This document shows, in pieces, positions 1 through 64,000 of a stretch of DNA of 64,000 nt. Source of the stretch: Prostheceraeus crozeri (taxonomy: Eukaryota; Platyhelminthes; Polycladida; Euryleptidae); NCBI GenBank assembly GCA_907163375.1, contig CAJQUW010014406.1, positions 248,001-312,000 on the forward strand, given 5' to 3'. Position 1 is the first letter of the stretch. Every line of letters begins with the position of its first letter. Under the pieces are notes generated by a model. That model was not told the origin of the DNA and searched no databases. It worked only from the letters and a program-made list of their open reading frames with translations. The position numbers were made by a program, and so were the translations under genes.

Positions 1-1
1 T

Positions 2-538
2 GTGCAGTCGGCGAGGTGGTTGAAGGATGAAGAGAAGAGGCATGTTTCGCAGCAGATGGCGCATGATTTGTTGGTAAATAAGTATGAGAGTTTGAAGAAA
101 GTGAAGGATGAAGTTGTGAAGGAGTTGGATGAGTTAAAAAAGAAGGAACTGAAGTCGAAGGAGGTGGCGGATGAAAACATTAGAATGAGGCGTTGTGTGA
201 CTGATTTGAAGAATAAGACGCGAGAGTTGGAAGAGAAGAATGATGAGTGTGAGAAGAGGGCGAGTGCTGCGGAGAGAAGAATGAGAGATGCAGAGGCGAA
301 GTTTGAGGAGATGATGAAGGAGATGAGTGTGTTGAGAGCGAGGAATGTTGAGTTGGAGAGGACTGTGGCTCGGCGGGGTGATGAGAGGCAGGCGTATGAG
401 AAGTTGGAGCGCATGAGGGATGAGTGGGAACGTGTGAATGAGGATCGTTTGTTTGAGTTTCACATCCCTATTCGGGATAATCATTTGGCCGGCGAAGTAT
501 TGGTAAATCAAAGCCTCGACGAAAGTATAGTATGTTAA
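2..538 (+). CDS. coiled-coil protein, 5' end outside window
   Basis: Open from the left edge of the window, so the true start is not seen. The product is almost wholly charged heptad-like sequence rich in Glu, Lys and Arg, a long coiled coil, up to about residue 145. It then changes to a short non-coiled tail ending in a TAA at 536-538. The same frame stays open for another 34 codons after that stop, up to TAA 641-643, and this extension is basic (many Lys, Arg and His). The first stop may therefore be a nonsense change or be read through. An intron with good signals follows (donor 648, branch-like CTAAT, acceptor 708). After it comes the first copy of the histone-like 3' module. Function is not recognised. 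The two downstream small genes share the same type of 3' end. Confidence 0.55.
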   Translation: MQSARWLKDEEKRHVSQQMAHDLLVNKYESLKKVKDEVVKELDELKKKELKSKEVADENIRMRRCVTDLKNKTRELEEKNDECEKRASAAERRMRDAEAKFEEMMKEMSVLRARNVELERTVARRGDERQAYEKLERMRDEWERVNEDRLFEFHIPIRDNHLAGEVLVNQSLDESIVC

Positions 539-647
539 AATGGTCATCCGAGCAAGAAGTGTCTGCATGCCAGCCTGAGAATGCGCGGTCACCTACATAA
601 ATTCTCGATTCGGAAACGCGCGAGACTGCCAAAGGATGACTAACTTG

Positions 648-708
648 GTAAGTGAAAAAGTAAATAAGATAGTATATCCTATTCTAATACATATCATTTT
701 CATTGCAG
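648..708 (+). other. intron in 3' part of the coiled-coil gene
   Basis: The donor GTAAGT at 648 follows TTG, there is a branch-like CTAAT near 682, and a pyrimidine-rich tract ends in GCAG at 708. With this intron removed, the hairpin at 761 lies about 56 bases after the TAA at 641-643. That is in the usual histone stop-to-hairpin range. Confidence 0.6.
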
Positions 709-740
709 ATCTTTGCCCGCCTTCACCACCCCATCACGTC

Positions 741-885
741 ACTCCCGAGAACGAACCATCGGCTCTCTTAAGGGCCACCTAGGGGCAAGACATGATAGAA
801 CCTCCACGCGGTTTGCCCTGGGCAGTCTTTAGACTGGCGAATACTATCATTAAGTTGAATCTGCTATCAGTCAACTTGAACGTTG
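741..885 (+). repeat. histone-like 3' module, copy 1
   Basis: About 145 bp shared with 1,217-1,360 and 1,740-1,884. It contains hairpin GGCTCT-CTTA-AGGGCC at 761-776 followed by ACC, then GGGGCAAGACATGA. A second hairpin, CAGTC-TTTA-GACTG, lies at 823-836, and a 7-bp inverted repeat (AAGTTGA/TCAACTT) closes the module. The second-hairpin loop differs from the other copies (TTTA rather than TTCG) while its stem is unchanged. The module is open in some frames, but copy 1 has stops on both strands at the base pair where the others read ATG, so coding is unlikely. Confidence 0.75.
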
Positions 886-901
886 CGTCGCGTTAGAGGG
901 G

Positions 902-909
902 TATATAAA
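902..909 (+). promoter_or_regulatory. TATA box of the 88-residue gene
   Basis: TATATAAA lies 32 bases before the ATG at 941, with a pyrimidine-rich TCATTTCATTTCATTTC leader in between. The spacing leaves a very short 5' leader. Confidence 0.7.
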
Positions 910-940
910 CCACTGCCTCTCATTTCATTTCATTTCAATC

Positions 941-1207
941 ATGCAGACGCCGAACAGTCAAGTCAGCTCTCCTCGCGGACCACAGTTAAGGCCGCGAAAT
1001 TTATTTGAGGAGTTTGTCAGGCTAGAGGAGCAAGACAGAGTTTTTAATAATCTTGCTCGGATTGGCAATCCGATGACAGCAACTGCTGTCAATCCAACGG
1101 AATGGCGCTACATTCCAATTTTTAGTCATGTGCCAGTTAGTGTGGAAGTCGACAGTGCTACCAAAGAGAGAGTCAAAGACTCTCTCAGCAGAATTGGTAG
1201 GGTGTAA
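941..1207 (+). CDS. small protein with histone-like 3' end, 88 residues
   Basis: Intronless small gene with its own TATA box and a short leader. The product is Arg- and Pro-rich at the N-terminus, with a central stretch FEEFVRLEEQDRVFNNL and no recognised domain. The stop codon is followed after 30 bases by the histone-like hairpin of module copy 2. This gene-hairpin spacing closely resembles replication-dependent histone genes, but the protein is not a histone. Coding is supported by promoter, ORF and 3' signal lying in register. Function unknown. Confidence 0.6.
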   Translation: MQTPNSQVSSPRGPQLRPRNLFEEFVRLEEQDRVFNNLARIGNPMTATAVNPTEWRYIPIFSHVPVSVEVDSATKERVKDSLSRIGRV

Positions 1208-1216
1208 GATGACGTT

Positions 1217-1360
1217 ACTCCCGAGAACGAACCATCGGCTCTCTTAAGGGCCACCATGGGGCAAGACATGATAGAACCTCCTCGCGGTTTGCCCTGGGCA
1301 GTCTTCGGACTGGCGAATACTATCATTAAGTTGAATCTGCTATCAGTCAACTTGAACATT
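1217..1360 (+). repeat. histone-like 3' module, copy 2
   Basis: The histone-like hairpin is at 1,237-1,252 with ACC after it, then GGGGCAAGACATGA. The second hairpin CAGTC-TTCG-GACTG is at 1,299-1,312, with a UUCG-type tetraloop. It begins 10 bases after the stop of the 88-residue gene. Confidence 0.8.
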
Positions 1361-1425
1361 ATGCAGTCGATTGCTATCCCTGAAGCATTCTGATTCGCTG
1401 TTGAGCAATTCATTGTTGAAAACCC

Positions 1426-1433
1426 TATATAAG
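1426..1433 (+). promoter_or_regulatory. TATA box of the 84-residue gene
   Basis: TATATAAG lies 40 bases before the ATG at 1,474. About 45 bases upstream is CAGTCGATTGCTATCCCTG, which recurs in both copies of the 204-bp tandem repeat at 2,223-2,628. It is a candidate shared promoter element. Confidence 0.65.
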
Positions 1434-1473
1434 CTAGAAGATTGTAGCGCTTCTCATTCAATTTGAAGTCACG

Positions 1474-1728
1474 ATGGAAGCGACATCTGCCGACAACATT
1501 CCCGTCTTCACTGATGAAGACAACGGCATTCCAGAGTTCGTCATCCTCGACGAGTGGGATGAGGAGGATGAGAAGAAGGGGAAGATCAAGAGGATCGTTT
1601 GGGCGGATGGAGTGTGGACTCCAAATACCACTCGCATCCGAAAGGTGCCAGATGCACCACCACGGCTTAGGCGGTATAGGGTATACGACAACCTAAGCGT
1701 CATACCCATTGACTATTCCAGTCAATAG
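1474..1728 (+). CDS. small acidic protein with histone-like 3' end, 84 residues
   Basis: Intronless gene behind its own TATA box. The first half is strongly acidic (EWDEEDEKK), the second half basic (RIRKVPDAPPRLRRYR), and no known domain is visible. The stop at 1,726-1,728 is followed after 30 bases by the hairpin of module copy 3, the same spacing as in the preceding gene. An overlapping plus-strand frame at 1,463 is read as a shadow because it starts closer to the TATA box and is low complexity. Function unknown. Confidence 0.6.
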   Translation: MEATSADNIPVFTDEDNGIPEFVILDEWDEEDEKKGKIKRIVWADGVWTPNTTRIRKVPDAPPRLRRYRVYDNLSVIPIDYSSQ

Positions 1729-1739
1729 TCAAATTCACG

Positions 1740-1884
1740 TCCCCGAGAACGAACCATCGGCTCTCTTAAGGGCCACCATGGGGCAAGACATGATAGAACC
1801 TCCTCGCGGTTTGCCCTGGACAGTCTTCGGACTGGCGAATACTATCATTAAGTTGAATCTGCTATCAGTCAACTTGAACGTTGC
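1740..1884 (+). repeat. histone-like 3' module, copy 3
   Basis: The histone-like hairpin is at 1,759-1,774 with ACC, then GGGGCAAGACATGA. The second hairpin with TTCG loop is at 1,821-1,834. It is very close to copy 2, with one visible G to A change just before the second hairpin. Confidence 0.8.
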
Positions 1885-2109
1885 AAATGAAGTTTGGTGT
1901 AATACTTCCTTTCGACGGGCGTTCCTGTAAAGGGCGGCGGTGAAACCCGTAGCTATGTATACCGCAAGGGACATTCGGCAATGGTCAATCTTGTTAAACC
2001 TCTCTGCGTCATGTTTGCAAGTGATCGCCTCTGTCTCAACGTAGTATGCATTCGCGCCAGGGCGACATTTAGCCAACTGTCGAAGGTTGCCTAAAACTTT
2101 CCATTGCAT
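1885..2109 (-). CDS. possible small Cys/His-containing ORF
   Basis: A minus-strand frame starts at 2,109 and runs into the antisense of module copy 3. The unique part has a protein-like composition with several Cys and His (CRPGANAYY, CKHD, DHC), but no promoter or homologue is recognised. The part inside the repeat is probably not coding. This is the only candidate gene between 1,885 and 2,222. Confidence 0.25.
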
Positions 2110-2222
2110 ACGTTATGAGAACCATGAGTTCTACCTGTCTCTATCAATGAGACGGATTGATGAATGGAATGAAATGGGAGGACACTCACGCGCCACACGC
2201 AACATAACACACTTCTCTCTTC

Positions 2223-2628
2223 CGTAGTCTAACAAGCTCTTTACACATGGATCGCAGTCGATTGCTATCCCTGTATCAGAAGTGTAAGCTATCTTAATTT
2301 ATTTGACACTATTTTATCTACCATCATCGTCCATATGAAATGTTTTAAGATTTACAAGTTAGACTAAGCGTGCTACTATTTCCAAATGAAAAAGTATACA
2401 TGGTTAAATCATCCACTTAAGCCCATCCGTAGTCTAACAAGCTCTTTACACATGGATCGCAGTCGATTGCTATCCCTGTATCAGAAGTGTAAGCTATCTT
2501 AATTTATTTGACACTATTTCATCTACCATTATCACCCATATGAAATGTTATAAGATTTACAAGTTAAACTAAGCGTGCTACTATTTCCAAATGAAAAAGT
2601 ATACATGGTTAAATTATTCACTAAAACC
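2223..2628. repeat. two tandem copies of a ~204-bp unit
   Basis: Both copies start CCGTAGTCTAACAAGCTC, at about 2,223 and 2,427, and differ by a few substitutions. Each contains CGCAGTCGATTGCTATCCCTG, shared with the promoter region at 1,362. No gene is seen in the repeat itself. Confidence 0.8.
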
Positions 2629-2679
2629 CCATTCAAGTAAGTCAGTATGAAAGCAAAGATAATACGAAATAAACATTTA

Positions 2680-3117
2680 TTATGGCATGTATTTCAAAAG
2701 GTCTTCATCGTCAATATCGTCCCAGAGTCTGGCTTCACATAGATCACAAAAACAGTTGAGCTGCTTTAAACGTTCTTCTGCAGCGTCCCTCACTTTCTCA
2801 ATGTACGCCCACTCCGCCACGGTTCGCGGTTGGGAGTTAGGGGTGTACCACTCCCATATTTGATGTAAGTGCGACTTGCTGGTCATCTCCATCACCCCTT
2901 CGGCATCATATTGTAAATATTTCCACCGTATGCCTGCTAGGTCGGGCAACTCCTCTTCATCGTCCTTCAATAATGATAACTTTCGTATATTGTCGAGATT
3001 GTATGTCTTCTCCACCTTCGCCTTTCTTGGTGCATTTGGTGTAACGAGCACCTTTGCTGATGTACATGGAGAAGAGAACTCCAATGCGGTATTTGGTGTT
3101 GTTGGAGGACTTGTCAT
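2680..3117 (-). CDS. leftmost minus-strand element gene, 145 residues, unknown function
   Basis: Diverges from the DNA polymerase gene. The intergenic 3,118-3,341 carries the near-palindromic ATATAAG/TTATAT box. The product has a Ser/Thr/Pro-rich N-terminus, a middle part with KDDEEELPDL, and a C-terminal CFCDLCEARLW motif that could bind a metal. The stop TAA overlaps an AATAAA on the same strand. This compact stop-plus-poly(A) arrangement is shared with other genes of the element. I do not recognise the family. Confidence 0.55.
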   Translation of the reverse strand: MTSPPTTPNTALEFSSPCTSAKVLVTPNAPRKAKVEKTYNLDNIRKLSLLKDDEEELPDLAGIRWKYLQYDAEGVMEMTSKSHLHQIWEWYTPNSQPRTVAEWAYIEKVRDAAEERLKQLNCFCDLCEARLWDDIDDEDLLKYMP

Positions 3118-3229
3118 GTTGTCTTTGAAATGCTGACTTTGAATAATGATAACTTTAACATTTTTCTAATTCTTAAGTATACACAAGCAGCCATCAGAAT
3201 GAACATCCAATGAATGAAGAGAATGAAAG

Positions 3230-3237
3230 TATATAAG
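3230..3237 (+). promoter_or_regulatory. TATA box of the left inward promoter
   Basis: TATATAAG lies about 105 bases before the ATG at 3,342. The stretch 3,206-3,344 resembles the reverse complement of 23,690-23,840. Shared parts include CATCCAATGA, GTGACGAACGCAC versus GTGACGGACGCAC, a CTCTCTC tract, and the final AAATGGTAAG. Confidence 0.65.
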
Positions 3238-3341
3238 CAAAGTGACATTCAGGTCATTTCATTTAATCTGTGAATCATACAAGTGACGAACGCACGATCT
3301 CTCTCTTTGACTATTATTCTGTCTGATCATATTTCATTAAA

Positions 3342-6300
3342 ATGGTAAGTTAAAGATTTCCTCTCTCATCTCCCTCAAACGTGTGACTAATAGCATCTTC
3401 CTCAATTTCAGGCATCAACTTCATCACCAACGCCCTCTCTTCTCGAGGAAAGTTTAGAGTTATTGAGTCAAGGTAGGTTGTAACACTACACTGAGGCTTG
3501 AACAGAGATGAAAGAATTATTTCTCTTTCAGGTGATGTGAGTTCCAGCTCAGGACTCTCGCGACAAGGCAACGAGTGGGAATGTGCCGACTGCGGACATA
3601 TGTTTACAAGGAAGCACAGTCTCCTTCGACACATCAAACAACGTGTGTGTCAACGCAAAGCGGCGTCAATCTCCGGAGGTGAAGTTGATTCTGACGATGA
3701 CATCTCCTTTCCTTGCGATTTGTGCCCTCTTTCTTTTGATAGTCACTTTCAGCGATCTTCGCACAGACTTCAACACACGCATGCAAATGATCACTACACC
3801 AACGGTACCTCTACCATCTCCCTCATTAATGTTTCACATAATAATTTAGTACGCGACTACTGCATGGAGTCCAATACTCAAATTGTAGATTTTCCTGAGT
3901 GGCTCCTTCAAAATTCTAACATTATCGAAGCGCTCTTCAATAATTTAGACAATTTTAGAATGAAGGCGCTCATCTACCTTAAACTAAAATATATTAAAAT
4001 AGATTTTCAAACGGGTCAAGTGACGGAGAGAATACAGTTTCATGTTCCTTCCTCTTCCGCAACCGAAGTTGTAGACTGCGAGTCTTGGCTAAATTTTCAC
4101 ATTCAATGTTTAAAATCAAATGTAGATAAATTCAATCAACGCGACAGCGCTCTCATTTTTGATGGTGTGGACTCAGCCATATTCAAAATTTCCCTATTAG
4201 AAAGTCATGCAGCTCGAGGCACATTTAAACTACCAAAAACGTTGTATAATAAGAAAGCTGTCATCAATGTTGATTGTAAATCACAGTGTTTCAAATATGC
4301 AGTCCTATCCATCCTTCACTATAATGATATCAACGCGCATCGAGATCGCACCTATAGCTATAGACAGTGGGAGGATGAACTAGACTTTGAAGGTTGTGAT
4401 AGTAACAACATGAAAATCAAAGATGTAGAAACGTTCGAAAAACATAATAAGATTAAAATTGTCGTTCACGTGTGGGAGAAGGGGTTGAAGGGTGCCCGCT
4501 ATAATTCACGTTCAACTTGTTATGAACGTGTAGTCAACCTCTTATTAGTAAAACAAGATGATAGCGAGGAATGGCACTACTGTGGTATTCCCAAAATCTC
4601 TCGCTTGTACACTCACTTGGGGCACTCTAAAAGAGGTGAACATTTTGTATGCGACCGCTGCATCCGCTCCTTTTGGAGTAAAGATAAATTTGAAACTCAC
4701 TATGAATGGTGCAAGCGAGGTAAATTACAAATGGAACGCATGCCCAAAGATAAAATATTTTCACATAGGGATAATGGTGACGAATTAAGTCCCCTGCGTG
4801 TCATTTACGCAGACATAGAATGCTACATTGATAATATCATCCACAAGCCAGCAGCCATATCCTGCTATGAAGTATGGCATGACCACTTTAGGAATAGACA
4901 AAACAAAATGCATACTTGGCAAGGTGAAGATTGCATTTCAAAATTTCTAGAATTTCTCGATAAAGCTGCTAAATTTCAACAATCATATGATTCCCAATTG
5001 CAGCGTAAGTCACTACATATGTCAGATGAAGACAAACAAAAATTTGAAAGTTGCACATCCTGTCCTAAATGTCATAAAACGTTTGATGACGATAAAATTA
5101 AGAAAGTGCGTGATCATGATCACATCACTGGTAAATTTAGAAACGCACTCTGCTCCAAATGTAACTTTTCACTTAGGTTGAGACGTCGTGTACTACCCGT
5201 CATTTTTCATAACTTTAAGGGCTATGACAGTCATATGCTCATAAATGGAGGGTTGAGCCAGATGAAATCGTGGCAGTTTAATGTAATAGCACAAACGAGA
5301 GAAAAATTCATGGCAATGACAGCAAAAGTACCAGTAGATAAAACTAAAGAAAATAAGACAGTCTTCTTCGAAATAAAATTTTTAGATTCATTTCAATTCA
5401 TGTCAGCGTCACTAGCTTCTCTCGTTCGTAATCTCAAGTTTCTTCCCCATAGTCAAACTTTGAAGAAACACTATCCAAACTTAACGGATGAAATAATCAC
5501 TCGCAAAGGAGTCTTTCCTTATGCGTATTTTAGCTCAATGTCTAAACTAAATGAAACAACCCTTCCTTCCATTGACAAATTCAAAAACGATTTGACGGGT
5601 GAAGATTGTCCAGTAGAGGACTATGAACATGCTCAAGAGGCATGGTTAAAATTTGATTGTAAAACGTTTGGCGATTATATGATCGCTTACTTAGAATTAG
5701 ATGTCATTTTGCTGGCTGATGTCTTTCAGGAGTTTCGACGAGTGGCATTAGAAGAAGACAAATTAGATCCTGTCCACTTTGTCAGTCTACCAGCCATGTC
5801 CTTTAAATCAGCCTTTAAAATGACTGGTGAGACCATTCATCTCTTACAAGACCCGGAGATGTATAATATATTTAAGCGCGGAATACGCGGTGGTCTCACA
5901 TTTGTAAATAAACATCATATAAAATCTGAAACAGTAGGTGATGATCATATCCACCTAAAGTACTATGACCAAAATAATTTATATGGCAGTTCACTGTCTA
6001 AACCACTACCTCATTCCGAGTTTAGTTGGTTAAACCAAAATGAGCTTGAGTATTACTCCAACCCTTCAAACATACTGAAGATTCCAGATGAAGGTGATTG
6101 GGGATATTATTTTGAAGTGGATTTGATTTATCCAAATAGTATTAAAAATAAAACTGCTGATTTCCCACTTGCACCTGAATCTGGCGAAGTGACTGAAGAT
6201 ATGTTTTCACCATTCATGTCACAATTTCATAATACCTTAACAGAGTGTGGACAGCCAAGGTACAAACCATGCCGCAAACTTTTACTCACCCAATATGATA

Positions 6301-7271
6301 AGAAAAATTATCTCGTACACTTCTGCATATTAAAATTCTATTTAGAAATGGGCATGCTTCTAAAGTCAGTTCACCGCATTATCAAATTTAGACAGAAAGC
6401 CTTCCTCAAACCCTACATAGATAGTAACAGTCAAAAACGTGCACTCGCCCAAAATAATTTTGAAAAGGATTTTTATAAATATAAGAATAACAGTCTATTC
6501 GGAAAGACCATGGATGATGTTAGAAAACGTATGAATTACAAACTAGTCGTTGATGAACAAAAATATCACAAATTGACCTCATCACCTCTTTTCATTGATA
6601 GAGACATCATCGATGAGGATCTTGTAGGTGTTAAAATGATTAAATCAGAAGTTGAGTTGTGCAAACCCATCTATATTGGGCAAGCCGTTTTAGATTATTC
6701 CAAGCTTGAAATGTATCAACTCTTCTACAAAATATTAAAACCATGCCCTCTCGTAAAAGAGGTTCGCTTGCTGGGTGGTGATACAGATAGTTTCTTTTTA
6801 GGAATTACCACTCAAAAAGATTTAAATTTTAATGAAGTAGGCAAGTCATTAGAAAAATATTTCGACACATCTAACTACAATCCCACTCATCCACTCTATT
6901 CCATACAGAATAAAGCCAAACTTGGTTGTTTTAAGGATGAAACAGCAGGAAAGGAAATTGATGAAATGATTCTCCTCCGTCCTAAAATGTATTCCATGAA
7001 ACTAAAAGAATGTGCAGATAGTATTAAGCGTGCTAAAGGTATATCAAAATCCATTGTTCATAAAATGAAACATCGGTCCTATAAGAAGGCCTATAAAAAT
7101 AAAACTATAACGTTTGTCAATATGACAATCTTAAAATCTCAAGTTCATACTGTGAAAACGTACACATTTAAGAAACGAGCACTTTCAGCATGGGAGGATA
7201 AGAGGTGTTGGATAGGACATAACACATCTCTTCCACATGGACATCCTGACACAAACATACCTCCACCCTAA
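3342..7271 (+). CDS. polB: protein-primed family B DNA polymerase, spliced 5' end
   Basis: Replicative polymerase of the Polinton/Maverick type. Exons are 3,342-3,344 (only ATG), 3,412-3,472 and 3,532-7,271. Both introns have GT-AG ends and the frames join. N-terminal C2H2 fingers (ECADCGHMF, FPCDLCPLSF) are followed by the conserved pre-polymerase region and a further finger (FVCDRCIRSF). Next is a C-rich DHDHITG block like those seen in other Polinton polymerases. Exonuclease motifs are ADIECY (about 4,810), NFKGYDSH and YLELDVILLADVF. Polymerase motifs are DQNNLYG, NSLFGK, GGDTDSFF (about 6,780) and RPKMYSM. All catalytic acidic residues I can check are present, so it looks intact at about 1,267 residues. 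AATAAA follows the stop. It converges with the two large minus-strand genes. Confidence 0.95.
3345..3411 (+). other. polB intron 1, directly after the start codon
   Basis: The donor GTAAGT abuts ATG. GACTAAT is a branch-like site and CTCAATTTCAG the acceptor. The first exon contributes one codon only. Confidence 0.75.
3473..3531 (+). other. polB intron 2
   Basis: Donor GTAGGT after CAAG and acceptor TTCTCTTTCAG. Removal joins codon phase 1 to phase 1 and keeps the polymerase frame. Confidence 0.65.
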
Positions 7272-7466
7272 AGAATAAAACTCACGCTACCACATTCAGG
7301 AGATGTATTGACATAATCAACTTTAACTCAGTATTTTGATGTTGCTTTTTGTAGATATACATGGTTGTTTTATGTATCGCATGAGATCGTTTCTTCCTTG
7401 TGAATATATGCCTACAGTCAGCCCATTCCCCCTATATCTGTGAAAAGACTTTTTCATATACATATT

Positions 7467-7480
7467 TTTATTTCAATAAA
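7467..7480. terminator. paired poly(A) signals between converging genes
   Basis: AATAAA on the plus strand at 7,475 and on the minus strand (TTTATT) around 7,468. The minus-strand signal serves the gene ending at 7,496. A closer plus-strand AATAAA at 7,274 follows the polB stop. Confidence 0.55.
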
Positions 7481-7495
7481 CATATCACAATGACT

Positions 7496-9046
7496 TCACT
7501 TTGTTTTCCGAAACACTAAAGTTACGAGGGATTTAGTATCTTTCACGTGGATGCACTCTTGTAAACCATTGGTAATTTTGATAGCAATAGAGGGTATAGT
7601 TTGTTTGATGACGGGATGATAGAAAATAGATTCAAACATCTTCTCGACTATTCCATATGAAGCGTCTTTATCATGAATGAAATCGCGTAAAATGTATTCT
7701 TTTTTCTCACCAACAGAAATAGGTAGAATCAAATCACTTTGAATGTAAAGGTGCTGTTCATGTTTATCAAGTGTCATTGGTGTTTCTATACCAATCGTAT
7801 GCGCAGCAGCAAACACAGTTTGTAGCATTGAAAAACCAAAGAGTTTTTTCAAATTTTTACTCAATTGACATTGAATGTCATCACCCAGTCTCAGAACAAC
7901 GCGTTGATTTTCAATTGAAAACGAAATGTGGTGTGTCTTTACATCATATTTACTTTTCATCACATGCTTCAACTTCTGTTGTATATAAGGATTTACTACA
8001 TGAATGAAGCTTTCAACTGTATGATATAGACGCGGCATTATATTGATAGCAACTTTAGATTCTTCATAAGACTGGTAAATTTTCTTGATGCGATCACCAT
8101 AGATGTCCACCCACCATTCATCATTAACTGAATCAGCTTTAGTGTGATATTCATGAGAAGCATACACCACACCGCTTCCAATAATAGGTGTATAATGTCT
8201 TACAAAATGACGCGAGGTTGGAGAGAAATAAACTGTAAGTTTGTCATTATATTTCTGAATAACCAACTTATTTTTGTCCGCCATAATTTTTTCTCCATAC
8301 TTCTTACCCACAGTCTCATTCCATCGTTTTACTAACTCAATAAGTGATAAAGGTTGAACACCACGCTTTTTCAAAATGATGCGTTCTTCGCATTCTACAA
8401 CATCTTCATCAAATATTTTAAATCTATAATGAAATTTGTTGATTCGATTTGAATAAACTTTTTTAACATTTGCAGTAGCAATTGACGTTAGATGTAGTCC
8501 ATGACCAAAACCAAGATGTGGATAGAATTCACTATCCAACCTCAGCGTAAGACCTTTAGTAAAAGAATGAAAGCGGAGGAACTGTCTCCCACTCCAACGA
8601 TAGATAGTAAACTCATAAGCTTTCTGATTTTTATTCTTCATGATGGAAGTATTACCACTGTTGAATGCCTTAATAATTTTCTCATTCCCAAATGGTTCAT
8701 AAGAATCTGATTTTATCTGAATCCATTCATAGTTCCACTTTCCATCTGATGTTAAATTGTATGGGAACTGAAATGCATTATTCATCGTTATTCCATCATG
8801 GGTGCGAGGAGTCAATATCATTTCTTCCAAATCATTCACATTCTGAATATTGCTATCATAGCAAATACTAGAAACGCCAACCTCCCATTCACCTTCTAAA
8901 TGCAGTGGCCGATTTAATTCTACTCGATAGTCTGATGGTTTATTTTTGGGAAATTTATTCATAGAAGCATTACTGGGCAAGTAGATTAGAAACGAGTCCT
9001 TATTTTCACTTTCCATATTATTCACATTGGAAAAATATATTAGCAT
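7496..9046 (-). CDS. large Polinton protein, probable virion or minor structural protein, copy A
   Basis: 516 residues; an internal Met at residue 11 is an alternative start. The N-terminus carries a block I recognise from many Polinton-encoded proteins: FLIYLPSNAS, then HLEGEWEVGVSSICY. The rest shows no catalytic motif and repeats beta-strand-like segments. The neighbouring gene at 9,056-10,453 has the same opening block and similar later segments (a LPR-type MPR block and a LGF/ILGF block), so the two are tandem paralogues. They lie between polymerase and capsid genes on the minus strand. Function is not established for this family; a capsid-associated role is inference from context. Confidence 0.7.
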   Translation of the reverse strand: MLIYFSNVNNMESENKDSFLIYLPSNASMNKFPKNKPSDYRVELNRPLHLEGEWEVGVSSICYDSNIQNVNDLEEMILTPRTHDGITMNNAFQFPYNLTSDGKWNYEWIQIKSDSYEPFGNEKIIKAFNSGNTSIMKNKNQKAYEFTIYRWSGRQFLRFHSFTKGLTLRLDSEFYPHLGFGHGLHLTSIATANVKKVYSNRINKFHYRFKIFDEDVVECEERIILKKRGVQPLSLIELVKRWNETVGKKYGEKIMADKNKLVIQKYNDKLTVYFSPTSRHFVRHYTPIIGSGVVYASHEYHTKADSVNDEWWVDIYGDRIKKIYQSYEESKVAINIMPRLYHTVESFIHVVNPYIQQKLKHVMKSKYDVKTHHISFSIENQRVVLRLGDDIQCQLSKNLKKLFGFSMLQTVFAAAHTIGIETPMTLDKHEQHLYIQSDLILPISVGEKKEYILRDFIHDKDASYGIVEKMFESIFYHPVIKQTIPSIAIKITNGLQECIHVKDTKSLVTLVFRKTK

Positions 9047-9055
9047 ACGTTTGCA

Positions 9056-10453
9056 TTAACTCTTCATTCGGAAATGGAGTGTGATACTTGTCACAGCATC
9101 TTTATGAAAAGGGATCAACGCACCAGCATCGTCATAAATGGCAATATCAATTTGTGGGATGTAGTTTGATTTCAGCTTTGTATAATGCACTTTCTTGAAA
9201 GTATGCTCAGATAAAATACTGCAGCTTTTTGGCTGGTATGGTATCATTGCTAGCAATGGAGCTTCAACATCTCCCACACGTACATCTTCACCAATATTGG
9301 AATATATCTGAAAATAGTTAATACGACGCGATAGCGACATGTCTGCGCTAGCTTTGGTTACAGTACCACTTTTAAAGATATTTTGATCAAAACCCAAAAT
9401 GTCCATTAGAGTTTTATCCATAATTAGTTCAATACCTTTTCCACTTATAGTGAGAGACAAAGTACCTTCTTTTTCAGAAAATGAAATATGTTGGTCATTA
9501 ATCACTTCATTTAAATAATCTACAACCAATTTAACCGAAGTAATAATGCGAGGCATCAACACTCTTGTTTCATGTAAGATACCACCTAAAGGCTCTACAC
9601 ACTTTCTGTATAAAGATACGGTCCATTCTGTATCAAATTGATTTGACCTTTCACATGGTAAATGTTGCATATCAGATTTTCCATGAACAGCTGCAGAACG
9701 ATGTCGTAAGAACTGATGAAAATCTTTTGAACAAACTAATACTAGATCATCATCATTTAATTTGCTTATTGCAATATGATTAGATGATTTGATATAAGTC
9801 AATGTTGCCACTTGTTTACCATCAACTCGAAGGAGATAATTAAATTTCTTCAATAATGTTTCAGGAGTCATGTTTGTCTTTCTTGGCTTAATCACAATCT
9901 TCTTCACCAACGTCTTCTCATTTCTTGGAATAAGATCTACATAATAAGCTTCCTCTCGATATATTAACTGTTTATGGCCACTTATGTGGTAATTAACGTT
10001 AAAATTATCATAGCTTGTCAAGGCGCTAGCGAGGTAACCTAAATCATTTCTTAAACTTGGACTTAAACCAACAATCCAATCTTTCTCAACTACATGATGT
10101 ACATAATTATAATCATCATTGTGCGGAGTAAATTGGACAATATGTTTACTCGCTTTATTCAAGAAATCATATATAAACTTTTTACATGATAAGAGATCTT
10201 TCTTTGGCCACTGTGGAATGTATACTCGGCACCCCTTTTCACATTGGTAAGCAGCTGTACGCCTCATATTAATAGTCATCACCTCATGATCAAAAGTATA
10301 GACACAGTTGCTATAAACAAGTTGAGTGACACCCACTTCTCAATTTCCATTTAGCTGTTGTGCATGATCAATGGGAGTAGAAAAGAGTGCAGCTCGATTA
10401 CTAGTAAATCTCTTTGTAGCCGCATTGCTAAGCAAAATATGATAAAACGACAT
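9056..10453 (-). pseudogene. large Polinton protein, copy B, with an in-frame TGA
   Basis: The longest uninterrupted frame covers 10,336-9,056, but the same frame extends upstream to an ATG at 10,453. Thirty-seven sense codons precede a single TGA at 10,342-10,340. The upstream codons give the family's N-terminal segment. The TGA falls in the conserved block just before EVGV, at the position where copy A has Trp. Downstream the protein continues without further breaks to the end. One nonsense change is the simplest reading. A sequencing error or readthrough is possible. It is paralogous to copy A, whose start lies 10 bases after this stop. Confidence 0.65.
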
Positions 10454-10488
10454 TTTTATATTGCTAATCTGCAACTTTGCATAACATC

Positions 10489-10845
10489 ATGAAGACTTGG
10501 ATTTTGGACTCTCTACAATATATCAGAGTTGATCGTGATGGAAACGTACATTTCAAAAATTCTCATGGTCATACATCAAGAGGAATTACATTAACATGGC
10601 GACAATTTGTCAACCTCAATGATATCATGAGGGATTTGGAATATTTTGAAACATTAAGATTCATCTCCTTGGGTGATCAAGTTTGGCTTCAACATTACAG
10701 AAATGAAATTCAAATCTACCATTCTCATTCCGCAAACTGTTTCTCATTTCGCAAATACAATTGGGAGAAGTATAGAAGATATATACATCGCTCCATCATG
10801 ACATTTATTCGTCGTGAGTTCATCGCCCTACTATGCAAATCTTAA
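10489..10845 (+). CDS. PC4/p15-like small protein 1
   Basis: About 118 residues from ATG 10,489; the frame is open slightly upstream but without an ATG. It contains two strand-rich units: DSLQYIRVDRDGNVHF followed by RGITLTWRQFVNLNDIM, then SLGDQVWLQHYRNEIQIY followed by YNWEKYRRYIHRSI. The pattern of beta strands then an LTW.QF..L..I helix recalls the PC4/p15 transcription coactivator single-strand-binding fold. That match is weak and needs a profile search. It is clearly a paralogue of the next gene. The two genes and the TBP-like gene form a plus-strand island inside a minus-strand block, which suggests a transcription or replication module. Confidence 0.6.
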   Translation: MKTWILDSLQYIRVDRDGNVHFKNSHGHTSRGITLTWRQFVNLNDIMRDLEYFETLRFISLGDQVWLQHYRNEIQIYHSHSANCFSFRKYNWEKYRRYIHRSIMTFIRREFIALLCKS

Positions 10846-10867
10846 TCAGACATGACTACTACACATC

Positions 10868-11518
10868 ATGAGTTGGAAATTAGATTCCCTACAACGTATT
10901 GAAACGGATCATGATCGAAACGTCTATTTCAAAGATTCGACTGGAAATGTGAGAAGAGAGTTTGCTTTATCTTATCGTCATTTTCAATCTCTACATCATA
11001 TCATGAAGGACTTGAAATACTTCTATATGAAAAGACATTCACGTATTGGAAATCGCATCTGGCTGCGCGTCAACAATCGGCGAATTCAACTCTATCATTC
11101 CCAACTTCATACTAACTTCACATTTCATCAAGGTAGTTGGGAAAAGTATAAAAGGAAGGTACATCGCTCAATTTACTCATTCTTTCATCATGAAGCGCCA
11201 TCACTACACCATCGTCAACATTCTCCGTCGCTTCAGACTCTACACCAAAATCGATCTCACAACATTACACCAACAGCTTCCAAACAGCAAGTATTACCCG
11301 GGCCGTCCTCAAATGTTAGTGGTGAAGATGAACAATTCACGGAATCTTCAACTCTTCCCAAATGGGACTGTACAGATTCTCGGCGCCCTTTCTCATTCAT
11401 CGGCGCAGTCAATGCGCTTAGAGCTACAAAGACTACTACGTCGGATATGGAAGAGGGAGAGGTGTGTGATGTCGAATCTGACTGTGGACAATATGGTGAT
11501 CTCTACTCAATTGAGTGA
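10868..11518 (+). CDS. PC4/p15-like small protein 2, with a tail overlapping the TBP-like gene
   Basis: 216 residues starting at ATG 10,868, 22 bases after the stop of its paralogue. The first ~105 residues align with protein 1 (WKLDSLQRIETDHDRNVYF, FALSYRHFQSLHHIMKDL, GSWEKYKRKVHRSI). The remaining ~110 residues have no counterpart in the paralogue. They are Ser/Thr/Asp/Glu-rich and look disordered, and they lie over the TBP-like reading frame in a different frame. Either the tail was created by overprinting or the protein is shortened by splicing. DNA binding is inferred only from the weak PC4-like pattern. Confidence 0.6.
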   Translation: MSWKLDSLQRIETDHDRNVYFKDSTGNVRREFALSYRHFQSLHHIMKDLKYFYMKRHSRIGNRIWLRVNNRRIQLYHSQLHTNFTFHQGSWEKYKRKVHRSIYSFFHHEAPSLHHRQHSPSLQTLHQNRSHNITPTASKQQVLPGPSSNVSGEDEQFTESSTLPKWDCTDSRRPFSFIGAVNALRATKTTTSDMEEGEVCDVESDCGQYGDLYSIE

Positions 11519-11735
11519 CAGTCTATCATTTTTGAAGATTCGTACCAGCAGTTACAGTTTGTGTTATGAACCCGAACTTTTTCCTGCAGCTCTCATTAGT
11601 TGTTGGTTACCTGTGCATGTGGCAATCTTTCATAATAGTAAAGTGATCATTACTGGACTAAAATCTCATGTACAAGCAAATATGATCCTAGACTATCTCA
11701 TTGAGTATGTACGTACCCAGCGGATTGTAAAATAA
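11190..11735 (+). CDS. TATA-binding-protein (TBP) homologue
   Basis: From ATG 11,190 the product has 181 residues, the size of the TBP core. Two half-repeats are visible. The first has TIVNILRRFRL, KIDLTTL, YYPGRPQMLVVKM and LFPNGTVQILGA. The second has LTVDNMVIS, then CYEPELFPAALI and AIFHNSKVIITGLKS. TBP proteins carry the same order: an N-I-V strand, KLDL helix start, a Y-P-R strand, F-x-x-G-K-x-x-x-T-G-A strand, and in repeat 2 N-M-V, Y-E-P-E-L-F-P and G-K-V-V-x-T-G-A-K. The phenylalanines that intercalate DNA in TBP cannot all be assigned by eye. The stop codon is inside an AATAAA (11,731-11,736). It lies in the element, not beside host exons, so I read it as element-encoded. Confidence 0.85.
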   Translation: MKRHHYTIVNILRRFRLYTKIDLTTLHQQLPNSKYYPGRPQMLVVKMNNSRNLQLFPNGTVQILGALSHSSAQSMRLELQRLLRRIWKRERCVMSNLTVDNMVISTQLSDSLSFLKIRTSSYSLCYEPELFPAALISCWLPVHVAIFHNSKVIITGLKSHVQANMILDYLIEYVRTQRIVK

Positions 11736-11761
11736 AAAACAATTTTTCCAACATGATGTTT

Positions 11762-12223
11762 TTATTTCAAATCATGATAGAACTTACAAATCATTTTTTC
11801 ATTAGAGGATGGATTACATGAAAAGTTTTGAATAACAGATGCAAATCGAGATACATGTAAACGTCTTAAGATGAAGTACAGTACAAAAGCACCACACGTT
11901 GATGAAAGTGGATGTTGTAGTATGCGTTCATTTCGCTGATATTGACGCGTATGTTTTCTCAACCACTGCTGTGTTGGTATATTTGGAGGTTGAGCAAGAG
12001 AGTCAAATAGTTCACCACGTCGGTCTTCTCCAATAAAGATCGCTTTCCAATGCTCATCGCCTAAATTCTGTGAATGAGTGTGTAGCACAATAAAGATGGG
12101 ATAGTGATTTACTGCAGGTGGTAAGGTATCGAGTGAATAGACATTATCGAAAGCTTTCAACGTCGCTTCGTCTGCATTACGCTGCACTTTAGTCTTAATA
12201 TCGTCAGCAGTCAACCAACTCAT
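11762..12223 (-). CDS. PRO: adenain-like cysteine protease
   Basis: 153 residues, the maturation protease of Polintons and adenovirus-like elements, expected to process capsid or core proteins in the virion. His58-Trp59 in DEHWKAIFI, Asp74 in GELFDSL, and Gln103 with Cys110 in LSSTCGAFVLY give the His-acid-Gln-Cys arrangement of the adenain family. The Gln lies seven residues before the Cys. The start codon shares one base with the capsid gene stop (TAATG). The stop lies inside a minus-strand AATAAA (11,761-11,766). Catalytic residues look complete. Confidence 0.93.
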   Translation of the reverse strand: MSWLTADDIKTKVQRNADEATLKAFDNVYSLDTLPPAVNHYPIFIVLHTHSQNLGDEHWKAIFIGEDRRGELFDSLAQPPNIPTQQWLRKHTRQYQRNERILQHPLSSTCGAFVLYFILRRLHVSRFASVIQNFSCNPSSNEKMICKFYHDLK

Positions 12224-13500
12224 TAACGATTATACTGAAGAATCACGTCACGATACTTTGTAATTTCAATATTTGAATCGAAAACTGCATGAATTAATAC
12301 ATTGATCGTCTCAGCTAGTGTTCTTTTGAACGTCAAATCCAAACGAATATTATGAGGCACGTTCGCTTGACGATAGGGTGCACTAATATCGCTGTCAGCA
12401 GTCAAATCAAATGCATAAATAGTATATCCACTCTTAAACTCTTTCATAGTCAGTCCGTTGGTGTCATCCGTATTGTAAAAGCCAAAGACATCCATAAAAT
12501 CAACATAACTGCGCATAAATTGATCCGAAGCAAAATCTGGTTTGTAGGGCGGACCAGGATGACTCACACCATTTACACGTAAAGCAATTTCACTTAACTG
12601 ATTGTGTTTAAAATTGAAAGGATTCTTCTTTATATTACCATTAAATGCATCATTTTCAACCATTGCCACCATGAGGAGCTTCGGTGCTTCCGATGGAAAG
12701 AGGCCATCTTTCATGAAACTCTTTTGATCTTTCGGAATTGTAAAGGTGAGAAGCTTTGTATGCTGAACGGGGTAAATGGCATTTTGGCGGTTAAGGCCTT
12801 CAGCATGCCCTCTAATGACACTTGGATTCGGTACTACTCGACGAATGTAAAGTGCAATATCTTCCACATGAATTCTAAAATTGTCAACTTTAGCAAATGC
12901 ATTCAGCGCAAATTCAGGCTTATTCAATGTCAGCTTGAGTCGCATGCTGGTATTACAGAGTAAAAACTTTGACTGTCTAAAGAAGTCTAAATTCAGCGGA
13001 CCATATAGCTGACATACTCTACTATCTTTAATCATAGCAGATCGCTTTACAAAGCCACTGTTTGTTTCAACATCAAATTTTCCTGCTTCATCTCTGTACC
13101 ATCCCATGGCTTCCATATGACTTTTTTGTGCTGCTGGATGAAACTGTGATACATGATTGAAATATGATTTATAGGGATAATCGCTTTGACCACCTTCCAC
13201 CTGCTGCTCTCCAATCGTTAGAGAAACATCGCGAAGTAATGTAGTCAATGGTAAATTGTTCAGTCCAACTTTATGTGCATCGTCAATAGCAGTTCCATCT
13301 GCTTGCTGAATTCTAAACCTCAAATCAAGCATCGCATAACTCAAATCTATGTAGTCATCACTACCACCAGGAATAACAAATTCAATGGGGCCAGCATTCT
13401 CAGCTGTTCGAGGATGATAATCTACAATACTTGAACTAAGAATATCTGTCTGTATGGCTTGTTGATCGAACAAACAAAAACCGGAAGTTTTACACTCCAT
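12223..13500 (-). CDS. probable major capsid protein (F54H12.2-like family)
   Basis: 425 residues. The opening SSIVDYHPRTAENAGPIEF followed by IPGGSDDYIDLS is typical of proteins annotated as F54H12.2-like in invertebrate genomes, which come from Polintons. From size, position between the core protein and the protease, and beta-rich sequence without catalytic motifs, I infer a double jelly-roll capsid protein. I cannot confirm the fold by eye. A penton or other structural role is the alternative. The stop overlaps the protease start, and the core-like gene ends 2 bases upstream, so a shared transcript is likely. Confidence 0.75.
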   Translation of the reverse strand: MECKTSGFCLFDQQAIQTDILSSSIVDYHPRTAENAGPIEFVIPGGSDDYIDLSYAMLDLRFRIQQADGTAIDDAHKVGLNNLPLTTLLRDVSLTIGEQQVEGGQSDYPYKSYFNHVSQFHPAAQKSHMEAMGWYRDEAGKFDVETNSGFVKRSAMIKDSRVCQLYGPLNLDFFRQSKFLLCNTSMRLKLTLNKPEFALNAFAKVDNFRIHVEDIALYIRRVVPNPSVIRGHAEGLNRQNAIYPVQHTKLLTFTIPKDQKSFMKDGLFPSEAPKLLMVAMVENDAFNGNIKKNPFNFKHNQLSEIALRVNGVSHPGPPYKPDFASDQFMRSYVDFMDVFGFYNTDDTNGLTMKEFKSGYTIYAFDLTADSDISAPYRQANVPHNIRLDLTFKRTLAETINVLIHAVFDSNIEITKYRDVILQYNR

Positions 13501-13502
13501 GA

Positions 13503-13958
13503 TTAGAAGTTATAGCAGCGTCGTCGTTTAGCGCCTGATGAATGATTAGAGCCTCTACGACGTTTGCGTGAATGCCTTTTGACTGAAGATCGCACCTTAC
13601 CAGCTCCGCGATGTTTCCTCCTTCCTTTTTTCATTCGTTTAGGTGATTTCTTTCCTTGAGTAACACCAGCAATGGTCTGCTTCAATGTTTTTAAACCGCG
13701 TTCCTTCCCACGATTCAACAAACTGCTCTTAAAACTTCTACCTCTGGAAAGATCACTAGCAACATCACCAGCAAAGCCAACGGCATTACTTAAAACATTT
13801 CGTTTTAAAGATCTACCGACATTGGATATGAGAGGTGCTACAACAGATTTCAGTGCACCAAGTATGCTACCTCCACGTTGGCGGCGAGCACCGATGTAAA
13901 TTTGTCCTCCACCACTTACGTAGGAGGGTCGTGAATAAAATGAGGCAGTTGGATTCAT
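13503..13958 (-). CDS. basic glycine-rich core-like protein
   Basis: 151 residues. A short Gly/Tyr-rich N-terminus (SYVSGGGQIYIGARRQ) precedes RGGSILGALKSVVAPLI, an amphipathic segment. Then follows a very Lys/Arg-rich second half (KRMKKGRRKHRG, KRHSRKRRR). The GGS-amphipathic-basic layout resembles adenovirus-type pX/pVI core or membrane-active proteins and small virion proteins of adintoviruses. It probably binds packaged DNA and may be a substrate of the neighbouring protease. It lies directly upstream of the capsid gene. Confidence 0.7.
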   Translation of the reverse strand: MNPTASFYSRPSYVSGGGQIYIGARRQRGGSILGALKSVVAPLISNVGRSLKRNVLSNAVGFAGDVASDLSRGRSFKSSLLNRGKERGLKTLKQTIAGVTQGKKSPKRMKKGRRKHRGAGKVRSSVKRHSRKRRRGSNHSSGAKRRRCYNF

Positions 13959-13999
13959 AGCTCAAACCCTAAACATTGTTAGTTACAACTTTGCATGAA

Positions 14000-15088
14000 T
14001 CACTGTCGATCACTTAGATGAAAGATGTCGGCACGACGCATCCAAGAGTTCATACTTGAAGGATAACCAGTCCATTTAACAAGACACCATTCTTCACCTT
14101 GCCGTTTTTTACATCGAATGATTTTCTCTACCAAATATGTTTCACTTTCAGTGACTACCTCAATCTCATCGCGGTAAAAGCTACCCTCAATTTCTTCATT
14201 ATCGTAATCTTTCAACTTGTAGGTGGTCGGAGAGTCTTTTTGATTAATCCTTGATACTGTAAATACCTCCTCTGTCCAATTCGGGAGGTACCCTTTAGCA
14301 AAAACACTTTTCACTTTTGAGATACGAACTTTATCGCCAATTTTCACATCACTTTTCACATGAGTGCGTTTACGTTGGAATGATTCGCGCACTTTATCTA
14401 CATTGTCAGCATTTACATCTACTGGTCTGAGTCCAATAGAACGATGGATAGAGTGATTGTAGGCATGGAGTGTATCTTGTAGAACCTTTGTCCAATTTTG
14501 TGTCAAGTTGGCAGTAAAATGTCGCCACAAGCGATTTTTTAATGTGCGATTAAAACGTTCAACGAGTGCAGCTTTATAAGCGCTCTTTACACTAAACAAC
14601 TCAATGTCATGCCTCTCAAATAATCTTGTCACATGCTGATTTTCAAACTCTTTTCCTTGATCACTCTGAATTCTTTTTGGAATGCGACCTTCTCGAAAAA
14701 TTGTTTGGAATGCTTTTGCTACTCCTTTCCCTTCTTTAGTTTTTAAAGGTTGAGCCCACGCATAACGCGAGAAAATATCAATGACGGTTAAAATAAAATT
14801 ATTGCCCGAGTTATGTTTTGAAATGGAGGCAACATCACACAAATCTGCTTGCCACTGTTCATCGATGTTATGAACAATATAATGGCGGGTGCGGTACTTC
14901 TTTTTCGCTTGTTTGTGGAGTGTATAGGTAGCCTGACCCTTTAACCATCGTTTCACTTGTGATTGTGGAAGACCACTCGCTTTTGATAATTTCTTGATAG
15001 ATGCAAATCCTGCCGGATGTTTTACATCATAATAGATTGACTTCAAACGTTCAGTCGATGACGGCTGACTCTTTTTCCTCCTTCTCAT
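14000..15088 (-). CDS. INT: retroviral-type integrase with C-terminal chromodomain
   Basis: Catalyses insertion of the element. I choose Met at 15,088 (MRRRKKSQ) as start. The frame is open to 15,220, but those 44 codons look like an out-of-frame reading of a Cys-rich ORF. Domain order: a helix-turn-helix-like segment (KLSKASGLPQSQVKRWL), the RNase H-fold core with acidic residues in QADLCD, IQSDQGKEF and VERFNRTLK, an SH3-like part (KIGDKVRISKV), then a chromodomain (LVEKIIRCKKRQ, WCLVKWTGYPSSMNSW). All three catalytic acidic residues are present. Polinton integrases have the same layout. Confidence 0.93.
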   Translation of the reverse strand: MRRRKKSQPSSTERLKSIYYDVKHPAGFASIKKLSKASGLPQSQVKRWLKGQATYTLHKQAKKKYRTRHYIVHNIDEQWQADLCDVASISKHNSGNNFILTVIDIFSRYAWAQPLKTKEGKGVAKAFQTIFREGRIPKRIQSDQGKEFENQHVTRLFERHDIELFSVKSAYKAALVERFNRTLKNRLWRHFTANLTQNWTKVLQDTLHAYNHSIHRSIGLRPVDVNADNVDKVRESFQRKRTHVKSDVKIGDKVRISKVKSVFAKGYLPNWTEEVFTVSRINQKDSPTTYKLKDYDNEEIEGSFYRDEIEVVTESETYLVEKIIRCKKRQGEEWCLVKWTGYPSSMNSWMRRADIFHLSDRQ

Positions 15089-15266
15089 CTTTTTGTTTTC
15101 TTCCCTTACTACATTTACAACAACTGCAGCATTTAGCTTTAGCGGTTTTGCGATCGTGTTCACATTGCTTAGGGGCTTCATTATGAGAGCTGGCGCAGCA
15201 AGTGCAAGTGACAACGACATTCACCTCTGGCGGCTCATTACATGGCAAGCAACACATCTGCTTCAT
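15051..15266 (-). CDS. small Cys-rich ORF overlapping the integrase start
   Basis: 71 residues with 12 cysteines in clusters: CCLPC, CTCCASSH, CEHD and CCSCCKC, followed by a Lys/Glu tail. It overlaps the integrase start by 38 bases in another frame. The density of Cys pairs is far above chance and suggests a metal-binding peptide. Either it is a separate small protein or it is the N-terminal domain of the integrase joined by frameshift or splicing. It starts just downstream of the gene at 15,268, so they may share a transcript. Confidence 0.5.
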   Translation of the reverse strand: MKQMCCLPCNEPPEVNVVVTCTCCASSHNEAPKQCEHDRKTAKAKCCSCCKCSKGRKQKDEKEEKESAVID

Positions 15267-15267
15267 A

Positions 15268-15960
15268 TTAATAGTCTGAGAACATGTATTTCCTAGGAGG
15301 AGCTGTTTTACGTTTTCCTTTTACCAGTTTTAGTGGCGATGTAGATCTACGTCGAGTTCTTCCTCTTGTTTGCTTAGTGAGTGTGGGAGGGGATGTAGCA
15401 GGTGACGTCTTAAACCAATTTGTTGGCATTTTCATCGCCTGAGGCATTGGAGTAGTAGCCACTGTTGAATCAAGTTCTTTCAATGTCTCATTATTCAATG
15501 CAAATTTTGGCACATTATGCTTTTTCAATAGTTTAAGAAAGTATGACCAACCAGGTGGAACATAGCCCTGACGGCGCTTTCTACGTGTCGCATACTCAAT
15601 CAAGTCTTCATAACGTGAAGCATCAATCACTTTATTTTCATCTGTAATGATTTCTCCTCTATCATTTACATTGAGATGGGGCTCAATACTATTGAAAAGA
15701 GATATGGCATGTGCGCGAGATGCTAAAGATGTAGCAGTCGATACAGAGTCACGCATCTTATTCTTCAAGTTTTTCAATTGCTCAACAGTTTCCGATTGTA
15801 ATAATACAGCACGATGTGGATCTTTGATGCGAACATTTTGCTGATAATCTATTTCTTTCCTATACATTTGATTTGCAAGAGGTTGCTTTACTTGCTGCAT
15901 GGCAGTCAATTGTACATATTCATCCTGAGGAATAACAATCATGCGAGAATAAGAACTCAT
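15268..15960 (-). CDS. conserved Polinton protein of unknown function
   Basis: 230 residues. It opens SRMIVIPQDEYVQLTAMQQ, a pattern (R/K-M-h-h-h-P-x-x-x-Y-x-x-L) I recall from a recurrent Polinton ORF. A coiled-coil-like helical region follows (SETVEQLKNLKNKMR). In the middle is a helical block with YVPPGWSYFLKLLKKHNVP. The C-terminal tail is basic and Ser/Thr-rich (RGRTRRRSTSPLKLVKGKRK). It overlaps the ATPase gene by four bases (ATGA), which implies co-expression with packaging genes. No enzymatic motif is seen. Confidence 0.65.
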   Translation of the reverse strand: MSSYSRMIVIPQDEYVQLTAMQQVKQPLANQMYRKEIDYQQNVRIKDPHRAVLLQSETVEQLKNLKNKMRDSVSTATSLASRAHAISLFNSIEPHLNVNDRGEIITDENKVIDASRYEDLIEYATRRKRRQGYVPPGWSYFLKLLKKHNVPKFALNNETLKELDSTVATTPMPQAMKMPTNWFKTSPATSPPTLTKQTRGRTRRRSTSPLKLVKGKRKTAPPRKYMFSDY

Positions 15961-16622
15961 AGTTTGTAGATAATCATGGGAGTTTTCAAAATATCACTTC
16001 GAAATCTAAATTCTTCCGGACACTCTTGCGTAAAGTCAGTGAATAAGTAACCGTATGGTTTTTCAGTAGCTGCTTGAAAAATTTCAATTAAGGCTTTTGA
16101 TCCTCTGGGTGCAACTTGTCGCGCTAAAATTTCAAATTGACTTTTATCTCGCGGATTCTTGAAAATAGCATAATAGTGTGTATTCAGGTTTCGTGTACGA
16201 GCTTCTTTTCCATCAGGAAACAAATTTTGTGTAATATAGATGATAAAACACCTTTTATGGTGTGCTGCGCGAGTGAACATATCTGTAACATCTTTTGAAT
16301 TCTTACTTTCTTTTAATAAATCATCCAATACAACAACATCATTAGACTGAAGTTTATCCACTGGAATAATTCCTTCATGTCGAATAAAGTTGCGACTTTG
16401 CAATTCCTGAAACAGCGACGGTTGATAAATACCATAACACCAAATCACTCGATTGATAGGTTCCTTAAACAACTCCCTTCTTTTATCCAATAAATTCAGC
16501 GTGAAAACAGTTTTACCTGCATGAGATGGACCTGATACAGTCAGAACTTTATCACATTGAAGTCTGAAATCCATTTTATTACTTTGAGACTCAACATTTG
16601 CATAATTAACGCTTAGAGCCAA
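15957..16622 (-). CDS. ATP: FtsK/HerA A32-type genome-packaging ATPase
   Basis: 221 residues. Walker A is GPSHAGKT at residues 31-38, Walker B is DVVVLDD at about 95-101, and a downstream sensor-like TQN is at 131-133. This layout and length match the A32-like packaging ATPases of Polintons and related viruses, which drive DNA into preformed capsids. Met1 overlaps the upstream basic protein gene by 17 bases. An internal Met at residue 17 would avoid most of this and is an alternative start. The gene looks intact. Confidence 0.93.
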   Translation of the reverse strand: MALSVNYANVESQSNKMDFRLQCDKVLTVSGPSHAGKTVFTLNLLDKRRELFKEPINRVIWCYGIYQPSLFQELQSRNFIRHEGIIPVDKLQSNDVVVLDDLLKESKNSKDVTDMFTRAAHHKRCFIIYITQNLFPDGKEARTRNLNTHYYAIFKNPRDKSQFEILARQVAPRGSKALIEIFQAATEKPYGYLFTDFTQECPEEFRFRSDILKTPMIIYKL

Positions 16623-16962
16623 AGATATTTCCCAATAGGTTGCCCACGGCAGGAGCTATCATTGGAAGTATTGCTGAAAGGAAACCGCCCTTTTGTGTTA
16701 GAGTTTTCCTCTTTCTTTGAAGGGCGACTTTAGGATTGGAGATGAAACGCAATTTCGTAGCATATCGCTTAAGTAACTTTCGTTGTTTTGGCGCTAATTT
16801 CTTCGTCCTCAACTTCCTCACATGAGAAATAATTTCACGAATGAATTTATCGTTAGCATGTCGTATAGCATTGTATCGCTGATTTGCTTTCATTCGTCGG
16901 AGAGCTTGAATGGCTGAAGAAAACTTTTGACTTTTACGTTTCGCCATTTTACGTTTCGCCAT
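16606..16962 (-). CDS. basic protein with C-terminal amphipathic membrane-active-like helix
   Basis: 118 residues. The N-terminus is a duplicated MAKRK. A Lys/Arg-rich helical body follows, and the C-terminus is hydrophobic (GGFLSAILPMIAPAVGNLLG). Basic sequence plus a GG-preceded hydrophobic helix is the inverse layout of the 13,503 core-like gene. It recalls adenovirus pVI/pX-type virion proteins, and the GG could be near a protease site. It overlaps the ATPase start. Confidence 0.65.
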   Translation of the reverse strand: MAKRKMAKRKSQKFSSAIQALRRMKANQRYNAIRHANDKFIREIISHVRKLRTKKLAPKQRKLLKRYATKLRFISNPKVALQRKRKTLTQKGGFLSAILPMIAPAVGNLLGNIFGSKR

Positions 16963-17013
16963 TTTCCGTGTTAGTCTTTGCTAAAACCTATCTTTACCAC
17001 ATTTGCATAGGTA

Positions 17014-17343
17014 CTAACTATTGCGACATAAGTGACACTCGAAATGAGCAATATCACAGTGGTTACATTGGCAAAGTTGAATGCAATTACGTATGAAACA
17101 GCGTTGACAAAAAGCATGCTTACATCTCTTGAAGATGCGCTTTTCATTTCCATCCTTTCGCTTACATACATCGCAACACATAGTTTCACCGTTACTGATG
17201 TCTATAGCAAGTCTTTTTGAAGATATGAATTTGCTAGCCTTTTCTAAATAATAGACGCATGTACAGAAGGAATATACTTCGAGAGTGAGCAGACATAGCT
17301 CGAAAACCAGTTGTGCCACAATCAAGTACCACTGCATTTTCAA
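17014..17343 (-). CDS. membrane-anchored RING-type protein
   Basis: 109 residues. The N-terminal 33 residues form a hydrophobic segment (WYLIVAQLVFELCLL), likely a membrane anchor. The C-terminal half has a RING-like ligand series: CCDVCKRK, FKRCKHAFCQRC, then CQCNHCDIAHFECHLC. RING domains usually recruit E2 enzymes for ubiquitin transfer; that role is inferred only from the Cys/His pattern. The start overlaps the previous gene's stop by four bases, so both are likely translated from one message. Confidence 0.6.
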   Translation of the reverse strand: MKMQWYLIVAQLVFELCLLTLEVYSFCTCVYYLEKASKFISSKRLAIDISNGETMCCDVCKRKDGNEKRIFKRCKHAFCQRCFIRNCIQLCQCNHCDIAHFECHLCRNS

Positions 17344-17750
17344 TTCTTCTTTATGGAAAGTTGAATGTGAATATCTGAAATCGCTTCAATCACTAGACTG
17401 CTACCATGATGGTTAAATGCGTTAAGACGTTCAGCAATTTTTATCATATGCCTTTTAAAAAATTCTTGGGGGTGATCTACCACTTCCATTGAGTAAGAAG
17501 CAAAATGGAAAGATCGACTTTCCACCTCTTGCTTTCCAAAATGACTAAACTTAATTTTCGCAACTAATCGCGCCATGATAATGCTATCAGAGAATGTATT
17601 CATTAATTCTAGAAAAAGAGTGCTAGCATCATCGACCACTGCTTCGATGTCGGTCTCATCTTTATGAAATTTTATCACATAATCTTGAACAGCTCCTTTT
17701 AAACTTTGCCTATGAAAACGTAATGTTCCGCAGTCGTTTGAGAAAGACAT
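17340..17750 (-). CDS. conserved small Polinton protein, unknown function
   Basis: 136 residues. The end has the pattern SRSFHFASYSMEVVDHP, then FFKRHMIKIAERLNAFNHHG and IEAISDIHIQL. This resembles a small domain that I recall next to or fused to the polymerase in other Polintons, but I cannot name it with certainty. It is followed by the RING-type gene with a four-base overlap. No catalytic residues are apparent. Confidence 0.55.
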   Translation of the reverse strand: MSFSNDCGTLRFHRQSLKGAVQDYVIKFHKDETDIEAVVDDASTLFLELMNTFSDSIIMARLVAKIKFSHFGKQEVESRSFHFASYSMEVVDHPQEFFKRHMIKIAERLNAFNHHGSSLVIEAISDIHIQLSIKKN

Positions 17751-17837
17751 GATCGCCCTTTATCTAACCCATCCATTGCATGAAAACAACAACTCTTCTC
17801 ATAGTAACATTTATTGAATAACGGTAACAAGCATGCA

Positions 17838-18386
17838 TTATAAATCAATGGTTTGAAAGAGATAAAATAGATACAGCTGATAACTATCATACAGCGAGCA
17901 ATGATAACCATACAGGACTTTGGCAGTGTTGAGGTAAGGAGGAAAGAAGCATTGGTTATGAACGTAGCTACTACAACGAACAGACAAAATAGGAACACAC
18001 AAATCCTTAAAACGTTTCGTGACTTCATGATAATGTTGATTCACTCTACTATCCCAAGGTGGGAGCAAAATATCATCAATGATTAGATTGGGAAATACTT
18101 TCCTCTCCTTACCAGGATTATTACAAAAGATGCGTATAACATTGAAAGCAGCTAACCATCGTTTAAAGTCAATAAGAAGAGCACTCTCACAAGAAAAGCC
18201 ATAGTCTTGCAAATATTTCAGATTAAGTCCATGAATGTGTTTTCTCGCCCATTGATCAACATTGGGATCGCAGTTGGCATGTTGATGATAGACACTAACA
18301 ATCTGATATGTCCAATTGTTCATAGCAATAGCACTGAGCTCCTGTACAGGTTCACCCTCACAATCCATAAAAATGATGATAGAAGC
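17838..18386 (-). CDS. probable DEDD-type exonuclease or RNase H-fold nuclease, start supplied by splicing
   Basis: The frame opens at 18,386 directly after an acceptor-like TTCCGTTTTAG, with a stop just before. The first codons encode a hydrophobic strand, then MDCEGEPVQELSAI, a D-x-E motif as in DEDD exonucleases. The Met at 18,368 would cut off the strand the fold needs. Conserved-looking parts include HANCDPNVDQWARKHIHGLN and DFKRWLAAFNVI, which resemble nuclease motifs II-III. The spliced start would begin Ala-Ser, as in both ATG-only-exon genes. Assignment is from motif pattern only. Confidence 0.55.
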   Translation of the reverse strand, partial: ASIIIFMDCEGEPVQELSAIAMNNWTYQIVSVYHQHANCDPNVDQWARKHIHGLNLKYLQDYGFSCESALLIDFKRWLAAFNVIRIFCNNPGKERKVFPNLIIDDILLPPWDSRVNQHYHEVTKRFKDLCVPILSVRCSSYVHNQCFFPPYLNTAKVLYGYHCSLYDSYQLYLFYLFQTIDL

Positions 18387-18420
18387 CTAAAACGGAAATT
18401 TACACATCTAAGGAAACGTT

Positions 18421-18621
18421 CTATAACATATTACAAAATGAAGAATTACATCGATGCTTTTCACGACAAAATACACAAATGATATGATGGCAACGAAGAA
18501 GTAAAATGTATCTAATAAGACCACGTCTACGACACTCAAAGCACATAAGCGAATTGTCATAGGGTAGAGTTAGGAAAGGACTAGCAATTCTCCTTCTTTG
18601 ATTTGCGTTTTGATGTAGCAT
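18421..18621 (-). CDS. small RING-type Cys-rich protein
   Basis: From Met at 18,621, about 66 residues. An Arg-rich start (NQRRRIASPF) is followed by a zinc-ligand series CFECRRRG, LRCHHIICVFC and CNSSFC, which fits a small RING or B-box-like fold. It overlaps the end of the split gene by about 40 bases. The frame extends to 18,669, but the upstream part lies in the other coding frame. It is a second, separate RING-type protein in this element. Confidence 0.45.
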   Translation of the reverse strand: MLHQNANQRRRIASPFLTLPYDNSLMCFECRRRGLIRYILLLRCHHIICVFCREKHRCNSSFCNML

Positions 18622-18980
18622 TCTTCTCCGACTTGCGCTTCGTACCACTGCTGTTAAGGATTTGATCAATTATGTCGTCCACGTTGGGTGGTTTCGGAAT
18701 ATAAAGGATGGATTCCATATGCATGGAGAGAGAGGCTATTTTATTATCCTTGTGTCGACCATAATATAGCCCATTCACTTTGAAAAGGATATCCCAAGTA
18801 CCTTCTCCAAGCTCATCACATCTGATGGGTATTGAATGATCTCCATCCTTCTTATAGTAAGTACACCAATGTGACACCGGTAGGCAAATGTGATTACCAT
18901 CCCAAATCTTTCTATAGGGAGTATCCTTGTCATCTCTCGCCTTCCACTCTTGAGCAAGAGGAGTAGGAATGTCCATGTAC
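18581..18980 (-). pseudogene. 3' part of the rightmost element gene, split by a retrotransposon
   Basis: The frame opens just inside the retrotransposon target duplication at 18,968-18,980. It encodes about 130 residues with HWCTYYKKDGDHSIPI and WDILFKVNGLYYGRHKDNK, ending in a Lys/Ser/Arg-rich tail (a likely nuclear localisation signal). The 5' part lies 4.3 kb away at 23,317-23,692. The two flanks read in the same frame once the insertion and one duplicate are disregarded; a one-base difference between the duplicates lies at the junction. An ATG at 18,982 probably arose from the junction. Family not recognised. Confidence 0.65.
18968..18980. repeat. target-site duplication, left copy
   Basis: AATGTCCATGTAC here matches AATGTCACGTAC at 23,317-23,328 with one substitution and one indel. 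Confidence 0.65.
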
Positions 18981-19426
18981 ATACATTGTCATCGAGTGTG
19001 GTTTGGTCTGATACCTGTCTCTCGTGAAAATCTATGAAATTTGCCTTTTTTGTGATTCCTACGCGTCGGATTTAGTTGATCTTTACATCATTTTTCTCCT
19101 CGTGTCATCGTGCGTCGAGTGGTTATCCTCGTTTATCCCGTCCTCGCTTCGTTCTCTCATCCGACGGTGCTATCCTGTTTTGTGATCCGAGTCTTGTTCA
19201 CTTGCTGTGTTGCTGCCTGTTTGCGATCACGCGATTTCAAGGTCGTCAAGTGGTCATTCAGGCATATAGGTTGCAATCTTAGCATAGTATTGGCACGGAA
19301 TCTGGCACGTGTTTGGTTGGTGTAACGGTTGAGGGCTGGATTGGCGATATTTTTGTGCATTGGTTCGAATCCCGGTCATTTCAAATTTTGTCTGATCCTT
19401 TTATTATTTTGATAATTCTTCTGATC

Positions 19427-20191
19427 ATGAATAATAAAGACAAAACTCCAAAGGCCCGTGCGCTGCGATCAAATTCTACATCAGCAAATTCTTCTGATGA
19501 AGTTTCTATGTCGAGAATTGAGCAATTGATTACTCAGAAAATAAACGATGCAGTCACACAATTGGAAAACAAGATATGCTCAAAACTAGACAGACTTCTC
19601 AATAAGATAGATGTAATTGAGGGCAAATTGGAAAATGTTCAAGTAGAGCAACTTCGACTTTCTATTGAGCTGGATAAGGTGAAAGAGATCATCGTTGACC
19701 AACAACGCCTAATTGAACGCACGGAATCTGCAAAACGATTACCTTTTCTTATGGTATCCGGTGTCTCAGAATCAGAAATAAGAATTGATGGGCAGTCGTT
19801 ATCCACTGACTTAGAGAAGATAAGTTATTTGTGTACAGCTGCTTGTAACTCAAAAATTAACATTCAGTCCTGTGTAAGAGTTGGTAATTCTTCCATTTAT
19901 GGTCCACGACTACTGAAAATTGGATTTTTCAATATAAACGACAGACATGAAGTACTTCGATCGCAATCCAAGTTACGAAGAAATTTTGAATTTATTACGG
20001 ATTTTGGACGAGTATTTATTAATCCAGATGCAAGTCCTCTTACTCGTAAGGAAGACAAACGTTTACGACAAGCTATGAATCAGATCCGAGAATCAGCCGA
20101 TAAAAGTGACAAAGTGTATATAAAACGTGGTCAGTTATTCAAAAATAGCGAAGTCATCGACCGGTTTGACATACGAAATCAATTGTTTTGA
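19427..20191 (+). CDS. ORF1: non-LTR ORF1 protein, coiled coil plus RRM-like domain
   Basis: About 254 residues from ATG 19,427, chosen over the upstream in-frame Met at 19,313 because the intervening codons are hydrophobic and unlike an ORF1 start. A polar N-terminus is followed by a long coiled coil (LENKICSKLDRLLNKIDVIEGK). Then comes a folded part with RLPFLMVSGVSES and PRLLKIGFFN, which fits an RRM-like RNA-binding unit. It ends at TGA 20,189-20,191, in the same frame as ORF2. Confidence 0.75.
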   Translation: MNNKDKTPKARALRSNSTSANSSDEVSMSRIEQLITQKINDAVTQLENKICSKLDRLLNKIDVIEGKLENVQVEQLRLSIELDKVKEIIVDQQRLIERTESAKRLPFLMVSGVSESEIRIDGQSLSTDLEKISYLCTAACNSKINIQSCVRVGNSSIYGPRLLKIGFFNINDRHEVLRSQSKLRRNFEFITDFGRVFINPDASPLTRKEDKRLRQAMNQIRESADKSDKVYIKRGQLFKNSEVIDRFDIRNQLF

Positions 20192-23185
20192 CTCCCAAGC
20201 TTGGACTTTTCTTCAGTGAGTTCGCTCCTGTATTCGTATTCTCGGTTTTTGGTATCATTCTACGCTAACTCTGTATCTTCATTATCTCCTTATTTTTCCA
20301 ATTTGATTTACGATTTATCCCTACGGCAGTTTCCCAGTCCTCCATGTGACTACAATCATACAGTAGACTCTGATAATAAAATGCTATGTTTTTATGCAAA
20401 CGCAAGATCTCTGGTTAATAAAGTCGATACATTACGTATGTATGCTGCTGAAGTCGATCCCACGTTAATTTTCATTACCGAGACATGGGCCCATGATGAA
20501 TTGCCAGATGCCTACTTTTCCATTCCTAATTATACTCTGTACAGATGTGATCGAGCTGGACGTAGAGGAGGTGGAGTTATGATATACGTGAAATGTGACG
20601 TCTTATCCTCGTATATCATTCGTACAGTCGACAAAGCTTATGACGCGATTTCCATATTCATCATAAACGATGAAAACGAGAAAATTGGATTTTCATGTGT
20701 ATATAGACCCCCAAATGTTGATATAAATGATGATTCATTGTATCATTTTTTGAATAACTCTTTTGAAGATGATTATGCCAACTACTGTATTGTTGGAGAT
20801 TTCAACTATCCCGAAATAGATTGGTGTTCTTCAAGTATAATAAGTGTAATTGACAATCCCCTTGTCGAATGGTATTTCTCGAACTACCTAATTCAGAACG
20901 TTTGCAATTCTACACGACGCCAGTCTGACAGTTTACTGGACTTAATATTTACAACAAACGGTCTAGTCGCTGAAAATGTTCAAGTCATGGATACTTTTGA
21001 TAAATCCGATCATTCAATAATTCAATGGGAATTGGAATTATTACCTTATAAACCACCAACAAATGCAAGTAGAAAAATGTATCTATATTCCAAAGCTAAA
21101 TGGAAGCAACTTCGGAAATTGATCAATGATTTTGACTGGAGTTATCTTGATAATGTACAAAATGTAAATGATATTTGGATATTCTTTTTAGAGTCTTTCA
21201 AACATATGATCGAGTCCTGTATTCCAAGTAAAAGTAAAACTATTTGGTCTCCGAAATGCTGTAGCTATGTGAGGACGGCGCTTCGTCGACGTAGACGGTG
21301 TTGTGTTAATGCAAAACTAAATCCTTCATTATTGAACTCCATTAAATTACAGGTAGCAGAAGAAAATTTAATTGAAAAAAAGAAAAAGGCAGTTTATGAG
21401 CATGAAAAGAAAGTTGCATTACAATACGCATCAAACAAACAATCTTTTTGGAAATACGTAAATTCAAAATTAAAGAAAAATCACATTGCCAATACGTTTA
21501 AAGGACCGAATGATGAAGCGATTTATCATGGAAATGACATTTCTGAAAGCTTTAATGATTATTTTTCAACTGCATTTTCAAATCTTGGTGTTTCTGGTAC
21601 TGATTATCACAGTATTGCTGTCAACCAAACATATGATTCAATGATTCTCCCATGTTTCTCACCCGAAAATGTTTTCAAAGTTTTGAATACTTTGCCAAAC
21701 TCTGGGACAGTTGACATTGACAATTTATCTTATGTTATCTTAAAAAAAGTCGCATTTTTCCTTTCACCGATATTATCCAAATTATTCAATCTTTCATTTC
21801 AAACTGCAACGATACCTGATGGGTGGAGACTTGTCATGATAACACCAATTCACAAATCAGGAGCAAAGAATGTTATTTCAAATTATCGACCTGTAGCAAT
21901 ATCAAGTGTTGTTTGTCGAGTTATGGAGAGAATCGTCAGAGAATCGATCGTAACTTATTGCTTAGATAATGAAATTATCCACTCTTCTCAACACGGTTTT
22001 TTACCAGGAAAGTCCACAGAAACAGCTGGTTTGAGTTTCTTTGACTTTTTGTGCAGAAATGCAGACCTAAGTTATAACATTGATGTGCTATTCCTCGACT
22101 ACAAAAAAGCGTTTGAAAGTGTTCCTCATGACCGCCTCGTATCTAAAATGGTTAAGTATGGTTTCGATGACGTACTATTAAAATGGATCAGAAATTATTT
22201 TAACGACAGAAAACAAATGGTTATTTATAACGGCCATCGATCATCTCTGAGGCATATCCGAAGTGGTGTTATTCAGGGGTCTGTTCTCGGCCCGATCCTA
22301 TTCGACATCTATATGAATGATTTCGAAGTCGATTTTGAATATAGTTTTGTTGTGAAATATGCCGATGATATAAAGCTACTCGTAGCTAATGTTTGGTCTG
22401 AACGAGGTGCTGATAATGATTATGAAGACAGACTTCAATTAGATGTTCAGAAATTACAAATTTGGAACGACACCAACGGAATGACTTTGAATTTGGAAAA
22501 ATGTCGGATGATGCACATTGGAGCCAACAACACACGTATTCCAGTGCATGTGTGTGGTATTCCTATTCCCATCACCAATTCATACAAAGATTTGGGCATT
22601 ATAATCACCGATCAATTATCTTTTGATGAACATATTAACGGTATGGTAAACAAAGCACGTCAAAGACTTGGCCTCATACGAAGAACATTTTGTCATTGTG
22701 AACAGCAAATCTCAATAACATTATATAAGACACACGTACGTTCAGTTTTAGAATATGGGAGTCTGATATGGCATCCTTACAAAGTGAAAAACATTAATAA
22801 AATTGAAGGTGTTCAAAGAAGGATGACAGGATCTTTCCAGAATCTTCGTCACTTACCATATCGTGAAAGACTCAAAGAATTGAATCTGCTATCATTGAGT
22901 ACTCGTCGTATAAGGTATCAACTGATATTTCTCTATAAGATGTTTCATGGTCGGATCAATGTTGATTTTCGCGAATTGTTTCATGTAGTAACCGATTTTA
23001 GAACTAGAGGTAATCATCTTCGAATACAGCCGAAAAACAGCAGACATGACTATCGTCGACATTTTTTTACATCGAGCATTGCTAAGTATTGGAACATGTT
23101 ATCCGACGATGAAATTAATAATAACTCATTATCTCAATTTAAATCAACATTGCAAAGTCTATTTCTGAGACTTGATATGTGGTAA
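20192..23185 (+). CDS. ORF2: non-LTR ORF2: AP endonuclease and reverse transcriptase
   Basis: The frame is open directly after the ORF1 TGA. The first ATG is at 20,382 (MLCFYANARSL), where the endonuclease begins. Endonuclease motifs are FITETWAHDE, CVYRPPN, IVGDFNYPEIDW and SDHSIIQWE. Reverse transcriptase motifs are NYRPVAISSVVCRVME, QHGFLPGKSTE, FLDYKKAFESVPHDRL, GVIQGSVLGPILF and KYADDIKLL, with catalytic YADD. A C-terminal CR1-like tail has LEYGSLIWHPY. No break is seen over about 930 codons. Since no ATG lies between the ORF1 stop and 20,382, translation may depend on reinitiation or readthrough. Confidence 0.9.
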   Translation, partial: LPSLDFSSVSSLLYSYSRFLVSFYANSVSSLSPYFSNLIYDLSLRQFPSPPCDYNHTVDSDNKMLCFYANARSLVNKVDTLRMYAAEVDPTLIFITETWAHDELPDAYFSIPNYTLYRCDRAGRRGGGVMIYVKCDVLSSYIIRTVDKAYDAISIFIINDENEKIGFSCVYRPPNVDINDDSLYHFLNNSFEDDYANYCIVGDFNYPEIDWCSSSIISVIDNPLVEWYFSNYLIQNVCNSTRRQSDSLLDLIFTTNGLVAENVQVMDTFDKSDHSIIQWELELLPYKPPTNASRKMYLYSKAKWKQLRKLINDFDWSYLDNVQNVNDIWIFFLESFKHMIESCIPSKSKTIWSPKCCSYVRTALRRRRRCCVNAKLNPSLLNSIKLQVAEENLIEKKKKAVYEHEKKVALQYASNKQSFWKYVNSKLKKNHIANTFKGPNDEAIYHGNDISESFNDYFSTAFSNLGVSGTDYHSIAVNQTYDSMILPCFSPENVFKVLNTLPNSGTVDIDNLSYVILKKVAFFLSPILSKLFNLSFQTATIPDGWRLVMITPIHKSGAKNVISNYRPVAISSVVCRVMERIVRESIVTYCLDNEIIHSSQHGFLPGKSTETAGLSFFDFLCRNADLSYNIDVLFLDYKKAFESVPHDRLVSKMVKYGFDDVLLKWIRNYFNDRKQMVIYNGHRSSLRHIRSGVIQGSVLGPILFDIYMNDFEVDFEYSFVVKYADDIKLLVANVWSERGADNDYEDRLQLDVQKLQIWNDTNGMTLNLEKCRMMHIGANNTRIPVHVCGIPIPITNSYKDLGIIITDQLSFDEHINGMVNKARQRLGLIRRTFCHCEQQISITLYKTHVRSVLEYGSLIWHPYKVKNINKIEGVQRRMTGSFQNLRHLPYRERLKELNLLSLSTRRIRYQLIFLYKMFHGRINVDFRELFHVVTDFRTRGNHLRIQPKNSRHDYRRHFFTSSIAKYWNMLSDDEINNNSLSQFKSTLQSLFLRLDMW

Positions 23186-23281
23186 TCATGTTTTTTCTCA
23201 CATCTCGATCTTGTATACCGCATGTATTTTCCAATGACTGTTCAATGCCATTCAACAGGGTTGTGTATTTCTTTGCAATAC

Positions 23282-23282
23282 A

Positions 23283-23314
<32 letters not shown>

Positions 23315-23316
23315 TT
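23282..23316 (+). repeat. ATT microsatellite tail of the retrotransposon
   Basis: About ten ATT units close the 3' end, directly before the target duplication. Confidence 0.85.
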
Positions 23317-23692
23317 AATGTCACGTACTCCTCAATAATATCAAGTTGGTGGCGAATGTACGGACTCACGGGGATCAGTATGTAGTCCCCATACTGATTG
23401 TGCATTATCTTGACATCCGTGGAAGGGAGCATTCCCGTTTGGAGTACTACGCTATGATCGTCATAACGCAAGACTTGTTTAAATTTACGCTGTAGCGGTG
23501 TAGGATTATGTACCTTGGTTGTTTCTTCCACTGGCCTCAGTTGTAGATGATCTGACCGTAGCGAACCTTGTAACGTTTGACCGCCATTTTGTCCTACTAG
23601 TGCAGCAGATGGAGTAGATGCCTGAAAATGAAAAAAGATTGTATTAAGTTTACGTTCAAGGGAGGAGAGGGAGGGAAGTAGCGACTTACCAT
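23317..23692 (-). pseudogene. 5' part of the rightmost element gene, ATG-only first exon, split by a retrotransposon
   Basis: Exon 1 contributes ATG (23,692-23,690), directly followed by GTAAGT. The acceptor TTTTCATTTTCAG ends at 23,622 and exon 2 opens in frame at 23,621. The spliced N-terminus begins Met-Ala-Ser-Thr, as does the polymerase. About 100 codons follow (QRKFKQVLRYDDHSVVLQTG, then YGDYILIPVSPYIRHQLDII) before the retrotransposon. The rest of the gene is at 18,581-18,980. TATA and leader resemble those of polB, so the pair are mirror-image terminal genes. Function unknown. Confidence 0.7.
23622..23689 (-). other. intron directly after the start codon
   Basis: GTAAGT abuts ATG and the acceptor is TTTTCAG. 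It mirrors polB intron 1 at the other end of the element. Confidence 0.7.
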
Positions 23693-23792
23693 TTTAGTTG
23701 GATAATAGAATAGGGAACTAGGGAGAGAGAAAATGTGCGTCCGTCACTCGTGTGATTCAACGATGGAATGATTCTCACTGTGGAAGGCTCGC

Positions 23793-23800
23793 TATTTATA
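23793..23800 (-). promoter_or_regulatory. TATA box of the right inward promoter
   Basis: TATAAATA on the minus strand lies about 100 bases before the ATG, nearly the distance seen at the left end. The flanks share CATCCAATGA and GTGACGGACGCAC with the left promoter. Confidence 0.65.
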
Positions 23801-23859
23801 AAGAAATGCTTGATTCTCATTGGATGATGATCCTCATTGGACAATAACATCAAGCTGAT

Positions 23860-24665
23860 TCCAAATCTGGCCTCCGTTTTCCAATCCGATGCTTCGTTTT
23901 GAAGCTACAGCCCAAAACGTCCCAAATTCTAACTCTGTCGTTTTTCGCCAATGTCCCAAAATCTTAAATGGCGTCTCACATCTAAACGAAGACAGATAGG
24001 AACAAGCCGATTCTTTCACTGAATTTGTCTCACTCTTAGCTTTCAAACGAGTAGCTGTAAGACAAAACCCGTCCACTAGAACCAAAGTTAGAAGATTGCT
24101 GTCGGGGGGGGGGGTCAGTGAAATTTGATGAAAAATGTTTTGGTGACGGTCCCAGGTCGAAATTCCACACTTTGGAAAATTTTCAATATTTTACCCATAC
24201 AAAGTCACTCTGACACTTAGGATTTTTTCAGGTAAGCGAGCTCCGACCTAAAATCTTGTAACCGCTCTAACTTTTGAACGAAGACAGATAGGAACAAGCC
24301 GATTCTTTCACTGAATTTGTCTCACTCTTAGCTTTCAAACGAGCTATCGCACGACAAAATCCGTCCACTGGAAGCAAGCTGTCCAGAGGGGGGGGGACGT
24401 CAGCCGAAAACTTTTTCTCTCCGATTGACTTGAAACTCACCCTACCGATGCAGAATTTCACGCTGAATCCGAATCTGACCTCCGTTTTCTCATCCGATGC
24501 TTCGTTTGGACGCTACACACCAAAACGTCCCAAATTCTAACTCTGTCGTTTTTCGAAAAATGTTGAAAATTTTTTCTCACCGATTGACTTGAAACTCACC
24601 CTACCGATGCAGAATTTCACGCTGAATACGAATCCGACCTCCGTTTTCTCATCCGACCACTCCTT
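23860..24665. repeat. interleaved direct repeats right of the element
   Basis: A unit containing CTGACCTCCGTTTTCTCATCC, CAAAACGTCCCAAATTCTAA and CTCTGTCGTTTTTCG occurs at about 23,870, 24,480 and (in part) 24,635. A second unit, with AACGAAGACAGATAGGAACA through TTAGCTTTCAAACGAG, occurs at 23,990 and 24,280. The block CACCGATTGACTTGAAACTC occurs at about 24,422 and 24,577. No gene is seen. Short frames here are repeat shadows. Confidence 0.75.
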
Positions 24666-25000
24666 CCACTCGAAACAACCCATTTTACAACCCAACATTC
24701 AGCAGATTGCACCAAAAACATCACACACTATAGCCTCAAGACTAATCCTGGCGGTCGCCCACGTCAACCTAGACGGTCGCCCACGTCAACCAGGCGGTCG
24801 GACCAACTCACCCGAGTCTCACACTCTGTCGTTGCAGAGGGGGGGGGGACGTCAGCGAACATGTTGTGAACGTGGACCCACCTGGCCGGCACACCACGAC
24901 AGACCACAACCTCTGTCGTTCCAGAGGGGGGGGGACTCAGACACGAAGCACCACGGCGGCCGACCACGACACTCTGCCGTGCCAGAGGGGGGGGGGACTC
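24100..25000. repeat. five poly-G motifs, several with a small hairpin
   Basis: Runs of 9-11 G lie at 24,104, 24,388, 24,839, 24,926 and 24,987. Four follow CAGAG, and three of these are preceded by CTCTG, giving CTCTG-loop-CAGAG hairpins. After each run comes GTCAG, ACGTCAG or ACTCAG. The flanking 24,750-25,000 is GC-rich with CGGTCGCCCACGTCAACC repeated. The reading frames here are low complexity and are not called. Confidence 0.7.
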
Positions 25001-25029
25001 AGCGATGGCGGCCATCTTGCGCGGTCCAG

Positions 25030-27643
25030 AAGTGGAGTTTTGCTTACTACTAATGCAATCTTGAATTATAGTCTGGTTGAAAGTACGGCGCATGCGCTTT
25101 CACATGATACATAGCTTTATATGCATAATTTAAGTATTTCACAGCGAAATTTCTTCCGAAGACAAAGTACCTGTGCTTGGGACAGGCTTTTTTGGTTCTT
25201 TTGCTACCTTGAGCTAAAATTTTCATGAAGAAAATTTTGTTAGATTGATTTAAATTCATGATGACCGAAAAGAGGAGATCCTAAGGATCAAAATGAAAAT
25301 AAGATATGAAAATCGGCTGAGAACTAAGGATTTTACAGACTGAAGACACATTTTTTGACAAATGTTGTTATATAAAATGTATTTACCAAAATATCGGATG
25401 ATGCAATAACAAGAAAAAAACAAAGTCAGTTGTAAACCAATTTCATCTATTGAAGTACAATTGCAACAGTTTAAGTCACGTTTCGCCTTCGGCTTGATAC
25501 CTAGAATGAGTTGGCTTATCCAAGGAAATCTAAATAGTAAGCATTTAGATTTCCTTGGCATATCTGTTGAGGATTGCAGTGGATCCAATCCACGTCTGAT
25601 GTCATAGTTGTCGATTGGACATTATGTCACGAGTTAGGATAACAAGAAAATATATAGCAACCTATCAAGCGCCTAACTTAGTGTTGATGGCCTAGGTTTT
25701 ACACTTAATTAAATTAATTAGAATTTTTCCTTTTCAGGCTGTTGACAATAATTGACCATTAACAGTATTATCGCTCTGTTAAATTAAGGCATGGATCATA
25801 ACATTTGAAATGACAATTTTCAATGAAGTTGAGGATCCTCAAACGTGTCAGATGTTTTTGAGCGATAATTTTGTAATGAATCTTATTCATGCTATCCTCA
25901 AAATGAAGGCAAATAGTTCCAGTCAGATTCCTTATTGCACTAATTGTGTCTCTCAGACTTCACCTCATTTCGCTCTTTCAATTACAAGCTTTGTTCGGTA
26001 TTGTTTTCGACAATTCAGATCTCTTAATAGCATTAGGCTTACACCTAACCACTTCAATTAGTCAGCTGCTATGCATGAGCTTTCTTCCTACCTTATTGAT
26101 AGCCGGTGCAGCTTATAGCTTTGCGACAGATTTATAACGCCAGTCTTCATCTTGATATCTCATTCGTAAAATTTGTAGATTAAGTTCACCTCGTATGGAA
26201 ACCCTGCCAAACAAGGAGAAGCCTGACCACAGATAGCATGCAGGAACATAAAACAAAATTGCTGAGGAAGAGCTGATCAAAGACAAGTGTCTCATTAAAC
26301 TGCTGAATCAGTCATTTGTATAACAATTAAAATGCCATTCATCTTTATATTGTTGTTTTGTTCTCTCCGACGAAAATCTATGTCCTATATTGAACTAACC
26401 GTATTTAACACGAAATGTTAATAGATGCTCGAAACACCTCTATGATCGCTGAGAAGTGAATAGTTTGTGAAATGTAGGTGAATAGGAATGATCTTTGTTT
26501 CAATCTACTCATGATATTTTATATATGACACTTTTTCAATACCAGAAATACAACCGGCCGATTACCATTGAAAATGGTGAACTACATGGAAACAGCTATT
26601 TTTGATACTTTTATTGCACACTTTTACCAACACAATAAGGTATGCAGATAACCCTGCTGTTTTGCGTTATTCTTCAGAAGATCCAAATACTATGTGAGTG
26701 CTTATCAAGGATGAAACAAATTATGTTCGGAGCGGTGCTCATTGAACGCATTACCATTGAACGCTCAGAAATCAAAAGTGCTCCTGTCAGGTAACTCAAT
26801 GCTCTGATATCTTTTTCCAGCCACTATCGATCAAGCTAATAAGCAAGTTAAGGATTCTTGGCTTCACAATGAAAGAGGAAAGCTATCGTGGTCACGAGGA
26901 CATAATCAAAGGAGAACAGAAGATTCATGTTATAAGAGGATTGATGAGACTTATTTACTATGAGGCTTCACAGCTTCATAAAGTCTATGCCTCGTTTGTG
27001 CGATCGGCATTTAAACATGCGTCTTCAGTTTCATTAGTCAGAAGAAAAGAAGAAGAAGAGAGAGAAGATATTCGTCAGAGAATCATTAGTCATGCTCAAC
27101 GTGTAATTATAGCATTAATCATTTCATTATTAAAATGTTTTCAAAATAAAACAATTTTTTTCGAGCGTTCTAGACATCTCACGAGGTTGGCACTAGTGCC
27201 ATAAGAATCGCATTGATCTCCTCTTTCTTTTGGTATTAATTTTTGCTGCAATGGGATCAACATTGTTCCAAAGATGCGGTTCGAATGTCCTCAGACCGAC
27301 ACAATGTGCATGAAAGGGTTGAGCATAGCTTTGATAGATCATGTAGTTATGCTGGCGATTCTTAAGAGAGAAGAAATGTTTGCATCCATGACATTCTTTA
27401 ATAAACACATCGAAGGCAATGTATCACATGTATTACATCATTTAGTGTCACAGAGGTTTTATTACACAAAGAAGTTTTATTTTTCAAGGAAGTATCTTTG
27501 TGAAGGTGCATTTTTCCCTTAGTGCTATTTGTCTAGTTAAACCGTAATAATACCGTTAATACCATGTTTGGCGCATGCAATTTCATCACTATGTAATATT
27601 ATCATGATGTTGGTCGACTTTGTTGATGATGAATATGTATTTC
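25030..27643. other. intergenic or intronic DNA, no gene supported
   Basis: Short frames only. It contains the perfect hairpin at 25,520-25,558. The stretch 27,190-27,320 resembles 45,530-45,640 (ATTGATCTCCTCTTT..TTTTGG, ATGGGATCAAC), an old dispersed repeat. Nothing else is recognised. Confidence 0.6.
25520..25558. repeat. perfect 16-bp inverted repeat
   Basis: CCAAGGAAATCTAAAT, then 7 bases (AGTAAGC), then its exact reverse complement. It could be a cruciform or RNA hairpin, but is too short for a microRNA precursor by itself. Confidence 0.7.
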
Positions 27644-27645
27644 TA

Positions 27646-28368
27646 GTCCGGCAGCCAGAGCGAGTTTCTGCAGGGAATGAGGCCGAAAAAGAGACTTTCA
27701 CGGAGTCACGTGCACCCCATGACTACCACGAATTCGCGCGTCTGCCGAGTTCTAGTGAGTTCCTCTTCTTGTCAGACAAGATCAAAGAAAAACACATGTA
27801 AATCCAATGGGACGCAGATTGCAGTTTTTGGCTAAAATGAAATTTTCCATGTTTTCTCTAAATTAAACGAAGAGTATTAAGCCCATTGTCATGATTTTTG
27901 ACATGGAATGTCTTCAGGTCATTTCCTAGGATATGCATGTGAGTTTATCATGCATATAATCGGGAATGTATGCGAGAATGTGGTTAAATGTGAATAAAGT
28001 TACTCAAAATGTTTGTGTTTGCCGTCATTAAGAGGCTCGCCAAATCGAAATGTGTTTAGGTTTATAGACAGGGTGCATGATGATGAAAGGAAATGACCTA
28101 AAGACACTCTATGTCAAAAATCATGACAATGGGCTTAATACTTTTCGTTTAATCAGAGAAAACATGGAAAATTTCATTTTAGCCAAAAACTGCAATCTGC
28201 GTCCCATTGGATTTACATGTGTTTTTCTTTGATCTTGTCTGACAAGAAGAGGAACTCACTAGAACTCGGCAGACGTGCCGATTCGTAGTAGGCATAGGGT
28301 GCACATCATTCTGTGAAAGTCTCACTTTCGGCCTCGTTCCCTGCAGAAACTCGTTCTGGCTGCCGGAC
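27646..28368. mobile_element. 723-bp palindromic MITE, family 1 copy A
   Basis: The ends GTCCGGCAGCC and GGCTGCCGGAC are flanked by TA on both sides, as in Tc1/mariner-type insertions. The arms are about 300 bp of near-perfect inverted repeat around a short spacer near 28,000. No coding capacity. Same length as copy B. Confidence 0.88.
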
Positions 28369-28370
28369 TA

Positions 28371-31300
28371 TTCCTCTTCTTGTCAATAATCCACACAATT
28401 TGTTCTTATTGGTCATCTCGAAAGATATAGTTACTTTTCAATTATCAAACACAACATTTAAAAATGTTCTTTTTGAAACTTTGTTCCATCCGCTTTGAGG
28501 TGTGAAAGAGTGGATGTCAGATCTCCTTAACACCTCAGGTGAGGACTAACTATCACCATTGATGTTCTTAAATGCCATTTAAAGACATAGAAGCAAATAT
28601 CTAAAATAGTCGGAGCATAATAGAGTTAACAGAGGAAATTAACAGGCTGTCATATTTTCATAGCTTTTATCACTTCCATGTCAGATTCCACTTTTAGTGA
28701 CAATGTGCATTTAGGCTGTTTTATCCCGATACCTCGGGCGAGATTGTTGTGTAGTGTCAAAGTCAGCCTCTAGCTCTAGGCATCAGCTGCATATATTGGC
28801 TACAGTCTTCGACGGCTGCGATTACAGTCACTGGTTCAAATCCATAAAAATGCAATTATTTTCATGTTTTATTAAGGTGATAGCAAGACTGAATTTTTCG
28901 ATTTTAGAAATAATGTTTTAATTACGCTTGTTAAACCTGAATACTTTTCCCTACATACTTCTTTGATTCCACAGCTACCGGTGTTATCTGTAGGCTGACA
29001 AGCTTAGCTGCCATTTGTTTAGCTAAAAGCCGTACTTCATTGCAAGGAGCATTAGTTGTATTTGAAGTGGTTTGAGTGATACATTGCAGTGAAATGTGTG
29101 GAAAAGAACGAAAATTTGTTATTCGCAATTTTTTGGAGTTGAATAATATTATTTCAACTTACTTTACTATAATTGGAATGCACTGAAGATCTTTTTTGCA
29201 CGAGGGCGTTCCGTTTTGTCACAAGTAACTTCAAGCTGGTGTTGTCAACTGAGTTTTCAAGGAATTTAGTTAAAACTCAGTTTGCCGGAAATTAACCAAT
29301 TCAAGTTAAACTCGTTGGTATTTTAAAAACTCAGTGATAACTCAGTAAAATATTCCAACAAAACTCGATTAACTTGGCTACATAAGAAGCATGCAACAGT
29401 AGGCCTAAGCCATCAGCAATTGATTATGAAGTATATATTGTAAGTCCTTCAATCTAGAGCTTTCTTATCAAAGTCTGAGGGAAGAGGAAGAATCATGTCA
29501 CCAGTAGGTACATGTCTCTGAGAAGAAAATTCAAAACATAAGGACTGATTAAGTTAAATATATAGAAAGGTTTATTAAAACAATTAAGGTTTCTATTGGC
29601 GATTCCTGGATGATGATGATCATAAAATATTTACCACTGGCTTTCGAAGGAATAAAGTTCTGCAATTGTCATTCATTTCTTAACATCCACTCCACCTTCT
29701 GCAACGTTTCTAATTAACCTATTTTCTTTACTACAATTTTTTAACTGCACAAATCAAGAAAAGCAACTTCACATTTTAATTTAGAACTGCACTAATTGTG
29801 TCGAATTGCACGTTAGAAAAACCCTGCAATAATTGCATTAGTGATGCACATTAATAACATAATTACTACTATTAGACAATTATAGCTACGTTATTACGTT
29901 ATTACAGGTTTTCCTGCAAGTTCAAGATAAGGCAACGAATTTCATTGACAACAAATTTCTATGGAATGATTGATTATCGAGCTTACTTTCCTATATTCAC
30001 CAATTTCTGTGTGTTACCACGAGCTTGTGTAAATCATCACGAACAAGTGAGATTTAACATTGAAATCTATAACGTCTCTTTGAAGCAGATTATCTTTGAA
30101 ATTGCAAGCCTTATCTTGAAGATAGATGGCATAGAAATGATTTTTTCGGAAAGACCTGCATTTACATTCGAAAATGAAAAGTCGATTTTTATTTTGTGGG
30201 GGAGTGAAAAGATATCTCTCTAGTGGCTGTAGGAAAAATCAACTTTTTAGTCCCGCGGGATGAGAATGTTAACCTTTCCCGTACCTAACTTCTCCAATGC
30301 AAAGTCCTATAAGAACAAATAATAGAATCCCATAAACAAGTTATGATTAACCAGAGACTACCAAGATATCGATATAGTCCCTCGATTTGCTCAATCATAG
30401 ATTTCGCGGTATGACCATCAACTTTCATAATGAACAATAGATATCTGTAAGTCACAAAATGAAAGGCTACATTCTTTCGAGAGGAAATAGACGTTTCCTC
30501 CCTTAGCTATCTGTCCATCCTTCGCCACGCTCGGGCTGTACAACATAGCTGCGGGAGGAAAAGTTGATATTTCCTCTCTCAAGAAAATAGCTATTCCGTA
30601 TAAAATCTACCGAATATGATTCAAATTCGTCTTCACGTTATGATTAGCTTTATAATTGTAGACTATCATAAAACTAGAATTGAAGTTGAAAGACAAATGA
30701 TAGCCGGTTTTTCCGGCAAATTGAGACTCAAATCGGAATGGAGACGCTTTTCCCACGCAATTTCACATTAATAAACAGTTCACTGTGCTTCAACCTTTCA
30801 GAAATATAGTTACGTAACGAAATCACTTGAACTGAAACGAACATGAATTAATGCTCGAATCTGAAGCTAAAATCTTGAGAATCAGTCTTGACATTTTATC
30901 CGAAAATAATGAGGCATTAACTGGACAGAGTCACAGGAATAATGATCAAAGCACAGAAATAAACTCGATTAACGGATTTTGCAGACAGCGGATAAATGTT
31001 TCCATTAATAAATATGCGGTCGTTAATTAAAAGCTTTTCTTTCCGGTTGATTTTGCTCGTAGAGGTCGGATTATTGAAGCATAATCATCAACCTCTTTCA
31101 TATACTCGTAGAAGGAAAATCCATTGCTCAACAATAAATATTGATGAGGGCGATACGCTGCATTCTAGTCAATTGTAAAGATGATAGGGGCAATCTGCAG
31201 AGGGCGCTGAGGCGGGGAAGTGCGTAGAAAAGCAGCTAATAAGATAGCCAGGATAAATCTGTATCTTGAAATTTAAAAACAGGATTGCCCCATTGACAGA

Positions 31301-31600
31301 TCAGAACAGCGGACAGCTACGGCACTGAGCACGCTAAAGGTAGAAAAACGTATTACTGGCAATGTCAGGGAGCTGAAACCAGTATACCTGTTCAATGTTG
31401 AGTACTCTCTGGAAAGCTATCATATGCTCTCGACGGGGATATTCAATCCTCTTCTTACGACTTTTCAGAAGATGTTTGAAATGTTTAATAACTACGTGTT
31501 AACATACCAAATTTGCAATATGCATAGCACAACATGCTAAATGCAAGAATAGCATTCACGTGTTTTTGCATAGAAATATGTCCTTTTTTCCGACCCATTT
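28371..31600. other. intronic DNA, no gene supported
   Basis: Short, low-quality frames on both strands. There is an AACTCAGT-rich patch at 29,240-29,350. No recognised domain or RNA gene. Confidence 0.55.
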
Positions 31601-31639
31601 TATCGATGTTCGGATCACTAACACGTGCAACAGCGGCAA

Positions 31640-32490
31640 GGCTTGCAGATTACTTGAAGCCCGTGAAGGATCATTTTGGTGAGCATTGTTTGTGACTCTT
31701 TCTCGTTTGTGAACAATATGCAGAAACGTTGTGTGTCTGATTTGAAGATGGTGTCTTTTGATATACAATCTTTGTTTATTAACGTGCCTGTTTTTGAAAC
31801 AATTGATATTATTGTCAAAACATTGTCAGAACAACAATGTCGTGAATGCAATATACCTGTCGACATTCTCAGTGAACTGTTGGAATTATGTACCAATGAC
31901 GTTCAGTTTTTGTTTGATGGTGTTCTTTTGCAGGCAGATTGATGGCTGTGCCATTGGCAGTTGTCTTGGCCCCATATTTGATGACATTTTCTTAGGATAC
32001 TTGGAGAAGAAGTTGTTTGCAGAGATCAGCAGGAGTACTAATTTGTATCTTAGATACTTTGATGATTGTTTTATTCATCATCAAGGCCTGCGTTTATTGG
32101 ACGTCATAGATTAACTTTACACATCGCACGTCATAATTTGAAAAGAAACAGAGAAAAATGAAAAGTACTGACAGAAATTTATACCAATTTCATTCTTCAA
32201 CGATCTGAAGTGGCCGTTGTCAGAATTGCATTTCTTGAATCACATGCATGTACTTTAATTTCCATGAGGATGTTGATTTTTCATTGTCATCCTACCCTTT
32301 TAGGATGGAAGGGCGTTGACCTTTGCAAGCAAGCAGTTGACTTCATTGATACTACAAATTGTACTATTATGCCAATTCTCAAAGGTCAAAAAAAACATCA
32401 TGTGTCCCAAATTTCATCATTGATTCTAAAATCCCTTCTGATGACATGGTTTAGAAATTCAAATGTGATAATGCCAGACAAGATATAATG
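31640..32490 (+). pseudogene. Penelope-like reverse transcriptase relic
   Basis: Several frames together carry MVSFDIQSLFINVPVFETID, then CTNDVQFLFDGVL, IDGCAIGSCLGPIFDDIF, GYLEKKLF and YLRYFDDCF. The order FD-x-x-SLF-x-NVP, GxxxGxxLGPIxxD and Y-x-x-DD fits Penelope-like elements. At least two frame changes and stops interrupt it, and no GIY-YIG endonuclease is visible. A dead fragment in plus orientation. Confidence 0.75.
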
Positions 32491-33050
32491 CACTCACATC
32501 GCGACATTTATTTGAGAAATAGGTGGAGTATAAATAAATAGCATTCATAAAACAGTGGAGACAAAAAATAACTACAGAAGCATCCTCGACCCCAACTTTC
32601 ACGAGGCGAGGTGCGGACCCCCGTGAGGGTGACGATTGAGAGTACTACTCAGAGCCAAAGTAGGTATATAAGGGAAGTATGAAGAATCATTTTATTCAAA
32701 ACAGAACAATATGCATCAAAGTTAGCAAGCAATATTCTAAAAGGTGACAAAAAGCTATAAAAAATTGTGAAAAGAAAGAAGTAAACAAAAAAGAAAGCCG
32801 TCAAGGAAAGGTTCTGACCGATTGTTCGATCTCTGATCGGTCAACAGAAGTAAGGGAAGTATGGAATCAATGGTTGATTTGTAGCGACAGCTATGATATT
32901 ATATAGTTATAGTTAGCTTTTGAGGTTTATGCTGCTTTTTATTGACTAGCTATGGCGTGATATTAACCGAGCCGTAGCGAGGTTTATATCTACTACTGCC
33001 AGTCAATAAATGCAGTATGTACATCAAAATCGAGCTATAACGATATTAGC
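32491..33050. other. intronic DNA with an inverted-repeat patch, no gene
   Basis: No coding region seen. An inverted-repeat patch around 32,930-33,005 (ATTGACTAGCTATGGC against GCCAGTCAAT) belongs to the palindrome cluster that follows. Confidence 0.5.
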
Positions 33051-33089
33051 AACCGACACATGACAACAAGTAGAGCATTGCATAATTTG

Positions 33090-33800
33090 ATATCACTATC
33101 TGGATCAGTTGATATCAAGCAACATCAACCGTTTGAGTTAGTGATATCAATTTTGTTAAACCATGCCTGTTTAACTCTATTATGTAATTTTACTACGTAA
33201 TGGATAGAGGATGGCTATGCGATTCTCTGGGATATAGACAGGGAAATTATTTGATGAACCCGAGGGCTTAAGCCCGAGGGATATATCAAATAATTTCACG
33301 AGCTATGTCAGAGAATCGTATAGCTATCCTCTATCCGTTATAAAGTATACCAGATTATTAGGACCATAGATATCTGCGATAGAATCCCTCTCTACCAAGA
33401 TTTTCCCTGGGAACAAATTTTATCAGATATAGAAAGGATTCTGAAATACGATTCTACAACTGTGTAATAATCTGGTATACTTTATCTGCGTGATAGTGTG
33501 GAACGTGAAAGCCTGAGAGCATAGAAGTTCTATGGTATTGTTAATTTCTATGCCTGAGAGGGACTGCTTATTCAGATTTCCATCATTCCCCGGGATCTGT
33601 TTACTCGGATTTCTATAAATCAAGAATATCTTGGTTAATCAATGTCAAACAGACATGGTTTAAAACGGTTATATCATGGCTAAATCTAGTTCATAGCAGG
33701 TCTCACTTTTGGGCAATTGCCTTTGTTGAGACCATAGAAGTGGATATTATTAATTTCTATGGTTGAGACCTGCTAAACTAGATTTAGCCATAATATAATC
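33090..33800. repeat. cluster of nested palindromes (foldback-like)
   Basis: Palindromes lie at 33,090-33,155 (TTGATATCACTA arms), 33,197-33,340 (centre GGGCTTAAGCCC, arms about 70 bp), 33,341-33,485 (arms with AAAGTATACCAGATTATTA) and 33,669-33,800 (arms with GGCTAAATCTAGTT and CAGGTCTCA). A further inverted pair at about 33,156-33,182 and 33,645-33,668 encloses the second and third. No gene is seen. Confidence 0.8.
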
Positions 33801-34029
33801 TTTACATAATCGATGGAGCAAGCAGATAATAACATAGATAGAAGCAGCATGTTACAGAAAATGCCATAGTATTGAATGTTGTCTATGGCATCAATCAAAG
33901 CTATCGGACCAATTTCCGTACTGATATTGCAACTTGTCAGATAAGAGATCTACATAGAACACTTTCCCATTAGGTTGATAATATCTATAATACATGATAT
34001 CCATTACCATCTTATCACAGGTCGATTCG

Positions 34030-34175
34030 GGATTCGCAACAATTCGTCTATGAGTCACGCTATAACTACTTTCCTTTCTGACAGACTATGTAAGGACTGG
34101 TGCAGCGGTCTTTATAAGCTTCGATTTTACAAAAGCCTTTGATCGAATATCTCATAATGATTTTCTAAATACATG
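34030..34175 (+). pseudogene. non-LTR reverse transcriptase fragment
   Basis: One frame reads AVFISFDFTKAFDRISH, the conserved D-F-x-K-A-F-D motif. An upstream stretch (SHAITTFLSD) is in a shifted frame, so at least one indel is present. Only about 45 codons remain. Confidence 0.6.
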
Positions 34176-34413
34176 AAAGCGCATGTCCACGACGTTCTAT
34201 TGTTTTTAATGTCCACGGCCGTTATTGCCCTTTATTATTATAGAGTGTGATATAGCCCTGACTATTTTTTGTGACTAATTTCTGAACTAAGGTAGTTTGT
34301 GTTTGCAGATTATTTTCTTGTATTTTTGGTATGCACGCATTTCTCTTGAAATAAAAAATAAAGAAAGCCCTGACTTCTCAGTACAAAAAGAGTGAAAATC
34401 ATTTGGAGCTCAC

Positions 34414-34612
34414 TTTGGATCAATGAGTTGAAGGGTCTTCAGTTCAAGTTTGAATTGCTCAGGTCCTTCTGGTTTGTCGTCCGGCAGGATGGTCACGAGA
34501 ATGGTCTGCACTGTTTGTCCAGGCGTGAAGGTCAATACACCGTTCAAGGATAAGAAATCCTCGCTGGCTTTTGCTGTTTCTGATTCCGTGGAGTAACCCA
34601 CGCGAACAGTTC
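34414..34612 (-). CDS. ADGRV1: host exon C: second half of a Calx-beta repeat (ADGRV1-like)
   Basis: Acceptor TTTCAG ends at 34,613 and donor GTGAGC begins at 34,413. 199 bp, entry phase 1 and exit phase 2. It encodes VRVGYSTESETA, then ASEDFLSLNGVLTFTPGQTV and PDDKPEGPEQFKLEL, the second half of a Calx-beta domain. With exon B the phase-1 junction rebuilds a continuous repeat. Calx-beta domains bind calcium in extracellular adhesion proteins. The split and the neighbouring exons match a many-repeat receptor of the ADGRV1/VLGR1 type. Confidence 0.85.
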
Positions 34613-37600
34613 CTGAAATTGGTGAATGATAATGACTGATGTCAAATCCAAGGTGAGTTTCCTATGATTGATCTTTTCTGTTTAAAGAATTGCTTTGAAT
34701 CACAGTTCGAGAGCCACTGACACTTACCTTTACTGACACTGATACTTTCCTAAATTCGCGCACGAGCTTCTTATTATTCTATAATTTGTAGATTGTCATC
34801 CAACACCAGTCAAACGACAATTCTTAGATGATACTCGTCGTTACAGTCGTTTAGCAAGCTACAGAGCGTCGAATATCATAGAATTCTGTCTATGTATATC
34901 CGTGTATTTTCAAGTTTAGTGCACGTAATAACAATATGATCTACCATTAGTTTAATAATTCAAAATGAGATTTGCCATTTTTATGATTAGGATTGCACTT
35001 TTAAGGCAAACCTCTTATAGAGTAAGCAGAAATGTGATATTCCTCGTAGCCGATAGCTTGACCGATTTACTCTAAAGATAATGAAACGTGATGACAACCG
35101 ATGTTATTGCTGCAGATAAACAAACAGATACCCAAGATTTTTAAATTATTTGGAAAATGTGCAAAATTGCCACTAAGCATGACCCTAACTACAAAAATGT
35201 TAGCAAGTAGCATCTATGTTTGAGGCGAATGTGGATTTCTGTGGCGCAAATGCACTATCCAGAAAGATTGTCATGATGTAATTTAGTGGCGTATTCTGAA
35301 GGTCGACGCATTTCATCAAAAGTCACCATAGTAAATGCTGGCCAAATCATCGCTTTGAAATATACATTTGTTGCTTTGATTAAGAAGACTTGTTAGACAT
35401 TTGCTCGTTTTTTTGAGGTGTAATTCCAAACCTTTGGTTTTCATGTCTATCAGCACTAAGCTTTTATATATTTGGAATTATTTATTGTTCTTCAATATCA
35501 AACAACACCATTTCAGATTTCTCACTATCTAACGATTAACAAGAGGAACAGTGTTGCTTGAATCGCTAAGTAAAAGTCCTTTTCCTTGTAACTTATCAGA
35601 AATGGATCTCTTTAGATTAATTTTGTGACGATCTCTTTATTTTGTTTAACAAGCACTACAACCGCTTAATCATGAGTTCACGGTAAACATGAAAGCTCAG
35701 ATAAACATTAATAGGCTCTGTCAGAAGTAGTAATTCAACAATTTACATCACAAATTTTATTAGCAAATTTGCAAAGCAGTAGAAGAGCAGTATATTTGCT
35801 GTAAACAATTGCATCGTACATTACTATTTCGAGGCATACTCAAATACATTTCTTGCAAAATCTCTCAATGCAAATCAAATTAGTAACATAAGTTAGATGT
35901 GATAAAAATAAAGTTAACTCCATTCATGGATTAAAGCGATTCTGTCTGAAAAACTCTGCATTCTTTTGGCTTTAGTCCAATTGATACGTATGATCTCCTT
36001 TACAAAGAGCGACTTAAGTTCGATTTTGAAGATGTCACAGTTTCAAGAAGGCTATTGAATTTAAGTTATTGTTTCAAGTCGGATCTGCAATTTTTTTCAG
36101 ATCATGCAATTTCATGGAAGTAAAAAAGTTATTGGATGACATTTAAATTGATTCCTGAAATATGTCTTAGGCTACTTGCATTTTTACCACCTACATATGC
36201 AGCACATACATGACCACTTGAATACACATGTATATAGAAAGCAGTCAGGTAGGTGAGATATTTGGTTACTATCGTCATTTACGGTCCTTATTGTGAAAAA
36301 AAGAGAAAAAAGCGGTTGACCGGTTAGAATGTTACTAATCTGCTCTTAACTGGTGAACCGGTTGATCTTCTAGATTGACCAACGCATCCGAGAAGATCGT
36401 ACATACCTGGACTACATGGGGTATGCAACTTTTTAACCGAATAATCGACCCTTAATTTTTGTGTCTCAACATAATTGAAGTATCAAAGTCGACAAAATTG
36501 AGAAAGAGTTTTTATTATCGGTAATATCGGCATATTATTATCTTGCTAAAATAAAGGCAGCAGTTTCATTACTATTGATTATCAATATCAAGCAGTTCTT
36601 GGAGAAATCAGTCATGCACAGCATGCATGCAAGCACATACTGGCATATAAGTAGTACATGTATAGGTATACAAGTAGTACATGTATATCTCTATATTTTG
36701 AAGTTACAACGCTCACAGAATTTGCAATGAAATGAAAATGACCTGAAGACATTCCATGTCAAAAATTGTGACTCTGGGCTTGTACTGCTTTTCACTGAAT
36801 CAGAGAAAATAACGGAAATTTCAATTTTGCCAAAGATATCAATCTGCGTCCCATTGGATTAACATGTGTTTTTCTTTGAGCATGTCTGACAAGAATATGA
36901 ACTAATTAGAAATCGGCAGACGCGCAGATTCGTAGAAGGCACAGGGTATGAAAATCTCATTTCGGCATCGTTCCCTGCACAAACTCGTTCTGGCAGCCGG
37001 ACTATAACATGAGTATTGAAACAAAAAAGCTCGCACAGTGGTGCTATAATGAGCTGTACATATTAATAACATATTCTTACGAGTCTCAATCAACGCTTGA
37101 AACCTTATTGAAATTTCTGTTTTATTTTGAAACTAAGGACAGCAGAAGGATCTATTAATGGTTTATCGTAATGAAAGCCGTTATAAGAGCAATATTTGCA
37201 CGTTTTGCAGTGATCTTTCTAATTCATCAAATGGGTTCATTGAATTTTGGGTGCATCGCAACGTACAGAATTGGACGACAACATCATTTCAAATACTTAA
37301 AGAAATCCAATTACTTTCACGTAACACATCAGATCAAAGTGTTTAAATACTTAATTTGCATCAGATCATCCAAATTCTGCTTCCAGAAAATGAAAACGCA
37401 CTTCTCCATCTAATAATATCTAAGACAATTAGACAAATATAAAGTTTTTTGGTGATATATGATCCATGAAGTGTCACCTCCTCCAGAAATTGGACACTGA
37501 GACTGTCGAGCTTCGCGATGTCTTAGAAAAGATTGCGTCGATAAATGTGTTATGTACTCTATCATTCGCTTTAGTGTCTAATAGATTATGATCAATCATT

Positions 37601-38271
37601 TTTTGAGTTCCTATCATTGAGCTGTGTCACTCAGTATCCCGACGGCTTATCTACCAGTCTCATGGTAAAGGTCAAGTTCAAAGTTTGGACGTCTTTCACA
37701 GACATTAGAGAATTTCGTTCATTTCAAGAACGACTTTCAGTAAACTTTTTGTACATGCCATCACTCATTCATCTAAGGCCGGTCTTCGAGGCACCAACGG
37801 GATAGGGTCTTCGTGACACAGTGGCTAATTGCTTGACATTAGCTTGAAGTCACTGGAAGTCCGCAAGAAGGGCATCCGAGCTAAAAGCATCACAGCGATC
37901 AATAGTTCGACTATGTTAGCACCGTCCAAGCCCTCGATGGATAGTGGTGATGTGGAAGCTTCATTAGCCCTATACATTGTGTATGTCATGAAGTTTTTCA
38001 GCACCAGCTTATTTGTAAAAGAAAATGACAGTTTTATTGCAGAAGGTGGGAAGTTTAATTGATCCCCGACTGCGGAATGAAAATAAACGCATCGGCATCA
38101 ATATCGAAATGAAAGACAAAAACTTCAAAACGAACTTCGTTTAAGAATTAATATACGATGGAAAAGGCCAAAAAAATCATTCGCTCATGTAACTGCATCA
38201 TAATATCCCGAATTCATTTGTTATTATTCCAAATACATGACGTTCAAGAACACTTCAGTAATGCAATTTAC
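34613..38271 (-). other. host intron B-C
   Basis: Bounded by the donor at 38,271 and the acceptor before 34,612. It holds the right half of a family 1 MITE (about 36,725-37,002). The rest shows short frames only, and no gene is supported. Confidence 0.7.
36725..37002. mobile_element. family 1 MITE, right half only
   Basis: Matches the right arm of the 723-bp element, from TGACCTGAAGACATTCCATG through CTGGCAGCCGGAC, with more substitutions than copies A and B. The left half is absent. Confidence 0.8.
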
Positions 38272-38500
38272 CTTCACTGCCACCTCTTCGCACCACTGTA
38301 AGCTCCAGTCGATTGACATCTTCGGAGATGACCAGTGGCGATCCGTCCGAAAACTCGAATTGACCGAAAGGATAATCAGAAGCTGCCAAAACAATGACAG
38401 ATTCGCTGTGTGTTGGTGACAACAAAGCTCGGCTGGGTTCAACTCCCGTCAACCTCAAAGTATAAGATGAAGAAAGTTCCGGAAGACTGTCTTGTTTGAC
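38272..38500 (-). CDS. ADGRV1: host exon B: end of one Calx-beta repeat and start of the next
   Basis: Acceptor TCCTTTCCAG and donor GTAAAT; 229 bp, entry phase 0 and exit phase 1. It begins VKQDSLPELSSSYTLRLTGV, which finishes the repeat opened in exon A. A linker follows (VIVLAASDYPFGQFEF), then the first strands of the next repeat (LELTVVRRGGSEG). The linker A-A-x-D-x-P-x-G-x-F is typical between ADGRV1 repeats. Phases agree with both neighbours. Confidence 0.88.
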
Positions 38501-41500
38501 CTGGAAAGGAAAATGATGCATTGATTTACGCAAATTAAACAATTTAACTTAAGCCACTGTCCCAGTTCTGCTCCAGATTTATTAAAATTTTATTAATTGA
38601 TCGAATTTCGGACTGTCCTCTGGCAGAGCATTGTGGAAACGGACGGTAACACCTAATCTACCCTTCCTATCAGGATTCGAGTACAAATCAGGGCTGCATC
38701 CCATTCAGATGGGTCTTTGTGTTCATTACATCATCAAAAGATGACTAAGCTAACGATTCGAGTTCCCAACCGGCTGGTCATGCAGTCTCAACGAGCTGGG
38801 AATTTTCAAGAAACAGCATGAAATTGGTTCAATCACATACTGTCAAAATAACTGTCAATTATATCATCACGATAATTTGATAAGTTGAAAATTGATACCT
38901 CTAAATTCTTAACATAAGAAAACAGTTTGTCAGAATATTATAATATTGACATGTGAAAGATTTGTTGTGGAAAGACGATACGAAATTGCTAGCATATTGA
39001 GAGATTTAAATTAAATTGATGTCATAAAACTACATAAAATTCTTATATATTAACTGCTCAGTCATAGAAGCCTCACTCTAATCGGCAACATGAATTACGA
39101 ATATATCGAAAGCAGAAAGCAGAAAGGAGACGACTATTCGCTTGCTAAAAGCTGGAGCATTACCCCCCAAGCAGCGGCGAAAGTATGCCAAAGGTACTTC
39201 AAGATTGCAGCGATTGAAGCAAAATCTACAGGAAGGTGATATTGACGCTTGGGAGTACTGCAGCAAGTGTAGTGTTGTATCTCTTTCACAAAGTAAAGTT
39301 ATATCTTAGCTCACTGTTCAGATGGTTTATTGTATCATAAATATAGATATGAGTTTTGATAATTGAGTCTTCTGTTTTCATAATTGTGTAAGTGTTAATA
39401 TACAAAAACTAAGATATAGATTAATCATGACATATTTGTTTATCTCATTCTTAACTCAGACTGCGAGAATCTACGGGGTGTCACAGCAGGGAAGAGAGCC
39501 AAAAATTCCCAGCTGAATGAGACTCTGAACAGACAACCAGCTGAATGAGATCCATCTCAGTTGGAACCAGCTGAATTGGAAGTCACCCAAATCAGCAAGG
39601 AAGCTGAACTAATCTAAAATTTTATAGAACAACCGCAAAGGAGACTGAACGTCTCATTGGATCAGCTTTTGGGGTCAAGGAGTATTGGCTTACAAGTCCC
39701 GAAACCACGTTTGCCACTCACATTTGGCTTCATCGACCGAAAATGGGACGAAGAGAAGTGCACTTTGGCTGTCAGTGCTGCGGTCAGAAAGCTCGAGGAC
39801 TACATGACTGAGAAGAATCAATATGTTGCACGATTTTTGTTGATCCACACAAATGTATACAATTGATGTTCCAACCAATTGATGTGAAACGGAGTGGGCA
39901 ATCTACTCGGGTCTAGCGACCAACCCATTATCTTTCTGAGGGCAGTAAAAGACCGAATCCTGCATCTAACCGCCCGCGCAGTCTTGTTACTACTACAACA
40001 TCCTATTAATGCAGATTGATGGAGTGCAGTTCCTGCTCAGCGAAAGCAGCTTCACAACCAACTGCTCTACCTCAAGTAGCATCGAAGACTGTAGAAGCTG
40101 TAGGTGGTGAATACGAGTCGCATAATAAGACCGTCCATAAGTAGAGACGTCCTTGTTATGTGCATAAAAGGTAAGATTTTTAAAATGTGTAATCTTCCCG
40201 GTACTCCTTTTATGAAAAGTTGTTCAACAATGATCATCATCGAGGAAAACCGCTGAAGTTTCAGTTTTCTGCAGCGTATTTCATTGTTTTGCCGAGAAAA
40301 GTTAGTGTCCTGATCATCGCAAGCCCAACAACAACTGCTACTTGATCATGCTATTGATAAATAATAGTGGTTGATATGAAGTAATTGCCTGTCATCATCA
40401 CAATAGAATTGCGCAATACATCTCTTATCTGCTGTCAGCCATGGTTTGACATGAGCATTCATCAACATTGCATCAGTGCTGACTTGTCTTCGAATCCTGG
40501 TCAGACGAGTTTTGGTCAAGAAGATGAGGCGTTGTGTTGGCGCCGTTTTGGATTTACCCTGCGTCACGTATGTTAATCATGCTAAACCTGGCAACAACTC
40601 TTCGCTGTCTTCTCTAACGCTTGTGGTCAAAATTTCTGAATCTGCAACTGTGGAAGAGCTATTTAATATATATGATTAATTTCAAACACAAGTAATCATT
40701 GGCTGATGAAGCATATCACGCCCTTTTTATATGTGCATATGTAGTGGCGACTGGTGACTACTCTTGTCTAACGTAGGGTACAGTAACGGCCTATTCTTTT
40801 ACTGCAACATTACACGTCTGACAAAACCACCAAACCGGATTTTTGTCCAAATTAAATTTACTTGGAACTTTTGAGTTTCGACTGACTCCGACCTGTAGCG
40901 ACAGCTAAGTTTCATTTAGGTGAAGCTAGTTTCTGATCAGCCTAATCAATACGTTCTCTGTCTAGTCCACGTAGTTTAAGTTGCAGGAATTGCTACTTTC
41001 ATGTTTTAGTTAAATTTAGATTTTCATTAATGAGCGTACTACTGGAGAGATACAAGACGTAGCCTATCATTAAAATTTTCAACAAAGCAACTGTAACATA
41101 TTAGCATTTTCAAAAGTTTCGACTTGAGCTGTATTAGGCGCCGCTAAACTGCTTCTCTCAACATGGTCTGATGACGCTTTCACTCGATGACTTATCAAAA
41201 CGCAACGCTTATTGTAATCATATACCATCCATTCCCAACTGATACTCAAAACATCATTTTTTATCAAAAATGGAATTCAATTTTAAATCGTCATTTATAG
41301 AAACAAGATGACTGAGTTAACAAACACCGATACCAATATAACCAGCGTGCGCCAATTGTGATGCCTAGTAATTTTGTGAGCGATTGGATAGTCGTTACAT
41401 CAAAATCAGAGGTGGTTGTTTTAAGTTCAAAATTGTCCGAGTAAAATAAGATTAATGAATAAGAAGCTGCTTTTATGCTAACCAAGCCGCGCAGATCTAA

Positions 41501-43239
41501 TTCTTTGTGAGATGTAGACATAAAACTCAAATATACTACAATTATACTGCCAATTCATCTAACAATTGAAGCAACAGCAAAATATTAATTGATGGATTCA
41601 AGCATTAATTATGATTAGCAGTTTTCATTTCGTTTCTCAGTCATTGCATATCGTTAGATATAAAATAGACATTTTTCATTAATGAGACGTCGCAAATACA
41701 TTTGCAATTTCTCAAGCCACTCCCGTCACATGTTATCTAATGTGCTGTCCTGAGACATGTCATTCAATTAATATTTTCAACACTCTTTTTATACACTAGC
41801 CCTTGGAGAAGATCTTAGGCGAGATAATCGTTACGGAATTTGTTGTTCAACTCAAAATTTATTGAATAGGCCAAAGGATTTCTCATAAGGTCATCTGCAT
41901 ATGAATGATCTCAAGATCTATGAAATGCTTCATAATCAGATGCAAAGCATCCCTAGATGGCCAGAAAGACTCTGTGCAAACCAAAGCTCCTTCACGAAGT
42001 TGTCCAAGGCATTTCTAATCGTACGTATCTTGATAATACTCAATAGAAAATAAGCGAAACGCTAAAAAATTCATTGTCGCTTTTATTTTTCTTTCAGAAA
42101 TGACATCGAAAAGACTTTTTATTATACCTAATAAATGTCTTCATTTTCATTACTGATAAATGTCTCTCAATTAATGTTAGTGCACAATCTGACCATGCAC
42201 TTATTTGACGTTTTGCATTGGCAGGTTTCTTCAGGAATTCTTCAGTGAAAGGTACAAGCTCTTGTGACAATGATAGTGCAGTCACATGCAAGCGGTTCTG
42301 ATAAAATTGAGACATCTTCATTTAAAGAATGAGCTTCCGGCGTGAAGAGCTTGCATATTTCTACCACACATTAGGAGATGTAGATTTTATTGTTGAGATG
42401 GAAATGAAAAGTTGGTTTTGATAAAAGGAATATTGTAACAGCAATGTATTGAAAATGTCATCTCACTAAAGTGCTTTTCATTTTCCTTTTGAAATTGCTC
42501 TGATTACGGAAGAAAACTTCAATATTTCTACCAATGAATTCGATACATTCATCTGATTACCTGCAAGAATGGATTTCTGATACTTCACATCTTGTACATT
42601 CTTTATGCAAATCTCTTTGTGTGTCTCAGGCTTGCTGTTCCAACAGACATTAATAGGCTTCTGAAAAATATTTAGTCAAAAGTATCAAAATATTTAGATA
42701 TTTATGTATTCAAAACCTCGGGACATTTAAAAAATCGTCAAAAGCATCTAAAATGCTTAGAAATCAAATTATGATGCAACTCCGCAGGGTTCAGGAAAAA
42801 GTTGAGCTCATCCCATCGACATACTATTATTCAGATACTCAATTATCCCAAAAATTCTAAACAATAAAGACAGAAATATAAGCATTTAACTTTATCTATT
42901 GACTAAAACAATTGCAGACAAATACTTAAGATTTTTAAAATTGCCATTAGCTTGAAAATTTAATCAAGCGGTACTCGCATCATATTTGAGCTTGAACTAC
43001 TCTATTCCATATCTATGATACAATAGATGATCATGGTGTGATTCATAGAAAAATGCACTCCTACTGAAAACCGAACGCTTCATTGAATGCCATCAAACAA
43101 AATATTTACAAAAGGTGGAAAAATCAGACTTTCAAGATGGGTCATAAATTTGATCTTCCAGTAGGTGAAATCCAACAACTTTCTGAGAAATCTTCTCTAT
43201 GCTGAAACCCAGGATACACGGACTTCTTCTTTTGATTAT

Positions 43240-43929
43240 ATCTGGTGGTGATGGTGTCAACCCACCCCCCACCCTGCTATTGCGAGGGAGTCCAAGGAGG
43301 CGTCACGTGTCCGGCGGATGATGACTGCTCCCAACGGCGGATGAGATGTCACTCATTGGTGTGAGCGTTGTGTGTATGTGTGTGCAGGAAAAGAGGTGTT
43401 AAGCATCGTGGGGTTGAGATTCACATAAGGGAGAAAGAGGTGAAGAATGGACTGAGGGCTGTATATTGTGCAAGCATTCTTTTAAGAAGGGTGATTTGTT
43501 GGTGCGGAGTTTTGCCAGTGTTCTGCGTGTGCGTCTGCCAAGTGATTGTTCTGATTTGTTTTGTGAATTGTGGAGGAGGTTGCGTTAATGATTTTGTTGT
43601 TTTGTCTGTGCGTTAGGTATGTGCCGACGTGGTGAGTGTGTGTTTGTTTGTCCTTGTGGTGAAAAGCTGAAAATTGTGCGGTTTGTTGCCTGAGAGGTGA
43701 TGGCTGTTGCGTGAGGAGATGAAGAGGGTGGTGTTGACATTTTGTTTCAGTTAAAAGTTGTTTTGCGTCTGCGTGTAATGTGAGGTGTTCAGCAATGGGG
43801 AGGACGTGTGTTTCGTCGTGTAAGTGTTGTGCATTTGTGTCGCGTGTGCATCCTGTGACGATCATGAGCGCTTTGTTCTGTATCGCATGTAGTTTGCCGA
43901 TGTTTGTTTGCGAGATTATAGGTAACGAC
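43240..43929. other. GT-rich, strand-biased tract without a convincing gene
   Basis: The plus strand is strongly G and T rich over about 700 bp, so both strands carry long but low-complexity frames (Cys/Val on plus, His/Gln/Thr on minus). I see no promoter, splice signals or domain. Similar composition resumes at 44,697, beyond the hAT-like insertion. Confidence 0.5.
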
Positions 43930-44696
43930 CAGTGGCGGATTCAGAGGGGATGTAGGGATGCATCCACCCCCACCGCAGAAATAACATGGTCATGTGCATT
44001 AGATATCCTTTGAATTTTCTACAGGCTACCTCAGTTATTTCATCAGATTTTTATAATTATAAGTTTCATCGTCAGCCGACATCTATCAATAAAATGTGAT
44101 GTTTTCTTTTTTGGTCATATACAAGCACGTTATACATGTACATGTATCTATGTAATGGTACATTTATATTATGCAACCTATATTGACTAAATATCATGTA
44201 TAACTTTTCAGTTAGTCGTCAGACCTTTCAGATGTTCGTCTCAACGGATTGACATTGTTGTCGGTTACATCAATTCTTGAAATACATATTATGCATCGAA
44301 AGAGTGATAGACTCTTTCTCATAGAAAAAAATGATAACATTTCAAATAATTAACCAATTTTTCATTGTGTTATTTAGGCACATACACTTGTAATACAAAC
44401 TGCAGCTATAATATTGTTAAGTTTACATGATAAAGATTCTATAGTATAGCATCTTGCAATTTAGCATTTCATAGACTGTTAGGCTATGTTATGTCACTTT
44501 TAGTAATATGGAGGTTGTATGTCATGAAGATGTAAGATCTACAAATATGCAATGGTCGGACATGCATCGAAACCCTAAAACGTTCTGTTCATTCTACTGA
44601 TTGCATCGATTTCCAGTATTTCATTTGCGCATGATATACAACTGGACCTACATATATTCAGATTCCCTCCCACCGAAATTTCTAGATCCGCCACTG
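43930..44696. mobile_element. hAT-like non-autonomous element
   Basis: The left end is CAGTGGCGGATTCAG and the right end CTAGATCCGCCACTG, an imperfect terminal inverted repeat. Flanking 8-mers GTAACGAC and GTGACCAG match at 5 of 8 bases, which fits a decayed 8-bp duplication. No transposase inside. Confidence 0.6.
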
Positions 44697-44875
44697 GTGA
44701 CCAGACTGTGGATGTGTATTCCAAGGGGGGAAATGTGAGGTAGCCACGATGGTCTCTGGCTGTTGCTTCCAATTGGTGGAAGTGAGACATGATCGCTTTG
44801 ATTGGATTAGACAGATTGATAGATTTGATTAGCTATCGTCCCGGAAGACAGAATCCCCTAAAATCAATGACTTAC

Positions 44876-45283
44876 CAACACGCTGATAGACCCATTGGCC
44901 GCTCGGTCGCGTATTTTGACGCTGCCTTGGAGAGAGACAAAATTGTTGACGTCGCGTGGTAGGATCGCCCAATAGACTGTGATCTCTCCGAATGTTCCCG
45001 GCCCGCGCACCAATCGAATTTCAGCTCCACCGCTGGGATCTTGAATACTGGGCTCATGAGCGACTACTCTTCGAGATGCTGCCGCTACAGAGACGATCCC
45101 AGCCGAGCCGGGGTCAGGTTCGATGACCACAATGCCGTCTCCTCGGGTTGGAGAGATGTCACCCAATGTACCATTCAACACGAGGGACACTCGAAACCTC
45201 TCTTCTCCTTCAAGAATGTCATCTGGGCGAGTTCGAAGGGTGAAGGAATTTGTGACTTGACCGGGTTTGAAGATGAGACCGCC
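44876..45283 (-). CDS. ADGRV1: host exon A: Calx-beta repeat region (ADGRV1-like)
   Basis: Acceptor TCTCTTTTCAG and donor GTAAGT; 408 bp, exactly 136 codons, phase 0 at both ends. It reads GGLIFKPGQVTNSFTL, RPDDILEGEERFRVSLVL (end of one Calx-beta repeat) and GIVSVAAASRRVVAHEP (linker). The next repeat follows: GGAEIRLVRGPGTFGEITVY, DFVSLQ-like NNFVSLQGSVKIRDRA. With exons B and C it forms consecutive repeats in phase. Distant paralogues with Calx-beta repeats (FREM or Na/Ca exchangers) are less likely because of the repeat linkers. The rest of the gene lies outside or is not recognised here. Confidence 0.9.
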
Positions 45284-47655
45284 CTGAAAAGAGAAATATT
45301 GTTCAAAATGAAATTTAAATCGGTGGCTCTTGAAAAGTTATTTTATTGTAACCGGTTTATAACAGTAATTTATCCTAAGTGGCAGCGAAACGTTGTTGCA
45401 GCAAGTTTTTAATTTTCGGTCGAGAAAAGTTGTCTTTTAAATTTACTTTCTTATGCATGAATTATTTTTTAAATCACCTTTCTTCGAAAAAAATTTCAAA
45501 TGCACTTTGCGGGAGTTCTATGCATCGCACGATGTTTGGAGTGGTGCAATTAGAATCGTATTGATCTCCTCTTTATTTTGGTTACAAAATTTTGCCACTA
45601 TGGGATCAACGTGGTTGTGTGGTCAAAGTCGCCAAATGATATGTGTGAAAGGTTATGTATGAAAGAATTAAATCAATCTGTCTGCGACCAATAGCCTAAA
45701 CACAAAAAGTAAGTTATCATTACAGCCCAGGAAAACATGCCTGCACGTTGATGATGGATCCCTGGAAGACATTTAAGTGTGTGTGTGTGTTTTAGCTTGT
45801 GATTGACCTCACCAGGTTTGTATGTGAGAAAACCAAACAAGTTCTCCCAGGGACTAGCCAAATTTATTGTGATTCTAGCAAGAATTATGCTTCCTACATC
45901 TGTACAGAATGCCACACATAGTTTGAAACTGGATTTTGTCGTCATTTTTGAAGGCATATTATCAAATCTTTAACACAAGCTCATTTAATGTGTAAGCAAT
46001 GCATCAAGAAGAGGGAATATATGTATACAAAGGGAACAATATTTTCAATGAGGGAATATTAAACGGCTGCGCATTTGCCGAGTTCTATCCCGGCTTCACT
46101 TCTTGTATGACAGGGTCAAAGAAAAACACTTGCAAATTCAATGGAAAGCACACCCAAGTTCATGGCAAAAATGAGAATTCCTATGTTTTCCCTTAGTAAG
46201 TGAAAAATGTAAAGTCGTATCACGTTCATGTACCTTTGTTTATGAAGATAAACAGAGTTACAATTTCCATAAACAATTGAAAACACTAAATTGTGGCCAA
46301 GTTCAGCCATAATTATCCTGACACTCATCACCTAACATACACAGATAAAACCTGCACATGCCAGGAAATGACCTGAAGACATTCTATGTCGAACATTGCG
46401 GCTCTAGAATAAGTACTTTTCACTTCAGCAGAGAAAACAGAAAATCTCAATTTTACCGGGAATTTTAGTCTACTTCCCTTTAAATTTACAAGTGCTTTCC
46501 TTTGATCCTATTTGAGAAGATGACAAACCGTGTAGAAACCGGTTCTGACGGCCGGACTATATACTGCCAATTCTAAATAACACATGCAAGATAATCGGAT
46601 GATGAGCAAAATGACCTTTATGACGATTTCTCATGTTTCGAATTAATTACCATTATTTCTTATCACATTTTAAGAGAGAGATAAGTAGATAATTAGAAAT
46701 AAAGACATGAAGTCGTTCATCGAAACTTTTGAATGTACGTTTTATGATACCTTTTCTTCAGGAGAACCTCCAATGGATTATGAGCAGCAAACACAATTGA
46801 AATACGAATGAAATTCAGCTATCTTTCATTTGAAGATGAAGTTGTACAATATGTGATAGAACTATTTATCGATGGAGGTCAAATGCTGCATTCTTAAAGC
46901 GACGTTTTCTCGTGTATTCAAACAACAAACAGCATTCAAGGGATTTCACTGTCTGTCAGATAGGTTGCTTATAAGATTTTGACATCTCTATTATCTCACC
47001 AATATCAGGAGCTAGGCAAGCAGAGGATGCAATCAAAGTTATCTTAGACTCTCTAGACATAGATATTGCTACCTTCCTAACTCTAGGGCAATGGGACACA
47101 AGGCTGAGATAAGATACAAGACATCATCGCCACTCCTGTCTTCTTGCTATTTGATGTGTTTCTCGATCCAGTAAATGAACTTTGATTCGTAATACGTTTT
47201 CGAGGCAAACTCGTCATCGCTTTCAGCTTTCAACTTCGTCAACACTTAAATAGATGCGCAGTTGAAATTCTAAATTTGATTTTTCAGAAGATGACACGTC
47301 TGTAAACATATGAAGAAGCTTCGTCGTGCAAACAGGAAAGCTTGAGGTGATTTTTTGACTGTACAAACTTGAAGGTTTTCAAATGCAATTGAGTTAAAAT
47401 GAAAGCAAGTCGAATGTAAAAGTTCTGAAGTTAACGAGTTTATGCGACCATTTGATATTGCGGAGGCGTTAGTGATTCATGTGGCTCTTGAGGACATTCG
47501 GAAGGATGTATCACTTCTTGATCTCAGAATCCATTACAATTCAAAATAACAATCTCATGTATACATTTCTGAGACGATTCTCAGCCCTTCGCGCATATCA
47601 TTTCCATAAGTGGGCATGATGAATAATAAATGAGGTTGGAAGCTGAAACATGCGT
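45284..47655 (-). other. host intron or upstream DNA
   Basis: Upstream of exon A on its strand. A decayed family 1 MITE is spread over about 46,020-46,558, with the end ACGGCCGGAC. The rest has no supported gene. Confidence 0.6.
46020..46558. mobile_element. family 1 MITE, strongly decayed copy
   Basis: Both arms are recognisable (GCCGAGTTCTATCCCGGCTTC at left; TGACCTGAAGACATTC and GGTTCTGACGGCCGGAC at right) but diverged. The left terminus is lost. Confidence 0.6.
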
Positions 47656-47659
47656 AGGC

Positions 47660-48030
47660 ATAGAAGTCCGGATCGAGTTTGTGCAGGGAACGAGGCCGAA
47701 AATGAGACTTTCACTGAATGATCTACACTCTATGGCTACTAAGAATATGTGCGTCTGCCGAGTTTTTCCCCGGTTATTCTTCCGGCTAGACTGTATCAAA
47801 GAAAGCACATGCTAATCCAATGGGAAGCAGACTAAAAGTTTCGGCAAAAAGTGGATTTTCATTATTCTCTCTGATCAAATGAAAAGCATTAAACCTCTAG
47901 CCATAAGGTATTCACATGGAAGTGTTTCATGTCATGAATTTTTGTATTCATGCACCTTTGTCTATAAAGCTAAATACATTCAGGTCTAACAAGCCTCCTA
48001 ATGTCAGCAAACACAACATTTTTGCCATTT
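47660..48030. mobile_element. family 1 MITE, left half only
   Basis: Starts near AGTCCGGATCGAGTTTGTGC and follows the left arm (GAACGAGGCCGAAAATGAGA) to the centre of the element. The right half is missing. Confidence 0.7.
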
Positions 48031-49325
48031 TAATCCACTTTTAATCACATTCGTGTTCTGTTAAATTGATTCTGCGAAACAGCTCAAAAGTTTTGCGCTT
48101 CATTTTCTCTACGTGAAAAGGCAAAATCAAGCGTAGTCCATCATCACTTTCAGTGACACTAGTTTTCCTCTCCAAAATGCGTTTGCAAGGTTTGATAAAT
48201 TTGAGAGCATAACCATTAATAAGAAAACGATTTTTCACAAGGTTTATTCCATTGAACACATGGACATCATTTTCAAAAACATCATTTCAGAAATCTCGAA
48301 TCTTAAATTCCTCTCAAAGATCCCTCTCAAGAAAGTTATAGTCCTTGTAGCTGTAAGCATAATTTACAGGGCTATTTATTAAAGAGTGGATAGATATTTG
48401 CTGCACAAAATAAAATTTGTAGTTCGTATTCGATAGAAACGCTCATAATTTTGCAAGTATAGAAATGATAAAGTGCCGTAAATATTTAAAACAAATAACC
48501 ATGCTTGTTTGTTTGATAATTTCTGGAAGACACTTTGTTTAAAAGCACAAGCTAACAAAGCGAAGCTTTTGAAGCTCTAATTATAACAATTAGGTGACAT
48601 GAGAGCACAAATCACTCAGCTGCCGACTTGAATGAAATGAAATATGTTGTTTACGGTTGAACAGCATCGAAGTTCTTCATCGCACATTGAAAAAAGAGAT
48701 AAGTAAAGAATATGCCTATTTGAGATAGAATATGACTTAGTTATTATTTTATGACATTTCGTGACACGACAAGAACGGCCCAAAAGTACCTGAAACAATA
48801 TTTGATCAGTGCACCTGGGATTTGCCGCATTTGAAATAATTCATCAACTGCGAGCTGCAGGTACATAAAGCTTCAAGCTATTGTCACGACATTTCGTCTC
48901 ACATTATGAGTATTGTTGTAAAAAGTGAATTTTCGCTTTCGCATCAGATTTGCAATTCTCCGCGAATACTAAAGAAGAGTCACAATCTGTGTGTGGGCAG
49001 GAATCAGTGAAGATCACGGATATGAAAGAATGTGATTTTCAGTGATCTGTGTCCAGTAATGAATATCCGTTTTCTGAGTTTTCCCTTCCGTCTAGGCGAT
49101 ATCTAAGTTGATCTTCAAATACTCATCAGCTTCAATGAAAGCTAAGGACATTTTTATGGCGTGTGTTCAGCGTCCATTGATTTGATTTTTGCATAGATAT
49201 CTGAAATTAGTGCATCCGTGAAAGGAAATTGAGAGACTTGAAGAGGCGAATATTATTTCTTGCTGCCTGACTTCTATGAAACTTAAATATATGACCCAAA
49301 TCAGGGACTATTATAGGGAGAATTA
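48031..49325. other. no gene supported
   Basis: Only short frames, none with a recognised domain or splice-bounded structure. Confidence 0.5.
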
Positions 49326-50048
49326 GTCCGGCAGCCAGAACGAGTTTCTGCAAGGAACGAGGCCGAAAATGAGACTTTCACAGAATGATGTACACCCAAT
49401 GCCTACTAAGAATTCGCGCGTCTGCCGAGTTCTAGTGAGTTCCTCTTCTTGTCAGACAGGATCAAAGAAAAACACATGTAAATCCAATGGACGCAGATTG
49501 CAATTTTTGGTTAAAATAAAATATTCTATGTTTTCTCTGATTAAGCGAAAAGTACAAAGCCCACAGTCATAATTTTTGACATGGAATGTCTTCAAGTCAT
49601 TTCCTTTCATGTTCATGTACCCCTATCTATAAAGCTAAACACATTTCGATTTGGCGAGCCTCCTAATGTCGGCAAACACAAACATTTTGAGCAACTTTAT
49701 CCACATTCAACCACAGTATCACATACATTGCCGATCAGAAACATGATAAACGCACATGTACATAATAGGAAATGACCTGAAGACATTCCATGTCAAAAAT
49801 TATGACTCTGGGCGTAGTACTTTTCGCTTAATCAGAGAAAACATAAAAAAATTTCATTTTAGCCAAAAACTACAATCTGCGTCCCATTGGATTTACATGT
49901 GTTTTTCTTTGATCCTGTCTGACAAGAAGAGGAGCTCACTAGAACTCGGCAGACGCGCGAATTCGTAGTAGGCATGGGGTGTACATCATTCTGTGAAAGT
50001 CTCTTTTTCGGCCTCGTTCCCTGCAGAAACTCGTTCTGACTGCCGGAC
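49326..50048. mobile_element. 723-bp palindromic MITE, family 1 copy B
   Basis: The ends GTCCGGCAGCCAG and CTGACTGCCGGAC are flanked by TA. Identical in length to copy A and similar throughout, with inverted arms of about 300 bp. Confidence 0.88.
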
Positions 50049-50481
50049 TAAATCTGTGCAGTGTACATGTTCACATACTAGTATATCATCGATGGTCAAT
50101 TTCAAATAAATTGTGATTTTCTATATTCATTGATCTTCCCATTGTCTTTCCCAACGTCCTCCTGTACAACCATTTGGACCACTGGTGAACTTTATTCGAG
50201 AATTCAAGACCAATGAAGCGATCTGGCATGTGTGATTTGTTTACGGCCTTGAATTACTCAACTTTCAAAAACAAAAATTGATGACTATTTTTATCACAGT
50301 GATGCGCGAATGTTTTCATATTCACCGACGAAATTTATACGGATTTCGTAATCAGATTGAATCCTTATCAATGCTGTTCCAGAATTGCCCAATATGATAG
50401 GATCTTAAAATCTTGGAAAGTCACCAATCACCACCGCTTGGTTTGCCGTATAACAATATGATCTTCGCACTTTAAATTCGA

Positions 50482-50971
50482 AATTGACAACAATAAAATC
50501 TCTAGAATGGAAGTAAAGTTTCATACAAAACACAATAGTGGCTTAAAAATCGCACGCACTTTCACTTAGATACACTTACTTGTCAGCAGCTGTATGATTG
50601 GGTAAGAGTCAGTCACATGTGCAATTCTAAGCTTCTCACTGGTTATTCATGCCCCAACTTAGTTCTCCCGGATGTGCCGCGACCTTGAGTCAATTTCCAT
50701 CCCAGTCAGCTTCAGGTATAGAAATAGATTGTTTATCTGAAGTTGACTATAATGAAATTGACTCAAGGTCGCGCCACAGTCGGGGAAACTAAGTTGGGGC
50801 ATGAAGAATCAATCAAAACATTAGAATTGCACATGTGACTGATTCCTCTAACTCAATGATGCAGTCGTTGCCAAGTGTATCTACATATAAGTGAAAATGT
50901 GATTTTTGTGCCACGATTATGTATTGCATGAAGCTTTACTTTCACTCCAGAGGTTTTATTGTTATCAATTT
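50482..50971. mobile_element. palindromic MITE, family 2
   Basis: Starts AAATTGACAACAATAAAA and ends TTTTATTGTTATCAATTT, arms about 220 bp. Internal mirrored marks are GCCCCAACTTAGTT and its complement, and GACCTTGAGTCAATTTC and its complement. A relative at 61,490-62,873 is split by a Tc1-like insertion. Confidence 0.82.
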
Positions 50972-51148
50972 CTATGACTTCAGGTAAGCAATTTATTTCT
51001 ATGCTGCCAGTGTTTTTCATAGGTTTGACCGGTCAAGAAGAAGACCATCCGTTTCATGTTAAGTATTGATCATTCAAGTGCATAATGTCATCCACATTTG
51101 CAATTTAAACATTTGGAGTTCGTCATGACACTTCAACTGCAGAATATA

Positions 51149-51874
51149 GTCCGGCTGCGAGAAAGAGTTTCAGAATGGAACGAGGCCGGAAATTAAACTT
51201 TCACAGAATATTGTACACCCTCTATGCATACTACGGTACTGCGTGTCTGCCGTGTTATACCTAGTTCTTCTTCTTGTCAGACGGGGATGAAAAAAAAACA
51301 CATATTAATCAATTGGGTGCAGATTACAGTTTTGGTTGAAATGGAATATTCTATGCTTTCTGTGATCATGTGAAAAGTGCGAAGTCAAGAGCCATATTTT
51401 TTGGTGTAGAAAGTCTTCTGAGGTAATTTCCATCATCTTCATGTACCTTTGCTTATGAAGCTACACACATTCAGATTTTGCAAGCCTCCTAATGTCGGCA
51501 AACACAAACAAATTTGGTCAATTTCATTCAAGTTTAATCACATTCTTGGATGCATCGACTATCAGAAGCATTATAAGAACACATACACATGATAGGAAAT
51601 GACCTGAAGACATTCCATGTCAAAAATTATGACTCTGGGCTTAGTAATTTTCGCTTAATCAGAGAAAGCATAGAAAATTTCATTTCAATCAGGAAATGCA
51701 ATCTGCGTCCCATTGGATTTACATGTGTTCTTCTTTGATCCTGTCTGACAAGAAGAGGAACCAGGTAGAACTCAGTAGACGCGCAGATTCGTGGTAGTCA
51801 TGGGGTGCACGTGACTCCGTGAAAGTCTCTTTTTCGGCCTCATTCCCTGCAGAAACTCGCTCTGGCTACCGGAC
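51149..51874. mobile_element. palindromic MITE, family 1 copy C
   Basis: About 726 bp with ends GTCCGGCTGCGAG and CTACCGGAC; the right TA flank is mutated to TT. The left arm is more diverged than the right. Confidence 0.83.
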
Positions 51875-52059
51875 TTATTACCAAAATGAAGTGAAATGCC
51901 TTCATTTCAAGAACAATTTGCCGCCTAATCAACAGCATAATGAAAACAAAATCTGGAGTGATTTCATATCAAATTCCAAACCAAGTCTCAGATTGTCATT
52001 TCAAATAAAGTTGTGTCAACTCGGAGTCGTGTAAGCGATGAGGATAAACAAACGCTAAT

Positions 52060-52690
52060 TGTCGCACACGAATGCGGCGAAGATTAGTTGAGTTGGCCCG
52101 ACAATTCTCAATCAGCAGAAGTACTGCATACTTTATTGTCCGTCGCTCCATGGAACCACCTCGTCAAAATACATGGGGTGGAGGAGACACAGAAAGCTTG
52201 ACAATGAAATGCTGAGAACGATAGCTGACATAGTAAATAAACATCCTCATTATACTGTTGATCAAAAAAATAAGGATTTGCGATTAAGAATGCCTACGAA
52301 ACCGATAAATCGAAGGACTATACTTTATTCAACCCTCATTGGGAGACTCATCCCCATCATAAAGAAGTTGTGAGAGGACGAAGTTGCAGGGGAGGGAATT
52401 AGCTAACTGGCTTATGATTGAGATGAATCAGAGGGAGGAGCTAATATTGACGAAAGTGGCATAGATTTATATTGTGCCCGCGCCCACTGGCCAACGAGCA
52501 GTTCGAGTGGTTCTACGAATGCTGAAGACCATATTAATTCATGATAGGTTTGTTCAAGTTTTAGTGCAACCATTCGATCGATTTTCGAGTGTGCAACCTC
52601 TCTAGCTGCCTTTAAATGTTCCGAACCGGAAAGTTGAAACAATCTGTAAATGTACCTTTCGTACCATTTATGGGTTTTGCCATGACTTTG
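52060..52690 (+). pseudogene. Tc1/mariner-superfamily transposase fragment
   Basis: A helix-turn-helix-like region, KLDNEMLRTIADIVNKHPHY then RLRMPTKPINRRT, is followed after a frame change by ANWLMIEMNQREELI and DESGIDLYC, which contains the first catalytic Asp of a DDE transposase. Frames shift at least once and the C-terminal catalytic part is not visible. A minus-strand frame at 52,412-52,693 is taken as its shadow. Confidence 0.55.
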
Positions 52691-53089
52691 CATACATGTG
52701 ATGTAATTTGCTCAATGTCGATAAAGCTGACCAATCGGGTCGAGAAATTGTCGCAAAACATGATTAAATCGTAAGAAAAAGAAAAATTTCAACAACAAAT
52801 TTTTCATTTGTATTCTTATATTATTTGGCTATTACAACTTTCGTGAAGCTTTCATATGTTAACGAAAAGCAGGCAAATCTTGAGCAGAATAAGTAAAATA
52901 TACCACCAATACATCTTGAGCAGAACAAAAAAATGTTCTGCGCTTAGAAAGTCTTATGCCACAACTTGAAGAGATCATGAACTGTCTTGATGCATTTCTA
53001 TGCGTTTTAATTATGTTTCTTTTCGATGAGGTATATGAGGATGTGGTCAAATGTGGCCATTATTGGACGAAGTATCTATCGATATTAGA

Positions 53090-53470
53090 TTGCTTATTAA
53101 ATCTGAATGTATTTAGCTTTATAGACAAATGAGCATGAGCACAGCGCTTCAAGATATGAAGACATTCCATGGAAAAATGATGGTTCCAGACGTAGTACTT
53201 TCACTAAATCAGGGAAAGTATGCAAATCTCATTTTACCGAATCCAGAGGTAAAATCTGCTTTCCATCGAATTAATATGTATTCTCTTTGATCCATATGTT
53301 TCTGTTATTTTCGTGTATTTTTCTTTGATTTTTTAAACAAGAAGAGGAAACGGGTAGATTTGTAGTGACCATATTATGTGCTTCATTCTGTGAAAATCTC
53401 ACTTTCAGCATCGTTCCCTGTAGAAAGTTCCACGAAACGCCCACTCAATATCAAATAATAAACCAGACTA
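53090..53470. mobile_element. family 1 MITE, decayed right half
   Basis: Traces such as GAAGACATTCCATGG, AAATCTCATTTTACC and TCGTTCCCTG follow the right arm, with many changes. The stretch 52,700-53,090 and that from 53,471 to 54,490 hold nothing I recognise. Confidence 0.5.
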
Positions 53471-54492
53471 TATAATCAAATAATCAAATAATATTGCCAG
53501 ACTTTCACATCTATGGAAGTGTTACAAAAAAGTGGAAGTGACATAAAAAACTCGCTTGAATATTAGTCAACAATCTGTCTGTCTGAGAATTGTCATAATA
53601 TAAAAGTAACAAATTCAGCTTCAGCAAAACAGCTATATTTAAAGGCGCAACTTTTTTGTCGACCTCTATATTGTGCCATCAAATGTTTCTTTGTGACAAA
53701 GTAGTAATATTCCTGAAGTACAGAACTGCCTTAAATAAATTGCAAAAGCAACATCACTTCTTGTATCCTCAAACATATCACATGTAAACCAACTGCAGTC
53801 GTTGAAAATACAGTCACGAAATCATAAAACTACGTAGAAATGTAACTTGAATGCAGATAACAAAATGCGACATCACAAACTTGCGACATTACTACCTTCA
53901 TCTGTCCCGCATTAAAAAAAGCAGAAGTATAACCAATGCAATTCTTCTAAAGTCCAAATCTTTGTTAATCCTTCCGAAAATAACTTAATTGCGTCTCTTT
54001 TTAATGTCATTGAGTCGGGAAAGCATGATACAAAATCGATTGCCCCAATTACATGGCATAAGTGACGTCTGTTACAGATGTTTCGAATGAATTATCTTGT
54101 CGGCATTTTCAGTGATAATTTGTGTCGCATTAGCACTTAGAATCATGAGATATAAACGCAAATCATTTTTCCAAAGCTGGGATCTTCATTTGTAGGATAT
54201 TCATTTCTCAAAGTTGATCAGACTAATTCAAAAATGTTGGAAGTTATTAACGGAATTAGGAAAGAATCTATTATTCATCATGCATGACGTTACAATCAAA
54301 AAGAAACCGATTTTTCTGATTTCGAGAAATCTGTCTTTTCATTTTGCTTTCGCATGGATGGAGCTCTATATATATCCATAGTAAATAGTAATGGAGGAAG
54401 CCAGTCGCTGTTCGACCATCGTTGAGGTCATAGAAATCCGATACTAAAAATTCAAGGACTGTGTATAAATGCCATTTTTTAATATTACATTA

Positions 54493-55894
54493 TACTCACT
54501 GACATAAATAATGAAACCAACTATCATTGACTTGAATGGAAGTTTGTTTCATTTTTTTCTATGGTTTGAGATGATATCTCGCTTTCTATGTATCACCATT
54601 GAACTCCATATGATAAGGGAAATGATATAGGACCATCAAATTTCAAAATTTGATATTGATCACAGTAACAGCTAGAAGTTGAACAGAATCACCACCTACT
54701 GCTGACCAGATTTGACTTATGAAATGGCGCACGATAACTTTACCAGAGGAATGGCAATTGGGATGATGCGTTGTAGGCAAAGTTCTACAACCGTTGCGAA
54801 AGAATTGAAAATTTCAAGGGTCGTTGTATGGAGGTGGTGGTGTCGTTGGAAAGCAGAAGGAAATGTGGAAAAGAAGAACGGATCAGGAAGACCAAGGGTA
54901 TCATCCAAGCGGACAGATGCACGCTTAGTTTTAGCCGCTAAAAAGGAAGCAGATTTGTGTCCGTCCCGAAGCTAATTGTGTACTGGAAGGTTGCTGGGAA
55001 CGTTGCCTGTAGCGTTCGAACTGCATATCGAAGATTGCGAGAAGCTGGTATACAGTCTCGACGACCCGCTGTGAGAATTCCGCTGAGCCTGGAACATCGA
55101 AGGAGACGAGTGACGTGGTGTCAAGGTCATCAGTCGTGGAGTGACAGTCAGTGGGAACGTGTGCTCTGGACTGATGAATCGAGGTTTACTCTCGATTTCA
55201 ACAATTGTCGGATCCGTGTTCATCGCTTGCCAAGTGAACGATTTGCTCCATGTTGCGTCAAAGAACACGACCGGTACGGCGGCGGTAGTGTCATAGTTTG
55301 GGCCGGTATCTGGCACAATGGAAAAACACCCGCAATCGTAGTGAAAGGAACATTGACAGGACAGTGATATGCCGACGAGATCGTGACACCGGTCGTGGTT
55401 CCAGCAGTGACATCGAATCAATTGATTTTTCAGGATGACAACGCAAGGCCCCATCGCGCTTCAGTGGTCTCTAACAGGATAGCAAGCAGTGGAATCCCAA
55501 CCTTGGAATGGCCCTCACGTTCTCCCGACCTCTCCCCCATCGAGCACTGCTGGGATGAACTTGGTCGCAGAGTGAGGGAGAGCTACAACCACCCACCAGT
55601 GTCTTTGAAGATGTTGGCCGACAGACTGATCGAGCAGTGGAACCTCTTAGACCTGGCATTCATCCAGCGACTGTGCTCATCCATGCCCTCACGCATGGAT
55701 GCCTGTTTGGATGCTCGCGGTGATCACACCCGTTTCTAACTTAAGTTGATAAAATCATGAGTATCAAATTAAATGTTTTTGAGTAAAGAATTCGAGTTCT
55801 CCTTTTACAAACAACAAATAAACGTACAGTACAACCAAATTTAAGTCATAAGTATTCATATCAGGACTTGTTTCATTCTTTTTGTCACTGAGTA
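54493..55894 (+). mobile_element. Tc1/mariner-like element, inactive
   Basis: 1.4 kb between imperfect terminal inverted repeats (TACTCACTGACATAAATAATG left; complement of TACTCAGTGACAAAAAGAATG right), flanked by TA duplications at 54,491 and 55,895. It contains one transposase gene in plus orientation that is broken. Confidence 0.85.
54712..55739 (+). pseudogene. Tc1-like transposase, one frameshift and one nonsense codon
   Basis: The N-terminal part (VAKELKISRVVVWRWWCRW, a helix-turn-helix, and GSGRPRVSS hook) is in one frame to 54,975. The rest is in another frame from about 54,957. A TGA at 55,365-55,367 interrupts the second frame, which resumes to 55,739. Catalytic segments remain: VLWTDESRF, IFQDDNARPH and SPIEHCWDEL (DDE). 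Cut-and-paste transposition is the family's reaction; this copy cannot make a full protein. Confidence 0.88.
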
Positions 55895-58338
55895 TATTTC
55901 TCAAGACACTCGTCATCAACGCAGTGCAACTGTGCCACAGACACAAATTGCCCTGTGTGCGTGTTTGGGTCTAGAGATGACTTTCCTCAGTACTGATGGT
56001 CACGGCCAGAACTAGACTCGAGGGGCAAGAAGATCAATTTTCCATTGAACGTAATGCAAATTCAATCCTGAATTCCGACGAACCAGAAGATTTATATCAC
56101 ATTATATGTACACAATCAGTAAACTTTGATCGTGCACAGTCGAGCAGTGTGGATGATATTTTCATTTGACGAATATGTCACTAGGAAAAATTGAGTTAAA
56201 TATACTTGCTTTTCACTTGATAGACATGCCTGTAATCTGACCGCTGAAGTTAGCGTGTTCGCAAATGCGAGCTATCTCTGCAATGCGCGCGCTTGGCCAA
56301 TCACTCAAGCCAAAGACAGAAGAATATTTATGTCAATCTCTATCGCTTGCTACCATACATACAATGGCTGGCATAGGATTATGTCCGCTCTAGACTAACC
56401 CACACGCAAACGAATCTATCTCTGTGATTCATCCTCTTGACTTATAGAGTGTTTTATGAAGTCGTGCATGTTGAAGTCTTACTTTGTTGTAGATTTATGG
56501 TCATTGCTTCTTGGACGAGAGCGTTAGAGCATCGCTCGCTGTCATTGGACAGTTCATCATCCATTTGCCGATGGAGCAGTGGCGAATTAATTGAAATATT
56601 AATTATTATAATATTATTAGTGTAGATCAATCGAAAATCGCGCGATTCTGAATATTTTGAAAATTTCTTCTATTCAGTGTTTAGAAGCTTACAGCTACTC
56701 TAGCGTGCATTACTTCTTATTTCTATGCCATTAGCTCAATTATGAATTTGATAATTTCCATTAATATTGAGACTATGAGTTTATTAAGCCATAAGCATTT
56801 TTTTGCTACCTTGCTAATTAACTTCATACTGTATTTGCAAATCAATGAGAATACAGCACAGAAATCAAACTAATTAAAACAATTGATTAATCAAATTAAT
56901 CAGAACACATAAGAAGTCGTAAACAAGACATAAAAAGTCTTGAGAATCTATTAGGCCTTCTAGGAATTAAAGAAGTTCATAGAATTAAATCTAGGCTTAC
57001 TATGAAGCACCACAAGTACATGTACTTTGAAGTCATACATGTATTGATATTTCTTAATTTTGATTCTTTTGGTCCTCATCGACCATATTTTATCAAACAT
57101 GGGTGCAGGCATTTACCCTTTATTCCATCAATCTTGCAATACGCATAATTATGTGTCAATTAATTCGAAAAATTAGATCAATAACGTTTGAAAAATATTA
57201 GAAATCTTGTAGGCTATATGAGAATGCAATTGTTGCCGGTTTAAGTTGAAAGTGTACATGTTAGCGTAAATTAGGCATTGGTATCTGAGATTCACATTCT
57301 TTCAAAACGGAGATGGCGGATCACAGGACCTTCTTAAACTAGACAATATGTGTGATTCGTGCAAATCGTGCAGGCCTTCTATACGAACATGTTTAATGCT
57401 ATTGTATAAAATAATGCAGTGTGTAAGAATACATACAGGATTACCATAGAGATTTAATGTTGTGTGGAAATTAAAATCGCGTCACACGGCAACTCTTGTC
57501 TTGTTCTAGCCAAACCTGCACTATCCCATGTACGAGCATCTGGGCTTAAGGGTGTCGGTGTTGAAGTCAGCTTTATATGCAGTGCAATTTTCTCAAACTT
57601 TAAAGAGTGAATTGGAAACCGCCTCATTTATTCCTCATCAAGTGAATTTCATTAAGAGGTCATATTGAAAAAATCGCACCATTCCTGGACATTTAGGAAT
57701 TGCATGATCGATTCCGTCGCAAGATTAATCGAGCGAAATCGATTAACTGCGCCCGCCCGGAGCATGGAGCTCATTCACTTTATCCTGACGATGTTTAGCG
57801 GACACCTCCAGTAAAAACAGAAGGGAGGTCTATATATATTTTCCAAGGTTGTGAGCCGGCTCTCAGGCACATGATTCAAAACGAAATTGTTTCACGACGC
57901 GTAGGAATTTAATAATTCCAATTTTTCGACCAACACTGGCCATCATCAGGGAGAATAAAGGTAAAAGCGAGCGCAGAGCATTAAAGCCAAGCTATACCAG
58001 TTCACGATATGCAAAAGGAATTTGTGACTGGTCATGGTTAAAAGTGCACGAGTTGTCGGTCTGCTGATGCCAACACCGCGTCAGTTGACTTTATGGTCAA
58101 CTTCCAGAACATTTGTCAAGTTGAATAATGATGATGATGATTGATAGCATCGATTTTCAAGAGATATCCAAATCTTCTCTTTCACAAACTGTCTGCAGAG
58201 CACAATCAGTACATAACTTTTAAATGCACTTGAAATTCAACATTTCGCTATGGTAATCGACTTTTGTGCAATTCATGTCCATGTCATGCAATGAGTTTAG
58301 CCTGTCTCCAAGTCTACAGTGAATGAAATGAATAAAAG
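55895..58338. other. no gene supported; dispersed repeat pieces
   Basis: The stretch 56,036-56,168 (TCAATTTTCCATTGAACGTAA, GACGAACCAGAAGATT) matches 59,932-60,072. The stretch 56,333-56,400 (CTCTATCGCTTGCTACCATA, then the complement of TCTAGAGCGGACAT) has partners at 62,936-63,003. No convincing ORF. Confidence 0.6.
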
Positions 58339-58957
58339 TTAGCGAATTTTCATAAAAATTGAATGGAAAGAATCATTTATCAGAAAAACACTGCCATCTG
58401 CTACAGAATTCAATAAATCAATATGAGAGAGACCACAGACGCCGGATACATAATGATACATACCACATAGACACCAGTTATACTTTGAACATTCGTCCAT
58501 ACACCTCTTTCGACTTGGCATTAAAAAAGTGCTGTATGACACCCCAAGCGACAGCTTTCCTTCTACGTATAATGTCATATGCTTTCTTAGATTGATTATG
58601 AACTATTCCGAATACCACGTCTCTTTCTTGCTGTTGTACCTCGTCCCATGTCATCTTGCCGCTAACGGAAAGCATTAAGTTGCAAGTCTTGGATCCGGTC
58701 TCAACGGTTCCACCGACGCATGTGGCCGTTTGCTTACGATATGCTGCACACTTAATGACACTGGAACATGAGTCAATTGTTAGATCGGTATGGCTAGGTG
58801 AATGAAGACGATTTTTTATAACAGAGTAAAGTGCTGTGGTTGTGATTGGTACCAATAAAAAAATAATGAAATAAATGAATTCAGAGTGCGGCCGCATGCT
58901 GTCTTTCTTGTTCCTACGAAGTTCTACGAGTAACAGCAAATATTCAAAGTGAAACAA
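58339..58957 (-). pseudogene. PAN/apple-like membrane protein candidate, frame broken
   Basis: Two overlapping minus-strand frames look like one gene. The first (58,957-58,478) has a hydrophobic anchor-like segment (FIYFIIFLLVPITTTALYSV) and then a Cys-bearing region (CSSVIKCAAYRKQTATCVGG, SKTCNLMLSVSG). The second frame (to 58,339) carries RKRCMDECSKYNWCLCGMY and GVCGLSHI, a Cys pattern like PAN/apple domains. The switch lies between 58,478 and 58,600 and needs a +1 or -1 change or a small intron. Assignment is tentative. Confidence 0.4.
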
Positions 58958-61485
58958 ACAAAGTAATGGGAGCTTCTTATGGAAATTTCACACAATGAAT
59001 TTAATTCTATGAATATGAGCAGTTTTTATAATAATAGATAAGCAATGGAGATACGCGATCTGCTTCAACAGAAGCTCTTAAACAATAAAAGCTATCCTTC
59101 GCATTCAATATTACTGAGAGGTATTGAATCTAGAAAGTCTTCATTGTCCATTAATAGACATTGGAAGCACAAAGTTAGTGAGACAAGTAAAAATTTGAAG
59201 TATTTATTGGGAGGATTGGAATTTTGAGAGACTTTTAAAACTGCTGCATGGAAACGCATGGACAAAATTCAGTGACTTCGTAAACTACAATGGCTATTGT
59301 CACGTTACGCCGATGACTACTCTCAACTATTAAATTCGAAAGAATAGCATAACACGTTAATTTCTTAAGTATGCAAATATTTCTGTTCACTGATAATGTT
59401 GCATTTTTTGTATTCTCCTTTCCAATGCGGAGGGCATGCAAGGTAAAAATTTCATTCTTCAGGGAAATGACACATTAGGCGCGCCCTGCCGCATTGAACG
59501 GCTATGAAGCAATTTTCCCCACCGTTGCGAAAACGTGAACTACTCAGTGTATGACAAAAAAATTGTCAACGATCTTCTCTTGATCCTACGGGCAGTCTCA
59601 CTAACGTCGCATAGTGTTGAGTGTGTAAAACACCTCTTATCTGACTTGTAGAACATTTACAGCCTCAGATAAAAAGATAAGTGCTGCTCGTCATTTGTCT
59701 GTAGACAACAATCGCACGAAGTTAATGATCACAGGTGTACCTTGTATTCTAACTGAGTATACAAAGACCAATCCTTCATCCCAGGGTTCAAGTAAGACTT
59801 CTCAGTGGTGTTGTAGTGTCACTCAGTGACACACAGATGAAGTCCATTCTAAACCCGATGTGACTAACTTTGGCGAAATTTGATGATCTTGGAAAACTTG
59901 AAAAATGTGAGAGGGGAAGAATAGAAGTACCGATCAATTTTCCATTGAACGTAAAGTGAATTCAAGCCTGAATCATGACGAACCAGAAGATTGAAACCAC
60001 ATTAAACCGACACATTCAGCAAATTTAGATCGTGAAGATTCGAGTGGTGTGAATAATATTTCCATTTGACGAATTTATCACTAAAGGTAGTTTCACACAT
60101 GCGACTTTTCTTTTTGCAGCGCGATTGTCACTAGGATTTGGAATTGGCCTTTCACATTGGACTTCGATTTCTGCGACTGTCAATCATCGGACAAACCACT
60201 TCGATCTCTCGATTTCATGAGACATAGAAAGTGGATGTGTCTTAGCCTATTGGAGAGGAATGAACTCTGAATGCAAGCTTCAGTTGTATTTGCTCTTGTT
60301 CTCATCGAAATCGGTAGGAAATTTGTTATCAGAATATTATCTAAAATTTATTACATAGTTTGCTATAATATTCAAAATGAGCAAAAGATATTCATATTTC
60401 AGCAATTTTGTCTCGCCGTCTGCTCTGTATAATAGACATGTAGACTCATGTGATAGACATCGAAACCTCAGCAACTTATTCAATCAGTTGATCGATAAAA
60501 GTGGTCGATTGCGTCATTGCGTCATCTTTTCATAGCGCACGTCAACAAATTTTCACGAAACGACCACTTTCATGGTTCATCATATCAATAAGAACAGTAG
60601 CAACTTTCACAATCTACTGCATCTATTGTCAAATCTGCTGCTTTTGCAAGTGTTTCAGTCTAGTCAATCAATAAAGCATAGTGTATGGGCAAGGCCCTCT
60701 GGGAGTCTTGCATGATATGAAAACAATTCTCTCCATGGTGGAAGCCATGCGAGTCATCAACTTCTTCATATTATGGGAATCATTTTTGTGTGTGAATCAC
60801 CAAAATCCGAACACTGACGGCTGAAAACGAAGTCGAAATGTAAATTGATGACATGGACTGACTTCAGTTATCGTCATTACTCGCGCATGGAAGGTACTAT
60901 TTTTTGACGCATGCAAAGGTCAAGAACCTCAACACTTTCGAACTTCAAATGTATTATTTGTGATAGAATTGTGATAGCTACTGAAGGAGATTGAGTAATT
61001 CGGAATGCGTTTTAATCACCGTAACATACTGTAGTCAGAAATGTTCTCAGATTGTCGTCATGTTCTAGATCGTTAGTGGGTCAAAACTCAAAATCGTCTC
61101 AATATCGCGCGATTTCCCGGAGAATTCTTGCGACAATTTATCCGCTTTTAAAACGCGCGACATGCGTGAAAGGCTCCATAGGCTGCAATGGTACCCTGGC
61201 AGGGTATCAACTGTCTTCCATGAACATAGGTTTTCAATTGTCTCTGTTGGCCATTGTTCCAAGAATTGGGGATTGCGAAGGCAAGAGTTTCTCTCCATGG
61301 TGGACGCCATGAGCGCCATCAACTTCTTCATACTCTGGGGATCAGTTTGGTGTGTGAATCACCAGAATCTGACTTCAGTCATTGTCATTAGCACGCGCAT
61401 TGGCTACAATATTGATTGATTTACACGAAGTGCGAGAACATCAGCGCTTTGGAAATCAAAGATAGTATTCCAGATAGAATCGGTT
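58958..61485. other. no gene supported; local direct repeat
   Basis: The stretch 60,725-60,815 (CTCTCCATGGTGGA..GCCATG, CATCAACTTCTTCATA) recurs at 61,290-61,375 as a direct repeat about 560 bp away. Frames here are short and cover the repeat. The 59,932-60,072 block is the partner of 56,036-56,168. Confidence 0.6.
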
Positions 61486-61566
61486 CTACTCATAGAAATA
61501 AACTGTTTATCTGAAGTTCGCTAGAATGGAAATTGACTCAAGGTCGCGGCACCGCCGGGGGAACTA

Positions 61567-62697
61567 CAGTCCGTTTCATAAAAAGTGGATCATCCTAAAA
61601 TTTGACTAAATAAAACATAAGTATGATACAGAAAGCATTTTTCATGTTATTTCATGTCCCTAATATATTTAAATGTCCTTATATAATCTGATAAGCTATG
61701 ATACAGTAACGGTTCTTAAGAAGCTATATTTTGTGGCCCTACCCTTATTGTCAATCACATTATCAATTCGTCTAGGCATTGATTCGATGATATCGTTGAT
61801 TTTTGACTGATCTAACTTTCTCAACTCTCGTTTTAACAGTGACGTAAGTTGTGATACGTCATCTGTAGGTAGCAGTGAACGACGAACGTTACGTTTTAGA
61901 ATACTCCATACATTTTCTATAGGATTCAGATCAGGAGAACGAGCTGGCCAAGATAATGTCCTAAGCCCTAATTGAGACTTGCATAAATTGACTCTACTAC
62001 TCCTGTGACACGTAGCATTATCATCCATAAATAACCAAGTCGATGGATCACCAAGTTGATCTGTCATTTGGCCAATGTTCATTCTTAAAACATTCACATA
62101 GCGTTCAGAATTCATGGTTCCTTGCTGTATGTGAAGTAGTTCTAGCAAGGCTGACACTTTGCCATTTGTGAATGTGATCTCGTTATTGTTCATTTGTGCT
62201 TTGTATTGTTTTCAACCGGTAAGAGATAGATTTCTAGCTGAAAGCAATCAGGAGTGCTGCCAACACCACCGCAACGAAGTCAGGAAGCTATGGAACATGA
62301 AGTCCAGTTAATCACATGTAGCAGTTACATTATTGTTGATGAATAATGGTGCTATACTGGCTCTGATTGACCGATTTTCTTTATTTTTGCTTTGCTTGAT
62401 AGCTTTTGGCTTGTAGAACAACATATTACATAACAAAGGAAACAAATGTAATTTTATAAGAGTGAGGTATGATTTTGTGTAACATTGATAAATGAAGATC
62501 AAATTATCTACTACTTTTTTTATCTATAACAGGAAAACAACTCAATATTTATACTTGAAATTTCCAACAATGATATTAGTAAGCACAACTGACATATCTT
62601 CCAAATTTCAGAGAAATTCGTTCAAGTTTGGCGGAGTTAGACAAAGTTGAAGTTAAGGCGATGTTTAAGGGTGATCCATTTTTTATGAAACAATCTG
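61567..62697 (-). mobile_element. Tc1-like element with truncated transposase
   Basis: 1,131 bp with inverted ends CAGTCCGTTTCATAAAAAGT and the complement of CAGATTGTTTCATAAAAAAT. TA is duplicated at 61,565-61,566 and 62,698-62,699. It is shorter than usual Tc1 elements because the N-terminal half of the transposase is missing. Confidence 0.85.
61696..62193 (-). pseudogene. Tc1-like transposase, C-terminal half only
   Basis: About 165 residues. It has WLFMDDNATCHRS (second Asp) and LSWPARSPDLNPIENVWSIL (Glu), followed by the usual C-terminal helices. The DNA-binding region and the first catalytic Asp are absent, and nothing upstream to 62,640 restores them, so it is non-functional. It lies inside the element with intact ends, so it could still be mobilised in trans. 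Confidence 0.85.
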
Positions 62698-62873
62698 TAA
62701 GTTGGGGCATGAAGAACCAATTGAAGGCTTCGATTTACTCATGTGACTGATTCTAACCCAATGATACAGACGTTGGCAGGTGCATCTAAGTGAACATGCG
62801 TGCGATTTATGTGCTGTTATTGTGCATTGCATGAAACTTAATTTCCATTTTAGAGGTTTTATTGTTGTCAATT

Positions 62874-63736
62874 TCTTTGGTTCAATTTGACGAAAATCAC
62901 ACAGGCCATAGAGAGATGAAAATACATGTATTTGTCAATCTCTATCGCTTGCTACCATAGAGGTCAGATTGTTAATTATCTATGTTATCTAGAGCGGACA
63001 TGAAACATTTCTAACATGCATTCATAACGGAGACTATATTATTTCAAAGCAGAGTCAATTGTGAATGTATCATTCAATGTTGTGTAGTTTGCAAATCTAC
63101 CTGTGGAATCACCAGATGGAAAACTTTCAATATTTAATATTTACTTGCATTGGACGAATCCACATCAAACAATATGCAACAGCATCTCTCAGTTATGTGA
63201 ATGTGTCAATGAATTGTAGCTGAAATGGTAGCCTGCAGTGTTGATTGTGGACGATTAGTCAGGAAAAGTCGTGACGAACAGAACAGAACAATCTTGATAA
63301 ACTGGCAGGCAACTGGTGTTTTCTGACGTCAGCCTTAGTGTCTTCCATGAACCTGAAAGATAATTCATTGGAAACAGCGATCAATCGGTGAGAATGACAT
63401 GGCCGACCATTAAAGATGAAATCACAAAATCACCTGTAGAATAGTTCAGAGGCATGTTGGAATATCATGCTGCTCAGGATCGCTTACAATGGATTATGAA
63501 GATCAAGCATGCAAGAATCATGGAAGCAAGAATCATAATTCTGTGGTAACAAGATCAATTTTTATTATTTTCTTTCATGTCTTCTACAGGTTTTGTTAAC
63601 TTTCCAATTTCATTCATATTCAAACAGGTGTCATATCTCATGTGGATCTTACTCTGCGAGAAAAACGTAGCTTATACGGCATTTACATCAGAAGTTATCT
63701 CAAAATATCGACCGAGAAGTCCTGAAGACCGTCTAA
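62874..63736. other. no gene supported
   Basis: Contains the repeat piece 62,936-63,003, related to 56,333-56,400. Nothing else is recognised. 63,931-64,000 is likewise empty. Confidence 0.5.
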
Positions 63737-63927
63737 GGCCTCAGCCACACTGAAAGCAAAGCAAACACGAGCATCCCGAGCGTATCGAGCAAACATATGT
63801 CCGTAAGGTATAAATCGCTCTGGTTTGCTTTGCTCGCAGTGTGCAACTGCTGTAATGATGACTTTATATTTGCTGCAGAACGTTTTGCTCGGAAATGCTT
63901 GGAAAAGCTCTCAGTGTGGCTGAGGCC
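63737..63927. mobile_element. 191-bp MITE with TAA flanks, Harbinger-like
   Basis: The ends GGCCTCAGCCACACTGA and TCAGTGTGGCTGAGGCC are perfect inverted repeats of 17 bases. TAA is present on both sides (63,734-63,736 and 63,928-63,930), matching the 3-bp duplications of PIF/Harbinger-type insertions. No coding capacity. Confidence 0.8.
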
Positions 63928-64000
63928 TAAGGCAAGACCGGTGCCACCCTAGTTATCTATTGTCCTCTCTAGACAAAAGAGCACAATAGTATAGTATAGC

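What the first reader, a model, noticed from the sequence alone, without database searches (positions are those of the whole stretch)
11190..11735. Virus-like element encodes a TATA-binding-protein homologue
The 181-residue product has both TBP half-repeats in order. Repeat 2 has CYEPELFPAALI followed by a G/S-K-V-I-I-T-G strand, the most diagnostic TBP block; repeat 1 has KIDLTTL and YYPGRP. It lies between the element's PC4-like genes and its protease, with its stop inside a poly(A) signal as in neighbouring genes. TBP homologues are known in some giant viruses, but I know of none in Polintons or adintoviruses. With PC4-like proteins and element TATA boxes, this could be a self-encoded promoter-recognition module.
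Basis: partly seen in the sequence, partly recalled or inferred. Interest (0 to 1): 0.92.

Follow-up and report, generated by a model that had tools for sequence, protein, structure and literature searches.

The report
Transposon-virus encodes its own TATA-binding protein
A virus-like jumping element, present in at least 150 near-identical copies in a large eukaryotic genome, carries its own remodelled version of the protein that tells cells where genes start, which suggests it may switch on its genes with a private start signal.

Summary
ORF 11190-11735 (+) is a two-repeat TATA-binding protein (Pfam TBP 5.1e-20). It lies inside a full-length Polinton/Maverick with ~1-kb terminal inverted repeats and 6-bp target duplications. 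The genome search scored 150 places, all full length at 99-100% identity without stops. A host retrocopy is very unlikely: 61 homologues (31-79% over the alignment) separate from five other TBPs. In 13 of 14 tested relatives the TBP start overlaps the same upstream gene in the same frame.

Over 62 members, repeat 2 keeps the DNA- and TFIIB-contact residues. Repeat 1 is remodelled; one kinking Phe is Pro in 58 of 59. No TFIIB-like gene was seen in 22 other element ORFs.

Corrections: 'PC4-like' is not supported. TATA boxes are not general: TATAAA precedes 1 of 17 ORFs, TBP itself; ATGCAAA precedes 4-5 of 17.

Best reading: an element-specific TBP that nucleates host TFIIB/Pol II on element promoters. 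The family is shown; the mechanism is inferred. I saw no report of a Polinton TBP in the papers searched.

The parts
11190..11735 (+). TBP homologue, 181 aa (P0001)
11205..11444 (+). TBP repeat 1 (residues 6-85): DNA face remodelled (F99 to P, L114 to Q, T124 to L in yeast numbering)
11478..11714 (+). TBP repeat 2 (residues 97-175): N159, V161, F190, F207, T215 and TFIIB-contact E186/E188/L189 kept
11147..11153 (+). TATAAAA, 43 nt before the TBP ATG; the only TATAAA found 15-60 nt upstream of 17 element ORFs
   Evidence: kept in 10 of 10 copies
11731..11736 (+). AATAAA overlapping the TBP stop codon
   Evidence: its tail beyond 11215 shows pN/pS 1.2 from 10 variants
10489..10845 (+). first tandem paralogue (44% identical to the second)
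11762..12223 (-). cysteine protease, Ulp1/adenain type (Peptidase_C48 8.9e-4, just under the curated cut-off)
12223..13500 (-). putative major capsid protein (assignment recalled, no Pfam match); 255 homologues
13503..13958 (-). basic protein with ATGCAAA upstream
14000..15220 (-). retrovirus-type integrase with chromodomain (rve 1.2e-10; Chromo 6.6e-7)
15957..16622 (-). putative packaging ATPase (Pox_A32, weak, 0.035)
16606..16962 (-). adenovirus pX-like core protein (Adeno_PX 0.0023, under cut-off)
3498..7271 (+). long ORF with Endonuclease VII domain, putative protein-primed DNA polymerase B (polymerase assignment by eye, no Pfam PolB match)
9050..9056 (-). ATGCAAA, 34-40 nt upstream of ORF516 if it starts at 9016 (4-10 nt if at 9046)
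   Evidence: kept in 10 of 10 copies
10833..10839 (+). ATGCAAA upstream of ORF 10868
   Evidence: kept in 10 of 10 copies
13990..13996 (-). ATGCAAA upstream of the basic protein gene
   Evidence: kept in 10 of 10 copies
16597..16603 (-). ATGCAAA upstream of the putative ATPase gene, if it starts at its first ATG, 16574
   Evidence: no copy covered it
17002..17008 (-). ATGCAAA upstream of the pX-like gene
   Evidence: kept in 6 of 6 copies
1..25051 (.). part of the full-length Polinton that lies in the window (its left end is 2,969 bases to the left of the window, contig position 245,032)
24040..25051 (.). right terminal inverted repeat, followed by the target duplication AATGCA

Best explanation
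A Polinton lineage carries its own TBP. SHOWN: two-repeat TBP homology; a set of 62 related proteins that stands apart from the five other TBPs compared; location inside a full-length, recently multiplied Polinton; overlap with the same upstream gene in most relatives that could be tested; retention of the repeat-2 DNA and TFIIB-contact residues; systematic change of the repeat-1 DNA face. INFERRED: the protein binds and bends element promoter DNA mainly through repeat 2, offers its C-terminal stirrup to host TFIIB, and so recruits host RNA polymerase II to element genes. Its changed repeat 1 would alter 3'-half promoter recognition and lower binding of host regulators that sit on the N-terminal lobe (TFIIA, Mot1/BTAF1, TAF1). 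INFERRED, weaker: the DNA signal is the ATGCAAA motif that lies at TATA-like distance before 4-5 of 17 ORFs, while the TBP gene has a normal TATA box and could be switched on first by host TBP.
For: TBP homology. Family: 61 homologues; 62 rows split from 5 other TBPs at 100/100 (three cellular, two from IMG/VR contigs). Element: TIRs; 6-bp duplications in 5 of 5 copies examined; 150 of 150 scored genome matches full length without stops; 10 of 10 fetched 9.9-kb stretches keep the gene order across window 7.5-15.6 kb at about 99%. Conserved overlap: 13 of 14 tested relatives. Residues over 62 rows: N69 50 of 50 with a letter, N159 62/62, F116 62/62, F190 61/62, F207 62/62, V161 62/62, T215 61/62; E186 61/62, E188 62/62, L189 55/62; F99 to P 58 of 59, L114 to Q 58/62, T124 to L 56/62, K138 to E/D 48/62. 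TBPs of large viruses by contrast keep the first TFIIB-contact Glu in only about 40%, mostly come with their own TFIIB (not in poxviruses), and lack the host-regulator signature of the N-terminal lobe (PMC7221094, passages seen). No TFIIB match among 22 other element ORFs scanned with Pfam. Motif.
Against: No structure prediction (tool off), no expression or binding data. Within-genome selection signal is modest: TBP pN/pS 0.45 from 23 variants, and these copies were picked by their TBP match. TATA-contact residues of repeat 1 are changed and L205 of repeat 2 varies (Leu in 24 of 62), so binding to TATA cannot be assumed. ATGCAAA is absent before 12-13 of 17 ORFs, including TBP, capsid and integrase, and it is also the classical octamer core of host POU factors (recalled). 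With first-ATG starts it is 4 of 17 in the -50 to -20 window (7 of 1000 control sets as high for any 7-mer). Over the 80 nt before the ORFs 22-35 of 1000 control sets do as well for 7-mers and 164-170 for 6-mers. The relatives' DNA could not be fetched, so motif conservation outside this genome is untested.
Confidence: 0.6

Rival explanations
1. Host TBP (or TRF) retrocopy captured by one element copy, without function.
For: TBP is a universal host protein; capture is the likely ultimate origin. The host's own TBP was not obtained (genome search did not complete), so it was not compared directly.
Against: 61 homologues, separated from five other TBPs at 100/100; 24% identical to a eukaryotic TBP (E. 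cuniculi) but up to 79-82% to relatives; same overlap with the upstream gene in 13 of 14 relatives tested.
Confidence: 0.02
2. A decoy: the protein keeps the TFIIB-binding stirrup and binds DNA poorly, and so titrates host TFIIB and dampens host transcription or defence instead of starting element genes.
For: The TFIIB-contact Glu pair is among the best kept positions (E188 62/62, E186 61/62); the repeat-1 DNA face is changed.
Against: DNA-contact Asn and three of four kinking Phe are kept in nearly all rows, which a pure decoy would not need.
Confidence: 0.15
3. The TBP fold works in replication or packaging (DNA bending near the terminal repeats) and not in transcription.
For: Single TBP-like lobes exist in non-transcription proteins such as RNase HIII (PMC7221094 passages).
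Against: Retention of the TFIIB-contact Glu pair has no obvious reason in that case.
Confidence: 0.08
4. TBP acts as a plain extra copy of host TBP on ordinary TATA promoters, and ATGCAAA is a site for a host POU factor.
For: The TBP gene has a canonical TATAAAA at -43 kept in 10 of 10 copies; ATGCAAAT is the octamer motif (recalled).
Against: Only 1 of 17 ORFs has TATAAA upstream; the repeat-1 residues differ from yeast TBP in nearly all rows.
Confidence: 0.15

Closest known systems
Cellular TBP (archaea, eukaryotes)
   Same: Two tandem repeats, minor-groove Asn pair, three of four kinking Phe, TFIIB-contact stirrup
   Different: 24% identity to E. cuniculi TBP; F99 is Pro, L114 Gln, T124 Leu; the lysine at 138 mostly acidic
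TBPs of large DNA viruses (phycodnaviruses, mimiviruses, poxviruses, asfarvirus)
   Same: Virus-type element with a two-lobe TBP; N-terminal lobe signature lost (PMC7221094 passages; megavirus TBP PMC11464507 passage; further families PMC11410667 passages)
   Different: Those viruses mostly carry their own TFIIB and vary at the TFIIB-contact Glu (about 40% kept at C.L3.2); here 61-62 of 62 keep each Glu and no TFIIB was seen
Mirusvirus and nimavirus TBPs (wsv303)
   Same: TBP as a gene of DNA viruses of plankton and crustaceans (PMC10132985; PMC10871703; passages seen)
   Different: Large viruses of other groups; no sequence comparison was made here because none was fetched
Beta/gamma-herpesvirus TBP mimics (KSHV ORF24)
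   Same: Virus protein that redirects host Pol II to late viral promoters (search listing only; the variant TATA signal is recalled)
   Different: One of six viral proteins needed; described as a TBP mimic (listing), not with the clear TBP homology seen here
Polintons/Mavericks and adintoviruses
   Same: Terminal inverted repeats, 6-bp duplications, rve integrase with chromodomain, C48 protease, weak pX match
   Different: No TBP seen in listings or opened passages; the founding adintovirus paper was not held

Membership tests
TBP (PF00352) | Profile match above the curated cut-off, two tandem repeats | tested here: met
   71.6 bits against 22.9, two stretches; 62 of 62 rows match at E 0.001
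TBP (PF00352) | Minor-groove Asn pair and four kinking Phe | tested here: inconclusive
   Asn pair kept; three of four Phe kept, F99 is Pro in 58 of 59
TBP (PF00352) | TFIIB-contact residues of the C-terminal stirrup | tested here: met
   E186 61/62, E188 62/62, L189 55/62; that these are the contacts is from PMC7221094 (C.L3.2, C.L3.4) plus recalled yeast numbering
TBP (PF00352) | Saddle-shaped structure | not testable with these tools
   structure prediction switched off
TBP (PF00352) | Sequence-specific binding to TATA DNA | not testable with these tools
   needs protein
Polinton/Maverick | Terminal inverted repeats and 6-bp target duplication | tested here: met
   about 1.0-1.4 kb repeats; perfect 6-bp duplications in 5 of 5 copies examined
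Polinton/Maverick | Retrovirus-type integrase | tested here: met
   rve 1.2e-10 plus chromodomain
Polinton/Maverick | Protein-primed DNA polymerase B | tested here: inconclusive
   1257-aa ORF passes the Pfam cut-off for Endonuclease VII only; polymerase motifs seen by eye
Polinton/Maverick | Protease, packaging ATPase, double-jelly-roll capsid | tested here: inconclusive
   C48 8.9e-4, Pox_A32 0.035; capsid protein has 255 homologues but no Pfam match, assigned from recall
PC4 (genes 10489-10845 and 10868-11518) | Sequence match to PC4 | tested here: not met
   no PC4 hit in Pfam or PDB up to E 10; pairwise z 1.7 and 0.5
Orthogonal viral TBP-TFIIB pair | Own TFIIB-like gene | tested here: not met
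   none among 22 other element ORFs scanned with Pfam; a very divergent TFIIB, or an ORF not scanned, could be missed

The most novel reading that the evidence does not exclude
A transposon-virus runs a private core-promoter code: its remodelled TBP reads ATGCAAA instead of TATA at element promoters, hands the DNA to host TFIIB and Pol II, and escapes host regulators of the N-terminal TBP lobe, while its own gene is first switched on by host TBP through a normal TATA box.
Probability: 0.2. Interest if true: 0.92.

Novelty: new variant of a known kind. Interest (0 to 1): 0.76.

Why it matters
Polintons are thought to lie near the root of many eukaryotic DNA viruses (recalled), and how they turn on their genes is little known. 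A dedicated TBP that keeps the TFIIB face but has a changed DNA face, with no partner TFIIB seen, would be a different solution from that of the large viruses, which mostly replace both. It makes a clear test possible: does a small element redirect host Pol II with one protein and one promoter word? It also gives a natural set of 62 TBP variants for asking how TBP reads DNA, and it would widen the known distribution of virus-encoded TBP to a transposon-virus class.

Tried and rejected
Host retrocopy: rejected, though the host's own TBP was not obtained. Context of relatives: IMG/VR scans with P0001, the TBP alignment and the capsid alignment gave nothing; species-genome scans gave nothing; phage records gave nothing. 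The scans work through a few short patterns, so they can miss relatives. A shared contig length (7106) between one TBP hit and one capsid hit was dropped as evidence, since by my own rough estimate nearly one such coincidence is expected by chance. PC4 identity: not supported. General TATA boxes: not supported. An ATGCAAAT near the polymerase ORF has no counterpart in the left arms of two diverged copies and is not counted. The long tail of ORF 10868-11518 inside the TBP gene looks unselected (8 nonsynonymous, 2 synonymous variants, pN/pS 1.2, against 0.45 for the TBP frame; small numbers). Rfam and tRNA searches of the window: none. Tree: long branches separate the family from the other TBPs, so its origin within TBP is not resolved.

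Not obtained: the host's own TBP and other TBP lineages in the same genome (genome search did not complete), a structure model, DNA of the relatives.

Full report
OBSERVATION. The ORF at 11190-11735 (+) gives a 181-residue protein. Pfam TBP matches at 5.1e-20 (71.6 bits, cut-off 22.9), with two stretches. It matches 35 distinct PDB TBP sequences at E 2.4e-7 or better and ten NCBIfam TBP models, the latter all below their own cut-offs. The stop lies in an AATAAA, and the convergent protease gene ends the same way 26 bases on.

SETTING. The window lies in a 2.05-Gb genome of 14,165 contigs. The element is a full-length Polinton. Comparison of copies places its right end at window 25051 and its left end 2,969 bases left of the window. 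The terminal inverted repeats are about 1.0-1.4 kb (98% between arms over a 1,024-column alignment in this copy) and begin AGTAGTAAG. The flanking 6-bp duplications are perfect in 5 of 5 copies examined, AATGCA for this copy. It is 28.0 kb, of which about 4.3 kb is a LINE present in this copy and absent from the six other copies compared at that place. Genes include an rve integrase with chromodomain, a C48 protease (just under cut-off) and a weak adenovirus pX match. The capsid, ATPase and polymerase names rest on recall, weak matches or motifs seen by eye.

COPIES. A search of the genome with the protein scored 150 places (of 11,886 first-look candidates). All 150, this copy included, match over residues 1-181 at 99-100% identity with no stop; 150 is a lower bound and favours intact copies. 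Ten further copies, fetched as 9.9-kb stretches, keep the gene order across window 7.5-15.6 kb at about 99%. In 3 of 10 the polymerase end (before window 7431) is only about 86% identical, so element lineages probably recombine; two of these, extended leftwards, are about 80% identical there. In the rows compared for TBP (36 plus the window; one place counted twice, one locus dropped because its alignment did not span the gene) there are no indels and no stops; variants give pN/pS 0.45 (14 nonsynonymous, 9 synonymous). The overlapping tail of the upstream ORF gives 1.2 (8 and 2). The copies were chosen by TBP similarity, so this is not an unbiased test.

FAMILY. A search of 5.8 billion proteins found 61 homologues. 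With P0001 they make 62 rows, all matching Pfam TBP on their own, at 31-79% identity to P0001 over the alignment. In a tree with five other TBPs (yeast, E. cuniculi, M. jannaschii, and two, L056 and L057, from IMG/VR contigs of unstated nature) the 62 rows stand on one side of a fully supported but long branch. A recent capture of host TBP is therefore unlikely; where the family branches among TBPs is open, and the host's own TBP was not in the tree.

CONSERVED NEIGHBOUR. Some relatives have residues upstream of the start Met. Read back in the other frame, these allow the C-terminal sequence of the window's upstream gene. In 13 of 14 relatives tested the fit exceeds shuffles (12 at P 0.0055 or less, P0029 at 0.014); P0018, one residue shorter, does not. 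I picked the 14 rows by eye and left out eight other rows with longer N-termini, and codons were treated as independent. This indicates that these relatives too sit behind the same gene. That gene is duplicated in tandem (44% identity, E 5e-32). It shows no PC4 match in Pfam or PDB and only a chance-level alignment to recalled PC4. A protein search with it found 2 homologues.

RESIDUES (yeast numbering; the recalled yeast sequence was checked; counts). Kept: Asn69 (50 of 50 rows with a letter), Asn159 (62/62), Phe116 (62/62), Phe190 (61/62), Phe207 (62/62), Val161 (62/62), Thr215 (61/62). Also kept are Glu186 (61/62), Glu188 (62/62) and Leu189 (55/62), the surface that meets TFIIB. Changed: Phe99 to Pro (58 of 59), Leu114 to Gln (58/62), Thr124 to Leu (56/62), Val71 kept in 1 row, Lys138 to Glu/Asp (48/62). 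Leu205 of repeat 2 varies (Leu in 24). So the half of the saddle formed by repeat 2 is largely conserved and the half formed by repeat 1 is remodelled. The roles of the single residues in DNA and TFIIA contact are recalled. That TFIIA, Mot1, Brf1 and TAF1 share an N-terminal-lobe face, that viral TBPs lose it, that they keep the first TFIIB-contact Glu in about 40%, and that almost all of these viruses except poxviruses have a TFIIB-like protein, is from passages of PMC7221094. This family differs on the last two counts: no TFIIB match was seen in 22 other element ORFs.

PROMOTERS. TATAAA occurs 15-60 nt upstream of 1 of 17 element ORFs, the TBP gene (TATAAAA at -43); random ATG sets average 0.3. 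ATGCAAA lies 20-50 nt upstream of 5 of 17 (control mean 0.13; 0 of 1000 control sets reach 5 for any 7-mer). This used the second in-frame ATG for ORF516 and for the polymerase ORF. With first ATGs throughout it is 4 of 17, reached by 7 of 1000 control sets. The distance window was chosen after seeing the sites; over 0-80 nt, 22-35 of 1000 control sets do as well for 7-mers and 164-170 for 6-mers. It is a lead, not a result. The sites at ORF516, ORF 10868 and the basic gene are kept in 10 of 10 near-identical copies, and the pX-like site in 6 of 6; the ATPase site had no copy to compare.

MECHANISM. The most economical reading is a TBP that serves element promoters through host TFIIB and Pol II. 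I put 0.6 on this. The private ATGCAAA code is a bolder version at 0.2. Rivals are a TFIIB decoy, a non-transcription role, and a plain extra TBP on TATA promoters.

NOVELTY. Virus-encoded TBPs are known in several groups of large DNA viruses (passages). Searches for Polinton, Maverick or adintovirus with TBP, TATA or transcription-factor terms showed no report of one in a Polinton. Of the papers listed there I opened passages of PMC10132985, PMC10675990, PMC11464507 and PMC12220804, and also of PMC11071296 and PMC11071308 (no TATA or TBP in either); the rest I saw as listings. The library holds open-licence papers only, and the founding adintovirus paper was not held. I call it a new variant of a known kind.

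Noticed in passing
18977-23310: LINE (endonuclease and reverse transcriptase ORF 20201-23185) inserted at the 5' end of ORF 18581-18982 in this copy; six other copies compared lack it.
   Followed up: partly
window before 7431; L010, L017, L018, L058, L059: Copies share about 99% identity in the capsid/TBP half but 79-86% in the polymerase half in 3 of 10, so element lineages seem to exchange arms.
   Followed up: partly
9050, 10833, 13990, 16597, 17002: ATGCAAA (octamer-like) at TATA-like distance before several element genes.
   Followed up: yes
733-2629: Direct repeats of about 140 and 204 bases in the left arm of the element.
   Followed up: no
12223-13500: A protein listed at 100% identity to the putative capsid protein (two residues differ by eye) occurs in contigs from jgi, lgn and ena sources, and one 86% relative is filed under a Pseudomonadota MAG, perhaps contamination.
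   Followed up: no
54957-55739 and 61696-62193: ORFs that look by eye like Tc1/mariner transposase remains; not tested.
   Followed up: no
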